DNA of 45,342 nucleotides, from contig CAMDQN010000049.1 of assembly GCA_945905925.1 (NCBI GenBank), positions 1 to 45,342 on the forward strand, given 5' to 3'. The notes beneath the pieces are model-generated. The model saw nothing but the letters and a program-made list of their open reading frames with translations, was not told the origin of the DNA and searched no databases. The translations under genes were made by a program, and so were the position numbers. Positions 1-45,342 of the stretch are shown in pieces (the first letter of the stretch is position 1; each line of letters opens with the position of its first letter). The DNA is from Singulisphaera sp. GP187. Its GTDB lineage: Bacteria; Planctomycetota; Planctomycetia; Gemmatales; Gemmataceae.

Positions 1-66
1 GCTGAGTTCCTGCAAGACCACCAACTGCTTTTCACTGACTCGGACTTTCGCCGCCGTCCCTGGCAT
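1..66 (-). CDS. Partial gene start, possible IS630-type transposase
   Basis: An open frame begins with ATG at 66 on the minus strand and runs off the left edge in frame. It encodes 22 residues, beginning MPGTAAKVRVSEKQLVVL. A GAGG lies about nine bases upstream as a possible ribosome site. A short basic stretch followed by a helix of the S-E-K-Q-L-V-V-L-Q-E-L type resembles the N-terminus of IS630-family transposases, which precedes their helix-turn-helix. This rests on memory of the family and only 22 residues, so it could be another DNA-binding protein. No inverted repeat or TA duplication could be identified between 67 and 330. Confidence 0.4.
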   Translation of the reverse strand, partial: MPGTAAKVRVSEKQLVVLQELS

Positions 67-330
67 CTGTTCGCCTCGCAATGGGTGTTTGGGAGACATA
101 CACAAATCCCCGATTTCATGAAACCCCGTTTCCGAGTTGTGGCACTAGGGAGCGCACAGCAACACCGCTCCCTGATGGTCGCGACTCTGACACGAATACA
201 CAGTTCACAATCGTAACAACCCTCCCATCTTCCGCCCGCGACGCGATTCCGACAGGCAACTGACATCGCAACCGCTACAATCACATTTGTACACTATCCC
301 CACCAACACACCTTAAACTGGAGGGATGTC
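67..330. other. Spacer before the Rad52-like gene
   Basis: No convincing gene is seen here. A plus-strand open frame at 81-263 has poor codon bias and no recognisable product. The spacer separates two divergent genes, so it should hold both promoters. A TACAAT at 276-281 is a possible -10 hexamer for the downstream gene, but no well-spaced -35 was found. The last bases contain GGAGGG at 320-325, which serves the next gene. Confidence 0.4.
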
Positions 331-1221
331 ATGTCCACAGAAACACTCGCAAACCGCGACCCACATGTCGTGGCGCTCACCGCTGCGCTCACCGCGCCTT
401 TCGAGCCGCGCGAGGTGAAGTTCAAGCCGCAGATGGTGAAGAACAACCGCTGCCTCGCGATGGCGTACATCGATGCCCGACTCGTGCAAGAGCGCCTCGA
501 CGATGTCCTCGGCTCGGAGAACTGGGAAGATCTTTACAAGCAACTCCCGGACGGCTCCGTCATGTGCCGGTTGCGCGTCAAGTTGGGTGATCGGTGGGTT
601 ACGAAAATGGATGTCGGTTCACCGAGCGAACAGCCCGATCAGGGCGACCGACTAAAAGCGGCCGTAAGCGACGCACTCAAGCGAGCCGCTGTGAAATACG
701 GCATCGGGCGCTACCTCTACCGGCTCTCGGCGCAGTGGGTGGATTACGACCCAATCAAGAAGCAGATTGTTTCGCCGCCGCAATTGCCCACGTTCGCGAT
801 CCCAAAGGCGAAAACCCAAGTTCCCGTGCCTGCGAAGTCCGGGTTCGTTGCGACCGAACCGAAGCTCGAACCGAGTCGGCAAGAAGCGCCGCGGGTCGAT
901 GCCCCAACACCGGTCGCGACGAAACCGGAAGCGCCAAAGGAAGAACCACCCAAGCCCGACGCGGCAAAGGCCGCGAACCTGCCGTCAAACGGGCCAGAGT
1001 TGCACCGGCGGTTGCGCGAGTACGACGCTAAACTCGCGTCGCAGAAATTGTGCCCTGTCGGTGCGCTCCTAGCACACGTCACACAGGCCGGGGTGAAGGC
1101 TGGTTTCACCGCGAACATGAGCGAATGGAACGGCCCCGCGATCCAGTTCGCGGTCGATGCGGTGCGCGAGTTCGACCAGACCGCGCGACAGGGTAAGCCC
1201 GAATCCCGCACCGCGGCATGA
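331..1221 (+). CDS. Rad52/Rad22 (DdrA-like) single-strand annealing protein
   Basis: The product is 296 aa with a predicted Rad52/Rad22-type annealing domain in roughly residues 15-145. The visible family features are an early lysine-rich segment (VKFKPQMVKNNRCLAMAYID), then VQERLDDVLGSENW, then a beta-rich stretch ending in DRLKAAVSDALKRAAVKYG-IGRYLY. Proteins of this family, including Deinococcus DdrA, bind single-stranded DNA ends and promote annealing in recombination or damage tolerance. Residues about 150-225 are a Pro/Lys/Ala-rich linker, followed by a small helical tail of unknown role. The start is supported by GGAGGG five bases upstream. The gene stands alone and no recombinase neighbour is visible, so it could be chromosomal repair machinery or an old phage acquisition. 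Confidence 0.75.
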   Translation: MSTETLANRDPHVVALTAALTAPFEPREVKFKPQMVKNNRCLAMAYIDARLVQERLDDVLGSENWEDLYKQLPDGSVMCRLRVKLGDRWVTKMDVGSPSEQPDQGDRLKAAVSDALKRAAVKYGIGRYLYRLSAQWVDYDPIKKQIVSPPQLPTFAIPKAKTQVPVPAKSGFVATEPKLEPSRQEAPRVDAPTPVATKPEAPKEEPPKPDAAKAANLPSNGPELHRRLREYDAKLASQKLCPVGALLAHVTQAGVKAGFTANMSEWNGPAIQFAVDAVREFDQTARQGKPESRTAA

Positions 1222-1347
1222 GTTGCGAGCGAGTTGCTGCGCCGAGTGAGTCGCGAGAATTCCCCGCGCAAGACTTGCCCTGAACAGCGTTACTCGGTGA
1301 GAATGGTGAAGTCCAAACTCACTGCCGTCCGTGCAAGGCTGTTTCCC

Positions 1348-1722
1348 ATGTTCCCTCTTCACTCCAAACTATTCAGGTTCGTGGCCGCCGCGCTCGCGAC
1401 GGTCGCGTTCGTGAGCGTCACGGACGCCGGATGGGTGACCATCAAGAACGACACGAACAAGGCGATCGTCGTTCAAGAAGTGATTACCGTGAACATGAAG
1501 CAGGTAAGGGGGAAGCCGACGAAGTTGCTCGCGGGGGAATCGTTCCGCGAGTTCCAGAACGCGGCCGGCGTGAAGAGTTACGAGGTGCTCGACGCCGCGA
1601 ACAAAAACACGTCGCTGTGGAACGGAAATCTGAACTGCAAGGCGGATAGTCAGTCGTTCTCGGTCACGGTGGTTCAGGGGAAAGTCGGCGTGTTCCAGAT
1701 TCCCGAACCGAAAAAGAACTGA
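1348..1722 (+). CDS. Small secreted protein of unknown function
   Basis: The product is about 124 aa. Starting at ATG 1348 it begins MFPLHSKLFRFVAAALATVAF and continues to a VTDAG signal-peptidase-like site, giving a typical Sec signal. An in-frame ATG at 1303 would add 15 residues and is less likely. The mature part is about 100 residues of beta-type sequence: it opens WVTIKNDTNKAIVVQEVITV and ends with basic residues. This pattern suggests a small periplasmic beta-sandwich, but no family was recognised. It is followed at once by a strong hairpin terminator at 1743-1783, so it is probably a single-gene unit. Confidence 0.7.
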   Translation: MFPLHSKLFRFVAAALATVAFVSVTDAGWVTIKNDTNKAIVVQEVITVNMKQVRGKPTKLLAGESFREFQNAAGVKSYEVLDAANKNTSLWNGNLNCKADSQSFSVTVVQGKVGVFQIPEPKKN

Positions 1723-1742
1723 TCTCGAACGCGACAAAGCGA

Positions 1743-1783
1743 ACGCGGGCCACACCCTGATAAGGTGCGGCCCGCGTCGTTTT
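1743..1783 (+). terminator. Hairpin terminator after the small secreted protein
   Basis: A 14-base stem with one mismatch (ACGCGGGCCACACC against GGTGCGGCCCGCGT) and a seven-base loop is followed by CGTTTT. It lies 20 bases after the stop codon. The geometry fits an intrinsic terminator with a short T run. Confidence 0.7.
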
Positions 1784-1826
1784 GCGCACCGCGAAGCGCC
1801 AGGGGCTACTGTCTTCCTGTGGCACG

Positions 1827-1867
1827 GTCGGCCCGGGCATACCCACCTGGAAATGCCCGGGTCCGAC
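1827..1867. repeat. GC-rich palindrome, probable dispersed repeat
   Basis: The arms GTCGGCCCGGGCAT and ATGCCCGGGTCCGAC pair over 14 bases with one bulged base around a 12-base loop. There is no T run. It looks like an intergenic palindromic repeat rather than a second terminator. No second copy was found in this window. Confidence 0.5.
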
Positions 1868-2071
1868 CCTAGTTAAACTGCTCGGCACAACTCTCCATCC
1901 GCGGCGTTACGCCGCAGCAATCGCTAACTCCAACCGGCGCTCGGGGCACCAATCTCCATCGACGTCACCCGCGAAGCCGCAAGTGGCGACGATGTGAAGT
2001 TTTCCGTTCGCGTCTCTCGAGCGGTCGGCTACAGTAAGCACTTCTCCGCTGCCCTCCCTCTGGTTCTCCAA

Positions 2072-3526
2072 ATGACTGATCCCGCTACCACTCCTCCCCC
2101 CGTTCCCACCGAAGCGCCGACGCGCACGCGATACTGGGTTCTCTTCCTGCTCTGTCTGCTCGCCATGATCACCTACATGGATCGGGCCGCGAACGGGAGC
2201 GCGAAAAAAGCGATCATGGAGGATTTGGGCGTCCAAGAAGCAGACTTCTTCTGGGTACTCATTGCCTTTCAGTTAGCCTACGCGATCTTCGAGATCCCGT
2301 CGGGCTGGCTCGGCGACACACGCGGCCCGCGATCCACGCTGCTCCGCGTCGTGGTCTGGTGGTCGATCTTCGTCGCGCTGACCGGGTTCGTCGGGACGAC
2401 TTACCTCGGCGGGGTTTACCTCGGGTTCGGCGCGCTCATCGCGATTCAATTCTTCTTTGGTGTCGGTGAAGCCGGCGCGTTTCCGAACATCGCGAAGGCG
2501 CTCTACAACTGGTTCCCCGCGTCCGACCGCGGGTTCGCGAAGTCGATCATCTGGATGTCGGCACGATTCATGGGCGGATTGACGCCGCTCGTGTGGGTGC
2601 TCCTCACCGACTGGAAGGTCGGCGGGATGCACAAGCCGGACGCGGACGGGAACCCTACGGGTCTGGGCTGGCGCGGCGCGATGTGGCTGTTCGCCAGCAT
2701 TGCGGCGGTGTGGTGCGTCGTGTTTTACCTCGTGTTCCGCAACAAGCCGGGCGAACACCCGCTCGTGAATGCCGCGGAGCGCGCCGAGATCAACGCCGGG
2801 CGCGTCGAGACGAAGGGACCTGTGCAGGTGCCGTGGGGGAAGCTCATCCGCTCGCGAAACCTGTGGGCGATCTGCTGCATGTACGTCGTCACAAACTTCT
2901 GTTGGTACTTCCTGATGTACTTCCTGCCGCGAACCATGCAGACGGAGTTCAAGAGCTACACGGATGAACCGAGCGGGCGAATGCTCGTCGCATTGCTCGC
3001 GGGGTGCCCACTGCTAATCGGCATGTTCGGATGCTTGCTCGGTGGGTTGCTCTCGGACCGCTACATCCGGCGCACCGGTGACAGGAAGTGGGGCCGGCGG
3101 CTGTTCGGCATGATCGGTTACGGTGGGGCTGGGTGCTGTTACTTCGCTGCGGCCGGGGTGAAACTCGCGGACCCAAACAACCTATTCCTGTTCGCGTTCT
3201 TCTTGGTGCTGATGGGCTTCATGAATGACCTTATCATGGCGCCCGCGTGGGCCGTGTGTCAGGACATCGGCCGCGACTACGCCGCCACCGTCTCGGGCGC
3301 GATGAATATGTTCGGCAACCTCGTCGGCGCCGTGTCCACATTGCTCGTTACCGGGTTGTTGATGAAGAACTACCCCGGCACGGAGGGTATTCTAATTTGC
3401 TTCACGATGTACGGAATCGTTTACTTCCTCGGTGTCGGGATTTGGCTATTCATCGACGCCACGAAGCCGATCGTGCCCGACGAGGAAGTCATCGCCGCGA
3501 ACGAGTCAGAAAAGCAAACCCGGTGA
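2072..3526 (+). CDS. MFS transporter, anion:cation symporter type
   Basis: The product is 484 aa from ATG 2072 (MTDPATTPPPVPTEAPTRTRY), with about twelve hydrophobic segments. The region after helix 2 carries the MFS motif-A variant GWLGDTRGPRS, and helix 4 reads FGVGEAGAFPNIAKALYNWF, typical of the ACS/hexuronate branch (ExuT, GudP, nitrate/organate relatives). Such proteins import sugar acids or other organic anions with protons or sodium across the inner membrane. The substrate cannot be told from sequence. The ATG at 1994 is in frame, but its N-terminal extension is not transporter-like and so was not chosen. The stop lies one base from the stop of the convergent phosphoesterase gene. Confidence 0.85.
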   Translation: MTDPATTPPPVPTEAPTRTRYWVLFLLCLLAMITYMDRAANGSAKKAIMEDLGVQEADFFWVLIAFQLAYAIFEIPSGWLGDTRGPRSTLLRVVVWWSIFVALTGFVGTTYLGGVYLGFGALIAIQFFFGVGEAGAFPNIAKALYNWFPASDRGFAKSIIWMSARFMGGLTPLVWVLLTDWKVGGMHKPDADGNPTGLGWRGAMWLFASIAAVWCVVFYLVFRNKPGEHPLVNAAERAEINAGRVETKGPVQVPWGKLIRSRNLWAICCMYVVTNFCWYFLMYFLPRTMQTEFKSYTDEPSGRMLVALLAGCPLLIGMFGCLLGGLLSDRYIRRTGDRKWGRRLFGMIGYGGAGCCYFAAAGVKLADPNNLFLFAFFLVLMGFMNDLIMAPAWAVCQDIGRDYAATVSGAMNMFGNLVGAVSTLLVTGLLMKNYPGTEGILICFTMYGIVYFLGVGIWLFIDATKPIVPDEEVIAANESEKQTR

Positions 3527-3527
3527 T

Positions 3528-4304
3528 TCACAGCACCGGTGGGAGTGGTAGGACAGGCAGGTGTTCGGCCGGTTCGGGGGCGTTCAGAACCTCGTCGGGC
3601 ACGTCCTCGGTGTACTTGCACACCGAGACGACGCCGTTGAGAAGCGTCAGGTAGTGACACGGTTTCTCGGTCCAGCACCCGCTGTTGTAATAGTGAACTG
3701 GGCCGGTCGTGTTCGCGACTGGTTGGTGGGTATGACCGCAACACACCGCGTCGCACCCTTTCCGCGCCGCGTACTTCACCGCATCAATTTCGATCTTCTG
3801 CACGCATCGCAGAAACGTCTTGCTGCGCCGCTTCGCGAACTTGGCGAACGTGTGTGACTTGTCGATGCGCTGAAGGAAATTGTACACGCGGTCCGCGACC
3901 CACGTGATGAGCGGGTAGCGTGAGATGAACTCGTCGAACCGGTGGCCGTGGAGGAACATGATGTTTCGCCCGCCGCTCTCGACGACGAGTTCGTCGGCGC
4001 AGCGGACGCCGAGCAGGTGCGACACGATTTCGGCCGGTCCGTCGTGGTTTCCGTTGATCCAAACCACTTCCATCACGTCCGCGAGTTTGCGAATCTCGGA
4101 CAGAATCTTCCAGTGATGCTTTTTGAGCCTTCGAAAGTCGATTGAGTCAAAGACATCGCCGTTCAGGATGAGTTGCTTCGCCCGCAGGTCGCGCTTCCTG
4201 ACGTTGGCGAGGAAGTGAACGAGGGACTTCGCCTGGCAGTTATCACTGCCGAGGTGGATGTCGGAGATGACAATGGCGTCAAACACGGGGCACCCCCTCG
4301 CCAA
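3528..4304 (-). CDS. Metallophosphoesterase, LpxH/YbbF-like
   Basis: The product is 258 aa with all calcineurin-like phosphoesterase motifs in order: SDIHLG (14-19), GDVFD (about 49), GNHD (about 84), LHGHRFD (about 117) and GHTH (about 190). These residues coordinate two metal ions and mark a hydrolase for phosphoesters. The arrangement and length resemble UDP-2,3-diacylglucosamine hydrolase-like proteins, which act in lipid A synthesis. Many relatives have other substrates, so LpxH activity is only a possibility. No signal peptide is seen and the protein is probably cytoplasmic. It converges on the MFS gene with one base between stop codons and no terminator between them. Confidence 0.85.
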   Translation of the reverse strand: MARGCPVFDAIVISDIHLGSDNCQAKSLVHFLANVRKRDLRAKQLILNGDVFDSIDFRRLKKHHWKILSEIRKLADVMEVVWINGNHDGPAEIVSHLLGVRCADELVVESGGRNIMFLHGHRFDEFISRYPLITWVADRVYNFLQRIDKSHTFAKFAKRRSKTFLRCVQKIEIDAVKYAARKGCDAVCCGHTHQPVANTTGPVHYYNSGCWTEKPCHYLTLLNGVVSVCKYTEDVPDEVLNAPEPAEHLPVLPLPPVL

Positions 4305-4552
4305 AATCGGAATGGACTACGACGGTTCAACAGTTGTGATAACGGGACTCCGAGAGCAAAGGGTGTGGATGGCGTGAAGACTGCCGCATCAGGCGACTCC
4401 TCGCCGAAACCCTGGGCAAAACCGCGCAGCACACGCGACCTGCGACAAGGCCAGAGCAGCGCGCGTCCGAAATCCCGACACACTTGCGTTGGATGGTCGA
4501 AAAAACGGACAGCGCGCGTTGCCCCTCGTGGGGGAGGGAGTACTATTCCAAT

Positions 4553-4614
4553 GTCCCGCTGGTTGGTACCTACAGTGAATGGGCGACGCTGTAGTGACCT
4601 CCAGCGGGACTTTT
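4553..4614 (+). other. Nested hairpin with T run, possible small RNA or terminator
   Basis: A perfect ten-base outer stem (GTCCCGCTGG at 4553-4562 with CCAGCGGGAC at 4601-4610) encloses an inner five-base stem (TACAG at 4571 with CTGTA at 4589). It is followed directly by TTTT. On the plus strand this fits an intrinsic terminator ending a short transcript, or a leader structure before the operon. There is no gene immediately upstream on the plus strand for it to terminate, which favours a small RNA or attenuator. It matches no RNA family known to me. Confidence 0.45.
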
Positions 4615-4675
4615 CATTTCTCCACTTCCAGCAACTCACATCTCCACTAACCCACCTCAGCCCATCCGTCAAATC

Positions 4676-4684
4676 TGATACAAT
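4676..4684 (+). promoter_or_regulatory. Candidate extended -10 promoter for the McrB-like operon
   Basis: TGATACAAT matches an extended -10 element (TGnTATAAT, one mismatch in the hexamer) 45 bases before the ATG at 4729. No good -35 is present, which is tolerated in extended -10 promoters. The call is based on consensus matching alone. Confidence 0.3.
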
Positions 4685-4728
4685 CAACACTATCCACTTG
4701 CACCAAACCACGACCTGGACATCAGTTG

Positions 4729-7347
4729 ATGCCGCCTGGAATCCGCACTCGCGCGCTTCCGCTCGCGCCGTTGCTGACCGCGTTCCGCGTCGGTGACGCT
4801 CCCGCACCTCGCGCGAAGTCCGAAACACGCATCGCGTTCCTCGACAACGCGACGGACGATCAGCTCACGACGACGCTGCTTGCGCTCGCGAACAGCGCAC
4901 TCCCGGTCATTTTCCACGCCGAAGTTTTCACGCGGCGAGTGCGGTTGATTCGCCACGCGCTGAATCACCTCTTCCGTTCCACGGACCCGCTGTCGGAACG
5001 TCTCGCTCGTTGCGTTGTTCCTGGCGAGGTGTATTTCGTTGCGGGGTTGGGCCCGGGGTTCTGGTCCGCAGTCCTCGCGGGCACTTCCCCGACTGACACC
5101 CCGGTTTGGTGCCCCGCCGTCGAACGCGGATTGCTCCGATTGGGGCTTCTCCGCGAGATCGCGGCCGACGTGCGTTCCAGGTTCGACGCGGTGTCCTGGG
5201 CGTGTCAGAAGATCCGCGAAGAGGCTCCCGATCTGACCGGCGACGCGCTCGCCGCGTTCCTCGAACGGGTGTCGCGCGTGATTGGTCGCGAGTTACCGCC
5301 CGGCGACGCGGCATCATTTGCGTTCGCGTGGGCCGTGACCCCGGCGAAAATCGAACAAGCGGTGCGTGAGGTGCGGTCGCGCGTTCCGTTGCGAAAGCGA
5401 ATCCGCGCCACGACGGACGAACAGGCCGCCGCAATCGGCGCGTTCCAAAGCGCGACGAAGGCCGCCGACTACGCGACCGCGTTCGCAGCGTTCCGTAAGG
5501 GCTACCCCGATTCGCGCTGGGAAGCGGCGCTACCCGCGATCGACGACGCGTATTCCGCGGCGCTGCCCGAAAAAGGCCGGGCGGAGTTATGGTGCGAAGT
5601 CGCGTCGGTACTGCGTGAGCGATTTCGGGTTCACCCGCTCGAACTCGCGGACGTGGTTCAGTCGGTCGCGGACGCGGGCGTAACGGAACCCGAGCACGAT
5701 GCGTTCGACGGCTTCTGCTCGGACACGTTCGCGTTCCTTCACGAACTCGCGGAAACGAACGCGAAGGACTGGATGACCACTCACCGCGAGCGTTACCAGT
5801 TCGTGCTGCGCGAGCCGCTGGTGGAACTGTGCGAAGCGGTCGCGGATCGCTACGTGCGCCCGGTACTGAACCGCGAACACGGTTGGGACTTGGAGTGCGA
5901 CGCACGCACCGGCCGCGCGGTCACGAGCATCTGCAAGAACGACTTCGGTCGCAGCGGGCCGTACCAGCCGGTGCAGTGGATCACGTTCTACCGCCGGGCG
6001 CAGTCAAACAAGCGCGCGGACTCGCAGTTCTTCGTGCGGGTCGCGCCAGAAGGCGTCCGCTACGGGTTCCATTTGGGCCGGATGGCGCGCGACGCGGGCA
6101 AGCAATTCCGGCGCAACATTCAGGCACACGCGGACGCGATCTACCGCGCGCTGCAAGCCGGCGACGCGTTCCGCGAGTGCCGGTTCTGGACCGGTGACGA
6201 CCTCTCTGCCGAAGTGTCTGTGAAGTCCGCCGCAGAGTTGCGTGAGTGGGCCGTCCACAAGACGATCGCGGTCGGCAAGCAACTCGAACCGTCCTCTCCC
6301 CTGCTCCGCCGCGACGAACTCACCGGGGACATTCTCCTGACGTTCGACCGCTTGTTGCCAGCGTTCGCGTGCGCCGCGGAAGCCGATCCTTTGCCGCTTC
6401 TCGCCAGGCGTGCTGGCGCGCCCGAAGGCCCGCCGCCTTACGACCCCATCTCGTTCCACCGCGAAACATTCCTTTCGGAAGTATGGCTCGACCGCGTCCT
6501 CGGGCTTCTACGCCTGAAGAAACAACTCGTGCTCCAGGGCGTGCCCGGCACCGGGAAGACGCACGTCGCGCGCTGCCTCGCGCGCCTGCTCACGCACGAC
6601 CGCGCCGACTGCGTTCGCCTGGTGCAGTTCCATCCGGCGTACAGCTACGAGGAGTTCGTCGAAGGAATTCGCGCTCGCGGCGCCGAGGTGAACGGCAAGA
6701 ACGAAGTCACGTTCCCGGTGGAAGACGGCGTGTTGTGTCAGTTCGCGGAACTGGCGCGATCGCGCCCGAGCGAACCACACGTGCTGATCGTGGACGAACT
6801 GAATCGCGGGAACCTGCCGCGCATCTTCGGCGAGTTGCTTTACCTGCTCGAGTACCGCGACCAGGCGGTGACGCTCCCGTACTCGAAGCGCGCGTTCAAG
6901 TTACCGGACAACCTGTTCCTGCTCGCGACGATGAACCAACTCGACCGCTCCGCGGTGGCGCTCGACCAGGCGCTGCGTCGTCGATTCTCATTCGTGGACA
7001 TGCCCGCGGATGCGGCGGTTCTTGCGTCGTGGCTGGAGTCGCGCCCCAGTGCGGAACCGGGCGACGCGACGTTCGGCCCTCGCGTCGTGTTGCTCTTCGA
7101 GGAACTTAACCGCCGGTTGGCGCGTGACCTCGGCCCTGAGAAGCAGGTGGGGCACAGTCTGTTCATGATGCCGGACCTGGACGCGGAGCAACTCGCGGCG
7201 GTGTGGGAGCATCACGTCCGACCGTTACTGCTCGACTATCTCGGCGGGCGCAATGACCGGTTGAAGGACTACACGCCCGAGCGATTGCTTGGCGAGCGCA
7301 CGGCGAAGCGGCAAAGGGTGAAGCCCGCCACCGACACCGGAGACTGA
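4729..7347 (+). CDS. DUF2461-McrB fusion: AAA+ motor of an McrBC-like system
   Basis: The product is 872 aa from ATG 4729 (TTG 4726 is a possible alternative). Residues about 1-320 are unassigned. Residues about 325-490 resemble DUF2461, with FAFLHELAETNAKDW, HRERY, then REPL. The C-terminal third is an McrB-type AAA+ domain: Walker A GVPGTGKT at 604-611, Walker B LIVDELNRGN with D689, the MNQLDRS signature at about 735 (equivalent to the GTP-recognising MNxxD of McrB), and DQALRRRFSF with the arginine finger. McrB proteins form rings that hydrolyse GTP and drive an McrC nuclease to cut modified DNA; the N-terminus normally reads the modification. No EVE, YTH or DUF3578-type reader is recognised here, so residues 1-490 may be a new target-recognition module. 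An McrC gene lies two genes downstream. Confidence 0.82.
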   Translation: MPPGIRTRALPLAPLLTAFRVGDAPAPRAKSETRIAFLDNATDDQLTTTLLALANSALPVIFHAEVFTRRVRLIRHALNHLFRSTDPLSERLARCVVPGEVYFVAGLGPGFWSAVLAGTSPTDTPVWCPAVERGLLRLGLLREIAADVRSRFDAVSWACQKIREEAPDLTGDALAAFLERVSRVIGRELPPGDAASFAFAWAVTPAKIEQAVREVRSRVPLRKRIRATTDEQAAAIGAFQSATKAADYATAFAAFRKGYPDSRWEAALPAIDDAYSAALPEKGRAELWCEVASVLRERFRVHPLELADVVQSVADAGVTEPEHDAFDGFCSDTFAFLHELAETNAKDWMTTHRERYQFVLREPLVELCEAVADRYVRPVLNREHGWDLECDARTGRAVTSICKNDFGRSGPYQPVQWITFYRRAQSNKRADSQFFVRVAPEGVRYGFHLGRMARDAGKQFRRNIQAHADAIYRALQAGDAFRECRFWTGDDLSAEVSVKSAAELREWAVHKTIAVGKQLEPSSPLLRRDELTGDILLTFDRLLPAFACAAEADPLPLLARRAGAPEGPPPYDPISFHRETFLSEVWLDRVLGLLRLKKQLVLQGVPGTGKTHVARCLARLLTHDRADCVRLVQFHPAYSYEEFVEGIRARGAEVNGKNEVTFPVEDGVLCQFAELARSRPSEPHVLIVDELNRGNLPRIFGELLYLLEYRDQAVTLPYSKRAFKLPDNLFLLATMNQLDRSAVALDQALRRRFSFVDMPADAAVLASWLESRPSAEPGDATFGPRVVLLFEELNRRLARDLGPEKQVGHSLFMMPDLDAEQLAAVWEHHVRPLLLDYLGGRNDRLKDYTPERLLGERTAKRQRVKPATDTGD

Positions 7348-7429
7348 ACGGTGTCTGCGCGTCGCGAAACCGCCTGGCGGTACCGACGTCTCTCACACGA
7401 CCCACTTCAAAACCAGTAGAGACCTGCAC

Positions 7430-8902
7430 GTGACCGACGAAGACGAAGACTTCACGCCACCGTTCCCGCGTTCCCGATTCCGCTGGGTACGGAAGCTCGC
7501 GATGTGGTGTCTCGGCTTCACCGCGGTTCTGGTGATGGTGCTTTACGTCAGCCGGTGGCAAGTTGGCCGAATCGGACAACGCCAGTTCGACGCGACCACG
7601 CAGCGTCTCGATGCCGAAGACCCGGACTGGCGGCTCGATGCAATTCTCGACGCTCGCAGCAAGAACGAACCGGCCGCGAAGGACAACGCCGCGCCAGAAG
7701 TTCTCGACCTCGCAGAGCAGATTCCAATGGAGTTTCGCAACTGGCAAAAGTCCGAAGACGCGACCCAGTTCTGGCGCCGGAACCCCAACTACCAACTTCC
7801 GCCGCCGGACGCGGTCGCCGCCGCGCGCAAGGTCGCCGGACCGACGTTGCTTCTCCGCACGGAGACGCTCAGGTTACGCCACAGGCGCGCCGGACAGTTC
7901 CCGCTCACCGTCACGGCCGACCCGCTCGCGACCGCACTCCCGCACCTCGACATGTCGCGCCAGGTCGTCGCGCTGCTCCAGTTCGACGGCTACCTCGCGC
8001 CGATCGAGAAGAACCCGAACCGCGGCGTCTCGTCCGCGCGTGCGGCGATCGGTGTCGCACGCGCCATTGGTGACGAACCGATCTTCGTTTCGCAACTCGT
8101 GAGGATGGCGGCTGGGAAGGTCGCGGCACAGACCGCGATGCAAGTGCTCGCGTGGGGCGAACCGACCGACGGCCTCGCGGAACTGCAAGCCGAACTGCTC
8201 ACGGAAGCCGAGGCGCCGTGGTTTCGCATCGGGATGCGCGGCGAACGCGGGTTTCTCGATCAGGTGTTTCAGAGACTGAGCGACGGCACAATCCCGCCGG
8301 AACACGTCTTCAACCACTCGGAAACCGGGAACACTGGACCGCAATACCACGCGCTGCTCCGCGCGTACAAGGCGCTGCTGCCCGGCGACCACGCGAAGTG
8401 CCTTCAACTCTGCACAGAATACGTCGCGGCTTCCAAACTACCGCCACACGAACAACTCGCCGCGCTGAAGGCAATCGTAATCCCGCCGGGACCGCCGGAA
8501 GAGTTCCGCTACGTCATCACGCGGCTACTTCTCCCTGCGTGCGAGAAGATCGCGGAGGCCGGACTTCGTACTCGCGCGGACCTGCTCGCGGCTGCAACGT
8601 GCGTCGCGTGCGAGCGGTTCAGGCTGAAGCATGGACGGTTCCCGCACAACCTCGCGGAACTGACACCAACGTTCCTGGTCGCTGTGCCGCTCAGCCCATT
8701 CGACGGCAAGCCGATCAGTTACCGCGTCCTTCCGGGTCGCGTCGCGGTATACTCCTTCTGGGACAACTCACCCATGAAGATCGACCACTCGCACGACGAT
8801 TTCCGCGAAGGCGACACACCCGGTTTCAGCGTAGGCTACCGCCTGTGGAACCCAGCACAACGCGGCCTACCAGCGCCCGTCGAGGAGAAGCAAGACCCGT
8901 GA
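7430..8902 (+). CDS. Membrane-anchored protein with pseudopilin-like tail, in the McrBC-like operon
   Basis: The product is 490 aa starting at GTG 7430. An acidic N-terminus is followed by one transmembrane helix (about residues 25-44, MWCLGFTAVLVMVLYV) and a long helical soluble part. The last 120 residues (AAATCVACERFRLKHGRFP, then NLAELTPTFL, AVPLSPFDGKPISYR, AVYSFWDNS) match the pattern seen at the ends of many planctomycete and verrucomicrobial proteins that resemble GspG-like pseudopilin tails. No enzyme motif was found. It begins 82 bases after the McrB-like gene and overlaps the McrC gene by GTGA, so co-translation with the nuclease is likely. This would be an unusual third component for an McrBC system; alternatively it is a resident gene caught in the operon. 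Confidence 0.7.
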   Translation: MTDEDEDFTPPFPRSRFRWVRKLAMWCLGFTAVLVMVLYVSRWQVGRIGQRQFDATTQRLDAEDPDWRLDAILDARSKNEPAAKDNAAPEVLDLAEQIPMEFRNWQKSEDATQFWRRNPNYQLPPPDAVAAARKVAGPTLLLRTETLRLRHRRAGQFPLTVTADPLATALPHLDMSRQVVALLQFDGYLAPIEKNPNRGVSSARAAIGVARAIGDEPIFVSQLVRMAAGKVAAQTAMQVLAWGEPTDGLAELQAELLTEAEAPWFRIGMRGERGFLDQVFQRLSDGTIPPEHVFNHSETGNTGPQYHALLRAYKALLPGDHAKCLQLCTEYVAASKLPPHEQLAALKAIVIPPGPPEEFRYVITRLLLPACEKIAEAGLRTRADLLAAATCVACERFRLKHGRFPHNLAELTPTFLVAVPLSPFDGKPISYRVLPGRVAVYSFWDNSPMKIDHSHDDFREGDTPGFSVGYRLWNPAQRGLPAPVEEKQDP

Positions 8903-10059
8903 CGAGAACGGTAACTCTCGTCGAACGTCGTCCGCGTGCGGTGCGACTCCCGCGCGCGGAGGTCGATTTCCTCCTCGCGCACGCGCGCCATCTCATCGAA
9001 GTCACGCCCACATTCGAGCGCGGAACTTTCACACTCACCCCGCGCGGCTACGTCGGCTTCCTCACCGGGCCGACGACGCGCTACGCGATCCGCCCGAAAA
9101 TCCCGTGGCCCAACCTTCAACTGCTCCTCGGTTTCCCGCGTGACACCGGTGACGACGCGCGCGAAACCGAAGGCGGGTTACTCGCGGTTCTCGCAACCGC
9201 GTTCGCCGAGCGCCTCGAAGCCGTCACGCGCGAAGGTCTGGTCGCGGGATACAGCGATGTCGAAGCGGTGTCGTCGTTCCTGCGCGGAAAGCTCCGCACG
9301 GCCGACCAGATGCGCGACATCGCGGCCCGCGCCTTCCCCGACCGTTTCCACATCAACGAACCGGTCTTCGATCTGAACACACCATGGAACCAAATTCCGA
9401 AAGCAACCGCGACCGCCCTCCTCCGCGGTCCCGTCCTTTCGCTCGCACTCCGGCAACGCATCGAAGCGGCTATGGCGCCGCTCGCTACCGTACCCGACGC
9501 ACCGGTGAGTGATGCCACGTTCCACGCCGCACTCACCGAGGCGCGCGCCGCGCACTACCGCTCACTGCTTGACGCGTGCCGAATGATTCTGTGCGGTCCC
9601 ACGAGCCACGACCCACACGCCAACGGAGGAAGTGCGTTCCTGCTCGATCTCGGGCATGCCTTCGAGCAGTATCTGACGACGGCGCTTCAGAACGAGTTCG
9701 CCGCGCGCCCGGCGTGGCGGGTCGAATCGCAGCCCGACTTCGCGATCGGGCCGACGACGCTCACGCCCGACATCGTCATACGCAAACACGGCGCGGCGCG
9801 AACCGTCCTCGATACGAAGTGGAAAACGACGACGCTCGACGCGAACGACCTTCACCAGATACTAGCCTACGCGACCCTCACCGGCGCTCGCCACGTCGGG
9901 TTGGTGTATCCCGGGCGCACCGACGCCCGCGCACACTTCACCACGCCCGACGGCCGCGTCCGGCTGTCGCGATACCGCGTGCGCGTGATCGGAACTGCGG
10001 CAGAACTGGCATATTCCATCAAGAGGCTCGCCCGCGCAGCCGCAAGCGGCACAACGTGA
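8899..10059 (+). CDS. mcrC: McrC-family nuclease
   Basis: The product is 386 aa from GTG 8899, which overlaps the preceding stop codon (GTGA) and has AGGAG eleven bases upstream. The N-terminal half is the McrC adaptor region with TLTPRGYVGFLTGP and a stretch on FLRGKLRTADQMRD, typical of McrC/LlaJI-like proteins. The C-terminal half carries a PD-(D/E)xK nuclease core, TPDIV with D291 and then VLDTKWK with D305 and K307. McrC binds the McrB ring through its N-terminal part and cuts DNA. The intact catalytic residues suggest an active nuclease. Longer frames reaching back to 8152 lie inside the previous gene and have no homology, so they were not used. Confidence 0.85.
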   Translation: MTRTVTLVERRPRAVRLPRAEVDFLLAHARHLIEVTPTFERGTFTLTPRGYVGFLTGPTTRYAIRPKIPWPNLQLLLGFPRDTGDDARETEGGLLAVLATAFAERLEAVTREGLVAGYSDVEAVSSFLRGKLRTADQMRDIAARAFPDRFHINEPVFDLNTPWNQIPKATATALLRGPVLSLALRQRIEAAMAPLATVPDAPVSDATFHAALTEARAAHYRSLLDACRMILCGPTSHDPHANGGSAFLLDLGHAFEQYLTTALQNEFAARPAWRVESQPDFAIGPTTLTPDIVIRKHGAARTVLDTKWKTTTLDANDLHQILAYATLTGARHVGLVYPGRTDARAHFTTPDGRVRLSRYRVRVIGTAAELAYSIKRLARAAASGTT

Positions 10060-10076
10060 CCGCCGCTTGTGGCTGC
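10036..10076 (+). terminator. Long hairpin spanning the mcrC stop codon
   Basis: The arms GCAGCCGCAAGCGGC and GCCGCTTGTGGCTGC pair over 15 bases with one mismatch around an 11-base loop that contains the TGA stop. No T run follows. It may act as a factor-dependent terminator or as 3' end protection for the operon transcript. Confidence 0.45.
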
Positions 10077-10179
10077 GTGGGGACGACCGGCCCGGTTCCG
10101 AGTTTTTCCGCAAGTAGCAAAGGCGCCAGCGCTGCGTTAAGCCCGAGTGAATCCGACGGCGAAGTGGTCTTGTCGGCAC

Positions 10180-10209
10180 TTGCGGGAACGAAATTCTACC
10201 GGCTATGAT
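10180..10209 (+). promoter_or_regulatory. Candidate sigma-70 type promoter of the HNH gene
   Basis: TTGCGG (10180-10185) and TATGAT (10204-10209) are separated by 18 bases. The -10 hexamer has five of six consensus bases, the -35 three of six. It lies 110 bases upstream of the HNH start codon and after the mcrC end hairpin, which suggests the HNH gene is transcribed separately. Confidence 0.4.
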
Positions 10210-10319
10210 ATATCTGGGGATGAACCTGTTCGCCCGCTCGCGCCTCTCCTCTTGACGAGTGGCCCCATTCGGTCCGTCGCCGACCGGCCCCACGCCCCAT
10301 TGAGAAAGGCCGCACCGCT

Positions 10320-10955
10320 ATGCATGTCGGCTCCTACTCAGCCCTGGACGCGAGCGTCTTGGTGCTGAACAAGACGTTCGCGGCCGTCCACGTCATCTCC
10401 GTCCGCCGAGCGTTCTGCTTGTTGTGCAAGGATCTTGCCGAAGTTGTCAGCATGGAAGAGGGACAGTTCTCGACCTACAACTTTGAGTCGTGGTCGGAGC
10501 TGAGTGCCTTCCGCGCCGCCAACTTCCGGCAGGAAGACGACGACTGGGTTCGCACCTCAAACTCCGAGTTGCTGTCGCCGCGCGTCATCCGGTTGTTGAG
10601 CTACGACAAGATGCCGAAGCAGACGGTGAAGTTCAACCGACGCAACATCTTCGCCCGCGACCACAACCAGTGCCAATACTGCGGGAAACGGTTCCCGACG
10701 ACGGAGTTGTCGCTGGACCACGTCGTGCCGCGTAGCCAGGGCGGTGGCACCACCTGGGACAACATCGTGTGTGCGTGCGTGGACTGCAACGTCCGCAAGG
10801 GCGGTCGCACCCCGCGTCAGGCGAACATGACGCTGATCCGCAAGCCGGAGAAGCCGAAGCGCAGCCCGATGCTGAACCTCAAGCTCACGCAGAAGAAGTA
10901 CTCCTCGTGGCAGTCCTTCATCGACAACGCCTACTGGAACGTCGAACTGAAGTGA
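10320..10955 (+). CDS. HNH endonuclease
   Basis: The product is 211 aa, starting MHVGSYSALDASVLVLNKTF. The C-terminal half is an HNH domain of the zinc-ribbon type: C118-x2-C121 (CQYCGKRF), then LDHVVPRS with D133-H134, GGTTWDNIV with the Asn, and a second Cys pair in CVDCN. This layout is that of the HNH family related to McrA and to proteins widespread in bacteria, with an N-terminal region opening LNKTFAAVHVISVRRA. It is predicted to be a metal-dependent DNA nickase or endonuclease. Its substrate is unknown. Despite lying next to the McrBC-like operon it has its own promoter, and homologues are often plain chromosomal genes, so a defence role is uncertain. Confidence 0.85.
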   Translation: MHVGSYSALDASVLVLNKTFAAVHVISVRRAFCLLCKDLAEVVSMEEGQFSTYNFESWSELSAFRAANFRQEDDDWVRTSNSELLSPRVIRLLSYDKMPKQTVKFNRRNIFARDHNQCQYCGKRFPTTELSLDHVVPRSQGGGTTWDNIVCACVDCNVRKGGRTPRQANMTLIRKPEKPKRSPMLNLKLTQKKYSSWQSFIDNAYWNVELK

Positions 10956-10993
10956 GTCGAAGAGGCGTTGTACAGATGAGTGTATAAACACAG

Positions 10994-11021
10994 AAGCCGC
11001 CCTTTTGCAAAGGGGCGGCTT
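10994..11021. terminator. Bidirectional hairpin between convergent units
   Basis: AAGCCGCCC and GGGCGGCTT form a nine-base perfect stem around a TTTTGCAAAG loop that itself can extend pairing. It lies 38 bases after the HNH stop and 42 bases after the stop of the minus-strand gene ending at 11063. The symmetry suits termination in both directions. T runs on either side are weak. Confidence 0.6.
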
Positions 11022-11062
11022 GTCGTTGGTAGTGGCGTTTGGTTACGAGAACTCAACTCACC

Positions 11063-13198
11063 TCAGATTCGATCGAGCGAGTCCGCCCAGTTCAGGAAGT
11101 CGTTGAAGGTCTTCACATCGAAGTACTCCTTGCCCGATTCCTTCATCTCGCGGAAGATCACCGGGAACCGCTTCTCCATGAGCAAGTTCTTGCTCTCCAC
11201 GATATCCTTGATGAGCGGGTCTTTGTCGCCGCCGCTGATGAAAAACGCCAGTGGTTGGTTCGCGATGTTGTCCTTCGGCGGGTTGCCCAGAATCGCGCCC
11301 ACGGTGCAGACGCCGCGGAACACGTCGCGCGCGTTGAACCCGACGTAGAACGCCATCTCGCCGCCGTTGGCCTGACCGTGCGCGATCACCCGCGTCCGGT
11401 CAATCGTGTACTGGCCGATGACGGTCTTCACGTCCCGCACGACCACTTCCGTCTCGTTCGCCTTCCAACCGGTTTCGGCGCTCGCCTTCGGCCCCATGAT
11501 GATGAAGTGGTTGTCCGCGGCGAAGTCCTCGAACGTCTTCGCCATCCTCTCGCCGTCCTTGCCGCCCTGCCCCGCCTGGTGGAACCACACGATCAAGCCG
11601 TGCGACACCTTCGGATCGTAGTTGTCCGGCACGTACACCCAGTACTCGCGCCCGAGTGCTTCGTCGGTCCGCGTCATGTAACCGGTCTCGAGCTTCGGCT
11701 TCTCTTTCTTGTCGTCCTTCTTCTCCTCCTGTCCGCCGAGGTCGGCGCGAACGTTGAGCGGCGGCTTCGGCTCTTCCTTCTTCGGTTCTTCCTTCTTGCC
11801 GGTCGCGGGCGGCAGCTTTTCGGGAATCTCGTCGGGCACAGGCACGAGCTTCGCCTGCACCGTTTCGACCTTCCCGCCGTCCTTGCGCTTCACCTCGACC
11901 TTCACCTCGGCACCGGGCGCGAGGCGCTGAATCGCGGCGATGAACGCGGCGCGGTTCGCGACCGGCGGCGGTGCGGGCAGCGCCGCCGGTCCGAACTTCA
12001 TGATGCGGTCACCGGCTTTGATCCCCGCGACATCGGCCGGGCTTTTCGGATACACGAAGCGGACTTCGACACCCGGACTCGCGTCATCGCGCATCGGTAG
12101 AATGCCGAAATACGCGGCGACGTAGGCGGTCGTCGTGCCGAGGAGCTTCACGCTCTTGAACTCCATCTCCTTGTCGCCGCGCAGCACCTTCAGCGCGAGT
12201 TCGTCCGACTCGTACATCGGCCCCATGATGTGCTGGAGCGTGGAGTAGTTCGGAACCTTCTTACCGTTGATCTCGGTGATCTTATCGCCGACCTGAAGCC
12301 CGGCCCGCGCGGCCGCGGAGTCCGGTTGAATCGCCCCGATAACCGGGACCGCGTTGTACACGTCGGTCCCCTGCGGCGACACGCCGAGCAGCCCGCGGCG
12401 AAGGTCTTTGCCTTCCTTCAGGCGCGGCAGCGTCGCGAGGACATCTTCCAGCGGTACCGCGAACCCGATGCCGCCGTCGTACACATCGACACCCGCAGTT
12501 TCGCCTTCGGCGCGGTTGCTCGCGGGGACGACAACGCCGTACACGCGGCCGTCGATGCTGACGAGCGCCCCGCCGTAGTTCACCGGCGATGTCTTAGCGT
12601 CGGTCTGGATTGCCTTGCCCCAGATGCGGTTGGTCGCGCTCACGATGCCTACGCTCATCGACGGCGGGTGATCCACGTTGTTGTCGAGCGTGCGTCCCAG
12701 CGTCAGCCCCCACTGACCGACTTCCACGTCCTTCTTCGGGAACACATCGGGCACAGTCAGGTCTTTCGCGTCGATCTTGAGGAGCGTCAGCATACGCGTC
12801 TGATCGTTCGCAACGATCTTCGCGACGAGCCGCTGCGGTCGCCCCGGGATCGTGACGAAGATGTCCGTCGGCTTATTCGAGAAATTGAACGCGCTCGAAA
12901 TGATGTAGCCATCCGCGGAGACGACAAGGCCGGTCGTCGGACCAACGCCTTTGCGGATACCGGCCGCAGGCGGTCCCGGAGGCCCGCCCTTCTTCGGCGC
13001 GACGAGTGTCGTCTCGGCGCCGCCGGCGGTTTCGATCTTGACGATGGCCGGCGCGACCTTGGCAGATGCCGCCTTCATCGCCTTTTCAGTGGCGTCGTTG
13101 AGGTCCGGCTTTGGTTGTGCGGAAACCGGCGCCGCGAGTAGAGCCACGGCAACAACCGCGACCCACGGCCGTGCGGCATTCGGAATGGTGATCTTCAT
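11063..13198 (-). CDS. Exported HtrA/PDZ-esterase fusion with degenerate active sites
   Basis: The product is 711 aa from ATG 13198 (an in-frame ATG at 13255 adds 19 residues before the signal peptide). Residues 1-27 are a Sec signal ending PVSAQ. Residues about 40-270 align with the trypsin-like domain of HtrA, but the expected His is F104, the Asp is M136 and the Ser is Y208 (PVNYGGAL in place of GNSGG). One or two PDZ domains follow (about 275-470), then a Lys/Pro/Glu linker. A C-terminal alpha/beta-hydrolase esterase-like domain follows, where the nucleophile motif reads AHGQANGG with A610 in place of Ser. Both enzyme domains therefore look inactive, suggesting a binding or scaffold role in the periplasm. 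It is the last gene of the long minus-strand array. Confidence 0.75.
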   Translation of the reverse strand: MKITIPNAARPWVAVVAVALLAAPVSAQPKPDLNDATEKAMKAASAKVAPAIVKIETAGGAETTLVAPKKGGPPGPPAAGIRKGVGPTTGLVVSADGYIISSAFNFSNKPTDIFVTIPGRPQRLVAKIVANDQTRMLTLLKIDAKDLTVPDVFPKKDVEVGQWGLTLGRTLDNNVDHPPSMSVGIVSATNRIWGKAIQTDAKTSPVNYGGALVSIDGRVYGVVVPASNRAEGETAGVDVYDGGIGFAVPLEDVLATLPRLKEGKDLRRGLLGVSPQGTDVYNAVPVIGAIQPDSAAARAGLQVGDKITEINGKKVPNYSTLQHIMGPMYESDELALKVLRGDKEMEFKSVKLLGTTTAYVAAYFGILPMRDDASPGVEVRFVYPKSPADVAGIKAGDRIMKFGPAALPAPPPVANRAAFIAAIQRLAPGAEVKVEVKRKDGGKVETVQAKLVPVPDEIPEKLPPATGKKEEPKKEEPKPPLNVRADLGGQEEKKDDKKEKPKLETGYMTRTDEALGREYWVYVPDNYDPKVSHGLIVWFHQAGQGGKDGERMAKTFEDFAADNHFIIMGPKASAETGWKANETEVVVRDVKTVIGQYTIDRTRVIAHGQANGGEMAFYVGFNARDVFRGVCTVGAILGNPPKDNIANQPLAFFISGGDKDPLIKDIVESKNLLMEKRFPVIFREMKESGKEYFDVKTFNDFLNWADSLDRI

Positions 13199-13261
13199 CG
13201 GAGGAGACTCGTGGCTGTCGGTGTCTTGGTTTAGCGTTGGCCCCGGCGGGGCCACAGGGAA

Positions 13262-14413
13262 TTACGGCTTCGGCGCAGGCACCTTGGGCTTCGGCGGGTG
13301 CTGCCCGAGTGTCATCTCGATGCTCTGCAGCGACTCACCGCGGCGCACTTCGAGCACGATCTTCTGGTTCGGACGTGTGAACTTCCTCATGTACTCGTCG
13401 AGCGCCTTGATGCTGATGATTGGCTCGCCGTCGATGAAGCTCACAAGGTCGTCGGGCCGCAAGCCGGCCTTGTCCGCTGGCGAACCCGGCACCACATCCT
13501 CGACGTAGGCGGGCGTGCGTTCGAGAATGTTCGGTACGAAGATGATCCCGTGATAGCCGCCCAGCCCAAGGGGAATCAGGGTTTTATCGACGGGCGTTTT
13601 GTAGCCCGCCCCCTTCGTTACAAACTCCTCCATCGACACGGTGACAGTCTTCTCCTGCTCCACGTCCTTGCCGTCCTTGTCTTTCACCGTGATCGTTGTC
13701 TTCAATGTCATCTTCGCGTTCATCGGGATGGCGTAGTTCATCCACGTCTCGGTGAGGCTGTTCTTCAGTTCGCGGCCGATGATGCCGAGCAGTTCGCCCT
13801 TCTTGTCGAGCAGCGCGCCGCCGGCGGCACCGGGGTTGTTGGTGATCGCGTCCACCATGTACACGTCGCCGGTGTACGGGAACTCGAAGATGCCGCGCCG
13901 CCCGGCCATCTTCGTGTACGCGGAGATCACCCCACGTTGCACGCTGAGCGGTTCGTCGCGGAGCGCAATCTCGAACGTGTTACTCATCCCGAGGATCCAG
14001 TCGCCCGCCGCCGCCGGAGGGCGTCTGACGGCGGTAAGCGCGTCGAAGAAGTCCAAATCCAGCCCGCTGTCCTCGTCGATCTTCTTCCCCTCCACGCGAA
14101 TTTTGATCAGCGCGACATCGAGCAGAGGTTCGGTCACGATGACTTGCGCCTTCATGCGCTGCCCGTCATACAGGTGAACGACGAGTTCGGATGTGTCGAG
14201 CAGTTGGCTCGCGACGGTCAGGATGTGGCCGTCCTTGCTGATGATGATCCCGGTGCCGTAGTTGTTGAGCCGGGCGAACCCGCCCGCACCGAACACTTTA
14301 ACGAGCTTCTTGTTCGCTTTCTCGACCGTGTCCGCGAACGGGTCGGCCGCAGGCGCGAGTGCCGGCGCGCCGAACAGCGCGACGACGGTGAGGAGGGTGT
14401 ATCGTGTGAACAT
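13262..14413 (-). CDS. Exported HtrA-like PDZ protein, catalytic residues lost
   Basis: The product is 383 aa with a signal peptide (MFTRYTLLTVVALFGAPALA). Residues about 30-215 follow the trypsin-like HtrA fold: DGHILTVASQ puts S69 where the catalytic His should be, LLDVALIKI keeps the Asp (D99), and NNPGAAGGAL puts A197 where the Ser should be. The C-terminal part (about 295-370) is a PDZ domain: the segment opening AYVEDVVPGSPADKAGLRPDD matches the usual carboxylate-binding loop and helix. It should fold but not cut, so it may bind peptides or regulate the active paralogue upstream. It sits between an active and another inactive paralogue, suggesting tandem duplication and divergence. Confidence 0.78.
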   Translation of the reverse strand: MFTRYTLLTVVALFGAPALAPAADPFADTVEKANKKLVKVFGAGGFARLNNYGTGIIISKDGHILTVASQLLDTSELVVHLYDGQRMKAQVIVTEPLLDVALIKIRVEGKKIDEDSGLDLDFFDALTAVRRPPAAAGDWILGMSNTFEIALRDEPLSVQRGVISAYTKMAGRRGIFEFPYTGDVYMVDAITNNPGAAGGALLDKKGELLGIIGRELKNSLTETWMNYAIPMNAKMTLKTTITVKDKDGKDVEQEKTVTVSMEEFVTKGAGYKTPVDKTLIPLGLGGYHGIIFVPNILERTPAYVEDVVPGSPADKAGLRPDDLVSFIDGEPIISIKALDEYMRKFTRPNQKIVLEVRRGESLQSIEMTLGQHPPKPKVPAPKP

Positions 14414-14440
14414 GGTTCGGGTGTCGTGGTGTTGGGTTGT

Positions 14441-14527
14441 GGCGAGCAGGGGGCGTCAGCCCTCCGAGTCTTCGCGAAGGTATAGATGTTGTGGGAACGC
14501 TCGGGGGGCTTTCGCCCCCCACTCGCC
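14441..14527. repeat. Intergenic palindromic repeat, family A copy 1
   Basis: The element starts GGCGAGCAGGGGGCGTCAGC and ends with GGGGGGCTTTCGCCCCCC followed by ACTCGCC. Its ends GGCGAG and CTCGCC are inverted, and each half holds its own palindrome, one a perfect seven-base GC stem. A related copy is at 25167-25248 in another spacer of the same gene array. It contains no gene. It resembles REP/BIME-type dispersed repeats. Confidence 0.65.
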
Positions 14528-14532
14528 TCAGA

Positions 14533-16353
14533 CTACTTGTTCAGCATCCACTTCGTGGGGGTGAGTACCGCGTAGCGCTTGTCGCCGTGGCGCACCTCGA
14601 TGCGGCCCGGCAACTTGCGCCCGTCCACGTCCTTGTAGTCGCTGAAGAAGACTTCGCACGGGTCCGCTTCGTCTGGGTCTTTCGAGTCCTTCGCCAAGTA
14701 CGCCTCGAACCCGAGCAGCATGCTGTCCTTCAGCGAGAAGTACCACCGGCAGTTGACGGAACCGTGCTTGGTCAGAATCACGGCGCAGTCCACGCGTAGC
14801 GAGGCGAGCGACTTCGGCGCCGAGCCGTCGGTCGGGAACGGGTAGAACGGCTCGTTACCGCCGTGCGCGAACCCGCCCTCGAAGCCCTTCTCGCCAAGCG
14901 TCAAGAACCGGTGGTAGTGGTACATCGCCATCATCAGCCCGCCGCTGCCCAGCGGCATCTTCTGCAGCGCGAGTTCGTTCTGCTTGAGCGGTTCGAGCGT
15001 CGTCTCGATGTTCATCTTCAAGGTCACCTTCGCGGTGTCCTTGTTCTCAACAATCTCTGCCTTCAGCGAGCCTTCGCGGTCCGGCATTTTGTAGGCGCCT
15101 TCGATGACCCACGCGCCCGGGACCGTTGAGAAGTCGCCGTGCTTCTTGAACGCGGTCAACAAGTTATCGCGTTCCAGCACGTTGAAATACCAGTTGGAAT
15201 AGCCCTTCTTCGTCTGATACATCTTCGCGCTCTCGCCGCTGCCCTTTGGCATGGGCGCCTTCGGTGGCGGGGGGCCCTTCGGCGGCTGCTCAGCACCCGG
15301 CGGCTTCTCCTTCTCGACGTCTTGGTTCCCCATCAGCCGGACGAGCATGTCCTTCGTCTCATACCCGACCGCGACCTTGCGCCGCACCGTCAGCGGCACG
15401 CGCCACTCCTTCGGGAAGATGCCGAGTACGTTCTTGTAGTTGTTCGTGCTACCGACCGGCCGGCCGGCGAAGTAGGTCAACTGGTCGCCGTCCAGAACAC
15501 CGCGACGAAAGGCATCGCTTTCATCGAGGATTTGCTTCACGATCACCGGCGGCAGTGGCGCGTCGTCGTTCGCGGACCCGACCGCGGCGCCGAGCGTTGC
15601 GTGGTCCGAGTCGATCCCGGCCCGCAAGTGGCCCATGAAGTTCTTGATTTGGTTCACCGAGATCGCGTAGCCGACGCCGGAGTTCACGCGACCGCGCTTC
15701 TCGAACGACCCGCGACCGTTGATGCCGATCAGTTCACCCTGCATGTTGAAAAGCGGCCCACCGGAGTTGCCCGGATTGATGGAAGTCTCGATCTGAATGC
15801 AGTCGGTGTACTCCAGAAGCCCCTTGCCTTCGGGCGGCTGGTAGCGGTTGACGCCGCTCACGAGGCCGTAGGTGACGGTGGGCGTGAAGTCCATCGCGAG
15901 CGAGAACGGGTTGCCCATCGCGAGCGACCAGTCCCCAGCGCGCACTTTGTCGCTATCGCCGAGCGCCACGAACGGGAACGGTTTGCCCTTCTCCTTCGGC
16001 AGCAACCGGATCATGGCAACGTCGCCGACCTTGTCGATGCCGCACACGACCGCATCGTAGAGTTGCCCGTCGGCAAGCCCGGCTTGCATGAGCGGGCCGG
16101 TCGGCTGCACGACGTGGAAGTTCGTCAGCGCGTAGCCGTCCGGGCTAATGATGACGCCTGATCCGACGCCTTGCCCGCCCTGCATACACACCGCGACGAT
16201 GGCTGGGTGAACCTTCTTGATCGTGGCGATGCGCTGCGCCTGCGCGTCGAGGACGGACTTGTCCACGTCGATTGGCGCGGCCGGTGCGGAGGGCACCAGA
16301 GCCGTGGCGATGGCGAGAACCGCAGCGACTACAGGAATAAGGAGTCTGGTCAT
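14533..16353 (-). CDS. HtrA/DegP-like serine protease, active type
   Basis: The product is 606 aa from ATG 16353 (MTRLLIPVVAAVLAIATALV, a Sec signal); an in-frame ATG at 16437 lies inside a repeat and adds a basic, non-signal stretch. The trypsin domain has a full triad: H80 in ALTNFHVV, D111 in GDVAMIRL and S197 in NPGNSGGPL. A PDZ-like segment (about 260-345) follows. After a Pro/Lys-rich linker there is a C-terminal domain of about 230 residues of unknown type, with no family recognised. It is predicted to degrade or refold misfolded periplasmic proteins. GGAA about ten bases before the ATG is a modest ribosome site. It is the first of three tandem HtrA-like genes and the only one with catalytic residues. 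Confidence 0.82.
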   Translation of the reverse strand: MTRLLIPVVAAVLAIATALVPSAPAAPIDVDKSVLDAQAQRIATIKKVHPAIVAVCMQGGQGVGSGVIISPDGYALTNFHVVQPTGPLMQAGLADGQLYDAVVCGIDKVGDVAMIRLLPKEKGKPFPFVALGDSDKVRAGDWSLAMGNPFSLAMDFTPTVTYGLVSGVNRYQPPEGKGLLEYTDCIQIETSINPGNSGGPLFNMQGELIGINGRGSFEKRGRVNSGVGYAISVNQIKNFMGHLRAGIDSDHATLGAAVGSANDDAPLPPVIVKQILDESDAFRRGVLDGDQLTYFAGRPVGSTNNYKNVLGIFPKEWRVPLTVRRKVAVGYETKDMLVRLMGNQDVEKEKPPGAEQPPKGPPPPKAPMPKGSGESAKMYQTKKGYSNWYFNVLERDNLLTAFKKHGDFSTVPGAWVIEGAYKMPDREGSLKAEIVENKDTAKVTLKMNIETTLEPLKQNELALQKMPLGSGGLMMAMYHYHRFLTLGEKGFEGGFAHGGNEPFYPFPTDGSAPKSLASLRVDCAVILTKHGSVNCRWYFSLKDSMLLGFEAYLAKDSKDPDEADPCEVFFSDYKDVDGRKLPGRIEVRHGDKRYAVLTPTKWMLNK

Positions 16354-16368
16354 GGGTGTCTTCCGTAG

Positions 16369-16468
16369 GTGCCGCTTGCCGAGCGGCACGGCTATGCAAC
16401 TCAATTCGTTTCGGGATGGTCCGTGTCTCGCAAACACGGGGTATCGCGTGCCGCTCGGCGAGCGGCAC
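16369..16468. repeat. Compound inverted repeat in the spacer before the HtrA gene
   Basis: Two 22-base arms, 16369-16390 and 16447-16468, are reverse complements with one mismatch. Each arm is itself a palindrome: GTGCCGCT, a short loop, AGCGGCAC. Between them a third hairpin (CCGTGT at 16421, ACACGG at 16434) is seen. The right arm abuts the stop codon of the NPCBM-like gene. The design resembles a REP pair or small non-autonomous element rather than a terminator. Confidence 0.7.
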
Positions 16469-17725
16469 TTACTTCTGAACGCGAGCCTCGGCTAGTGTCA
16501 CGTAGTTGCCATTCAGCGGCGTGTCCGCCTCAATGATAATGCGCAGTTGTTTGACGCCCTTTACGGCCAAAACCAACCCCTTCGGCTTCTCTTTTCGCTT
16601 GACCATCTCGGTGAACAGCACCTGGCCGTCGGCCTCGATCGTCACGCGGGCGGCGCTGGTCGCGTTAGCGCCGTTCTCGTCGATGCCGACCGTCGCCTTG
16701 AACTGCGTGTAGTCGCTGTTGAGGTTGAATGTCGCGACCGTGTCTGGGGCAATGCAGACGCCCTTCGGGAACAGTTGGTTGTCCAACTTGATCGCCTCGT
16801 TCGAGAGCGAACGGTCCTTCAGGTACGGCGCGGTTGGGTTCAACCGCTTCTCGTCGGCCGGGAGCTCCGGCACTTCCAATAACGGGTTCAGGTCCGACAA
16901 ATACGCCACGTTGCCGAGCGCGTAGTCGAGTTTCACGATCGACGCTGTGGAAGTGTACTTGACCGTCGCGCCCGCGACCGTGGTCACGGTCACGCCTTCG
17001 GGCGCGATCGCAATCTCGGCCACGTTGAGCGAGTTACCGAACACGTCGGTCAGTTTACAGAGCGTCGCGGGAATCACCGCGGGTTGCGGTTGGGAGAACA
17101 CCAGCCCGGCGGCACGCGACAACTGAAGTTCCGACTTCTGTCCGCCTTCCGACTCGAAATTGATGATCGGGCGGGCCTTCTCGTCGGCACCGCCGCTCAG
17201 CACGGTACCCTGGATGTAGTTGAATGCGCCCTCTGCGGTTGCCGTTACGTACAGGTCGCGTTTGCCACGCGTGCCGAGCATCTTCTTCCAAGCCTCGCGA
17301 GCCTTCGTATCTTCGGCGCGTTTCATCGCGGAGAACACTGCCGACATCGGCAGATCGGCCTTCGGGAGCGGAAGCCCCGCGGGACCAGCGATCAGGTCCA
17401 CTTCAAACTGCTTGGCCTTGAGGACGAACTTCGTGGCACGGAACGTCGATCCGTCGGTAAGTTCGATCTCGGAATACGTCGTCACGTCCTTCGGGAGCGG
17501 CGAAACTTTATTCCCAAGATCGACGAGGATAATGTCGCGTGCCGGAATCTGGACTTTACTATCGCCCGTGGTGAACGTGACACCCTGCCCGTCCACCGAG
17601 TTGAGTTTGCCGTTGAGCTTCTTCCCGGCGGTCGTGGTCACGTCATCCGCATTCGCGTGTGTTGCAAGAAGTGCGGCGGTCAACAATCCAGCGTTGAGGA
17701 TGGCGAGACGGGTGGGAGAACGCAT
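16469..17725 (-). CDS. Exported protein with NPCBM-like carbohydrate-binding domain
   Basis: The product is 418 aa. A signal peptide ends at ATHANADD (about residue 27). Residues about 28-75 are a small beta domain (TTTAGKKLNGKLNSVDGQG, IPARDIILVDLG) like that seen in planctomycete surface proteins. The last 140 residues (KLDNQLFPKGVCIAPDTVA, FNLNSDYTQFKATVGIDEN, RVTIEADGQVLF, KGVKQLRIIIEAD) fit the NPCBM/NEW2 domain, a galactose-binding-like module that usually binds glycans. GAGGA nine bases before the ATG supports the start. It probably sits in the periplasm or on the surface, tethering to polysaccharide. It is 150 bases after the preceding gene of the array. Confidence 0.78.
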   Translation of the reverse strand: MRSPTRLAILNAGLLTAALLATHANADDVTTTAGKKLNGKLNSVDGQGVTFTTGDSKVQIPARDIILVDLGNKVSPLPKDVTTYSEIELTDGSTFRATKFVLKAKQFEVDLIAGPAGLPLPKADLPMSAVFSAMKRAEDTKAREAWKKMLGTRGKRDLYVTATAEGAFNYIQGTVLSGGADEKARPIINFESEGGQKSELQLSRAAGLVFSQPQPAVIPATLCKLTDVFGNSLNVAEIAIAPEGVTVTTVAGATVKYTSTASIVKLDYALGNVAYLSDLNPLLEVPELPADEKRLNPTAPYLKDRSLSNEAIKLDNQLFPKGVCIAPDTVATFNLNSDYTQFKATVGIDENGANATSAARVTIEADGQVLFTEMVKRKEKPKGLVLAVKGVKQLRIIIEADTPLNGNYVTLAEARVQK

Positions 17726-17812
17726 GATCGAGTTCCTCGCACGGAGGTAAGTCGGAGGTGGGCTTTGGTCTGAGGAGCGGTTGACAGAGCCAAGTCCTGC
17801 CGCGAACGGAGA

Positions 17813-17842
17813 GGCGGTGGCCGGTTTCGGTCGGCCACCGCC
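17813..17842. terminator. Strong hairpin after the 372-aa exported protein
   Basis: A perfect ten-base stem (GGCGGTGGCC with GGCCACCGCC) and a ten-base loop lie 30 bases downstream of the stop codon at 17873 on the minus strand. No T run follows. It may be a partial terminator or an mRNA-stabilising element within the array. Confidence 0.5.
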
Positions 17843-17872
17843 TAAATTACGCAGTTATCGTGAACCTACCAC

Positions 17873-18991
17873 TCACTTCTTGTAACCGTGGATCTTGTCC
17901 AGAGCTTCGAAGTAGTTCTTGATGATAGGCTCGAATTTCGGCGGCAGATCGCGGGTGATTTCCAGAACAACCTTGGCCCGCTTCTCTGGCGGCAGGGTGC
18001 CCCACTGCTCGGCGATCTTGCGGAGATCTTGATCGGTGACCTTGCCAGCGCCGCTGCCACCCATAATGGTGCTGTCCGGGGCGTTCTGGGTTGGCTGCAG
18101 GTTGTTGCCGCTGCCCGGCTTCTGGCCGGCGCCCGGCTTGTCGCCGCCGCCTGGGCAGTTGCCACTCTTGCACTGGCCGTCGCCCGGCTTGGCCTTGGCT
18201 TCCATCTCCTTGATAAGTTCATCGAGGCGGAAGACGATCTTCTTCTGGATGTCCTGGGTCTTTTCGCCGCCGCGAGCGAGGTCGAGCCGGCGACCGCTGT
18301 TGTCCATCAGGCGCGCGATGTTCGAGAGATCTTTCGGATCGCTCGCCCAGTTCTGCATCTCGAAGAACATCAAGGTGGCGACCATCTTGTAACGATCAGG
18401 CGCGTCGGCCACGTCGTCGAGGAGCTTGACGATCGAGAGGATCGCTTGTTCCTTGTCGCCGGTCTTCATCGCGGTCGCGTGGTGCGAAACCGCCTTGAAG
18501 AAGTAGAAACTCGCCGGATCGACGGCGAATTCCGGGTTCACGCTCTTGAGGGCTTCAAGGGCTTCCTCGTATACCTTCTTGCTGGCAGCGGCCTTCGCAA
18601 ACGCGAGCGTCAGGTTGGTGCGGAAGAAGGCGTCTTGCTTCTCGTCTTTCAGAATGGCCGGGACGGTGTCCGGGGCCATCGCTTCTTGTTTGCGCACATT
18701 GGCGAGCATCGCGGCGACTTCGGTGTTCCCGAGCGCGAGCGAGTCGGCGGTGCGGTCGAGCACGGTCCGCTTCTCGTCGGACCAAATCTTCTCGAAGGCG
18801 GCCTGGTCAAACTTGTTGACCGACTTGAGGTACGCTTCGGACTTGGCCTTGGCAACTTCCGGGGTGGCGGCCTTCAGAGTGCTGAAGCCGAACGTCGGCT
18901 TCTTGGCCGGTTCGGCGGCGAACGCGGGCGTCGCGGTGACGGCCAGCCCCGTCGCAACAGCGGCGGCCGCAAACAACTTACGGATCTTCAC
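17873..18991 (-). CDS. Exported alpha-helical protein with Gly/Pro-rich insert, unknown function
   Basis: The product is 372 aa from GTG 18991; AAGGAGC at 18999-19005 sets this start, and an ATG at 19045 lacks such a site. The N-terminus (KIRKLFAAAAVATGLAV, then ATPAFA) is a Sec signal. Residues about 30-275 are helical with no recognised family. A low-complexity segment follows (CKSGNCPGGGDKPGAGQKPG) with two cysteines, then a short helical tail (DQDLRKIAEQWGTLPPEKRA, VLEITRDLPPKF) repeated in other planctomycete proteins that end in a similar way. It lies in the MoxR/Bat array directly after the coiled-coil protein. A role in the same envelope complex is inferred only from position. Confidence 0.7.
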   Translation of the reverse strand: MKIRKLFAAAAVATGLAVTATPAFAAEPAKKPTFGFSTLKAATPEVAKAKSEAYLKSVNKFDQAAFEKIWSDEKRTVLDRTADSLALGNTEVAAMLANVRKQEAMAPDTVPAILKDEKQDAFFRTNLTLAFAKAAASKKVYEEALEALKSVNPEFAVDPASFYFFKAVSHHATAMKTGDKEQAILSIVKLLDDVADAPDRYKMVATLMFFEMQNWASDPKDLSNIARLMDNSGRRLDLARGGEKTQDIQKKIVFRLDELIKEMEAKAKPGDGQCKSGNCPGGGDKPGAGQKPGSGNNLQPTQNAPDSTIMGGSGAGKVTDQDLRKIAEQWGTLPPEKRAKVVLEITRDLPPKFEPIIKNYFEALDKIHGYKK

Positions 18992-19117
18992 GACTCTTGC
19001 TCCTTGTGTGGGTGAACGAAACCGGAGGGTTCTGTGATCTCGCAAAACGTGTGACAGACGCTGGTAAGACGACCGCCACGCGCATTATTCACAACCTGAG
19101 TCTACCTTTCCTCCGAA

Positions 19118-19143
19118 CAAGGCACAACAAATATTGTGCCTTG
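19118..19143. terminator. Perfect hairpin after the coiled-coil protein gene
   Basis: CAAGGCACAA and TTGTGCCTTG form a ten-base perfect stem around CAAATA. It is 23 bases past the stop codon at 19167 in the direction of transcription. No T run follows. It probably modulates read-through to the next gene. Confidence 0.5.
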
Positions 19144-19166
19144 CCCTACATTTCCTCATCTTTGGC

Positions 19167-21194
19167 TCACTGATTGGCCTTCGTCTCGATGTCGTGAATC
19201 ATCTTCTTGAGCACCAGTTGGCGGGCTGCGAGTTGGGCCAGTTCCACCTGGATCAGCGGGTCTTTGGCCTGTTCGCCAGGATCCTGTTTGTTGTGCATGA
19301 TGGTCCGCTTGTTGACCTGCTCCTGAAGCGACTTCACCAACTTGAGTTCCGCGAGCAACTCCAGTAGTTTGTTGTCCTGCTTCTTCGCGTTCGGGTCCGA
19401 CGGCTTCGGCTCGCTGGGCTTGTTCTCCATGTCCTGCTTCGCCTTCTTGAGCGCTTCCTTCATCATCGTCAGTTGGTCGATGATGTCCTGCTCAATCTGT
19501 TGGGTGTCTTCGCCGACGCGGGCCTCGTTGAGCCGTTTCTGAACGGCATTCATGTCGCCCATGACTTCCTTGAGGACACCCGCGAACACGACCGCGCTAC
19601 CTTCGCCTTCCATCAACTTCAGGGTCGCTTCCGCGATGCCGATGATCTGCGTTTCCTTATCGGCCTGCGTCTGGCTCTTCTGTATCTCCGCGACTGCCGG
19701 TTTGCCGCCAAGTGCCTTCACGGTGGTGTGGATGTTGACCGTGTCGGCTTTCACTTCGGTCTGGAGCTTGAGCATCATTGCGACGCGGGCTTCCAGGTTC
19801 GCGAGGAGCTTGGCGAGTTCCTTCTCGCGAAGTTGCTTCAGGCGAGCTTCCAACTCCTTGAGCGCCTGCTCCAGTTTCTTGATCGCTTCGTCCTGCTTCT
19901 TGGTGGCTTCCTTGGGGTCATTCTTCTTGATCTTGTCTTCGGCATCCTGCTGTTCGGGAACGGCCTGCTGAACGTTTTCCGCCGCTGGATCCTTCTTGCC
20001 GCCCGGAGGGGGCGGGTTGCCGCCCGGAGGGGGCGAGCCGCCGCCCGGCTTCGGGCTTCCCGGAGGGCCGCCACCCGGCATCGGCGTACCGCCCATGCCT
20101 TCGCCGCCCATCGGCTTGGCTTCGCCACCAGGCTCACCAGCGGATGGCTTCGCTTCGCCCTTGCCAGCGCCTTGCGGCTTGCCTTCGGCGGGCTTCGGAT
20201 CGCCCGGCTTCGGGGCGCCCATCGGGTTCATCGGGGTCTTCGGCTCGCCGCCCATCGGCTTCGGTTCACCACCGGCCTTCGGGTCGCCCGGCTTCGGATC
20301 GCCAGCGCCGTCTTTCGGAGACGGCTTGTCACCGCCCATTCCGTCCATCGGCTTACCCATGCCACCCATCGGCTTGCCTTCGCCGCCCTTCGGGTCGCCG
20401 GCCATCGGCATTCCGTCCATCGGCTTACCATCGCCCGGCTTGCCGTCGGCCTTGTTGTCCTTCGTGTCGGGCTTGTTCTCGGCGTTGTTTTCGCCCGGCT
20501 TCGATTCCGGCTTGTTCTCGGACTTCGGATCCTGCTTATCGCCGGCGCCCGGCTGGCCCGGCTTGTCGTTCGGGTTCGCGGCCTTCGCAAGCGCGTTGGC
20601 CACGTCCTGCGTCGCCTTCGTCAGAGCGTTCTGGTCCTTCGCGATCTTGTCCAGGTCGGCCTTCGGGTTGCCGGTCCGGCCGAGCAGGTTCTCCTGCTTC
20701 CGCTTCAGTTCGTTGATCGCCTTGATCGCGTCCTCGAGCTTCTTGATCTCGATCTTCAGCGCGGCGTCCGCGTCTTCGGTTTCGAGGATTTTGAGGATCT
20801 CGGTGAGCGCGTCGATAAGTTTCTTATCCTTACCGATGAGCGTCTCGATCTCGCTGCCGCCGAGGTTCTTGGCGTTCAGGCCCTCGACGAGTTCCTTGAA
20901 CATCTTCTCAACACCCCGCTCTTCGGCGAGTTTGAGTACGGAGCGGAGGGACTTAGCGCGGTCCTTGTCTTCGGGACTGTCGCTCTTTTCCCACTTTTGG
21001 GCGAGCCGCAGCACCTGATCCATGAAGGTCTTATAGAACTTCAGGTTCTCTTCCTGGTTCCGCTTGGCACCGGGGCCTGTGACGGGGACCGGGGTCGCGG
21101 CGGGCGGTTGCGCGAGGAGAATCGAGGTGAGTGCGAACAAGCCGAGCGTCGCCGCAAAAGTCAGCGACAAGAACGTCGGCAACCGGCGGAACAT
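19167..21194 (-). CDS. Exported coiled-coil protein with long Gly/Pro/Lys-rich linker
   Basis: The product is 675 aa from ATG 21194 (MFRRLPTFLSLTFAATLGLF), which has a GGAGG about eight bases upstream. After the signal or anchor helix come helical segments with coiled-coil character (EIKKLEDAIKAINELKRKQE). A highly biased segment of roughly 180 residues follows, built from Gly, Pro, Lys, Met and Glu in units such as GEPKPMGG and PKPGDPK. A second helical half follows (DEAIKKLEQALKELEARLK), ending TKANQ. No enzyme motif was found. Proteins like this sit beside vWA membrane proteins in planctomycete MoxR/Bat operons, so it may be a structural spacer in the periplasm. The nucleotide repeats in the linker region are flagged separately. 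Confidence 0.72.
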   Translation of the reverse strand: MFRRLPTFLSLTFAATLGLFALTSILLAQPPAATPVPVTGPGAKRNQEENLKFYKTFMDQVLRLAQKWEKSDSPEDKDRAKSLRSVLKLAEERGVEKMFKELVEGLNAKNLGGSEIETLIGKDKKLIDALTEILKILETEDADAALKIEIKKLEDAIKAINELKRKQENLLGRTGNPKADLDKIAKDQNALTKATQDVANALAKAANPNDKPGQPGAGDKQDPKSENKPESKPGENNAENKPDTKDNKADGKPGDGKPMDGMPMAGDPKGGEGKPMGGMGKPMDGMGGDKPSPKDGAGDPKPGDPKAGGEPKPMGGEPKTPMNPMGAPKPGDPKPAEGKPQGAGKGEAKPSAGEPGGEAKPMGGEGMGGTPMPGGGPPGSPKPGGGSPPPGGNPPPPGGKKDPAAENVQQAVPEQQDAEDKIKKNDPKEATKKQDEAIKKLEQALKELEARLKQLREKELAKLLANLEARVAMMLKLQTEVKADTVNIHTTVKALGGKPAVAEIQKSQTQADKETQIIGIAEATLKLMEGEGSAVVFAGVLKEVMGDMNAVQKRLNEARVGEDTQQIEQDIIDQLTMMKEALKKAKQDMENKPSEPKPSDPNAKKQDNKLLELLAELKLVKSLQEQVNKRTIMHNKQDPGEQAKDPLIQVELAQLAARQLVLKKMIHDIETKANQ
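19995..20545. repeat. Degenerate tandem repeats coding the Gly/Pro/Lys linker
   Basis: The DNA holds many degenerate copies of GGCTTCGGatCGCC and GGCTTgCCttCGCC types on the plus strand, giving PKPGD and GKPMGG units in the minus-strand protein. Units vary in length, so it is a degenerate coding repeat rather than a microsatellite. It makes long open frames on the opposite strand that are artefacts. Confidence 0.7.
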
Positions 21195-21604
21195 GGGTAG
21201 CCTCCCTCCGAGGGTGCAACGTGGCGTGTCCACATCGCGGGGTGGTTATCGAACTGCCATTGTGACGACCCGTCTGGGGGTCGCCAACAGCCAACTGGGG
21301 AAAAACACGGGGTGCGGGGCCAGATGTTACAGTCCGTTACGAACGCGAGTCGGCGTCAGCCCGCACTTTACCCAGCCTCCAACAATACTCCAGCATCGGT
21401 CACCGCGTTTGTGCGCAACGTTTCACTTCACCTCGACCGCTTCGCCTGCCTGACCTCATCATCGAAGCAAAACTGGTGTTCGCGGATATGCAGTTGGTGG
21501 TTTTCAGACCCATCGGGGGGCTGAAAACCTCGCCGACAGCCAACTGCGTAACACCTACGTCAGTTGAGTTTCTTCAGCACACCTCCGGCCGGCACGCTAC
21601 TCCG
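21195..21604. other. Longest spacer inside the minus-strand array
   Basis: This 410-base gap is the longest between array genes. No gene with a credible product was found on either strand. It holds a hairpin at 21490-21547 and ends at the ribosome site of the coiled-coil gene. Its size suggests an internal promoter, but no hexamer pair could be assigned with confidence. Confidence 0.45.
21490..21547. repeat. Two-part hairpin in the array spacer
   Basis: GCAGTTGG (21490) pairs with CCAACTGC (21540), and GGTTTTCAG (21499) pairs with CTGAAAACC (21521) inside it. The two stems are separated by one base on one side and ten on the other. It begins 57 bases past the stop codon of the preceding gene. 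It could be a regulatory or transcript-processing structure. Confidence 0.5.
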
Positions 21605-24600
21605 TTACTTCGACACGGTCACCGTCACTTCGACCGGGGGGCCCTCACCCGCCTTCACCGTGATCTTGAAGTTCCCTTCCACCATGCCAGCCTTCACGTC
21701 GTACTCGAACCGGAACTGGTTCTTCTCGAAGGTCAGAGTCAACTGCGGCGGAACGACCAGTGAGGGATCGGACGCAACGAGTTTGGCCACGACTTCGTCT
21801 TCGTTGTATTGCCGCCAGTTGATCGTCTGAATCACCTTCTTGGTTTCGCCCTTCTTCAGGGTGACGACGAGATCATCTGGACCCACTTTCGGGGTCTTGG
21901 CCCTTTGGTCGATGTCCCAAATCGCCTTCAGTTCCTGGAGTACCTTCTCGATCAACTTCTGCTTGTCGATCTGTTCGCGGAGTCGCTTGATGAGCGCCTC
22001 TTTGTTGCCCGATTTGTCAATCTCCTCACGAATCACGCGGAGTCTCGCTTCGAGAGCGTATAGAGAACGCTCCGCGTCACTGACTGCGACGAGTGGCGCC
22101 CAGCGACCGACATTCAGCGTGTTCTGGATACCGTTCATCATGCTCTGGGTCTTCGGGAACGCGACCTCCGCATTCGGATCTTCGCTCAGAATGTCCTCGA
22201 GCTTCTTGCAGTAGTTGTCGTAGTTCTTCGTCGTGATCTCAATGACGCGGTTCACCTGGCACTCGCGGTGAATGCGCCGGAACTCACGGAGCACCGTCTG
22301 GACGATGTCGCGCGCCTTATCCACGTCCTGGAGCGCGTCCTGGTGGCGTACCTTAACCGAGTCCACTTGCTCCGCGGTCTCTTCCTTGTACCCATTCGAG
22401 CTGCGGACAAATTCGTATTTGCGCTTCGCGGCGGCAAGTTTCACGAGTGCCTCTTCGAGCCGCGTCCCAAGTTGCTCCTCTTCCTTGCTAATTTCGATCA
22501 GCAGTTCACCCTCGGAGACGATCCTCAGTCGAATCGGGTCGGAACTCCGGGTGACGCGCGGGCCGCCATCGGCGTCCGCGTTGTTGTCGGTGGCCTGAAC
22601 GTACACGTCCATACGGTACGTCGGCTGCGGCTCGCCCGATTCGGCCAGGATTGGGAAGTACCGCTGCCCTCGCTTTGGGTGGTCGTCCGGGTAGCGGGCG
22701 TCGAGATCGAAGAAGTCGCGGTCCGGGTTCCGCAAGTCGAGTTTCTTCACCGCCTCGGGGTTCGTCTCGTCGCCGCTCGGAATCTTCAACAACCGGGCGA
22801 GTTGTTCGGGCGTGTCGCGCCGCAGACGGCTATCCTGAAGGGCGAACTCGCGCAACTTCGAGACTCCGTTGCGGCGGTCGTCGGACTTATCGACGGTGCG
22901 GAAGTTCTCCGCGTGCCAGCGCGGCAATACGATCGCATTGAGGTTCGGCGGGCCGGCCTGCGGGGCGCTCAGGAACGAGCGCGTCAGCAACCCGACGCGC
23001 AGCACGCGGATCAGATCGGAGTCTTCCGCGTAGTAGTCGTAAGCGTACTCGACCAGGCTCAACCCGTGGTCGTCCTTCACGAAGCTATCCGGGTTCAGCG
23101 GAATCTTGGCCAGCGGCGTGACGAGGTACACGTTGCCCGCCTTGCGGATCACGTCCACGCCCACTTCCACCACTGGCGGCTGATCCTGCGCAACCTGAAT
23201 CAGTATCGACCGCGTCGTGCTCACGTTGTACTTGTTCGTCCAGGTGATCTCGAAGTCCACCACGTCCTTGATTCGGAAGTCGTAGTTCGCGCGGAGGTCT
23301 TTCTCGGGGTACGCGCCTTTGAGAACCGAAACCGCAGTCCGCGTGAAAACGCCCATGTCTTCCCACAGGTTCTTGAACACGATCTGGAAGCCCTTACCGC
23401 CCTCCGTCAAGGTGACGGGGACGGCGGTATCCTTCGCTTTGCCGTCGTCACTGAACACGGTGCCAGGGAATCGCCCGACCACGGGTTTGACGGACGCGGA
23501 CACGATCGCGTCGTTGTCCGCCATCACGCCCGAATCGTCGGTATAGGCGTCCGCGTAAAGCGTCACCTGAGTGCCTGCGGGGACCATGAAAATGGACCGC
23601 GCACCGGTCAACGACAGGTTCTTTTCAGCCATCACCTGGCGCTGACTCTTCAGGTCGTCGAAGCTCGTTCCCTGGGCCGGCGCGTGGTGCAGGTACGCGG
23701 GCTCTTCTTGGGTGCGATACAACCGCTTGAGCGTGGGCAATGGGATCAGCCGGATGCGCCGCGGGCGGGTGGCGGAGTCACTGGACCGCACGACGAATTC
23801 GAAGAGGAGTTCGTTCTCGGGGCGGTCCTTGAGACTGATGTCCCCGGTGAATTCCTGATTCTGCTTCGGCATCAAGGTACTCGAACTGCGGAACTTCACG
23901 GCCCCACGGCAGGAGTACGAGAGTTCGATCGGCTCTTCGGACTCGAACGCGACCCCGTCCTCGCCGATCTTGGTCACTGGGCGCGACAGTTCGAGTTTCC
24001 GCATCGTGCGCCCCATACTCGGCCGGTTCGCCTTCTCGTTCAGCGCCTTGAGTACCTCTTGGAGTTCTGGCAACTTCTCTCCGAGGACCACAGACGGGTG
24101 CGACGTGCCCATCCCCTCGGCAGCGGCGATCCGGCGCTCGACCGCGTCCACGGTCCACTCGACCGCAGCGCGCGGCATGCTGTCTTCCGGTTCGTCCGGC
24201 GCCCGCAGCGCCTGGAAGTCGAACGTCGGCACCTTGTGGTCGATGAGATCCTCGGTGACGTCTGACCAGAGCATCGGGCGCCAACCCTCGGGCACGGAAC
24301 GGTCAGCGATGACCCACTTGTACGCGCGAGCTGTGATCGGTACGGTGGTGACGTTCTGTGCGATGGTCACCTCGCCGCCCTCCGGGAATCCGACGAGTTC
24401 GATGTGTACGTTGCGAGGCCATGGGGTGTTCATCAGCGCGACGTTCCGCTCGGCGAAGATGCCGGAGACATGCGCGAACTTCCACACGAACCGGTGCGGG
24501 CTAACAGACTTCGTCGCGATCACGTGGCACGCGAACGAGACCGACAGCGTCGCGAGCAGCAGCCCCGCGGCCAGGAAACCCATCACCCACAACCGCCGCC

Positions 24601-25135
24601 AGTTGAACACCTGGCTCACCGGCACCTTGCCGACCCGCTCGCGGGCCTCGGCGATAGTCGCCAGGATCATGTCTTTCGAGTACCCGAACTTGCCCATCGC
24701 CTCGACGTCGGCCATCTCAACAGCCGTGATGAGCCGGTCGCCGAGGATCTTCGGGAACTTCCGCTCCAGCACCAGCGCTAGCGCCGGGTACGAGAACTCC
24801 TTCGTCACGCGTCGCAGAATGCGGAACACCAGGATGGCCCCGAACAGACCCATCGTGGTGAGCAGCGCAATGACCCGCAACGCCTTCGACGCGTCCAGCG
24901 CCCAGTCCCACCCGCTTCCCCAGATCCAGCTAGTGACCTTGAACACGCCATAGTCGAGAATCAACCCGAGCGCAAACCAGACCGCGACGAAGAGCATCGC
25001 GGACAGGAGTCCCTCGATCACCACGTATCTCCGGATGATGCCGCGGAGTTGGTCGAGCGGGTGATACACCTGCGGGTCACGCGCGAGGCCGGCGTTGGGA
25101 GCGACGAGCACTCGGGTTCTTTCAGCGGAAGCCAT
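21605..25135 (-). CDS. Large membrane protein, DUF4175-like
   Basis: The product is 1176 aa. Three hydrophobic segments stand near the N-terminus, at about residues 40-62 (IEGLLSAMLFVAVWFALGLI), 85-107 and 183-205. The first pair flanks a short loop, as in DUF4175 proteins of MoxR/Bat-type operons. A large extracytoplasmic part follows with beta-rich regions, then coiled-coil stretches (EEQLGTRLEEALVKLAAAKR) and a small beta domain at the C-terminus (about 1090-1176). No catalytic motif was recognised. The DUF4175 assignment rests on topology and position and is a moderate call. It lies between the vWA gene and the coiled-coil gene and may organise an envelope assembly with them. Confidence 0.7.
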   Translation of the reverse strand: MASAERTRVLVAPNAGLARDPQVYHPLDQLRGIIRRYVVIEGLLSAMLFVAVWFALGLILDYGVFKVTSWIWGSGWDWALDASKALRVIALLTTMGLFGAILVFRILRRVTKEFSYPALALVLERKFPKILGDRLITAVEMADVEAMGKFGYSKDMILATIAEARERVGKVPVSQVFNWRRLWVMGFLAAGLLLATLSVSFACHVIATKSVSPHRFVWKFAHVSGIFAERNVALMNTPWPRNVHIELVGFPEGGEVTIAQNVTTVPITARAYKWVIADRSVPEGWRPMLWSDVTEDLIDHKVPTFDFQALRAPDEPEDSMPRAAVEWTVDAVERRIAAAEGMGTSHPSVVLGEKLPELQEVLKALNEKANRPSMGRTMRKLELSRPVTKIGEDGVAFESEEPIELSYSCRGAVKFRSSSTLMPKQNQEFTGDISLKDRPENELLFEFVVRSSDSATRPRRIRLIPLPTLKRLYRTQEEPAYLHHAPAQGTSFDDLKSQRQVMAEKNLSLTGARSIFMVPAGTQVTLYADAYTDDSGVMADNDAIVSASVKPVVGRFPGTVFSDDGKAKDTAVPVTLTEGGKGFQIVFKNLWEDMGVFTRTAVSVLKGAYPEKDLRANYDFRIKDVVDFEITWTNKYNVSTTRSILIQVAQDQPPVVEVGVDVIRKAGNVYLVTPLAKIPLNPDSFVKDDHGLSLVEYAYDYYAEDSDLIRVLRVGLLTRSFLSAPQAGPPNLNAIVLPRWHAENFRTVDKSDDRRNGVSKLREFALQDSRLRRDTPEQLARLLKIPSGDETNPEAVKKLDLRNPDRDFFDLDARYPDDHPKRGQRYFPILAESGEPQPTYRMDVYVQATDNNADADGGPRVTRSSDPIRLRIVSEGELLIEISKEEEQLGTRLEEALVKLAAAKRKYEFVRSSNGYKEETAEQVDSVKVRHQDALQDVDKARDIVQTVLREFRRIHRECQVNRVIEITTKNYDNYCKKLEDILSEDPNAEVAFPKTQSMMNGIQNTLNVGRWAPLVAVSDAERSLYALEARLRVIREEIDKSGNKEALIKRLREQIDKQKLIEKVLQELKAIWDIDQRAKTPKVGPDDLVVTLKKGETKKVIQTINWRQYNEDEVVAKLVASDPSLVVPPQLTLTFEKNQFRFEYDVKAGMVEGNFKITVKAGEGPPVEVTVTVSK

Positions 25136-25166
25136 ATCGGTGTCCAGTGTTCAGTTTTCAGGTCTT

Positions 25167-25248
25167 GGCGAGCGGGGGACGTCAGCCCCCTACTAACTGC
25201 ACGCGACCATTCGCTTCGCGGTGGGACAGGGGGCTTTCGTCCCCTCGC
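25167..25248. repeat. Intergenic palindromic repeat, family A copy 2
   Basis: The element starts GGCGAGCGGGGGACGTCAGC and ends GGGGGCTTTCGTCCCCTCGC. It shares both end motifs and the CGTCAGCCC core with the copy at 14441-14527, though the middle differs. It fills most of the spacer before the DUF4175-like gene. Confidence 0.65.
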
Positions 25249-25257
25249 TTCCAGCGA

Positions 25258-28200
25258 TTACGCAAGCCGCATCAGTTTCCGCGAGAGCCACTCCGCGGAG
25301 AGAAGCGTGACCACGGCCAGAAGCGCGAAACTCGTCTGCACGCTCGCGCCGCTAAAGTGCCCGTAGTGGGATACACCCAGCAGGACGGCACTACCAACGA
25401 CGATCGTTCCGAGCGTTCCCAACCCGATCCCCCACTCGCCCCGGAAGGCGATCAATTGGGCACCAAACATCCCGAGCGCCAGCGCCCAATACCACCAGTC
25501 GATCATCTCCATCGCGACCATCGCACCAGTTGCCAAGAGAGCGACGGCCTGCACGCCCACAATCCCCAGGTTGATCGCCCAGCGCGGCCCGCCGGGCAGT
25601 TCGTCGATCACGACGGCCCACAGGACGCGTGCCAGCATCAAGACGAACGCCGTCACCAACAATGCGATGAGGCCATTGGACGACCGCTTCTGGGTCAGCT
25701 CGAAGTCGAGTAGGCGGATCTCCCAGTTGATCCAGGGGACGGTGAATTTCAGTGGTTTGTCCCACAGGTCATTCACCGGACCGCGGTTCTGCGTGCTGCG
25801 TTTCTCCGTCTTCATGCAGTCCGGGATCAGCGCCAGTTGCTCGTTCTCGCCTAACTTGAACGCGAGCCGCTGAACGCCGGCCTCCTTCGGCAACTTGGCC
25901 GCGAATTTGGCCTTCACGCTGTCCGAGAGCCTCGCCTGGAAGTCTTTGTCGAATTCACTCGCCATGCGGAACATCGCGGGGAAGTCCGGTTTCTTGTTGT
26001 CCATTTCCGGGTCGGCGGAGCGGATCCTGAACTCGCTGGTGAGCTTCTCCGCCGAGTCCGGTACGTCGATCACGACCTGGTAGAGCGATTCGCCGGGGGC
26101 AAACAGCTTAGGATCGAGCAGCACCTGCCCGGCGTAGTAGCCGTCGAACGGGGCACCCGTGTTGGCGGTCTTCGGGGTCAGGTCAAACGGCCCGAAGAAC
26201 TTCTTGTCGCCACCGCCGGCCGGTTCCTGGACGATTGTGAACTTCGGCGCTGGCACGGTGATGGCGTAGGGCTTCGCGCTCTCGTCGAGTACACGGGCCT
26301 GCACGCGGAGCGGCGCCCCCGAGACCGCTTCCTTACCAACCAGGACGCGACCGCGCGGCGCCTTGACGTTGCGCTTGCCGGCCATGTACTTGATCATCTT
26401 GATCCAGATGCGTTCGAAGTACTCGCGCCCGATGCCATCGCTCGGTTCGTAGGCACGCATTTTGTGAAACTCGCCGGACGCCAAGAAACAGGTTCGCCAC
26501 GCGGCCGACGGGTTGTTCGTGATCAGGTACGGGAGCTTGACGACCTCGCCAGTGTCGCCCACATCGGCGAACTCCGCGAGGACCGCGCTACCGGCCTTCA
26601 CCCCGCCGATGCCCACGTCCTGTTTGAGTGGGTAGCAGGAGAAGAACCCGCGACGCGGGAACAACTCAATCTTCAAGTCCTTGTCTTCGCCGTACCTGTC
26701 GCGGTCCGTGAAGAATGACTCCCACCCTGCAATGGGGTCGTCCTTTACCTTGTCGTCGAGTTGCAACAGGTCTGAACCGATGATCGCCTTCGAGTTCAGG
26801 TAGAGGCGCCGGGGCGTCTTCGGGATCGGTTTGATCCGCTGCGCGATGATGTCGGCGGGGGACACCGGTAGCAGGTTCAGCAGCGGGTCGAGCCGGCTCT
26901 TCTCTTCGACGCGGGCAAGTTGGAACGTGTTGATTGGCCCAGCGACGTAGATGAGGCCACCACCACCTTCCTTGACCCAGCGCGACAGGTCTTCGCACTG
27001 CTGTTGCGTGAGTTCGGTCCAGTCCGGGTCGAACGCGATCAGCACGTCATACTCGTTCAGGTTGTACGGCACCTCGTCGTTGCCACCCTTCGGTGCGGGC
27101 TTCAGGTCGAATTTGGTGGGGAACCGCGGAATGATGATTTCGTCCTGCTCCGCGGTGAGTTTGCCGGTGGTGCCGGCGTCGTTCTGTACGAACGTGGTGA
27201 GCGACGCGCGCTTGTCCTGTACCTCGCGGACGAGCAGCGTGCGGAGGAAGGTGAACTCACGCGTCGGCGCGCCGGCCATTAGCAGGATGCGTAGCTTCTG
27301 CTGGACGAAGTTGATCTCGCGCACGGTGCTGACGTGTTCCGGGTCCGGGAACGCTTCGAGCGGGTCTTTCGCGATGCGGGCGCGAGCGGACCACTTGCCT
27401 TCCGGCATCACTCGTTTCTTGATGGCCGCGTCCTTCGAGTCGATCGTGAGCTTCTCGGGCAGTTTCGCGGGGTCGATCACGAACTCCGACTGTCCGTGCG
27501 GTGGGTCGCCCGGCGCGAACATCAGCTTCTGCGTGATCTGGTGATCCGGCCCCTGCGTCTTCACGTCGCGGCCCGGCATCCACAGGTCGAGGATGACGTC
27601 GACCTGCTTGTTCGCGAGGTTCACGCCGTCGGCCTCGACGATGATCTTCGATGCTTCGTCGATCGGCGCGCTGTCGGGCGCCTGAACGTCGGTGATCGAG
27701 ATCGCGACACGTTCGCGGTCTTCGCCGACGGTGATCGTGAACACCGGGATCTTCTCGCGAACCGCACGGTCACGGAGTTCCGCATAGCTCGAATCGGAGC
27801 CGAGGTTGCTACGGCCGTCCGAGAGCACAATGATCCCTTGCACCATGTTCGACCCTTCGCGGTTGATCGCGGCCGTGATCGAATCCGGCACGTTCGTGCC
27901 CAGCGTGATGCTGCGGGCCACGTCGATGCGCTTGTCGAGTTTCTCCAGGTTCTTCTTGAGAGTGTCGAGGTCCGCGTCGCTCAACTTCTTTAACCAGGTG
28001 TGAGTGTCTAGCGCCTTGTCCAGTTCCGTTTCGTTGGTCGAACCAATTGTGGCTTGGCGACGGGCGGCCTCGATGTCTAACTTTGGTCGGATTGCAAACC
28101 ACGTCTGTCCCCAGTCCGCGGTGCCGATCCCGTCGCCCCACTCGCGCGTGACGCGGACTTGCTCCTTGCCCTCGTCCGACAGGCCGCGGAGCACGAACGG

Positions 28201-29250
28201 CTTGAAGTCGTACCTGCGGAACGCGTCCCACTCGGCCTTCGACCACGACGGCTCGCGCTGGCCGAGCATCGTCGGCGTTTCGTCGAGGCGCGTGCCGAAC
28301 GAGTAGACCGCAACCGGGTTCTTCTCCAACAGGTTTTTCAGGAACGCGACCTTCTCGTCGGTCAGAAATTCGATGAGCAGGTCGATGCGTTTCTTCGCGG
28401 TGGTGCCGGTGGTTTCGTCGGTCACGTCGGTCACGCTCGGGCTGATGTCGAGCAGGATGACGACCCGCGACTGTTTGTTCGTGTCCTCCCACGTCTGCAT
28501 CGCTGGGAGAAGGAAGACGACGCACAAGATCGTGTAGACGATGATGCGGAGCAGCGCGAGCGGCATCGCGAGGTACCACGGCGCGGTGCGGCAGTCCTTG
28601 ATGTACATGAAGACGGTGAAAACCGAGCCGAGGCCGAGCATCGTGAGGGTGAACACGTACCACTTCACCGCGTTCCCGGTGCCGGTGCTCGAGAGCGACT
28701 CGCCCGACCCCTTCGCCGGCACAGAGTCGCGCACGTAGTAAGCGATGATCCACCACACAACCGTCGCGCCAATGAGTAGCCCGCTCGCCAGCGCCAGTCC
28801 AAGGGCGCCGAGGTCACGCGGGGCGGCGGTAGCCGAACGGGACGGTAGGAAGAACCGCACCAGGGAGTAGCCGACGCCGGCCAGAACCACGAGGCAGACC
28901 GGGTTTGCTAGGAGGGCGACCAGTATCCGCCACAGCGGTTGCGATTGCCCCCTCGCGCTCGCGAGCAGGAGAACGTTCTCGTGGAACAGGCCGAACGCCG
29001 CGAGAGCAGCGAGGACGCCCCAAACGATGCCCATGGACGTGGCGTCGATGGTCTTCTGCGATTTGCTCGCTGGGTTCGCGAACCGGTACGCAATCCGCGC
29101 GAGGATCACGAGAGCGATCAGCGCAAGGAGCGCCATCGAGAATACGTTCGTGACGAAGACGTTCGTCACGTCCCCGGTGAACTGGTCGAACGAGTCAGCC
29201 GTTCGCCGGAACACGAACTCACTCTTCTTCGTCGTGGTTGTATCGTTCAT
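25258..29250 (-). CDS. Giant membrane protein with von Willebrand A domain
   Basis: The product is 1330 aa. Several transmembrane helices lie in the first 250 residues. A vWA domain follows with the metal-site motif DISPS (D268-x-S-x-S) and a later LSDGRSNLG loop, separated by about 200 residues, so the domain holds an insertion. A central part (about 650-900) resembles the glutamine-amidotransferase-like fold that follows vWA in planctomycete relatives, with LIAFDPDWTEL and WVKEGGGGLIYVAGP. Four to five more hydrophobic helices close the protein (about 1180-1330). It is in the position of BatB-like partners in MoxR operons, which assemble with vWA proteins in the inner membrane. The catalytic Cys of a true amidotransferase is not evident. 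Confidence 0.78.
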   Translation of the reverse strand: MNDTTTTKKSEFVFRRTADSFDQFTGDVTNVFVTNVFSMALLALIALVILARIAYRFANPASKSQKTIDATSMGIVWGVLAALAAFGLFHENVLLLASARGQSQPLWRILVALLANPVCLVVLAGVGYSLVRFFLPSRSATAAPRDLGALGLALASGLLIGATVVWWIIAYYVRDSVPAKGSGESLSSTGTGNAVKWYVFTLTMLGLGSVFTVFMYIKDCRTAPWYLAMPLALLRIIVYTILCVVFLLPAMQTWEDTNKQSRVVILLDISPSVTDVTDETTGTTAKKRIDLLIEFLTDEKVAFLKNLLEKNPVAVYSFGTRLDETPTMLGQREPSWSKAEWDAFRRYDFKPFVLRGLSDEGKEQVRVTREWGDGIGTADWGQTWFAIRPKLDIEAARRQATIGSTNETELDKALDTHTWLKKLSDADLDTLKKNLEKLDKRIDVARSITLGTNVPDSITAAINREGSNMVQGIIVLSDGRSNLGSDSSYAELRDRAVREKIPVFTITVGEDRERVAISITDVQAPDSAPIDEASKIIVEADGVNLANKQVDVILDLWMPGRDVKTQGPDHQITQKLMFAPGDPPHGQSEFVIDPAKLPEKLTIDSKDAAIKKRVMPEGKWSARARIAKDPLEAFPDPEHVSTVREINFVQQKLRILLMAGAPTREFTFLRTLLVREVQDKRASLTTFVQNDAGTTGKLTAEQDEIIIPRFPTKFDLKPAPKGGNDEVPYNLNEYDVLIAFDPDWTELTQQQCEDLSRWVKEGGGGLIYVAGPINTFQLARVEEKSRLDPLLNLLPVSPADIIAQRIKPIPKTPRRLYLNSKAIIGSDLLQLDDKVKDDPIAGWESFFTDRDRYGEDKDLKIELFPRRGFFSCYPLKQDVGIGGVKAGSAVLAEFADVGDTGEVVKLPYLITNNPSAAWRTCFLASGEFHKMRAYEPSDGIGREYFERIWIKMIKYMAGKRNVKAPRGRVLVGKEAVSGAPLRVQARVLDESAKPYAITVPAPKFTIVQEPAGGGDKKFFGPFDLTPKTANTGAPFDGYYAGQVLLDPKLFAPGESLYQVVIDVPDSAEKLTSEFRIRSADPEMDNKKPDFPAMFRMASEFDKDFQARLSDSVKAKFAAKLPKEAGVQRLAFKLGENEQLALIPDCMKTEKRSTQNRGPVNDLWDKPLKFTVPWINWEIRLLDFELTQKRSSNGLIALLVTAFVLMLARVLWAVVIDELPGGPRWAINLGIVGVQAVALLATGAMVAMEMIDWWYWALALGMFGAQLIAFRGEWGIGLGTLGTIVVGSAVLLGVSHYGHFSGASVQTSFALLAVVTLLSAEWLSRKLMRLA

Positions 29251-29331
29251 CGCCTGCTCGCCGGTTACGGGCCAGTGGTGTTTCGTGTACCGCGTGAGGC
29301 TCGCCCGCTACTCGCGGGAAGCGCGTCGAAC

Positions 29332-32319
29332 TTATCGGGCCGACGCAACCGCGTCCGCGTCGGCAGTGTCGCCGGCCGAGCCCGGGGTCACCGCCGTATG
29401 GTGGGCGAACGCCGCTGCCGCGCTCGGGGCCAGCGCGTCCAGGTCTTCGGGCTTCGTGTGGTAACTGATCCGAACCGCCCACGCCTGCTCCGCGATCAGG
29501 ATGAGCAAGATGAGCAGATACAACCACCGCCGGCTCGACATGTCCGTCGGCTTCTGTTTGAAGTCGTCGATCCACGAGAGGTCTTCGTTGTTGTGGAGCG
29601 GCGCCTTGTTTGTGACAGTTGCGAGGTCATCGGTGTTGGCGCGGCGCAGATCGCCTTCGCGGGCGGCGTCCACGTTGAACGTGGCGAGGGCGTAGTCCGG
29701 TTGCTCGGCGGGCGTGCCGGGCGGATCCCGGTCGCCCCGCAATCGCGTGAGACTGAACACGTACGCGCCGGGGATCTTCGCGTCCGAGTAAACCAACTGG
29801 AACGGTCGGCGGGGTGCGTCCGGTGGGGCGTCGATCGCGTTCGCGGGCTGGTCGAGCGGTTGTTCACCGAGTTCCTTCGTCGTCGTCCCCCCCACGGCCG
29901 AGGCCTTCGTCGGGTCGAACGTCAACAGGTGGCGCACGGCGGCCGGCTTGTACCGGCCGGCCTCGAACTCGGCGGAGAACCGGTCGCCGACGGACATGTT
30001 CGTCTCGCCGCCGCCGCCGGACAGGAACCGCTGCATCTCGCTCACCACCACCACCCAACCGGGGCTGCCCTTGCCCGATGGCCAGTCGGTCCACTGCTTG
30101 CTCCCGGGGCTGTGCGTGCCGCCCGCGTCGGTGGTCATCACCGCAACGCGCCCGCGCCCGTACTGCTTCGCGACGTACAGCGGGTCACCGTACTTCGCCT
30201 CGTCGCGGAGTTGCTGTGCCAGCAGCCGGACGGAGGCGCGCACGCCGGGTTTGACCTCGAACACCTCGTTCAACTCAGGCTGGTTCCAGAAGTCGCGGAG
30301 GACCGGTTCGCTCTCGTCGCCGTCGTTGATCTGGTCGCAGAGCAACTGATCCAGGTAGCGAGCAAGGATCGAGAGAGGCATGCCGGGAACCGCCGGCGTG
30401 TCGTGAATGTTTCTCAGGAGCGGGTCGAGGAACTTCCGAGCCTTCTCGAACTTCGGCTCGTTGTACTTCTTCTTCACCTCGAACACGAGCGATCGGGCGG
30501 GATCCTCGAACTCCGCAATCGGTTTCTCGTTCGGCAGACAGTACAACTCGCGCACTGACTTGTCGTCGCGCCACCCGCCACGCCGGGCCACCGGCCAGTA
30601 GAAGTCGATGTTGGTGAACAGGAAGTAGCGTTCGACCTCGCTGTCCTTCGCGGTGCCGCCACGATCGTTCGTGTAGATCGCGTAGAGGGACTGGTGCATC
30701 CGGTTGGACGGGTCGCGAAGGATCACACGCTTGCCGAACGCGATCTCGCGCGCGATTTTCTGCTCGGGGGTCAGTTCCTTACTGAACCCCTCTTTGGGCA
30801 GCGGCACGGGGAAGAATCCGTCGCCGGTTCCGTCTTCCTTTTTGCGGAACATCAGGTCGTTGTACGCATCGGGCTTCACGTCCGGGCCGAGGAACACGCC
30901 CACGCCGCCACCGTCTTTGACGAACCGTTCCAGGTTATCGACCGCGCCCTTGTTCAGTTGCGGGACGTTGAGCAAGTAGACCGTGGTGAATGGCCTGAGG
31001 TCATAGCCGTCCAGTTTCGGAGCCTCGGTCGTCACCCAGTCGATGCCGCCGAAGGAGTCGATGAACAACTTGCGGAGGTAGAAACTGTCGCCATCCTGCT
31101 TCTCGCGCTTGTCGGGGCGTCCCTCGACGATGAGCACTTGCAACTTCGGGCGCACCTCGACGACCGTATGGCGGAGGTTGTCGATCGCGAGTCCGCCCGG
31201 TTCGCCTGATCCGAGTGCTGCGGAAATCAGGTTAAACCGGTCCAGCGGTTTCTCGCGCGACCCAGTCTGCGTGAACGTCGCTTGACACGATAGTGTGCGT
31301 TCCTGGTTCGCCGGGAGGCTCGGGAACACCATCGAAGGGATGAGGTCTTTCACGCCGTTCAGGTAGAAGTCGATACGCACTTCTTTGAGGTCGGTGCCAC
31401 CGTAATTCTTGATCCGCACCTCGATGTCGGTCTGTTGGTTGGCGGCGACGACGCGGTTTCGCGGCTTGACCTCCAGGATGGCGACGTTATCGCTAAACTG
31501 CGGCGACTTCCGATCCGGCTTGCGCGCTGGGTTCGCCACGTCGATCAAATGGACCGTGATACCCAGATCTTTCATCTCGTTCAGTTTCTCTGCGATCGCG
31601 GGTCCGTCCTCGGTCCAATCCACGCTCCGCAGGTCGGAGAGGACGTGAACCACCTTCGCGTCGGACGCGGGGGCGCCGTTCAACACCCTTCGGGCCGAAT
31701 CGAGTCCGTCCTTCAGGCTCTTCCGCACGGTCCCCGGGCGGCGCCATTCGACATCGCTGAGCGGTCGCTTCTCGCCATTTTCGAGATGCGACTTCATCAA
31801 TTCGATCGCCGTCGCGTTTACCTTCCCGTCCTCGAAATTAGCCGGGAACGGCTTATCGAGTTCCGACAGGCGAACGACCTGGAACGTCTGGCTCGTGGTC
31901 GCTTCGCCGGTGGCCGGCATGAGCTTCTCGTAGATGAGTTTCTTGGCTTCCGCGTAGGCGTCGGTCTGGCTTCCGTCTTCACGGCGCCACGCGTCGGCCA
32001 TGCTGGGCGTGTCGTCGAGGATGACGAGGTGTGTGGTGGCACGCGTCTCCGTCCCCGTTCGACCACCGTCGCAGCCGCCAATGTAGCGCGCACACAGGAT
32101 TCCCACGAGGAACACGATGAGGCACCGCAAGAGGAGCAGGAGGAGTTGCTCCAGAATCTTGCGGCGCCGCATGCGCTTCTGGGCTTTGAGCAGGAACTCC
32201 ATCGCCGCCCACCGAATCCGCCGGAAACGAATCCGGTTGATCAAGTGGATGATGATGGGCGCGCTGATGAGGGCCGCGCCGACAATGAACGTCATCGGAT
32301 TGAGGAACAGCGACAGCAT
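29332..32319 (-). CDS. BatA-type protein with von Willebrand A domain
   Basis: The product is 995 aa from ATG 32319. The N-terminal 80 residues fit the BatA domain: MLSLFLNPMTFIVGAALISA, then PIIIHLINRIRFRRIRWAAM, then basic residues and a second helix. A vWA domain follows with a degenerate metal motif, D102-x-T-x-S (DDTPS), where the first Ser is Thr. The middle holds beta-rich and amidotransferase-like segments (FVKDGGGVGVFLGPDVK). A single helix near the C-terminus (RRWLYLLILLILIAEQAWAV) anchors it. BatA-type proteins are inner-membrane partners of MoxR-type ATPases. The ATG at 32364 lies in a repeat and was rejected. The downstream vWA gene follows 81 bases on. Confidence 0.82.
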   Translation of the reverse strand: MLSLFLNPMTFIVGAALISAPIIIHLINRIRFRRIRWAAMEFLLKAQKRMRRRKILEQLLLLLLRCLIVFLVGILCARYIGGCDGGRTGTETRATTHLVILDDTPSMADAWRREDGSQTDAYAEAKKLIYEKLMPATGEATTSQTFQVVRLSELDKPFPANFEDGKVNATAIELMKSHLENGEKRPLSDVEWRRPGTVRKSLKDGLDSARRVLNGAPASDAKVVHVLSDLRSVDWTEDGPAIAEKLNEMKDLGITVHLIDVANPARKPDRKSPQFSDNVAILEVKPRNRVVAANQQTDIEVRIKNYGGTDLKEVRIDFYLNGVKDLIPSMVFPSLPANQERTLSCQATFTQTGSREKPLDRFNLISAALGSGEPGGLAIDNLRHTVVEVRPKLQVLIVEGRPDKREKQDGDSFYLRKLFIDSFGGIDWVTTEAPKLDGYDLRPFTTVYLLNVPQLNKGAVDNLERFVKDGGGVGVFLGPDVKPDAYNDLMFRKKEDGTGDGFFPVPLPKEGFSKELTPEQKIAREIAFGKRVILRDPSNRMHQSLYAIYTNDRGGTAKDSEVERYFLFTNIDFYWPVARRGGWRDDKSVRELYCLPNEKPIAEFEDPARSLVFEVKKKYNEPKFEKARKFLDPLLRNIHDTPAVPGMPLSILARYLDQLLCDQINDGDESEPVLRDFWNQPELNEVFEVKPGVRASVRLLAQQLRDEAKYGDPLYVAKQYGRGRVAVMTTDAGGTHSPGSKQWTDWPSGKGSPGWVVVVSEMQRFLSGGGGETNMSVGDRFSAEFEAGRYKPAAVRHLLTFDPTKASAVGGTTTKELGEQPLDQPANAIDAPPDAPRRPFQLVYSDAKIPGAYVFSLTRLRGDRDPPGTPAEQPDYALATFNVDAAREGDLRRANTDDLATVTNKAPLHNNEDLSWIDDFKQKPTDMSSRRWLYLLILLILIAEQAWAVRISYHTKPEDLDALAPSAAAAFAHHTAVTPGSAGDTADADAVASAR

Positions 32320-32329
32320 CTCAGAAACT

Positions 32330-32415
32330 CGGAATGCGGAGTTCGGAACGCGGAACTGAAACAACGGTGGAGCGTTCGGGAATGCCGCGGTATTCGTTCC
32401 GCGTTCCGCATTCCG
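32330..32415. repeat. Inverted repeat of GGAATGCGGAACGCGGAA type
   Basis: The left arm (32330-32355) and right arm (32397-32415) match as reverse complements over 19 bases, with a seven-base extra segment (GTTCGGA) in the left arm. The unit GGAAnGCGGA is repeated within the arms. It occupies the spacer between DUF58 and BatA genes and can fold into a long hairpin. Confidence 0.55.
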
Positions 32416-32423
32416 CGTTGGGG

Positions 32424-33371
32424 TTAGCGGCGGGCGGGGTTGGCCCGCGTCGCCATGCGCTGGAACAGGAACTTCGAGAGGACCGCGTCCATGTAGTCAC
32501 TCGTGCGGAGCAGCGTGTAATCGACGCCGATCCGCGTACACCCGCGGCGCACTTCTGTCAGGTAGAGTTCCAGTTCTTCGAGGTAGCCTTCGCGGAGCGC
32601 ACGCGGATCACAAAGCAAATCCGGTTGGGCTTCGAGTCCCTCAAACTTCGTCATCCCAGAGAACGGGAACAGGAGTTCGTCGTCGTCGAGGATGTGGAAC
32701 GCCATCACGTCGTGGCGCCGGTGGCGGAGCATCTCCAGACCCTTGAACAGCGATTCGCGGTCGCAAAGGAAGTCCGAGAAGATCAGGACGAGGCCACGGT
32801 TGGGCATGGCCTCCGCGACCTGCCGCATGATCTTCAGGATGTCGGTCTTCTCGCGCGGGTTCGAGACGTGGAGCGCCTTGGTGACGGCGTCCATGTGTCG
32901 AACCGAACTGCGCGGCGGGATGGCCTCGCGCACGTCCGAGTCGAACGTGATCAGGCCGCACGAATCCTGTTGTTTCACCGTGAGGTACGCGAGGCACGCG
33001 GCGGCTGTCGCGACGTAGTCGTACTTGTAGAGCGTGCCCGCGCGGCGGTGCTTGTCGATTCCGTAGAGCATGGACTCGCTCGCATCAACCACCACGTAAG
33101 AGCGGAGGTTGGTTTCCGCTTCGTATTGCTTGATGACGAACTTGTCGGACCGCTGCCACACCTTCCAGTCGATGCGGCGGAGGTCGTCGCCCGGCATGTA
33201 CTCGCGGTGCTGGACAAACTCGACGCTCTGCCCATACACGGGGCTTTTGTGCATTCCCGAGATGAACCCCTCAACCACCTGGCGCGCCCGCAGGTCAAGC
33301 TGCGAGATGCGAGCGATGACCTTCGGGTCGAGATACCGGCGCGGGTTGTCGGAGTCGGATTTCTTCGCCAT
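32424..33371 (-). CDS. DUF58 protein of the MoxR system
   Basis: The product is 315 aa. The DUF58 signature is clear at about residues 50-80: REYMPGDDLRRIDWKVWQRS. It is followed by a vWA-like segment beginning VVVDASESM (D-x-S-x-S metal site) and GLVLIFSDFLCD. The protein is soluble in prediction, with no signal peptide. DUF58 proteins act next to MoxR ATPases and BatA/B proteins in membrane-complex maturation; the exact substrate is unknown. The gene starts 105 bases after the MoxR stop, and that spacer holds a strong hairpin. Confidence 0.88.
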   Translation of the reverse strand: MAKKSDSDNPRRYLDPKVIARISQLDLRARQVVEGFISGMHKSPVYGQSVEFVQHREYMPGDDLRRIDWKVWQRSDKFVIKQYEAETNLRSYVVVDASESMLYGIDKHRRAGTLYKYDYVATAAACLAYLTVKQQDSCGLITFDSDVREAIPPRSSVRHMDAVTKALHVSNPREKTDILKIMRQVAEAMPNRGLVLIFSDFLCDRESLFKGLEMLRHRRHDVMAFHILDDDELLFPFSGMTKFEGLEAQPDLLCDPRALREGYLEELELYLTEVRRGCTRIGVDYTLLRTSDYMDAVLSKFLFQRMATRANPARR

Positions 33372-33389
33372 GCTCGTGTTTGGTGTTTG

Positions 33390-33472
33390 GTGTTTAGTGT
33401 TTGGGAAGACAGTTTGGTGTGATATTTCGCGCCCATCAAGGCGTGCGAAACATCACACCAAACACTAAACAC
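33390..33472. repeat. Nested hairpin of CAAACAC repeats
   Basis: A 15-base outer pairing (GTGTTTAGTGTTTGG at 33390 with CCAAACACTAAACAC at 33458) competes with an inner 11-base pairing (TTTGGTGTGAT at 33413 with ATCACACCAAA at 33452), since both use the same right-arm bases. Inside is another six-base stem (TTTCGC with GCGAAA). Two alternative folds are possible. It lies between MoxR and DUF58 genes. Confidence 0.6.
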
Positions 33473-33476
33473 GGCC

Positions 33477-34535
33477 TTAGGAGGCAAAGATCTTCTGGAA
33501 GCGCGGATCGCCGAGCAGCGCGCCTTCCTTCTCGGGCGTCTCCTCGACGAGTTTCTTGACCACCATGTCGGTGTTCACACCCTCGGACGCAGCAGTGAAG
33601 TTCGTCAGGATGCGGTGCCGCAGCACCGGGTAAGCAAGCTCCCGAATATCTTCGGTGGTGACATGGGCGCGGCCGTAGAGTAGCGCACGGGCCTTGCCGC
33701 CGAGGATCAGGTTCTGCACGGCACGCGGGCCGGCGCCCCAGCTCAACCAATCCTTGATGAACTTCGGCGTGCCGGGTTCTCCCACGCGAGTCTGCCGCAC
33801 CAGCGCGAGGCAGTAGTGAATCACGTGGTCGGTCACCGGCACCTTGCGGACCAGCGTCTGAATCTCCTGGATCTGCTCGCCGCTCAGAACCGGCGTGATC
33901 TCGTCGTTCACGACGCCCGTCGTGCGCCGGGCGATCTCGAACTCTTCGTTGAACTTCGGGTACTTCACGTACACCTTGAACATGAAACGGTCCTGCTGCG
34001 CTTCGGGCAGCGGGTACGTGCCTTCCTGTTCGATCGGGTTCTGAGTGGCGAGGACGAAGAAGGGGTTGGCGAGTTTGTGTCGCACGCGGCCAACGGACAC
34101 CTGCCGCTCTTGCATCGCTTCCAGGAGCGCGGCCTGAGTTCGTGGCGGGGTGCGGTTGATTTCGTCGGCCAGCACCATGTTCGAGAACAGCGGGCCGGGA
34201 CGGAACAGCAACTCGAACGACCCGGTGGACGGGTTCTTCTCGATGAAGTCGGTGCCGGTGATGTCAGCCGGCATCAGGTCGGGCGTGAACTGGATGCGGC
34301 TGAACTCCAGCGACAGACACCGCGACAGCGTGCTGATCATGAGCGTCTTCGCGAGTCCCGGCACGCCTTCCAGCATGCAGTGGCCCTTGCTGAAGAGCGC
34401 GATCAACAACTCTTCGATCACCAGATCCTGACCGACGATGACGCGGGTCAGTTGCTTCTTGATGTTGTCGAATGCCGTCTTCAACTTGTGGATGGAGTCG
34501 ATGTCGCTTTGCGCCATCTGCCCGGGGGTTGTCAT
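33477..34535 (-). CDS. MoxR-type AAA+ ATPase
   Basis: The product is 352 aa. Walker A is GVPGLAKT at 57-64. Walker B is the VLADEINR segment, followed by [17 protein letters not shown]. The sensor-1 region ([10 protein letters not shown]) and [12 protein letters not shown] are typical of MoxR. The ATP-driven ring acts as a chaperone that inserts cofactors or remodels complexes together with vWA proteins of the BatA/DUF58 kind. It is cytoplasmic. It is followed on the same strand by DUF58, BatA and another vWA protein, the classical order. The start codon has only a weak purine-rich ribosome site; an ATG six codons in is possible. Confidence 0.92.
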
Positions 34536-34647
34536 CGCTGCTTATCTCTCGGAGGTAAGGTAAAAGGGGTTAAATGTAAGGGTAGAGATACGCTTTGCCG
34601 GGTGGGGTTGTCGCGAGGAAAGCACGGATTTTACGACCCCGACAACG

Positions 34648-34690
34648 CGTGCCGGCAGGCAGGGTCGCTACAACCCCGCCTGCCGGCACG
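34648..34690. terminator. Very strong hairpin after the terpene-cyclase-fold gene
   Basis: CGTGCCGGCAGGC and GCCTGCCGGCACG pair over 13 bases with no mismatch, with a further four-base stem (GGGT with ACCC) inside the loop. It starts ten bases after the stop codon of the minus-strand gene ending at 34700. No T run follows. It may limit read-through into the MoxR gene or protect the upstream transcript. Confidence 0.55.
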
Positions 34691-34699
34691 GCCGTGTGG

Positions 34700-35863
34700 T
34701 TACTTCTGGTAGATCGGCAGAATGCCCTTATCCAGTTGGAGGATGCAGAGGTTCACGCTGGTGGCGAAGACCGGGCCGATGTAGCCCCCGGTCCACGCCC
34801 CGCTGGTCTTGTCTTGGTTGTCGAGGATGCCCTGGAACGTGGCGTCCTTGTACTTGCTCCAGGTGAGCCACGTATCCTTTGCCTCGTTCGGGAACATCTC
34901 GCCGTACTTGTTATCGCCCAGCGCGTACATCGCCTGCGCGAAGTAGTAGGACTGGTATTCGTCGTGGCTCTGGCGTCCCTTGCCGATCGGAATGTTGTCC
35001 TTGCAGTATTTGATCCACTTCTTGGGCAACTCGCTCTTGTACTGGCCGGCACTGAACCCACAGCAGATCGCTGCGGCTGTCAGCGGTGGACGGCCGTTCT
35101 CACCGATCGCCCCGCCACCGCCGGAGTAGCTGTAGATGATCCCGCCCTTCGGCGTGGTGCAGGCTTCGAGGTAATCGACGGCGCGGTCGATGTTCTCCTT
35201 CGGAACCGGAATGCCGGCGTTGCGCGCCGCGCGTAGTCCTTGTAGCGCGGTGATCGTGACCGAGCCTTCGTCGAAGTTGTTGCCCTCGGTCGCGCTTACG
35301 TAACCCCACCCACCAATCTTGACCGTCTTCCCTTCCGCTTTCCGGTGATCCTTGCTCGTTTGCGCCTTGCAGATGAACTCCACCGACTTCTTGAGCAACT
35401 TCTCAAGTTTCTCGCGCTGTTCCTTGTCCTCTTCCTCACCATAGACGCTGGCGAGGAACATGGTGCCGAACCCCTGCCCGTACATGTACCGGGTCGCTTC
35501 GGTCGGGTTGCGCACGTCACCGATCATACCGTTGGGCTGCTGCCGCGCCGGTGCGAGGAACCAGTCCACCGCCTTCTTCACTTGGTCGCAATACTTGCCT
35601 TCCTTGAGGGTGCTACCTTCCATCAGAAACGCCATTCCCGCCACTGCGGTCATACTGGTCGGGTACTGCCCTCCCTGCGCTTCCCAGTGGCCGTCTTGCG
35701 CCTGTGTCTTCTTGAGGTAATCCAGACCCTTCTCGATGGCGGCCTCGACATCCTTCTTGGCCTTCTTTTCGTCGGCGGCTTGAACGGATTGCGGGGCGGG
35801 AACGGCGATCACGCCGCCCACGACACACGCCGCGAGGGTCGCGAGCAACCAACTGCGGGGCAT
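34700..35863 (-). CDS. Exported terpene-cyclase/prenyltransferase-repeat protein
   Basis: The product is 387 aa with a signal peptide (MPRSWLLATLAACVVGGVIA, cleavage near VQAADEK). The mature part carries repeats of the alpha/alpha-toroid kind found in prenyltransferase beta subunits and squalene cyclases: GLDYLKKTQAQDGHWE, QGGQYPTSMTAVAGMAFLME, GWGYVSATEGNNFDEGSVTI and GYIGPVFATSVNLCILQL. No DxDD-type cyclase motif or zinc site was seen, so it is more likely a structural or binding protein with this fold than an enzyme. Such exported toroid proteins are common in planctomycetes and often sit near MoxR operons. It lies 941 bases from the PQQ protein end and before MoxR. Confidence 0.82.
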   Translation of the reverse strand: MPRSWLLATLAACVVGGVIAVPAPQSVQAADEKKAKKDVEAAIEKGLDYLKKTQAQDGHWEAQGGQYPTSMTAVAGMAFLMEGSTLKEGKYCDQVKKAVDWFLAPARQQPNGMIGDVRNPTEATRYMYGQGFGTMFLASVYGEEEDKEQREKLEKLLKKSVEFICKAQTSKDHRKAEGKTVKIGGWGYVSATEGNNFDEGSVTITALQGLRAARNAGIPVPKENIDRAVDYLEACTTPKGGIIYSYSGGGGAIGENGRPPLTAAAICCGFSAGQYKSELPKKWIKYCKDNIPIGKGRQSHDEYQSYYFAQAMYALGDNKYGEMFPNEAKDTWLTWSKYKDATFQGILDNQDKTSGAWTGGYIGPVFATSVNLCILQLDKGILPIYQK

Positions 35864-36139
35864 GACGACTCTCCACTTGAGTTCCGCGACCCGAACGGTC
35901 CGCGCACGACCGTAGGGAAACGCGGGGGTGTAGGTAAAAGACGCGTGTGTAGCAAAATGTTAACACCGGTGGGCAACCACTGCACACTGAATTTGGAGAG
36001 CAGGTCCGAAATCCACAGTGAGTGGAGCAGTTTCGCCGCTTGCGTCTCCGAGAGGCACGCGCGAAAACCACTCGCATAGCCTCAAGCGACTCCCCCTCCC
36101 TGCTGTGGTGAGGGATTGGGGAAGTGGTTCTACCGACTA
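35864..36139. other. Spacer between beta-propeller and terpene-cyclase-fold genes
   Basis: This 276-base spacer has no gene and no strong hairpin. On the minus strand a loosely promoter-like TTGCCC, 17 bases, GCTACA arrangement occurs near 35950, but the -10 match is poor. An internal promoter here is possible but not supported. Confidence 0.3.
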
Positions 36140-39100
36140 CTATTTCGGGGCTTCTGGCTTCTTCGGTTCGTCGGGAGTGATCAGGATACGGGTGTCGTAC
36201 CGGTTCATGCTGATCGTGCCGTTCTTCGCGTCGATCACGAGGTTCATGAACATGTTCCCGTTGTAGACCACCGACTTCTCGAGGATCAGCCGGCCACGTT
36301 CCTTCTCGATCACCACGACAGAGTGGTTGTACCCGCTGCCATTGGCGTTCATGATTGGCGCGGACGAGGCGATGAGCACGGGCAGTTCCATGAAGTGTTC
36401 CAACACCAACTGTTGGTTCTCGAACAGCCCCTCAAAGAACCACAACCGCTTGCCGGAACCCCGGTCGAACGCGTAAAGCGGCCCGTTCACCTTCTGCGAC
36501 CGGACCATGTATTGCCCGCCGACGTTGAGCACACGGTTATTGAGGTTGGGGTCACGGTCGAGCACCAAATAGAACCGGTCGGCGTCAGCGAAGATCTGCG
36601 CACCGACACAAGGTGCCACGTGCGTCTTGATGTTCTTCTCGTCGATCTTGAGTGTCGTGACGGTCTCGCCCGTGCGGACGGAGACCACTTCCGCCGTGCC
36701 GTCGGCTTTGATGAACCCAGCCCACTCGGACGTGAGCGGCGAGGTGATCGGAATGGCCTTCGCGTCGTACTCCTTCTTCCACACGTCCTTGCCGGTCGCG
36801 AGGTCGTAGAGGCGCAGCACGCGGGGCTGCTCGCCGGTGCCCGACGTGAGGAGGGCAGTGCGCCCCGAGATGCGGAACGACGTCGCGTCGGAGAGGATTC
36901 GCCCGGAGTCGGGTGAGTTCTCAACCTGCATCCCGTCCACCGCTCGGAGCAGTTTCGTGGAAACCGGCTTCCGGGTGTTCGGGTCCGTTTCGATCAGCAC
37001 GATGTATCGGCCATCGCCGTGAATGTGGGTCCGCTCCGGCACGCCCTTGCGAGTCCACTGCACGCGCCGCGTCAGGGGATCGACGCACTCCAAGCCATCG
37101 GTGGTCAAGAGGCAGGCATAGTTCGACTGAAGGATCGCCGAGCGGCCCATCGGCATCTTCACGCCGTTGGACAGCCACAGTTCGCACTCGCCGTCTGGCA
37201 GAATCTCGACTTGATAACTCATCCCAGGTTGGAGCTGGTTATCGATCAGGAGGTTCTTGTTCCACACTTCCTTCTTCTCGGCAAGGTCGAAGCAATACAC
37301 CGTCATGCCGAGTTGAACGAGCATGAGGTGACCGTGGCCTTGCACGAACTTCGACCACGGGATCGGCATGCCGTTCCGCGAGTACATGTTGGGGTTCTGC
37401 ATGTTCGGGAACCGAACGCGCTCGTTGCCAGTGGAACGGTCGAAGCCGCGAATCGCCCACTGGCCGTTCCCGCTAATGTTTTGGTCGAGCGCGAAGCGGT
37501 ATTGCCTGAACGCCGGGAACAGGTCGGACGGCGATTCGATCTCGAACTGCGCGCCGAAGTTGACGTTCGGCATCGGTTCGCGCTGCGCGGCCTTCACGCG
37601 GGTCGGAAGCGGGTAGCGGCTCGGCTCCAAGAACGGGAGGAGGCGCTTGTCCGTGAGCAAGTTCGTGAGGAAGTCGGCCCCGGTCTTGCCGTCGCGGATA
37701 ACGACGTTGGGGTACTCCTTACCGAGTTGTACGTAGAGGCCGACCGCGTCCTCCATCATGCGACTCTTGATCATCAGTTGCGCCAGCGACTCTGTGGCGC
37801 GAGCGCGAACGGCGGGGTCATCAGAGGTCACACGGAGTTGCGAGAGGTGCGATTGAGCCTCGCGGGTGTCCGCGTCGTTGTTGGTCGACAGGAGCACGTC
37901 GGCGAGTTTGAACTGCGCCTCGGTACCGGTCGCGAAGAACGGCCCGAACACCGCGACGAACTCGCGCAACCGCTGAAGGTTGTTCCCGTCCTTGACCGCG
38001 TCCCACTCCTTGATGACGCGGGTTTCGAGTGTCTTCTTCGCTTCGGGCGTCGCGGCGCGGCGGATCATCGACTCGATGCGCCCGCGTGCCCACACGTCGG
38101 GGCGCATCTTCACGTTCGGCTCGTCCGGCATTTCGAGAAGTTGTTTGCCTTCGCCGAGGTTGGCGAGCGCGAGGTAATGGTCGAATGCTTCACTGAGCCG
38201 GCCCTGCGTTTCACGACCGCGAGCGAGTAGATAGTAGTGGAGGCGCTTGCGGCGCTTCGTCTCGTCTTCGCGGCGGATCTTGTCTTCCGGGGTCTCCTGC
38301 TTGACTTCCGGCAGTTCGCAAAGCGCCTCGTACTCTTTGAGGAACCCTTCGGCCGCGTTGAAGTCGGCGCGGAGCAGTTCAGTGTACGCGATGTACAGTT
38401 TCTCGCGCAACAGCGGTTGCTTCTCCGGCGGGAGGTTATTCTTCTCCGCGGACTTGAAGTCGGCGACCGCCTCCTTCAGTTTGCCGTCGTCGAGGTTGAG
38501 TTCGCCACGCGCGAGGAGGCCAAGCGGGTCGTTCGGGTTGAGCTTGAGGAGCTTGTTCATCTCCGCGATCTTGAGTTCCAACTGTGGGTACGCCGCGATC
38601 TCCCACGGCGACTGCGTGAACACCATCCCGTCCTGGAACACGAGGTTGCCGATCCCGTACTTCGCGAGTTCGGCGGTGTCGTTGCGCTTGCGAGCGCCGG
38701 TCTTCGAGATGATCTTGCCGTCATCGAGGTTGATGGCCCAGATTTCGCCGGCCGGGGTCGTGTCTTTCCCTGCGGTGTCCTGTCGAACAGGCACATAGAA
38801 CGAGTTGCGGCCGATGGCCCCGTGCCCGGTCGGGGTCGGGATGTTGTCCGACTGCCACGCGAGCTTCGGTTTCTGCGTTTCCTTGTCTTCGCCAGTCAGG
38901 TGGTACGCTCTGACCTGATTCTTACCGACCACGACGACGCGGTCGTTGACTACGCCGCCGACGTAGAGGTCGTTGGGGTCTTGCGGCACCCACCACAGGA
39001 TTTTTCCAGTACGCATGTCGAGGCATTCGAGCTTTCGCGAGTCGTAAGCGGTGAGGATGACGCGGCCACCGCTGATGATCGGCCCTGACGAGCGCCACCG

Positions 39101-41155
39101 CTCACTGCGGAGTTGCTCCGGGATGATCGGCTGGCCGGTGCTCGGGTCGAACGTGCGGGCAGTCGGAGCGATCTGCCGGTAGCCGTGCGCCCACAACAGG
39201 CTGCGGGACATGGTGTCCACGGCGACGACCACGCCGGAGTTCGTCGGGCAAATCAGGATGCCGTCGCTCGCGGCGAGAGTGCAACCCTGGAAGCGACGCA
39301 CTGAGTCGGTCGGGAGCGTGCTGTTGGGCTTGCCGAGCTTCTGGCTCCACACGAGGGTGGGCTTCGGAGTCGGGTCCGGTCCGGCGGCCTTCACGATGTT
39401 CTTCGGGTCGAGGCACAGCAAGCGGACCACGCCAGCCTGTTCGATGAGTACATAGAGTTTGCCGTTGATCGGGAGCGGCGCGCTGAGGAAGACCGCGTCG
39501 AGGCACAACCGGAAGGCGTCGGTCGTCTTGTCGGCTTCCTCTTCGTTGAGGCGTGCGGGCAGCGGGATCGGGGCCGCGGCTTTGGCGTCGCGGTCCGGTT
39601 CGGTGACCTTCACGCGACCGAGTTCCCACTTCAGGACGCCGCTCTTGAGATCCACCGCGGCCAACCGACCGGCGCGGACCATGTCCGCGAGGTCCCCGCT
39701 GTGGCGGAACTGCGGACCCTGGTTGATGCCGAAGTTCGGGTCGTTGAAGACCGGCGGCGGGGTGATCGCAAGATCATCAACGAAGTAGACGTTCTGCCCG
39801 TCGTGGGACAGCGAGCCGATGAGCGGGTTCTCGTACAGGATGCTGTGAACGTTGACCTGGCGCTGGTTGTAGGTGTTCCACCAACTTTTCGCGTCGCGGC
39901 TCATGTCCACGTCGTTGGTTTCGTCGCTCTTCACCAATTGGTAAAGACCAGCGGTGGTCTTCGATCGCCACACGATGTCGCCGGCGCGGATGGGCTTTCC
40001 GCTCGCCGAGAGGCGATCCTTGGTGCAGACGCCGTAAACGCCGTCGTAACTGCGGAACATGATCATGTCGGACGTGGTAACCGGGAACGTACCAGGCAGC
40101 GGGATGCTCTTCGGGGCGCGGCTGTCGCGTGCGAAGAGTTTTTCGAGTTCGCCCTTGATCCAGATGTTAGCTTCGTCGTCGCCGCTGTAGAACATTGGGA
40201 AACTGAACGTCTTGTCGAGGAACGGCGGACCGCCGTCCACGACCGCGTTACGGGACGGGCTGCCACCGCGTGTGGCCCATTCTCCGACGAGCACGTTGGC
40301 CCGCATCAGTTCGACTGGCCGAACCAGTTCCGCCCGGAGCATCTCGGGCGTGTACTTCTTGCGACCGATGACGATGCCGTCCTTCTCCTTGGCCACCTTG
40401 AACAACTTCTCTTCGACGGCCTTGGACAGATCTGCATGGCGCGTGTCGCCACTTCGCTTCAGCGCGAGCGCCGCCTTGAAAAGCGTGAGTGGCGTGAGTA
40501 CCCCGTCCACGTCCTTACGCGGCAGTACGCGTTCGAATGCGTACGCGGCTTCGAGGTAGTTACCGCGCTCGAGGTAGAGTGTCCCGAGAAGGATGGCGGC
40601 TTCGGCTCCGGCCTTCGTGTGGAAGTACCGCTGCGACACGTCGGCGAGGATTGAGATGTCGTAGTTCGCCTTGATCGCGTCGTCGAGCAGCGCGGACGCA
40701 GTGGCGCCGTAGGCCTGTTGGTAGAATTGGAGACCCTCGGGCCGGAACTCCGCTATGATGCGGTTCGCCTCGGTCTTCACGCTGATGCGGTTGATGCGGG
40801 TCTCTTCCCCGACCTTGTACTTCACGTCGAAGAACGTGTCGCTCCGCGCATCGAGAATGTTCTGGAGCAATGGACAGATGGTGTTGTATGGCGGCTCCTT
40901 GTACTCCAGGTAGTCGCGCGCGGCCTTCAGTTGCTGCTTGGAGCTACGATCGTAGGGCGGGGAGAACGGGAGGTTCTCGTCAAGCGACGAGACTTCATCC
41001 TTCTTATCCTTGTCCTTGACGCCCTTCTTGCCGGGCTGGAGCGCCCCGCCGATGGCGGGTTGACCGTTTACCGCGTGGCCGCCCCACGTGACCAGCCACG
41101 TGAAGAGCGCGACGAGTAATCCGCACGGCAGCAGCCGCATATTGTAGCCACGCAT
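36140..41155 (-). CDS. Giant exported PQQ-type beta-propeller protein with TPR region
   Basis: The product is about 1671 aa from ATG 41155; ATGs at 41167 and 41209 are alternatives that lengthen the N-terminus. MRLLPCGLLVALFTWLVTWG and following residues form a signal or anchor. Residues about 170-260 (AAILLGTLYLERGNYLEAAY) and 860-1150 contain TPR-like helices. Two blocks resemble PQQ-like/quinoprotein beta-propellers, about 330-850 and 1160-1640, with blades such as DLKSGVLKWELG, RTGKILWWVPQDP and DLATGKDVWKKEYD. No quinone-binding or calcium residues could be assigned, so it is probably a binding scaffold like BamB rather than a dehydrogenase. It is the first gene of the long minus-strand array. 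Confidence 0.78.
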   Translation of the reverse strand: MRGYNMRLLPCGLLVALFTWLVTWGGHAVNGQPAIGGALQPGKKGVKDKDKKDEVSSLDENLPFSPPYDRSSKQQLKAARDYLEYKEPPYNTICPLLQNILDARSDTFFDVKYKVGEETRINRISVKTEANRIIAEFRPEGLQFYQQAYGATASALLDDAIKANYDISILADVSQRYFHTKAGAEAAILLGTLYLERGNYLEAAYAFERVLPRKDVDGVLTPLTLFKAALALKRSGDTRHADLSKAVEEKLFKVAKEKDGIVIGRKKYTPEMLRAELVRPVELMRANVLVGEWATRGGSPSRNAVVDGGPPFLDKTFSFPMFYSGDDEANIWIKGELEKLFARDSRAPKSIPLPGTFPVTTSDMIMFRSYDGVYGVCTKDRLSASGKPIRAGDIVWRSKTTAGLYQLVKSDETNDVDMSRDAKSWWNTYNQRQVNVHSILYENPLIGSLSHDGQNVYFVDDLAITPPPVFNDPNFGINQGPQFRHSGDLADMVRAGRLAAVDLKSGVLKWELGRVKVTEPDRDAKAAAPIPLPARLNEEEADKTTDAFRLCLDAVFLSAPLPINGKLYVLIEQAGVVRLLCLDPKNIVKAAGPDPTPKPTLVWSQKLGKPNSTLPTDSVRRFQGCTLAASDGILICPTNSGVVVAVDTMSRSLLWAHGYRQIAPTARTFDPSTGQPIIPEQLRSERWRSSGPIISGGRVILTAYDSRKLECLDMRTGKILWWVPQDPNDLYVGGVVNDRVVVVGKNQVRAYHLTGEDKETQKPKLAWQSDNIPTPTGHGAIGRNSFYVPVRQDTAGKDTTPAGEIWAINLDDGKIISKTGARKRNDTAELAKYGIGNLVFQDGMVFTQSPWEIAAYPQLELKIAEMNKLLKLNPNDPLGLLARGELNLDDGKLKEAVADFKSAEKNNLPPEKQPLLREKLYIAYTELLRADFNAAEGFLKEYEALCELPEVKQETPEDKIRREDETKRRKRLHYYLLARGRETQGRLSEAFDHYLALANLGEGKQLLEMPDEPNVKMRPDVWARGRIESMIRRAATPEAKKTLETRVIKEWDAVKDGNNLQRLREFVAVFGPFFATGTEAQFKLADVLLSTNNDADTREAQSHLSQLRVTSDDPAVRARATESLAQLMIKSRMMEDAVGLYVQLGKEYPNVVIRDGKTGADFLTNLLTDKRLLPFLEPSRYPLPTRVKAAQREPMPNVNFGAQFEIESPSDLFPAFRQYRFALDQNISGNGQWAIRGFDRSTGNERVRFPNMQNPNMYSRNGMPIPWSKFVQGHGHLMLVQLGMTVYCFDLAEKKEVWNKNLLIDNQLQPGMSYQVEILPDGECELWLSNGVKMPMGRSAILQSNYACLLTTDGLECVDPLTRRVQWTRKGVPERTHIHGDGRYIVLIETDPNTRKPVSTKLLRAVDGMQVENSPDSGRILSDATSFRISGRTALLTSGTGEQPRVLRLYDLATGKDVWKKEYDAKAIPITSPLTSEWAGFIKADGTAEVVSVRTGETVTTLKIDEKNIKTHVAPCVGAQIFADADRFYLVLDRDPNLNNRVLNVGGQYMVRSQKVNGPLYAFDRGSGKRLWFFEGLFENQQLVLEHFMELPVLIASSAPIMNANGSGYNHSVVVIEKERGRLILEKSVVYNGNMFMNLVIDAKNGTISMNRYDTRILITPDEPKKPEAPK

Positions 41156-41218
41156 GGCGGTTCCCATTTCTGTCCGCGACCCGGTGTACTGCGAAGATAA
41201 AAGCAGCACAGCTTGCCG

Positions 41219-41247
41219 ATTTTGTCACTTCCCGGACCGCTTCACAA
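41219..41247 (-). promoter_or_regulatory. Candidate promoter of the minus-strand array
   Basis: On the minus strand TTGTGA (41247-41242) and CAAAAT (41224-41219) are separated by exactly 17 bases, four of six matches each. It lies 60 to 65 bases upstream of the first start codon of the array. Consensus matching is the only evidence. Confidence 0.3.
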
Positions 41248-41345
41248 GGAGAAATCTACTCACGACCATCCAGCCGGGAAGTGGCAGCCCGCACAACCCG
41301 TTACAAGCAGAGAGAGTTGATATTGTACGACGAACGCGAATGAAG

Positions 41346-41440
41346 AACCTAACCCTCAGCCCCCTCCCTGAAGCGAAGGGGAAGCCGGAAAGTGGTTTTG
41401 CTCCCCTTCCCTGAAGGGAAGGGGGCTGGGGGGTTAGGTT
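41346..41440. repeat. Inverted repeat of CCTAACCC...CCCCCTCCCT type
   Basis: The left arm begins AACCTAACCCTCAGCCCCCT and the right arm ends GGGGGTTAGGTT. They pair over roughly 40 bases with a few mismatches and gaps around a short centre. The element lies between the divergent array promoter and the radical SAM gene and ends nine bases before its start. It contains no gene and looks like a dispersed palindromic repeat. Confidence 0.65.
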
Positions 41441-41448
41441 TCTTTAGA

Positions 41449-42558
41449 ATGTATAGCATGAACGAATCGATCCCGTCGCTGACGAGGGGCGACGCGCGCC
41501 AGGTCAAGAACCGCACCCGCACGTTCCGCCCGAATTACCTGTCATTCGCAGGGACGTACCAGTGTAATCTCGCGTGCGCGCACTGTTGCGTGCCCATCGA
41601 GTGGGCCGACCGCCTCGACATTCCAACCGCGCTCAATTTTCTGGAACAGGCACACCAAGCCGGGATCGAGACACTCGGCTTCACCGGCGGCGAACCATTC
41701 CTGTTCCCGGAGTTCCTCAACGCGCTCACAAATCGCGGCGCGGCGCTCGGCTTCCGCTTCGACAAACTGATGACCAACGGCGTGTGGCACCGCGACGCAG
41801 CACACGCGGAAGAAGTTCTCGCCGCACTCCGTAACGCCGGCTTCAGCGGCAAGATCGGGTTGAGTGTGGACAAGTTCCACGGGATGGACATCGCGAAACT
41901 CGCTGAGTTCTGCCACGTCACGCGAACGGTCTTCGCACGCGACACGATTCTCTCTCTGAGTTACGCGAGCCGTTCCCCCAACAAGGGATTGGAGCCGATA
42001 CGGCGGCTCGCGGATGCACTCGGTGGTGTCGTCGAGTGGTCGAAGATGCTCGGGCGATATCTGCTCGTGAGTGACGACCTCACGATGACGGCGTGCTGGA
42101 ACCACCTCGCGACCGTTGAACGTGCGGAAGACCTACCCGGCGACCCGTGGGATGGGACGTGGTTTCAAGAGGACTATTGTGAAGGTCCGGGACAGGCGTT
42201 GATCGTGAACCCGAAGGGCGAGGTAAAGCCGTGCTGTGGTTTCGCGTCGGACCTCGACCAACTCACCATCGGGAACATTCACACCGACAGCGTGGAACAA
42301 ATCATCGCGTTCGCGCGGAACCACCCAATCGTGGGTACGATCTTCCGTGACGGGCTGAGTGCACTCCGGGACGAAATCCTCGCGCGTGACCCCTCCGCCC
42401 TTCCCGGGGCGACGAGCAACCACTGTTTCTTCTGCTGGTACGCGCTGACGCGCGGTCTCGCGGCCGGTGCGAACGGCGGTGGTGGGAAGGTCGGCGCGTG
42501 GACCGCGACGCAACCGAACTTCACCGGCGAGTTGCTTCAACTCGGTCGCAAGCAGTAA
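41449..42558 (+). CDS. Radical SAM protein with cysteine-rich C-terminal region
   Basis: The product is 369 aa from ATG 41449; ATG 41458 is equally possible and no ribosome site is seen. The radical SAM cluster motif is C39-x3-C43-x2-C46 (YQCNLACAHC), followed by GFTGGEPF as the AdoMet-binding motif. The C-terminal half has further cysteines in YCEGPGQALIVNPKGEV, then PCCGF, and in NHCFFCWY near residue 325, suggesting a SPASM-like auxiliary Fe-S cluster. SPASM proteins often modify peptides or activate sulfatases. No precursor peptide or substrate gene was found next to it, so the reaction is unknown. The gene begins right after a large palindromic repeat, which may influence its translation. 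Confidence 0.82.
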   Translation: MYSMNESIPSLTRGDARQVKNRTRTFRPNYLSFAGTYQCNLACAHCCVPIEWADRLDIPTALNFLEQAHQAGIETLGFTGGEPFLFPEFLNALTNRGAALGFRFDKLMTNGVWHRDAAHAEEVLAALRNAGFSGKIGLSVDKFHGMDIAKLAEFCHVTRTVFARDTILSLSYASRSPNKGLEPIRRLADALGGVVEWSKMLGRYLLVSDDLTMTACWNHLATVERAEDLPGDPWDGTWFQEDYCEGPGQALIVNPKGEVKPCCGFASDLDQLTIGNIHTDSVEQIIAFARNHPIVGTIFRDGLSALRDEILARDPSALPGATSNHCFFCWYALTRGLAAGANGGGGKVGAWTATQPNFTGELLQLGRKQ

Positions 42559-42672
42559 CCGCACTGGTCCGTGGCTCGTTGGCCCCCTCTGGTGATCGCA
42601 AACTGCGATTCCCTGTTGTGCCGACACTCCCGATGTCGGTGTGTGGAGTGAGTCACGACGGGGAGAGTCGCC
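42559..42672. other. Spacer with small hairpin and ribosome site
   Basis: A short stem CCGACA...TGTCGG at about 42622-42640 and the sequence GGGGAGAG just before the ATG at 42673 are the notable parts. No promoter was assigned. The small stem is too weak to call a terminator. Confidence 0.35.
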
Positions 42673-43149
42673 ATGAAACTGCTCGAACAACTGCTGTTCT
42701 GGGTCCACGGCCTGTCGGGCGCGGCGTGGTTCGGTGCGATCTTCTACCGCACGCTGGTCGTTGACTCGAAAGCGTTCACGTTCTTCGAGAAACGTGCCGA
42801 CTACGAACACTTCTCCACGCACCTCGCGCACAACATGCGGTACTTCGTGACTGCGGGGTTGCTCGTCTGCGGGCTATCGGGCTTCGCGCTGCTCGGTCTG
42901 CGGTGGGACGGCTCGAACGGGGTGTGGCTCGCGCTGATGACCGCGAAGGCGAGTGTGTGGCTCGCGGCATGTGGACTGTTCACCTATGTGTCATGGGTCC
43001 ACTGGCCGTGGCGTTGTCTTGCGACACCGGAAGAGTCCGCGAAGTACCGGAAGCAAGGGCAACTGCTCGCAATCGGGATGGTGGTGCTGGCCGGCACCGG
43101 GTTCGCGCTCGGTCAGGCGTGCCGCGCGATCCCGTGGTTGAGCGCCTGA
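42673..43149 (+). CDS. Four-helix integral membrane protein, CopD-like
   Basis: The product is 158 aa with about four hydrophobic helices: EQLLFWVHGLSGAAWFGAIF, YFVTAGLLVCGLSGFALL, LALMTAKASVWLAACGLF and GQLLAIGMVVLAGTGFAL. Histidines lie in or near helices (WVHG, HFSTHLAHN, SWVHW). The size and pattern resemble CopD/DUF2269-like small membrane proteins, which bind haem or copper. This is a moderate fit only. GGGGAGAG precedes the ATG. It stands before a copper-dependent fusion protein, which makes a metal or electron-transfer role plausible. Confidence 0.6.
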   Translation: MKLLEQLLFWVHGLSGAAWFGAIFYRTLVVDSKAFTFFEKRADYEHFSTHLAHNMRYFVTAGLLVCGLSGFALLGLRWDGSNGVWLALMTAKASVWLAACGLFTYVSWVHWPWRCLATPEESAKYRKQGQLLAIGMVVLAGTGFALGQACRAIPWLSA

Positions 43150-43250
43150 GAGTTCCGTGAACGCGAAACCCAACCTCCCGTAACCGCGTATGCTAACTAC
43201 GTGCGGCAGCGTCGCCTCTCAATTTGTCGCAGTCTCATGGAGGTTCGCGG

Positions 43251-45182
43251 ATGTTTCAGATGGCTCACATCGGATTGGTTGGCGCGGTTCTCACTGGCGT
43301 GGTGGTACTTATCGGGTTCAACGGCGCCGTGCCGAGTTCCGCCGCGGACCCGCAAGTCAGCACGGATCGACTCAACAAGACCATTGAGAACTTCAAACTC
43401 CCCGCGAGTGGGGAGAAGACACCTGGCCTCCGCGACTTCGCGGGCGAAAAGGGAACCGTTGTCGTGTTCCTGTCGTTCGACTGTCCGGTGTCGAACAGTT
43501 ACGCGGCCACACTCACGGAACTGCACAAGACCTACACCGCGAAGGGATTTGGGTTCCTCGCGTTCGTGCCGACCAACGACACCCCGGAGAAAATCACGCT
43601 GAAGGCGAAGGAGTTCAAACTCCCCTTCCCCGTCATCTCCGACAGCAACCACGTCGCGGCAGACGCGTTCAAGGCGATCGTCACGCCGGAAGCGTTCGTC
43701 CTAGATCACAATCACGTTCTGCGGTATCGCGGGCGCATCGACAACCACTACTACGGCCGGATGAAGAAGAACCCGCAGGTCACCGAACGCGACCTGAAGG
43801 ACGCGATCGAAGCGCTCACCAGCGGTAAGGACGTGCCCACGCCCGCGACGCGCGCGATCGGCTGCCACATCGACCCGAAGGACCGGAAGATCACTTCGGA
43901 AAACGTGACCTATCACCGCGACGTAGTCCCGATTCTTCAGAAGCACTGCCAGAGTTGCCACCGGCCAGGCGACGTCGGGCCGTTCGCGCTTCAGACATAC
44001 AAGCAAGCGGTCGCGTGGTCCGCGGACATCGTGCATTACACGCAGTCGAAGGACATGCCGCCGTGGAAGCCGGTGGCGGGCGTCGAATTCGCGAACGCCC
44101 GCGGCTTGACGGCGCGCGAACTCGATACACTCCGGGTTTGGGAGAAAGCCGGTTGCCCCGAAGGCGATGCGAAGGACGCACCCGCGCCCGAGAAGTTCCC
44201 AACCGGCTGGCACCTCGGCGAACCTGACCTCGTCGTTGAGATGACTGAAGATTTCCAAATCGGCGCCACTGGCAAAGACACCTATCGTTGTTTCGTGCTG
44301 CCGACCGGGTTGAAGGAAGACAAGTACGTCGTCGCCTACGAAGTGAAGCCGGGTAACGCTACCGTCGTTCACCACACGCTCAACTACTTCGACACGACCG
44401 GCAAGGCGCGCAAACTCGAAGCCGCCGAAAAAAATCGCAAGAAGGAAAAGGACGAACCCGATCACGGGCCGGGTTACGCGGTAGCGATGGGCATCGGGTT
44501 CTCCCCCAACCCCGTCGACGCACCGCGACCCGGAGTGCCGCCCATCGGCTTCGTCGGCGGCTGGGCGCCAGGGCAACTCGGCACCAGGTTCCCTGCGAAT
44601 TCCGGCATTCTTCTTCCGAAGGAAGCCGAGATCGTGCTGCAGGTCCACTACCACCGCACCGGCAAGCCAGAAAAGGACCGCACGAAGATCGGGCTGCACT
44701 TCGCGAAGAAACCGGTCGAGAAGCCGTGGACCACGCTCGCGGTCGGCGGGATGTCGCCGCTGTCATTCATCCCCGCGGACAAGGCGAAGCACGTCGAGAA
44801 GGGTTCGGCGTGGACGACCGCGGACGCGAACATTCACAGCGTGATGCCGCACATGCACCTGCTCGGCAAGAGCGTGAAGATCACTATGACCCCGCCCGGC
44901 GGCGACTCGGTGGTGCTGGTGGACATCCGGGACTGGGATTACAACTGGCAGGAGTCGTACTGGTTCGCGAAGCCGCTGTTCGCGAAGGCCGGGACGCGGT
45001 TCGACGTGGAAGCGATCTTCGATAACAGTGCGAAAAACCCGAACAACCCCTCGAACCCGCCGAAGCTCGTGCGGTTCGGTGAGGACACGACCAACGAGAT
45101 GTTGTTCGGGTTCCTCGGCGCGACGCCCGCCGGCACCGAGCGCGTGCGGATAGTACAGACGGACCCCAAACAGGGCAAGTAA
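43251..45182 (+). CDS. Secreted redoxin-cytochrome c-copper monooxygenase fusion
   Basis: The product is 643 aa from ATG 43251, set by GGAGG seven bases upstream. A signal or anchor (MFQMAHIGLVGAVLTGVVVL) leads to a thioredoxin-like domain (about 38-190) with SFDCPVSNS, a single Cys in place of CxxC. A haem-c motif CQSCH is at 233-237. The C-terminal half fits copper type II ascorbate-dependent monooxygenases of the PHM/DBH fold. Expected CuH ligands are H374, H375 (VVHHTLNY) and H466 (QVHYH), and CuM ligands are H534, H536 (PHMHLLGK) and M617 (NEMLFG), all present. It should act outside the inner membrane and may hydroxylate a C-H bond using electrons delivered by its own domains. The substrate is unknown. 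The resolving cysteine is missing, so the redoxin is probably not a classic disulfide reductase. Confidence 0.85.
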   Translation: MFQMAHIGLVGAVLTGVVVLIGFNGAVPSSAADPQVSTDRLNKTIENFKLPASGEKTPGLRDFAGEKGTVVVFLSFDCPVSNSYAATLTELHKTYTAKGFGFLAFVPTNDTPEKITLKAKEFKLPFPVISDSNHVAADAFKAIVTPEAFVLDHNHVLRYRGRIDNHYYGRMKKNPQVTERDLKDAIEALTSGKDVPTPATRAIGCHIDPKDRKITSENVTYHRDVVPILQKHCQSCHRPGDVGPFALQTYKQAVAWSADIVHYTQSKDMPPWKPVAGVEFANARGLTARELDTLRVWEKAGCPEGDAKDAPAPEKFPTGWHLGEPDLVVEMTEDFQIGATGKDTYRCFVLPTGLKEDKYVVAYEVKPGNATVVHHTLNYFDTTGKARKLEAAEKNRKKEKDEPDHGPGYAVAMGIGFSPNPVDAPRPGVPPIGFVGGWAPGQLGTRFPANSGILLPKEAEIVLQVHYHRTGKPEKDRTKIGLHFAKKPVEKPWTTLAVGGMSPLSFIPADKAKHVEKGSAWTTADANIHSVMPHMHLLGKSVKITMTPPGGDSVVLVDIRDWDYNWQESYWFAKPLFAKAGTRFDVEAIFDNSAKNPNNPSNPPKLVRFGEDTTNEMLFGFLGATPAGTERVRIVQTDPKQGK

Positions 45183-45342
45183 GTTCCTCGTTTAGTGAGG
45201 TTCTTGCGCGTTCCGGGCGTGGCTGGAATCGTAGGTGTTGGTGCGGATCGCAAAATCGTGTTACCCCCGTCTTCTTGGCGTTCAAGCGGTTTATCTCGTC
45301 TCGTCGATGATATTTCGTGATTTCTACCCCAGTCCCTCGGTT
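45183..45342. other. Right-edge sequence without a gene
   Basis: The last 160 bases carry no recognisable gene start or terminator. Confidence 0.4.

What the first reader, a model, noticed from the sequence alone, without database searches (positions are those of the whole stretch)
4729..10059. McrBC-like operon with a DUF2461-AAA+ fusion and an extra membrane gene
The motor gene has full McrB motifs (GVPGTGKT, LIVDELNRG, MNQLDR, an R finger) and the third gene is an McrC nuclease with D291, D305 and K307. In place of a known modified-base reader the motor carries about 320 unassigned residues plus a DUF2461-like domain. A membrane protein gene is wedged between motor and nuclease. Known McrBC operons have two genes and place the reader on McrB. 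This could be a new class of targeted nuclease, perhaps membrane-located, sensing something other than 5-methylcytosine.
Basis: partly seen in the sequence, partly recalled or inferred. Interest (0 to 1): 0.82.

Follow-up and report, generated by a model that had tools for sequence, protein, structure and literature searches.

The report
McrBC nuclease with glycosylase-like DNA reader
A Gemmata-type bacterium carries a DNA-cutting defence-type machine of the known McrBC kind, but its recognition part looks like a dead DNA-repair glycosylase joined to an uncharacterised domain, and it is kept as an almost fixed part of the genome in its relatives, which suggests a new way of spotting altered DNA.

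Summary
The operon is real: motor 4729-7347, membrane gene 7430-8902, McrC 8899-10059. The motor is a true McrB GTPase (best solved match E. coli McrB, 7e-43) and McrC keeps its catalytic residues. The 'unassigned' 320 residues are no longer blank: AlphaFold (pLDDT 94) gives an HhH-GPD DNA-glycosylase-like repeat (8-oxoguanine glycosylase, Z 9.1), duplicated, without the catalytic Lys/Asp (0 of 25). Then comes DUF2461 with the DUF1054 fold (Z 19) and a weak likeness to E. coli's McrB methylcytosine reader (Z 5-6). Profiles place the repeat in McrBs of three further phyla, in some beside EVE or MrcB_N readers; DUF2461-McrB-McrC operons also occur in Chloroflexota, Acidobacteria, Cyanobacteria and Verrucomicrobia. 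In the window's genus McrC is in 19 of 19 genomes and the motor in 17, at one conserved locus. The membrane gene is optional (0-4 copies; absent in 5 of 23 loci) and its family also lives without McrBC, so 'membrane-located nuclease' is not supported. Best reading: a vertically kept Type IV-like restriction system with a new composite base reader. Target unknown; general 5mC or N6mA restriction is unlikely, because hosts carry such methyltransferases. New variant of a known kind.

The parts
4729..7347 (+). McrB-like motor gene: two glycosylase-like repeats, DUF2461, McrB GTPase (872 aa)
4747..5322 (+). N-terminal HhH-GPD glycosylase-like repeat 1 (residues 7-198); HhH motif GLGP at residues 106-109, no catalytic Lys (110) or Asp (128)
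   Evidence: AF2 model pLDDT 94.3; 3knt Z 9.1, 3n0u Z 8.3; residue counts; profile alignment with glycosylases of the same bacterial family P 0.004, controls P >= 0.098
5341..5676 (+). second, shortened copy of the repeat (about residues 205-316)
   Evidence: repeat 1 versus repeat 2 profile comparison P 4.2e-8, 94.9%; helical in the model
5701..6390 (+). DUF2461 domain, proposed base reader (residues 325-554); lacks the RDxRF signature of stand-alone DUF2461
   Evidence: Pfam, 22 of 22 relatives; 2a8e Z 19.0; signature counts
6463..7182 (+). McrB AAA+ GTPase domain (Walker A, Walker B, NxxD, arginines)
   Evidence: NCBIfam NF008457 8.2e-39, under its cut-off; E. coli McrB 6hz4 7.3e-43; motifs
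7430..8902 (+). membrane gene, 490 aa: one N-terminal TM helix, helical repeat body predicted outside the cytoplasm; optional, 0-4 copies in relatives
7487..7555 (+). predicted TM helix (residues 20-42), more positive before than after
   Evidence: hydropathy
8899..10059 (+). McrC nuclease gene (386 aa), start overlaps the membrane gene's stop
   Evidence: PF10117 1.8e-36 at 9043-9912; D291, D305, K307 and Q320 kept in 36 of 37, the other cut off
3528..4304 (-). metallophosphoesterase, divergent upstream flank, conserved in many relatives
10320..10955 (+). HNH-domain gene, conserved downstream flank

Best explanation
A Type IV-like, McrBC-family restriction system with a new composite reader. 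The DUF2461 domain, helped by two catalytically dead glycosylase-like repeats, binds DNA and inspects or flips an altered base. GTP-driven McrB rings then engage McrC, whose PD-(D/E)xK nuclease cuts the DNA. Shown here: the domain make-up, intact GTPase and nuclease residues, and a shared history of motor and McrC at a fixed locus. Inferred: DNA and base reading, GTP-driven assembly, and cutting of foreign modified DNA. The membrane proteins are a lineage-expanded, optional family inside the operon and are probably not needed for cutting.
For: Motor AAA matches E. coli McrB at 7.3e-43. Of the Gemmataceae motors aligned, Walker A is in 36 of 36 that cover it, Walker B and NxxD in 35 of 36. McrC active site kept in 36 of 37, the other cut off. 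Motor and McrC distances agree, r 0.974, 0 of 2000 permutations. The one motor with broken Walker B and NxxD, L078, sits in genome G067, where no McrC was found. Fold matches: DUF1054 Z 19.0 and 16.4; Ogg2-type glycosylases Z 9.1 and 8.3, then EndoIII-3, MagIII and MutY; McrB-N reader Z 5.2-5.9. The repeat occurs in 27 of 49 non-Gemmataceae McrB N-termini (55 of 77 in all), with 0 of 770 shuffled decoys, in four phyla, beside EVE in L133 and L136 and MrcB_N in L150. DUF2461-McrB in other phyla: 9 loci plus one of unnamed phylum; McrC next door in all but that one; membrane gene in none. Fused DUF2461 lacks RDxRF in 39 of 39, 16 of 16 stand-alone ones keep it.
Against: No binding or cutting was tested. 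The glycosylase match is moderate: Foldseek E 0.23, Z 9 on an all-helical domain (the tool warns below about 13), profile probability only 8%; the second repeat against the glycosylase profile gives only P 0.16. Queuine-salvage DUF2419 enzymes score like the lower glycosylases (Z 4.8). The McrB-N likeness is weak (Z under 6). Near-universal presence in the genus is unlike a typical mobile defence system. Motor and McrC are unlinked in several relatives. G008 has an intact motor and no McrC found, though its motor lies at a contig end and the genome is 87% complete. Of the ten outside fusions, four did not reach Pfam's DUF2461 model at E 0.01 and two were not scanned.
Confidence: 0.6

Rival explanations
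1. A housekeeping DNA-damage nuclease: the glycosylase-like repeats find oxidised or otherwise damaged bases and McrBC cuts damaged or foreign damaged DNA, so the role is genome care and not phage defence.
For: McrC in 19 of 19 and motor in 17 of 19 genomes of the genus, one McrC each, the two motor misses 65% and 68% complete; concordance with the flanking HNH gene r 0.858; nearest glycosylase folds are 8-oxoguanine glycosylases; third-position GC of the motor like its neighbours.
Against: No catalytic residues for base excision; a processive double-strand nuclease is a dangerous repair tool (inference); 57 of 95 family genomes show no motor.
Confidence: 0.17
2. One reading: a membrane-located targeted nuclease in which the membrane protein is an essential third subunit.
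For: Membrane genes lie between motor and McrC in 18 of 23 contiguous loci, overlapping McrC's start in the window.
Against: Absent in 5 of 23 loci that have motor and McrC side by side; absent from the 10 DUF2461-McrB loci outside Gemmataceae; family found with no McrBC gene in 19 of 20 stretches; predicted to face outwards.
Confidence: 0.06
3. A co-opted McrB machine with a non-restriction role (for example in division or chromosome handling), as reported for PcdA.
For: Precedent PcdA, an McrB-family division protein (PMC10602043, abstract and outline read); near-core presence and envelope-type genes in the operon.
Against: PcdA is described as structurally changed and divergent, whereas here GTPase and nuclease residues are intact.
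Confidence: 0.07
4. DUF2461 or the repeats are enzymes acting on DNA bases, and McrBC cuts the product.
For: Glycosylase and DUF2461 folds; stand-alone DUF2461 has a strict charged signature that could be catalytic.
Against: Glycosylase Lys and Asp positions empty in 25 of 25; RDxRF missing in 39 of 39 fused forms.
Confidence: 0.05

Closest known systems
E. coli McrBC (Type IV, ADAM/DUF3578/MrcB_N reader)
   Different: MrcB_N is not among the 17 Pfam families of the window motor; two extra glycosylase-like repeats; extra membrane gene; kept at a fixed locus
McrB with YTH, EVE/PUA or B3 readers (T. gammatolerans, S. marinus, LlaJI)
   Same: modular reader swapped ahead of the same motor (PMC7680126 and PMC12707154, passages read)
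   Different: reader fold here is DUF2461/DUF1054 plus HhH-GPD-like repeats
CoCoNuTs and CoCoPi
   Same: McrBC relatives with accessory genes, one type with transmembrane and pilus-assembly links (PMC11090510, passages)
   Different: NxxD and not NxD motif; nuclease active site intact
Ogg2-type 8-oxoguanine DNA glycosylases (HhH-GPD)
   Same: fold of residues 7-198 (Z 9.1, 8.3) and the HhH GxG motif
   Different: no catalytic Lys or Asp; duplicated; fused to a motor
DUF2461 / DUF1054 stand-alone proteins
   Same: Pfam family and fold
   Different: fused forms lack RDxRF (0 of 39 against 16 of 16)

Membership tests
McrBC (Type IV restriction) | McrB-type AAA+ GTPase with NxxD | tested here: met
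   NCBIfam McrB match is under its curated cut-off
McrBC (Type IV restriction) | McrC with PD-(D/E)xK active site | tested here: met
   PF10117 over cut-off; D, D, K, Q in 36 of 37, the other cut off
McrBC (Type IV restriction) | motor and nuclease in one operon | tested here: met
   23 contiguous loci; unlinked in others
McrBC (Type IV restriction) | known modified-base reader (MrcB_N, EVE, YTH, B3) | tested here: inconclusive
   no such Pfam match in the window motor; McrB-N fold likeness Z 5.2-5.9 to the DUF2461 part
McrBC (Type IV restriction) | modification-dependent cutting, GTP-dependent | not testable with these tools
   needs bench assay
CoCoNuT | NxD GTPase motif | tested here: not met
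   TMNQLD in the window; NxxD in 35 of 36 motors that reach it
HhH-GPD DNA glycosylase | HhH-GPD fold | tested here: inconclusive
   Z 9.1 and 8.3 on a helical domain, profile P 0.004 against controls >= 0.098
HhH-GPD DNA glycosylase | catalytic Lys and/or Asp of the HhH-GPD motif | tested here: not met
   K 0 of 25, D 0 of 25 at the equivalent columns; positions recalled and matched by the alignment
DUF2461 (PF09365) | profile match over the curated cut-off | tested here: met
   61.4 bits against 22.8; a match in 22 of 22 relatives at E up to 5
DUF2461 (PF09365) | RDxRF signature seen in stand-alone members | tested here: not met
   0 of 39 fused, 16 of 16 stand-alone from Planctomycetota

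The most novel reading that the evidence does not exclude
Dead DNA-glycosylase folds have been recruited as damage- or modification-sensing heads of an McrBC motor nuclease, and Gemmata-type bacteria keep it as a near-core genome-surveillance machine that destroys DNA carrying oxidised or exotic bases, with optional envelope proteins in the same operon linking it to the cell surface.
Probability: 0.15. Interest if true: 0.85.

Novelty: new variant of a known kind. Interest (0 to 1): 0.58.

Why it matters
It adds a reader architecture for McrBC motors: DUF2461 in several phyla, and glycosylase-like repeats plus DUF2461 in Gemmataceae. DUF2461 turned up in only 3 papers of the held library and in none together with McrBC. 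If base reading is confirmed, DUF2461 gains a function, glycosylase folds become a source of readers without catalysis, and near-universal vertical retention of a Type IV-like nuclease becomes a testable puzzle.

Tried and rejected
Horizontal, mobile defence island: rejected for the genus, since the locus lies between the same flanking genes and motor, McrC and HNH distances agree. Whether PADLOC knows it: the motor's AAA part matches Type II REase models (best 1.1e-14) and weaker ATPase models; McrC and the membrane protein match nothing. Membrane protein identity: no Pfam; the structure search gave mainly designed helical repeats, Z up to 10.1, so no known fold is claimed; a likeness of its C-terminus to GspG pseudopilins is recalled only and no Pfam model supported it. 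PDB sequence search with the repeat profile found nothing relevant; with DUF2461 nothing. Ogg2 model NF002305 in 119 phylum genomes gave one weak match, so a general HhH-GPD profile was used instead. Stricter iteration (Z set to one million) kept only 28 of 77 N-termini, 27 Gemmataceae and L141; the looser run with decoys gave 55, best decoy E 0.09. Phylum search: 31 of 392 genomes match; besides the window's own, the listed matches cover the DUF2461 part only, mostly in frames of about 230-330 aa that look like stand-alone proteins; L173 is a DUF2461-AAA fusion. The 16 stand-alone proteins are those of L173-L191 with a profile match and under 330 aa; longer ones were dropped. Methyltransferase exclusion test: no exclusion seen, 18 of 38 against 20 of 57 (tallied by hand); N6/N4 methyltransferases in 94 of 95, so neither generic mark is a good target guess; sequence-context dependence is not excluded. 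Phage and plasmid searches used one DUF2461 query (L124): 8 plasmid and 4 phage records. A search for Gemmata with McrBC and restriction listed 2 papers, neither on this by title.
Full report
What is there. Three genes run in one direction: a motor gene (ATG 4729, TTG 4726, to 7347), a membrane gene (GTG 7430 to 8902) and McrC (GTG 8899 to 10059), the last overlapping the membrane gene's stop by four bases. Pfam finds DUF2461 and an AAA_5 domain in the motor and McrBC/PF10117 in McrC, and nothing in the membrane protein. NCBIfam's McrB model matches the motor at 8.2e-39 and its McrC model matches McrC at 1.6e-9, both under their curated cut-offs (133.6 against 637 bits, 37.3 against 338).

Motor and nuclease are canonical. 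The AAA part's best solved relative is E. coli McrB (7.3e-43). Among 37 Gemmataceae motor sequences aligned (two of them pieces of one genome's motor), Walker A is in 36 of 36 that cover it, and Walker B and NxxD are in 35 of 36. McrC D291, D305, K307 and Q320 are kept in 36 of 37 aligned McrCs; the remaining one, L085, is cut off by a contig end. The one motor with a broken Walker B and no NxxD, L078, is in genome G067, where no McrC was found. That is a single case that points towards a working pair. Against it, G008 has an intact motor and no McrC found, but its motor lies at a contig end and the genome is 87% complete.

AlphaFold2 on residues 1-554 with 39 sequences gave mean pLDDT 94.3 and pTM 0.89. 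Residues 325-554, the DUF2461 domain, match DUF1054 proteins 2a8e (Z 19.0, 2.8 A, 201 residues) and 3mqz (Z 16.4), then 1yb3 (Z 6.9); nine McrB DNA-binding-domain entries follow at Z 5.2 to 5.9 with 115-132 residues at 3.7-4.3 A. That last likeness is in the range that the tool calls middling, so I use it as a hint only. Foldseek alone gives 2a8e at E 2.3e-3 and no match at 0.001 or better. Residues 7-198 match 8-oxoguanine glycosylases 3knt (Z 9.1, 4.2 A, 164 residues) and 3n0u (Z 8.3); EndoIII-3, MagIII and MutY entries follow at about 3.4-5.4, with queuine-salvage DUF2419 entries among them at 4.3-4.8. For a helical domain Z 9 is moderate. Foldseek gives these two E 0.23 and 0.42 with probabilities 0.97 and 0.93. 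A profile comparison with HhH-GPD proteins of 13 genomes of the same family aligns the HhH motif exactly at P 0.004 but with only 8% probability. Eighteen comparisons of the three repeat profiles with six unrelated profiles gave P 0.098 or more. At the catalytic Lys and Asp positions of that motif there is no Lys and no Asp in 25 of 25 sequences, while R75, C95, Y102, G106, G108, W112, W127 and R187 are invariant. Which residues are catalytic in known enzymes is recalled; the alignment places the EndoIII-type Lys and Asp on residues 110 and 128. A second copy of the repeat follows (about residues 205-316 in the window, longer in relatives): P 4.2e-8, 94.9% between the two copies. On its own the second copy matches the glycosylase profile only at P 0.16.

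The modules elsewhere. The named-genome scan kept the best 80 of 112 relatives, found through AAA-domain patterns; 77 of them have an N-terminal part to test. An iterated profile of the repeat, run with 770 shuffled decoys, finds it in 55 of these 77: in 28 of 28 Gemmataceae and 27 of 49 others, with no decoy below E 0.01. A stricter run kept 28, all Gemmataceae but one. The others are Actinobacteria, where it lies just before the AAA domain, Myxococcota and one Nitrospinota. In L133 and L136 an EVE domain lies between two copies; in L150 an MrcB_N reader precedes it. DUF2461 thus occupies a slot that known readers can occupy. DUF2461-AAA fusions outside Gemmataceae in that set: nine in other named phyla (L121, L122, L124, L125, L128, L129, L164, L166, L171) and L126, whose record names no phylum; McrC lies directly downstream in the nine and was not found by L126; the membrane gene is in none. 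Pfam's DUF2461 model is met by 4 of the 8 that I scanned (L121, L124, L126, L164); L128, L129, L166 and L171 rest on my own profile (L129 reaches E 0.014), and L122 and L125 were not scanned. In 392 genomes drawn from the phylum, 31 match; apart from the window's genome the listed matches cover the DUF2461 part, mostly in short frames, with L173 a DUF2461-AAA fusion. The signature RDxRF is in 16 of 16 stand-alone Planctomycetota DUF2461 proteins and in 0 of 39 fused ones, so the fused domains have probably left the ancestral function or changed it.

Distribution. In 95 genomes of the family the motor's N-half is in 38 and McrC in 41. In the window's genus the motor is in 17 of 19, the misses being 65% and 68% complete and two of the 17 being pieces at contig ends (G017, G021), and McrC is in 19 of 19, one each. 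The order metallophosphoesterase (divergent), motor, membrane genes, McrC, HNH recurs. Over 21 loci, pairwise distances of motor and McrC correlate at 0.974, and motor and HNH at 0.858, with 0 of 2000 permutations as high. Third-position GC of the motor (0.80) is like its neighbours. This is vertical inheritance, not a recent arrival. Against tidy linkage: in several relatives motor and McrC are apart, with solitary, catalytically intact McrCs at L213-L217, and in G087 about 9 kb and an inversion separate them.

The membrane gene. Of 23 loci with motor and McrC contiguous, 5 have no membrane gene, 7 have one, 9 two, 1 three and 1 four. Three of the 14 such loci in the window's genus have none (L060, L061, L066). 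Relatives occur elsewhere, singly or in tandem; of 20 stretches fetched around them, 19 show no McrBC gene, some of them being short contigs and some from genomes that have McrBC elsewhere. An N-terminal TM segment passes the hydropathy threshold in 25 of 27, two of which (both in L112) show a weaker second one; the flank before it is more positive than the one after in 24 of 27, which puts the body outside the cytoplasm. The model (pLDDT 90.3) is a helical repeat body with a small C-terminal sheet and no clear known fold. I read it as an optional, lineage-expanded passenger or envelope add-on, not as a nuclease subunit.

Target. C5-methyltransferases are in 18 of 38 genomes with the motor and 20 of 57 without it (tallied by hand), and N6/N4 methyltransferases in 94 of 95. 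Thus common methylation marks are tolerated in general, though a sequence-context rule, as in E. coli McrBC, is not excluded. The target stays open: an exotic phage base or a damaged base is my guess by exclusion.

Literature. Known McrB readers named in the papers that I looked into are ADAM/DUF3578, YTH, EVE or PUA-like, and B3 (PMC7680126 and PMC12707154, passages; PMC11090510, passages and section 6). DUF2461 is in 3 papers of the library (listing only), with McrBC in none, and TIGR02453 in none. HhH-GPD and McrB together occur in one plant paper (listing). The main text of the McrBC census names no DUF2461, Gemmata or HhH; its supplements could not be read, so it may list such fusions there.

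Verdict. It is an McrBC system with a new composite reader, near-core in its genus. It is a new variant of a known kind; the reading of a modified or damaged base is inferred and not shown.

Noticed in passing
window 331-1221 (+): Rad52/22-family strand-annealing protein gene about 3.5 kb upstream of the motor; its conservation beside the operon was not checked.
   Followed up: no
window 29332-34535 (-): MoxR-type AAA gene and a BatA-type gene in one stretch, a typical MoxR-vWA kind of operon (the operon type is recalled).
   Followed up: no
L192-L211; genome G071 with 12 matches: The membrane-protein family occurs singly or in tandem away from McrBC across Gemmataceae and has no Pfam family.
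   Followed up: partly
L213-L217: Solitary McrC genes of this type, unlinked to the motor, one (L214) still beside the HNH gene.
   Followed up: partly
L133, L136, L150, L144: The glycosylase-like repeat is an unnamed McrB module in four phyla, with EVE or MrcB_N readers in some proteins.
   Followed up: partly
Leptolyngbya boryana plasmids NZ_AP014640.1, NZ_AP014644.1, NZ_CP092421.1, AP018205.1: DUF2461-like match inside genes annotated as AAA family ATPase or ATPase on plasmids.
   Followed up: no
L078 (G067): Motor with degenerate Walker B and NxxD in a genome with no McrC found.
   Followed up: yes
window 11063-16437 (-): Three trypsin-like protease genes in a row, two with PDZ domains.
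   Followed up: no
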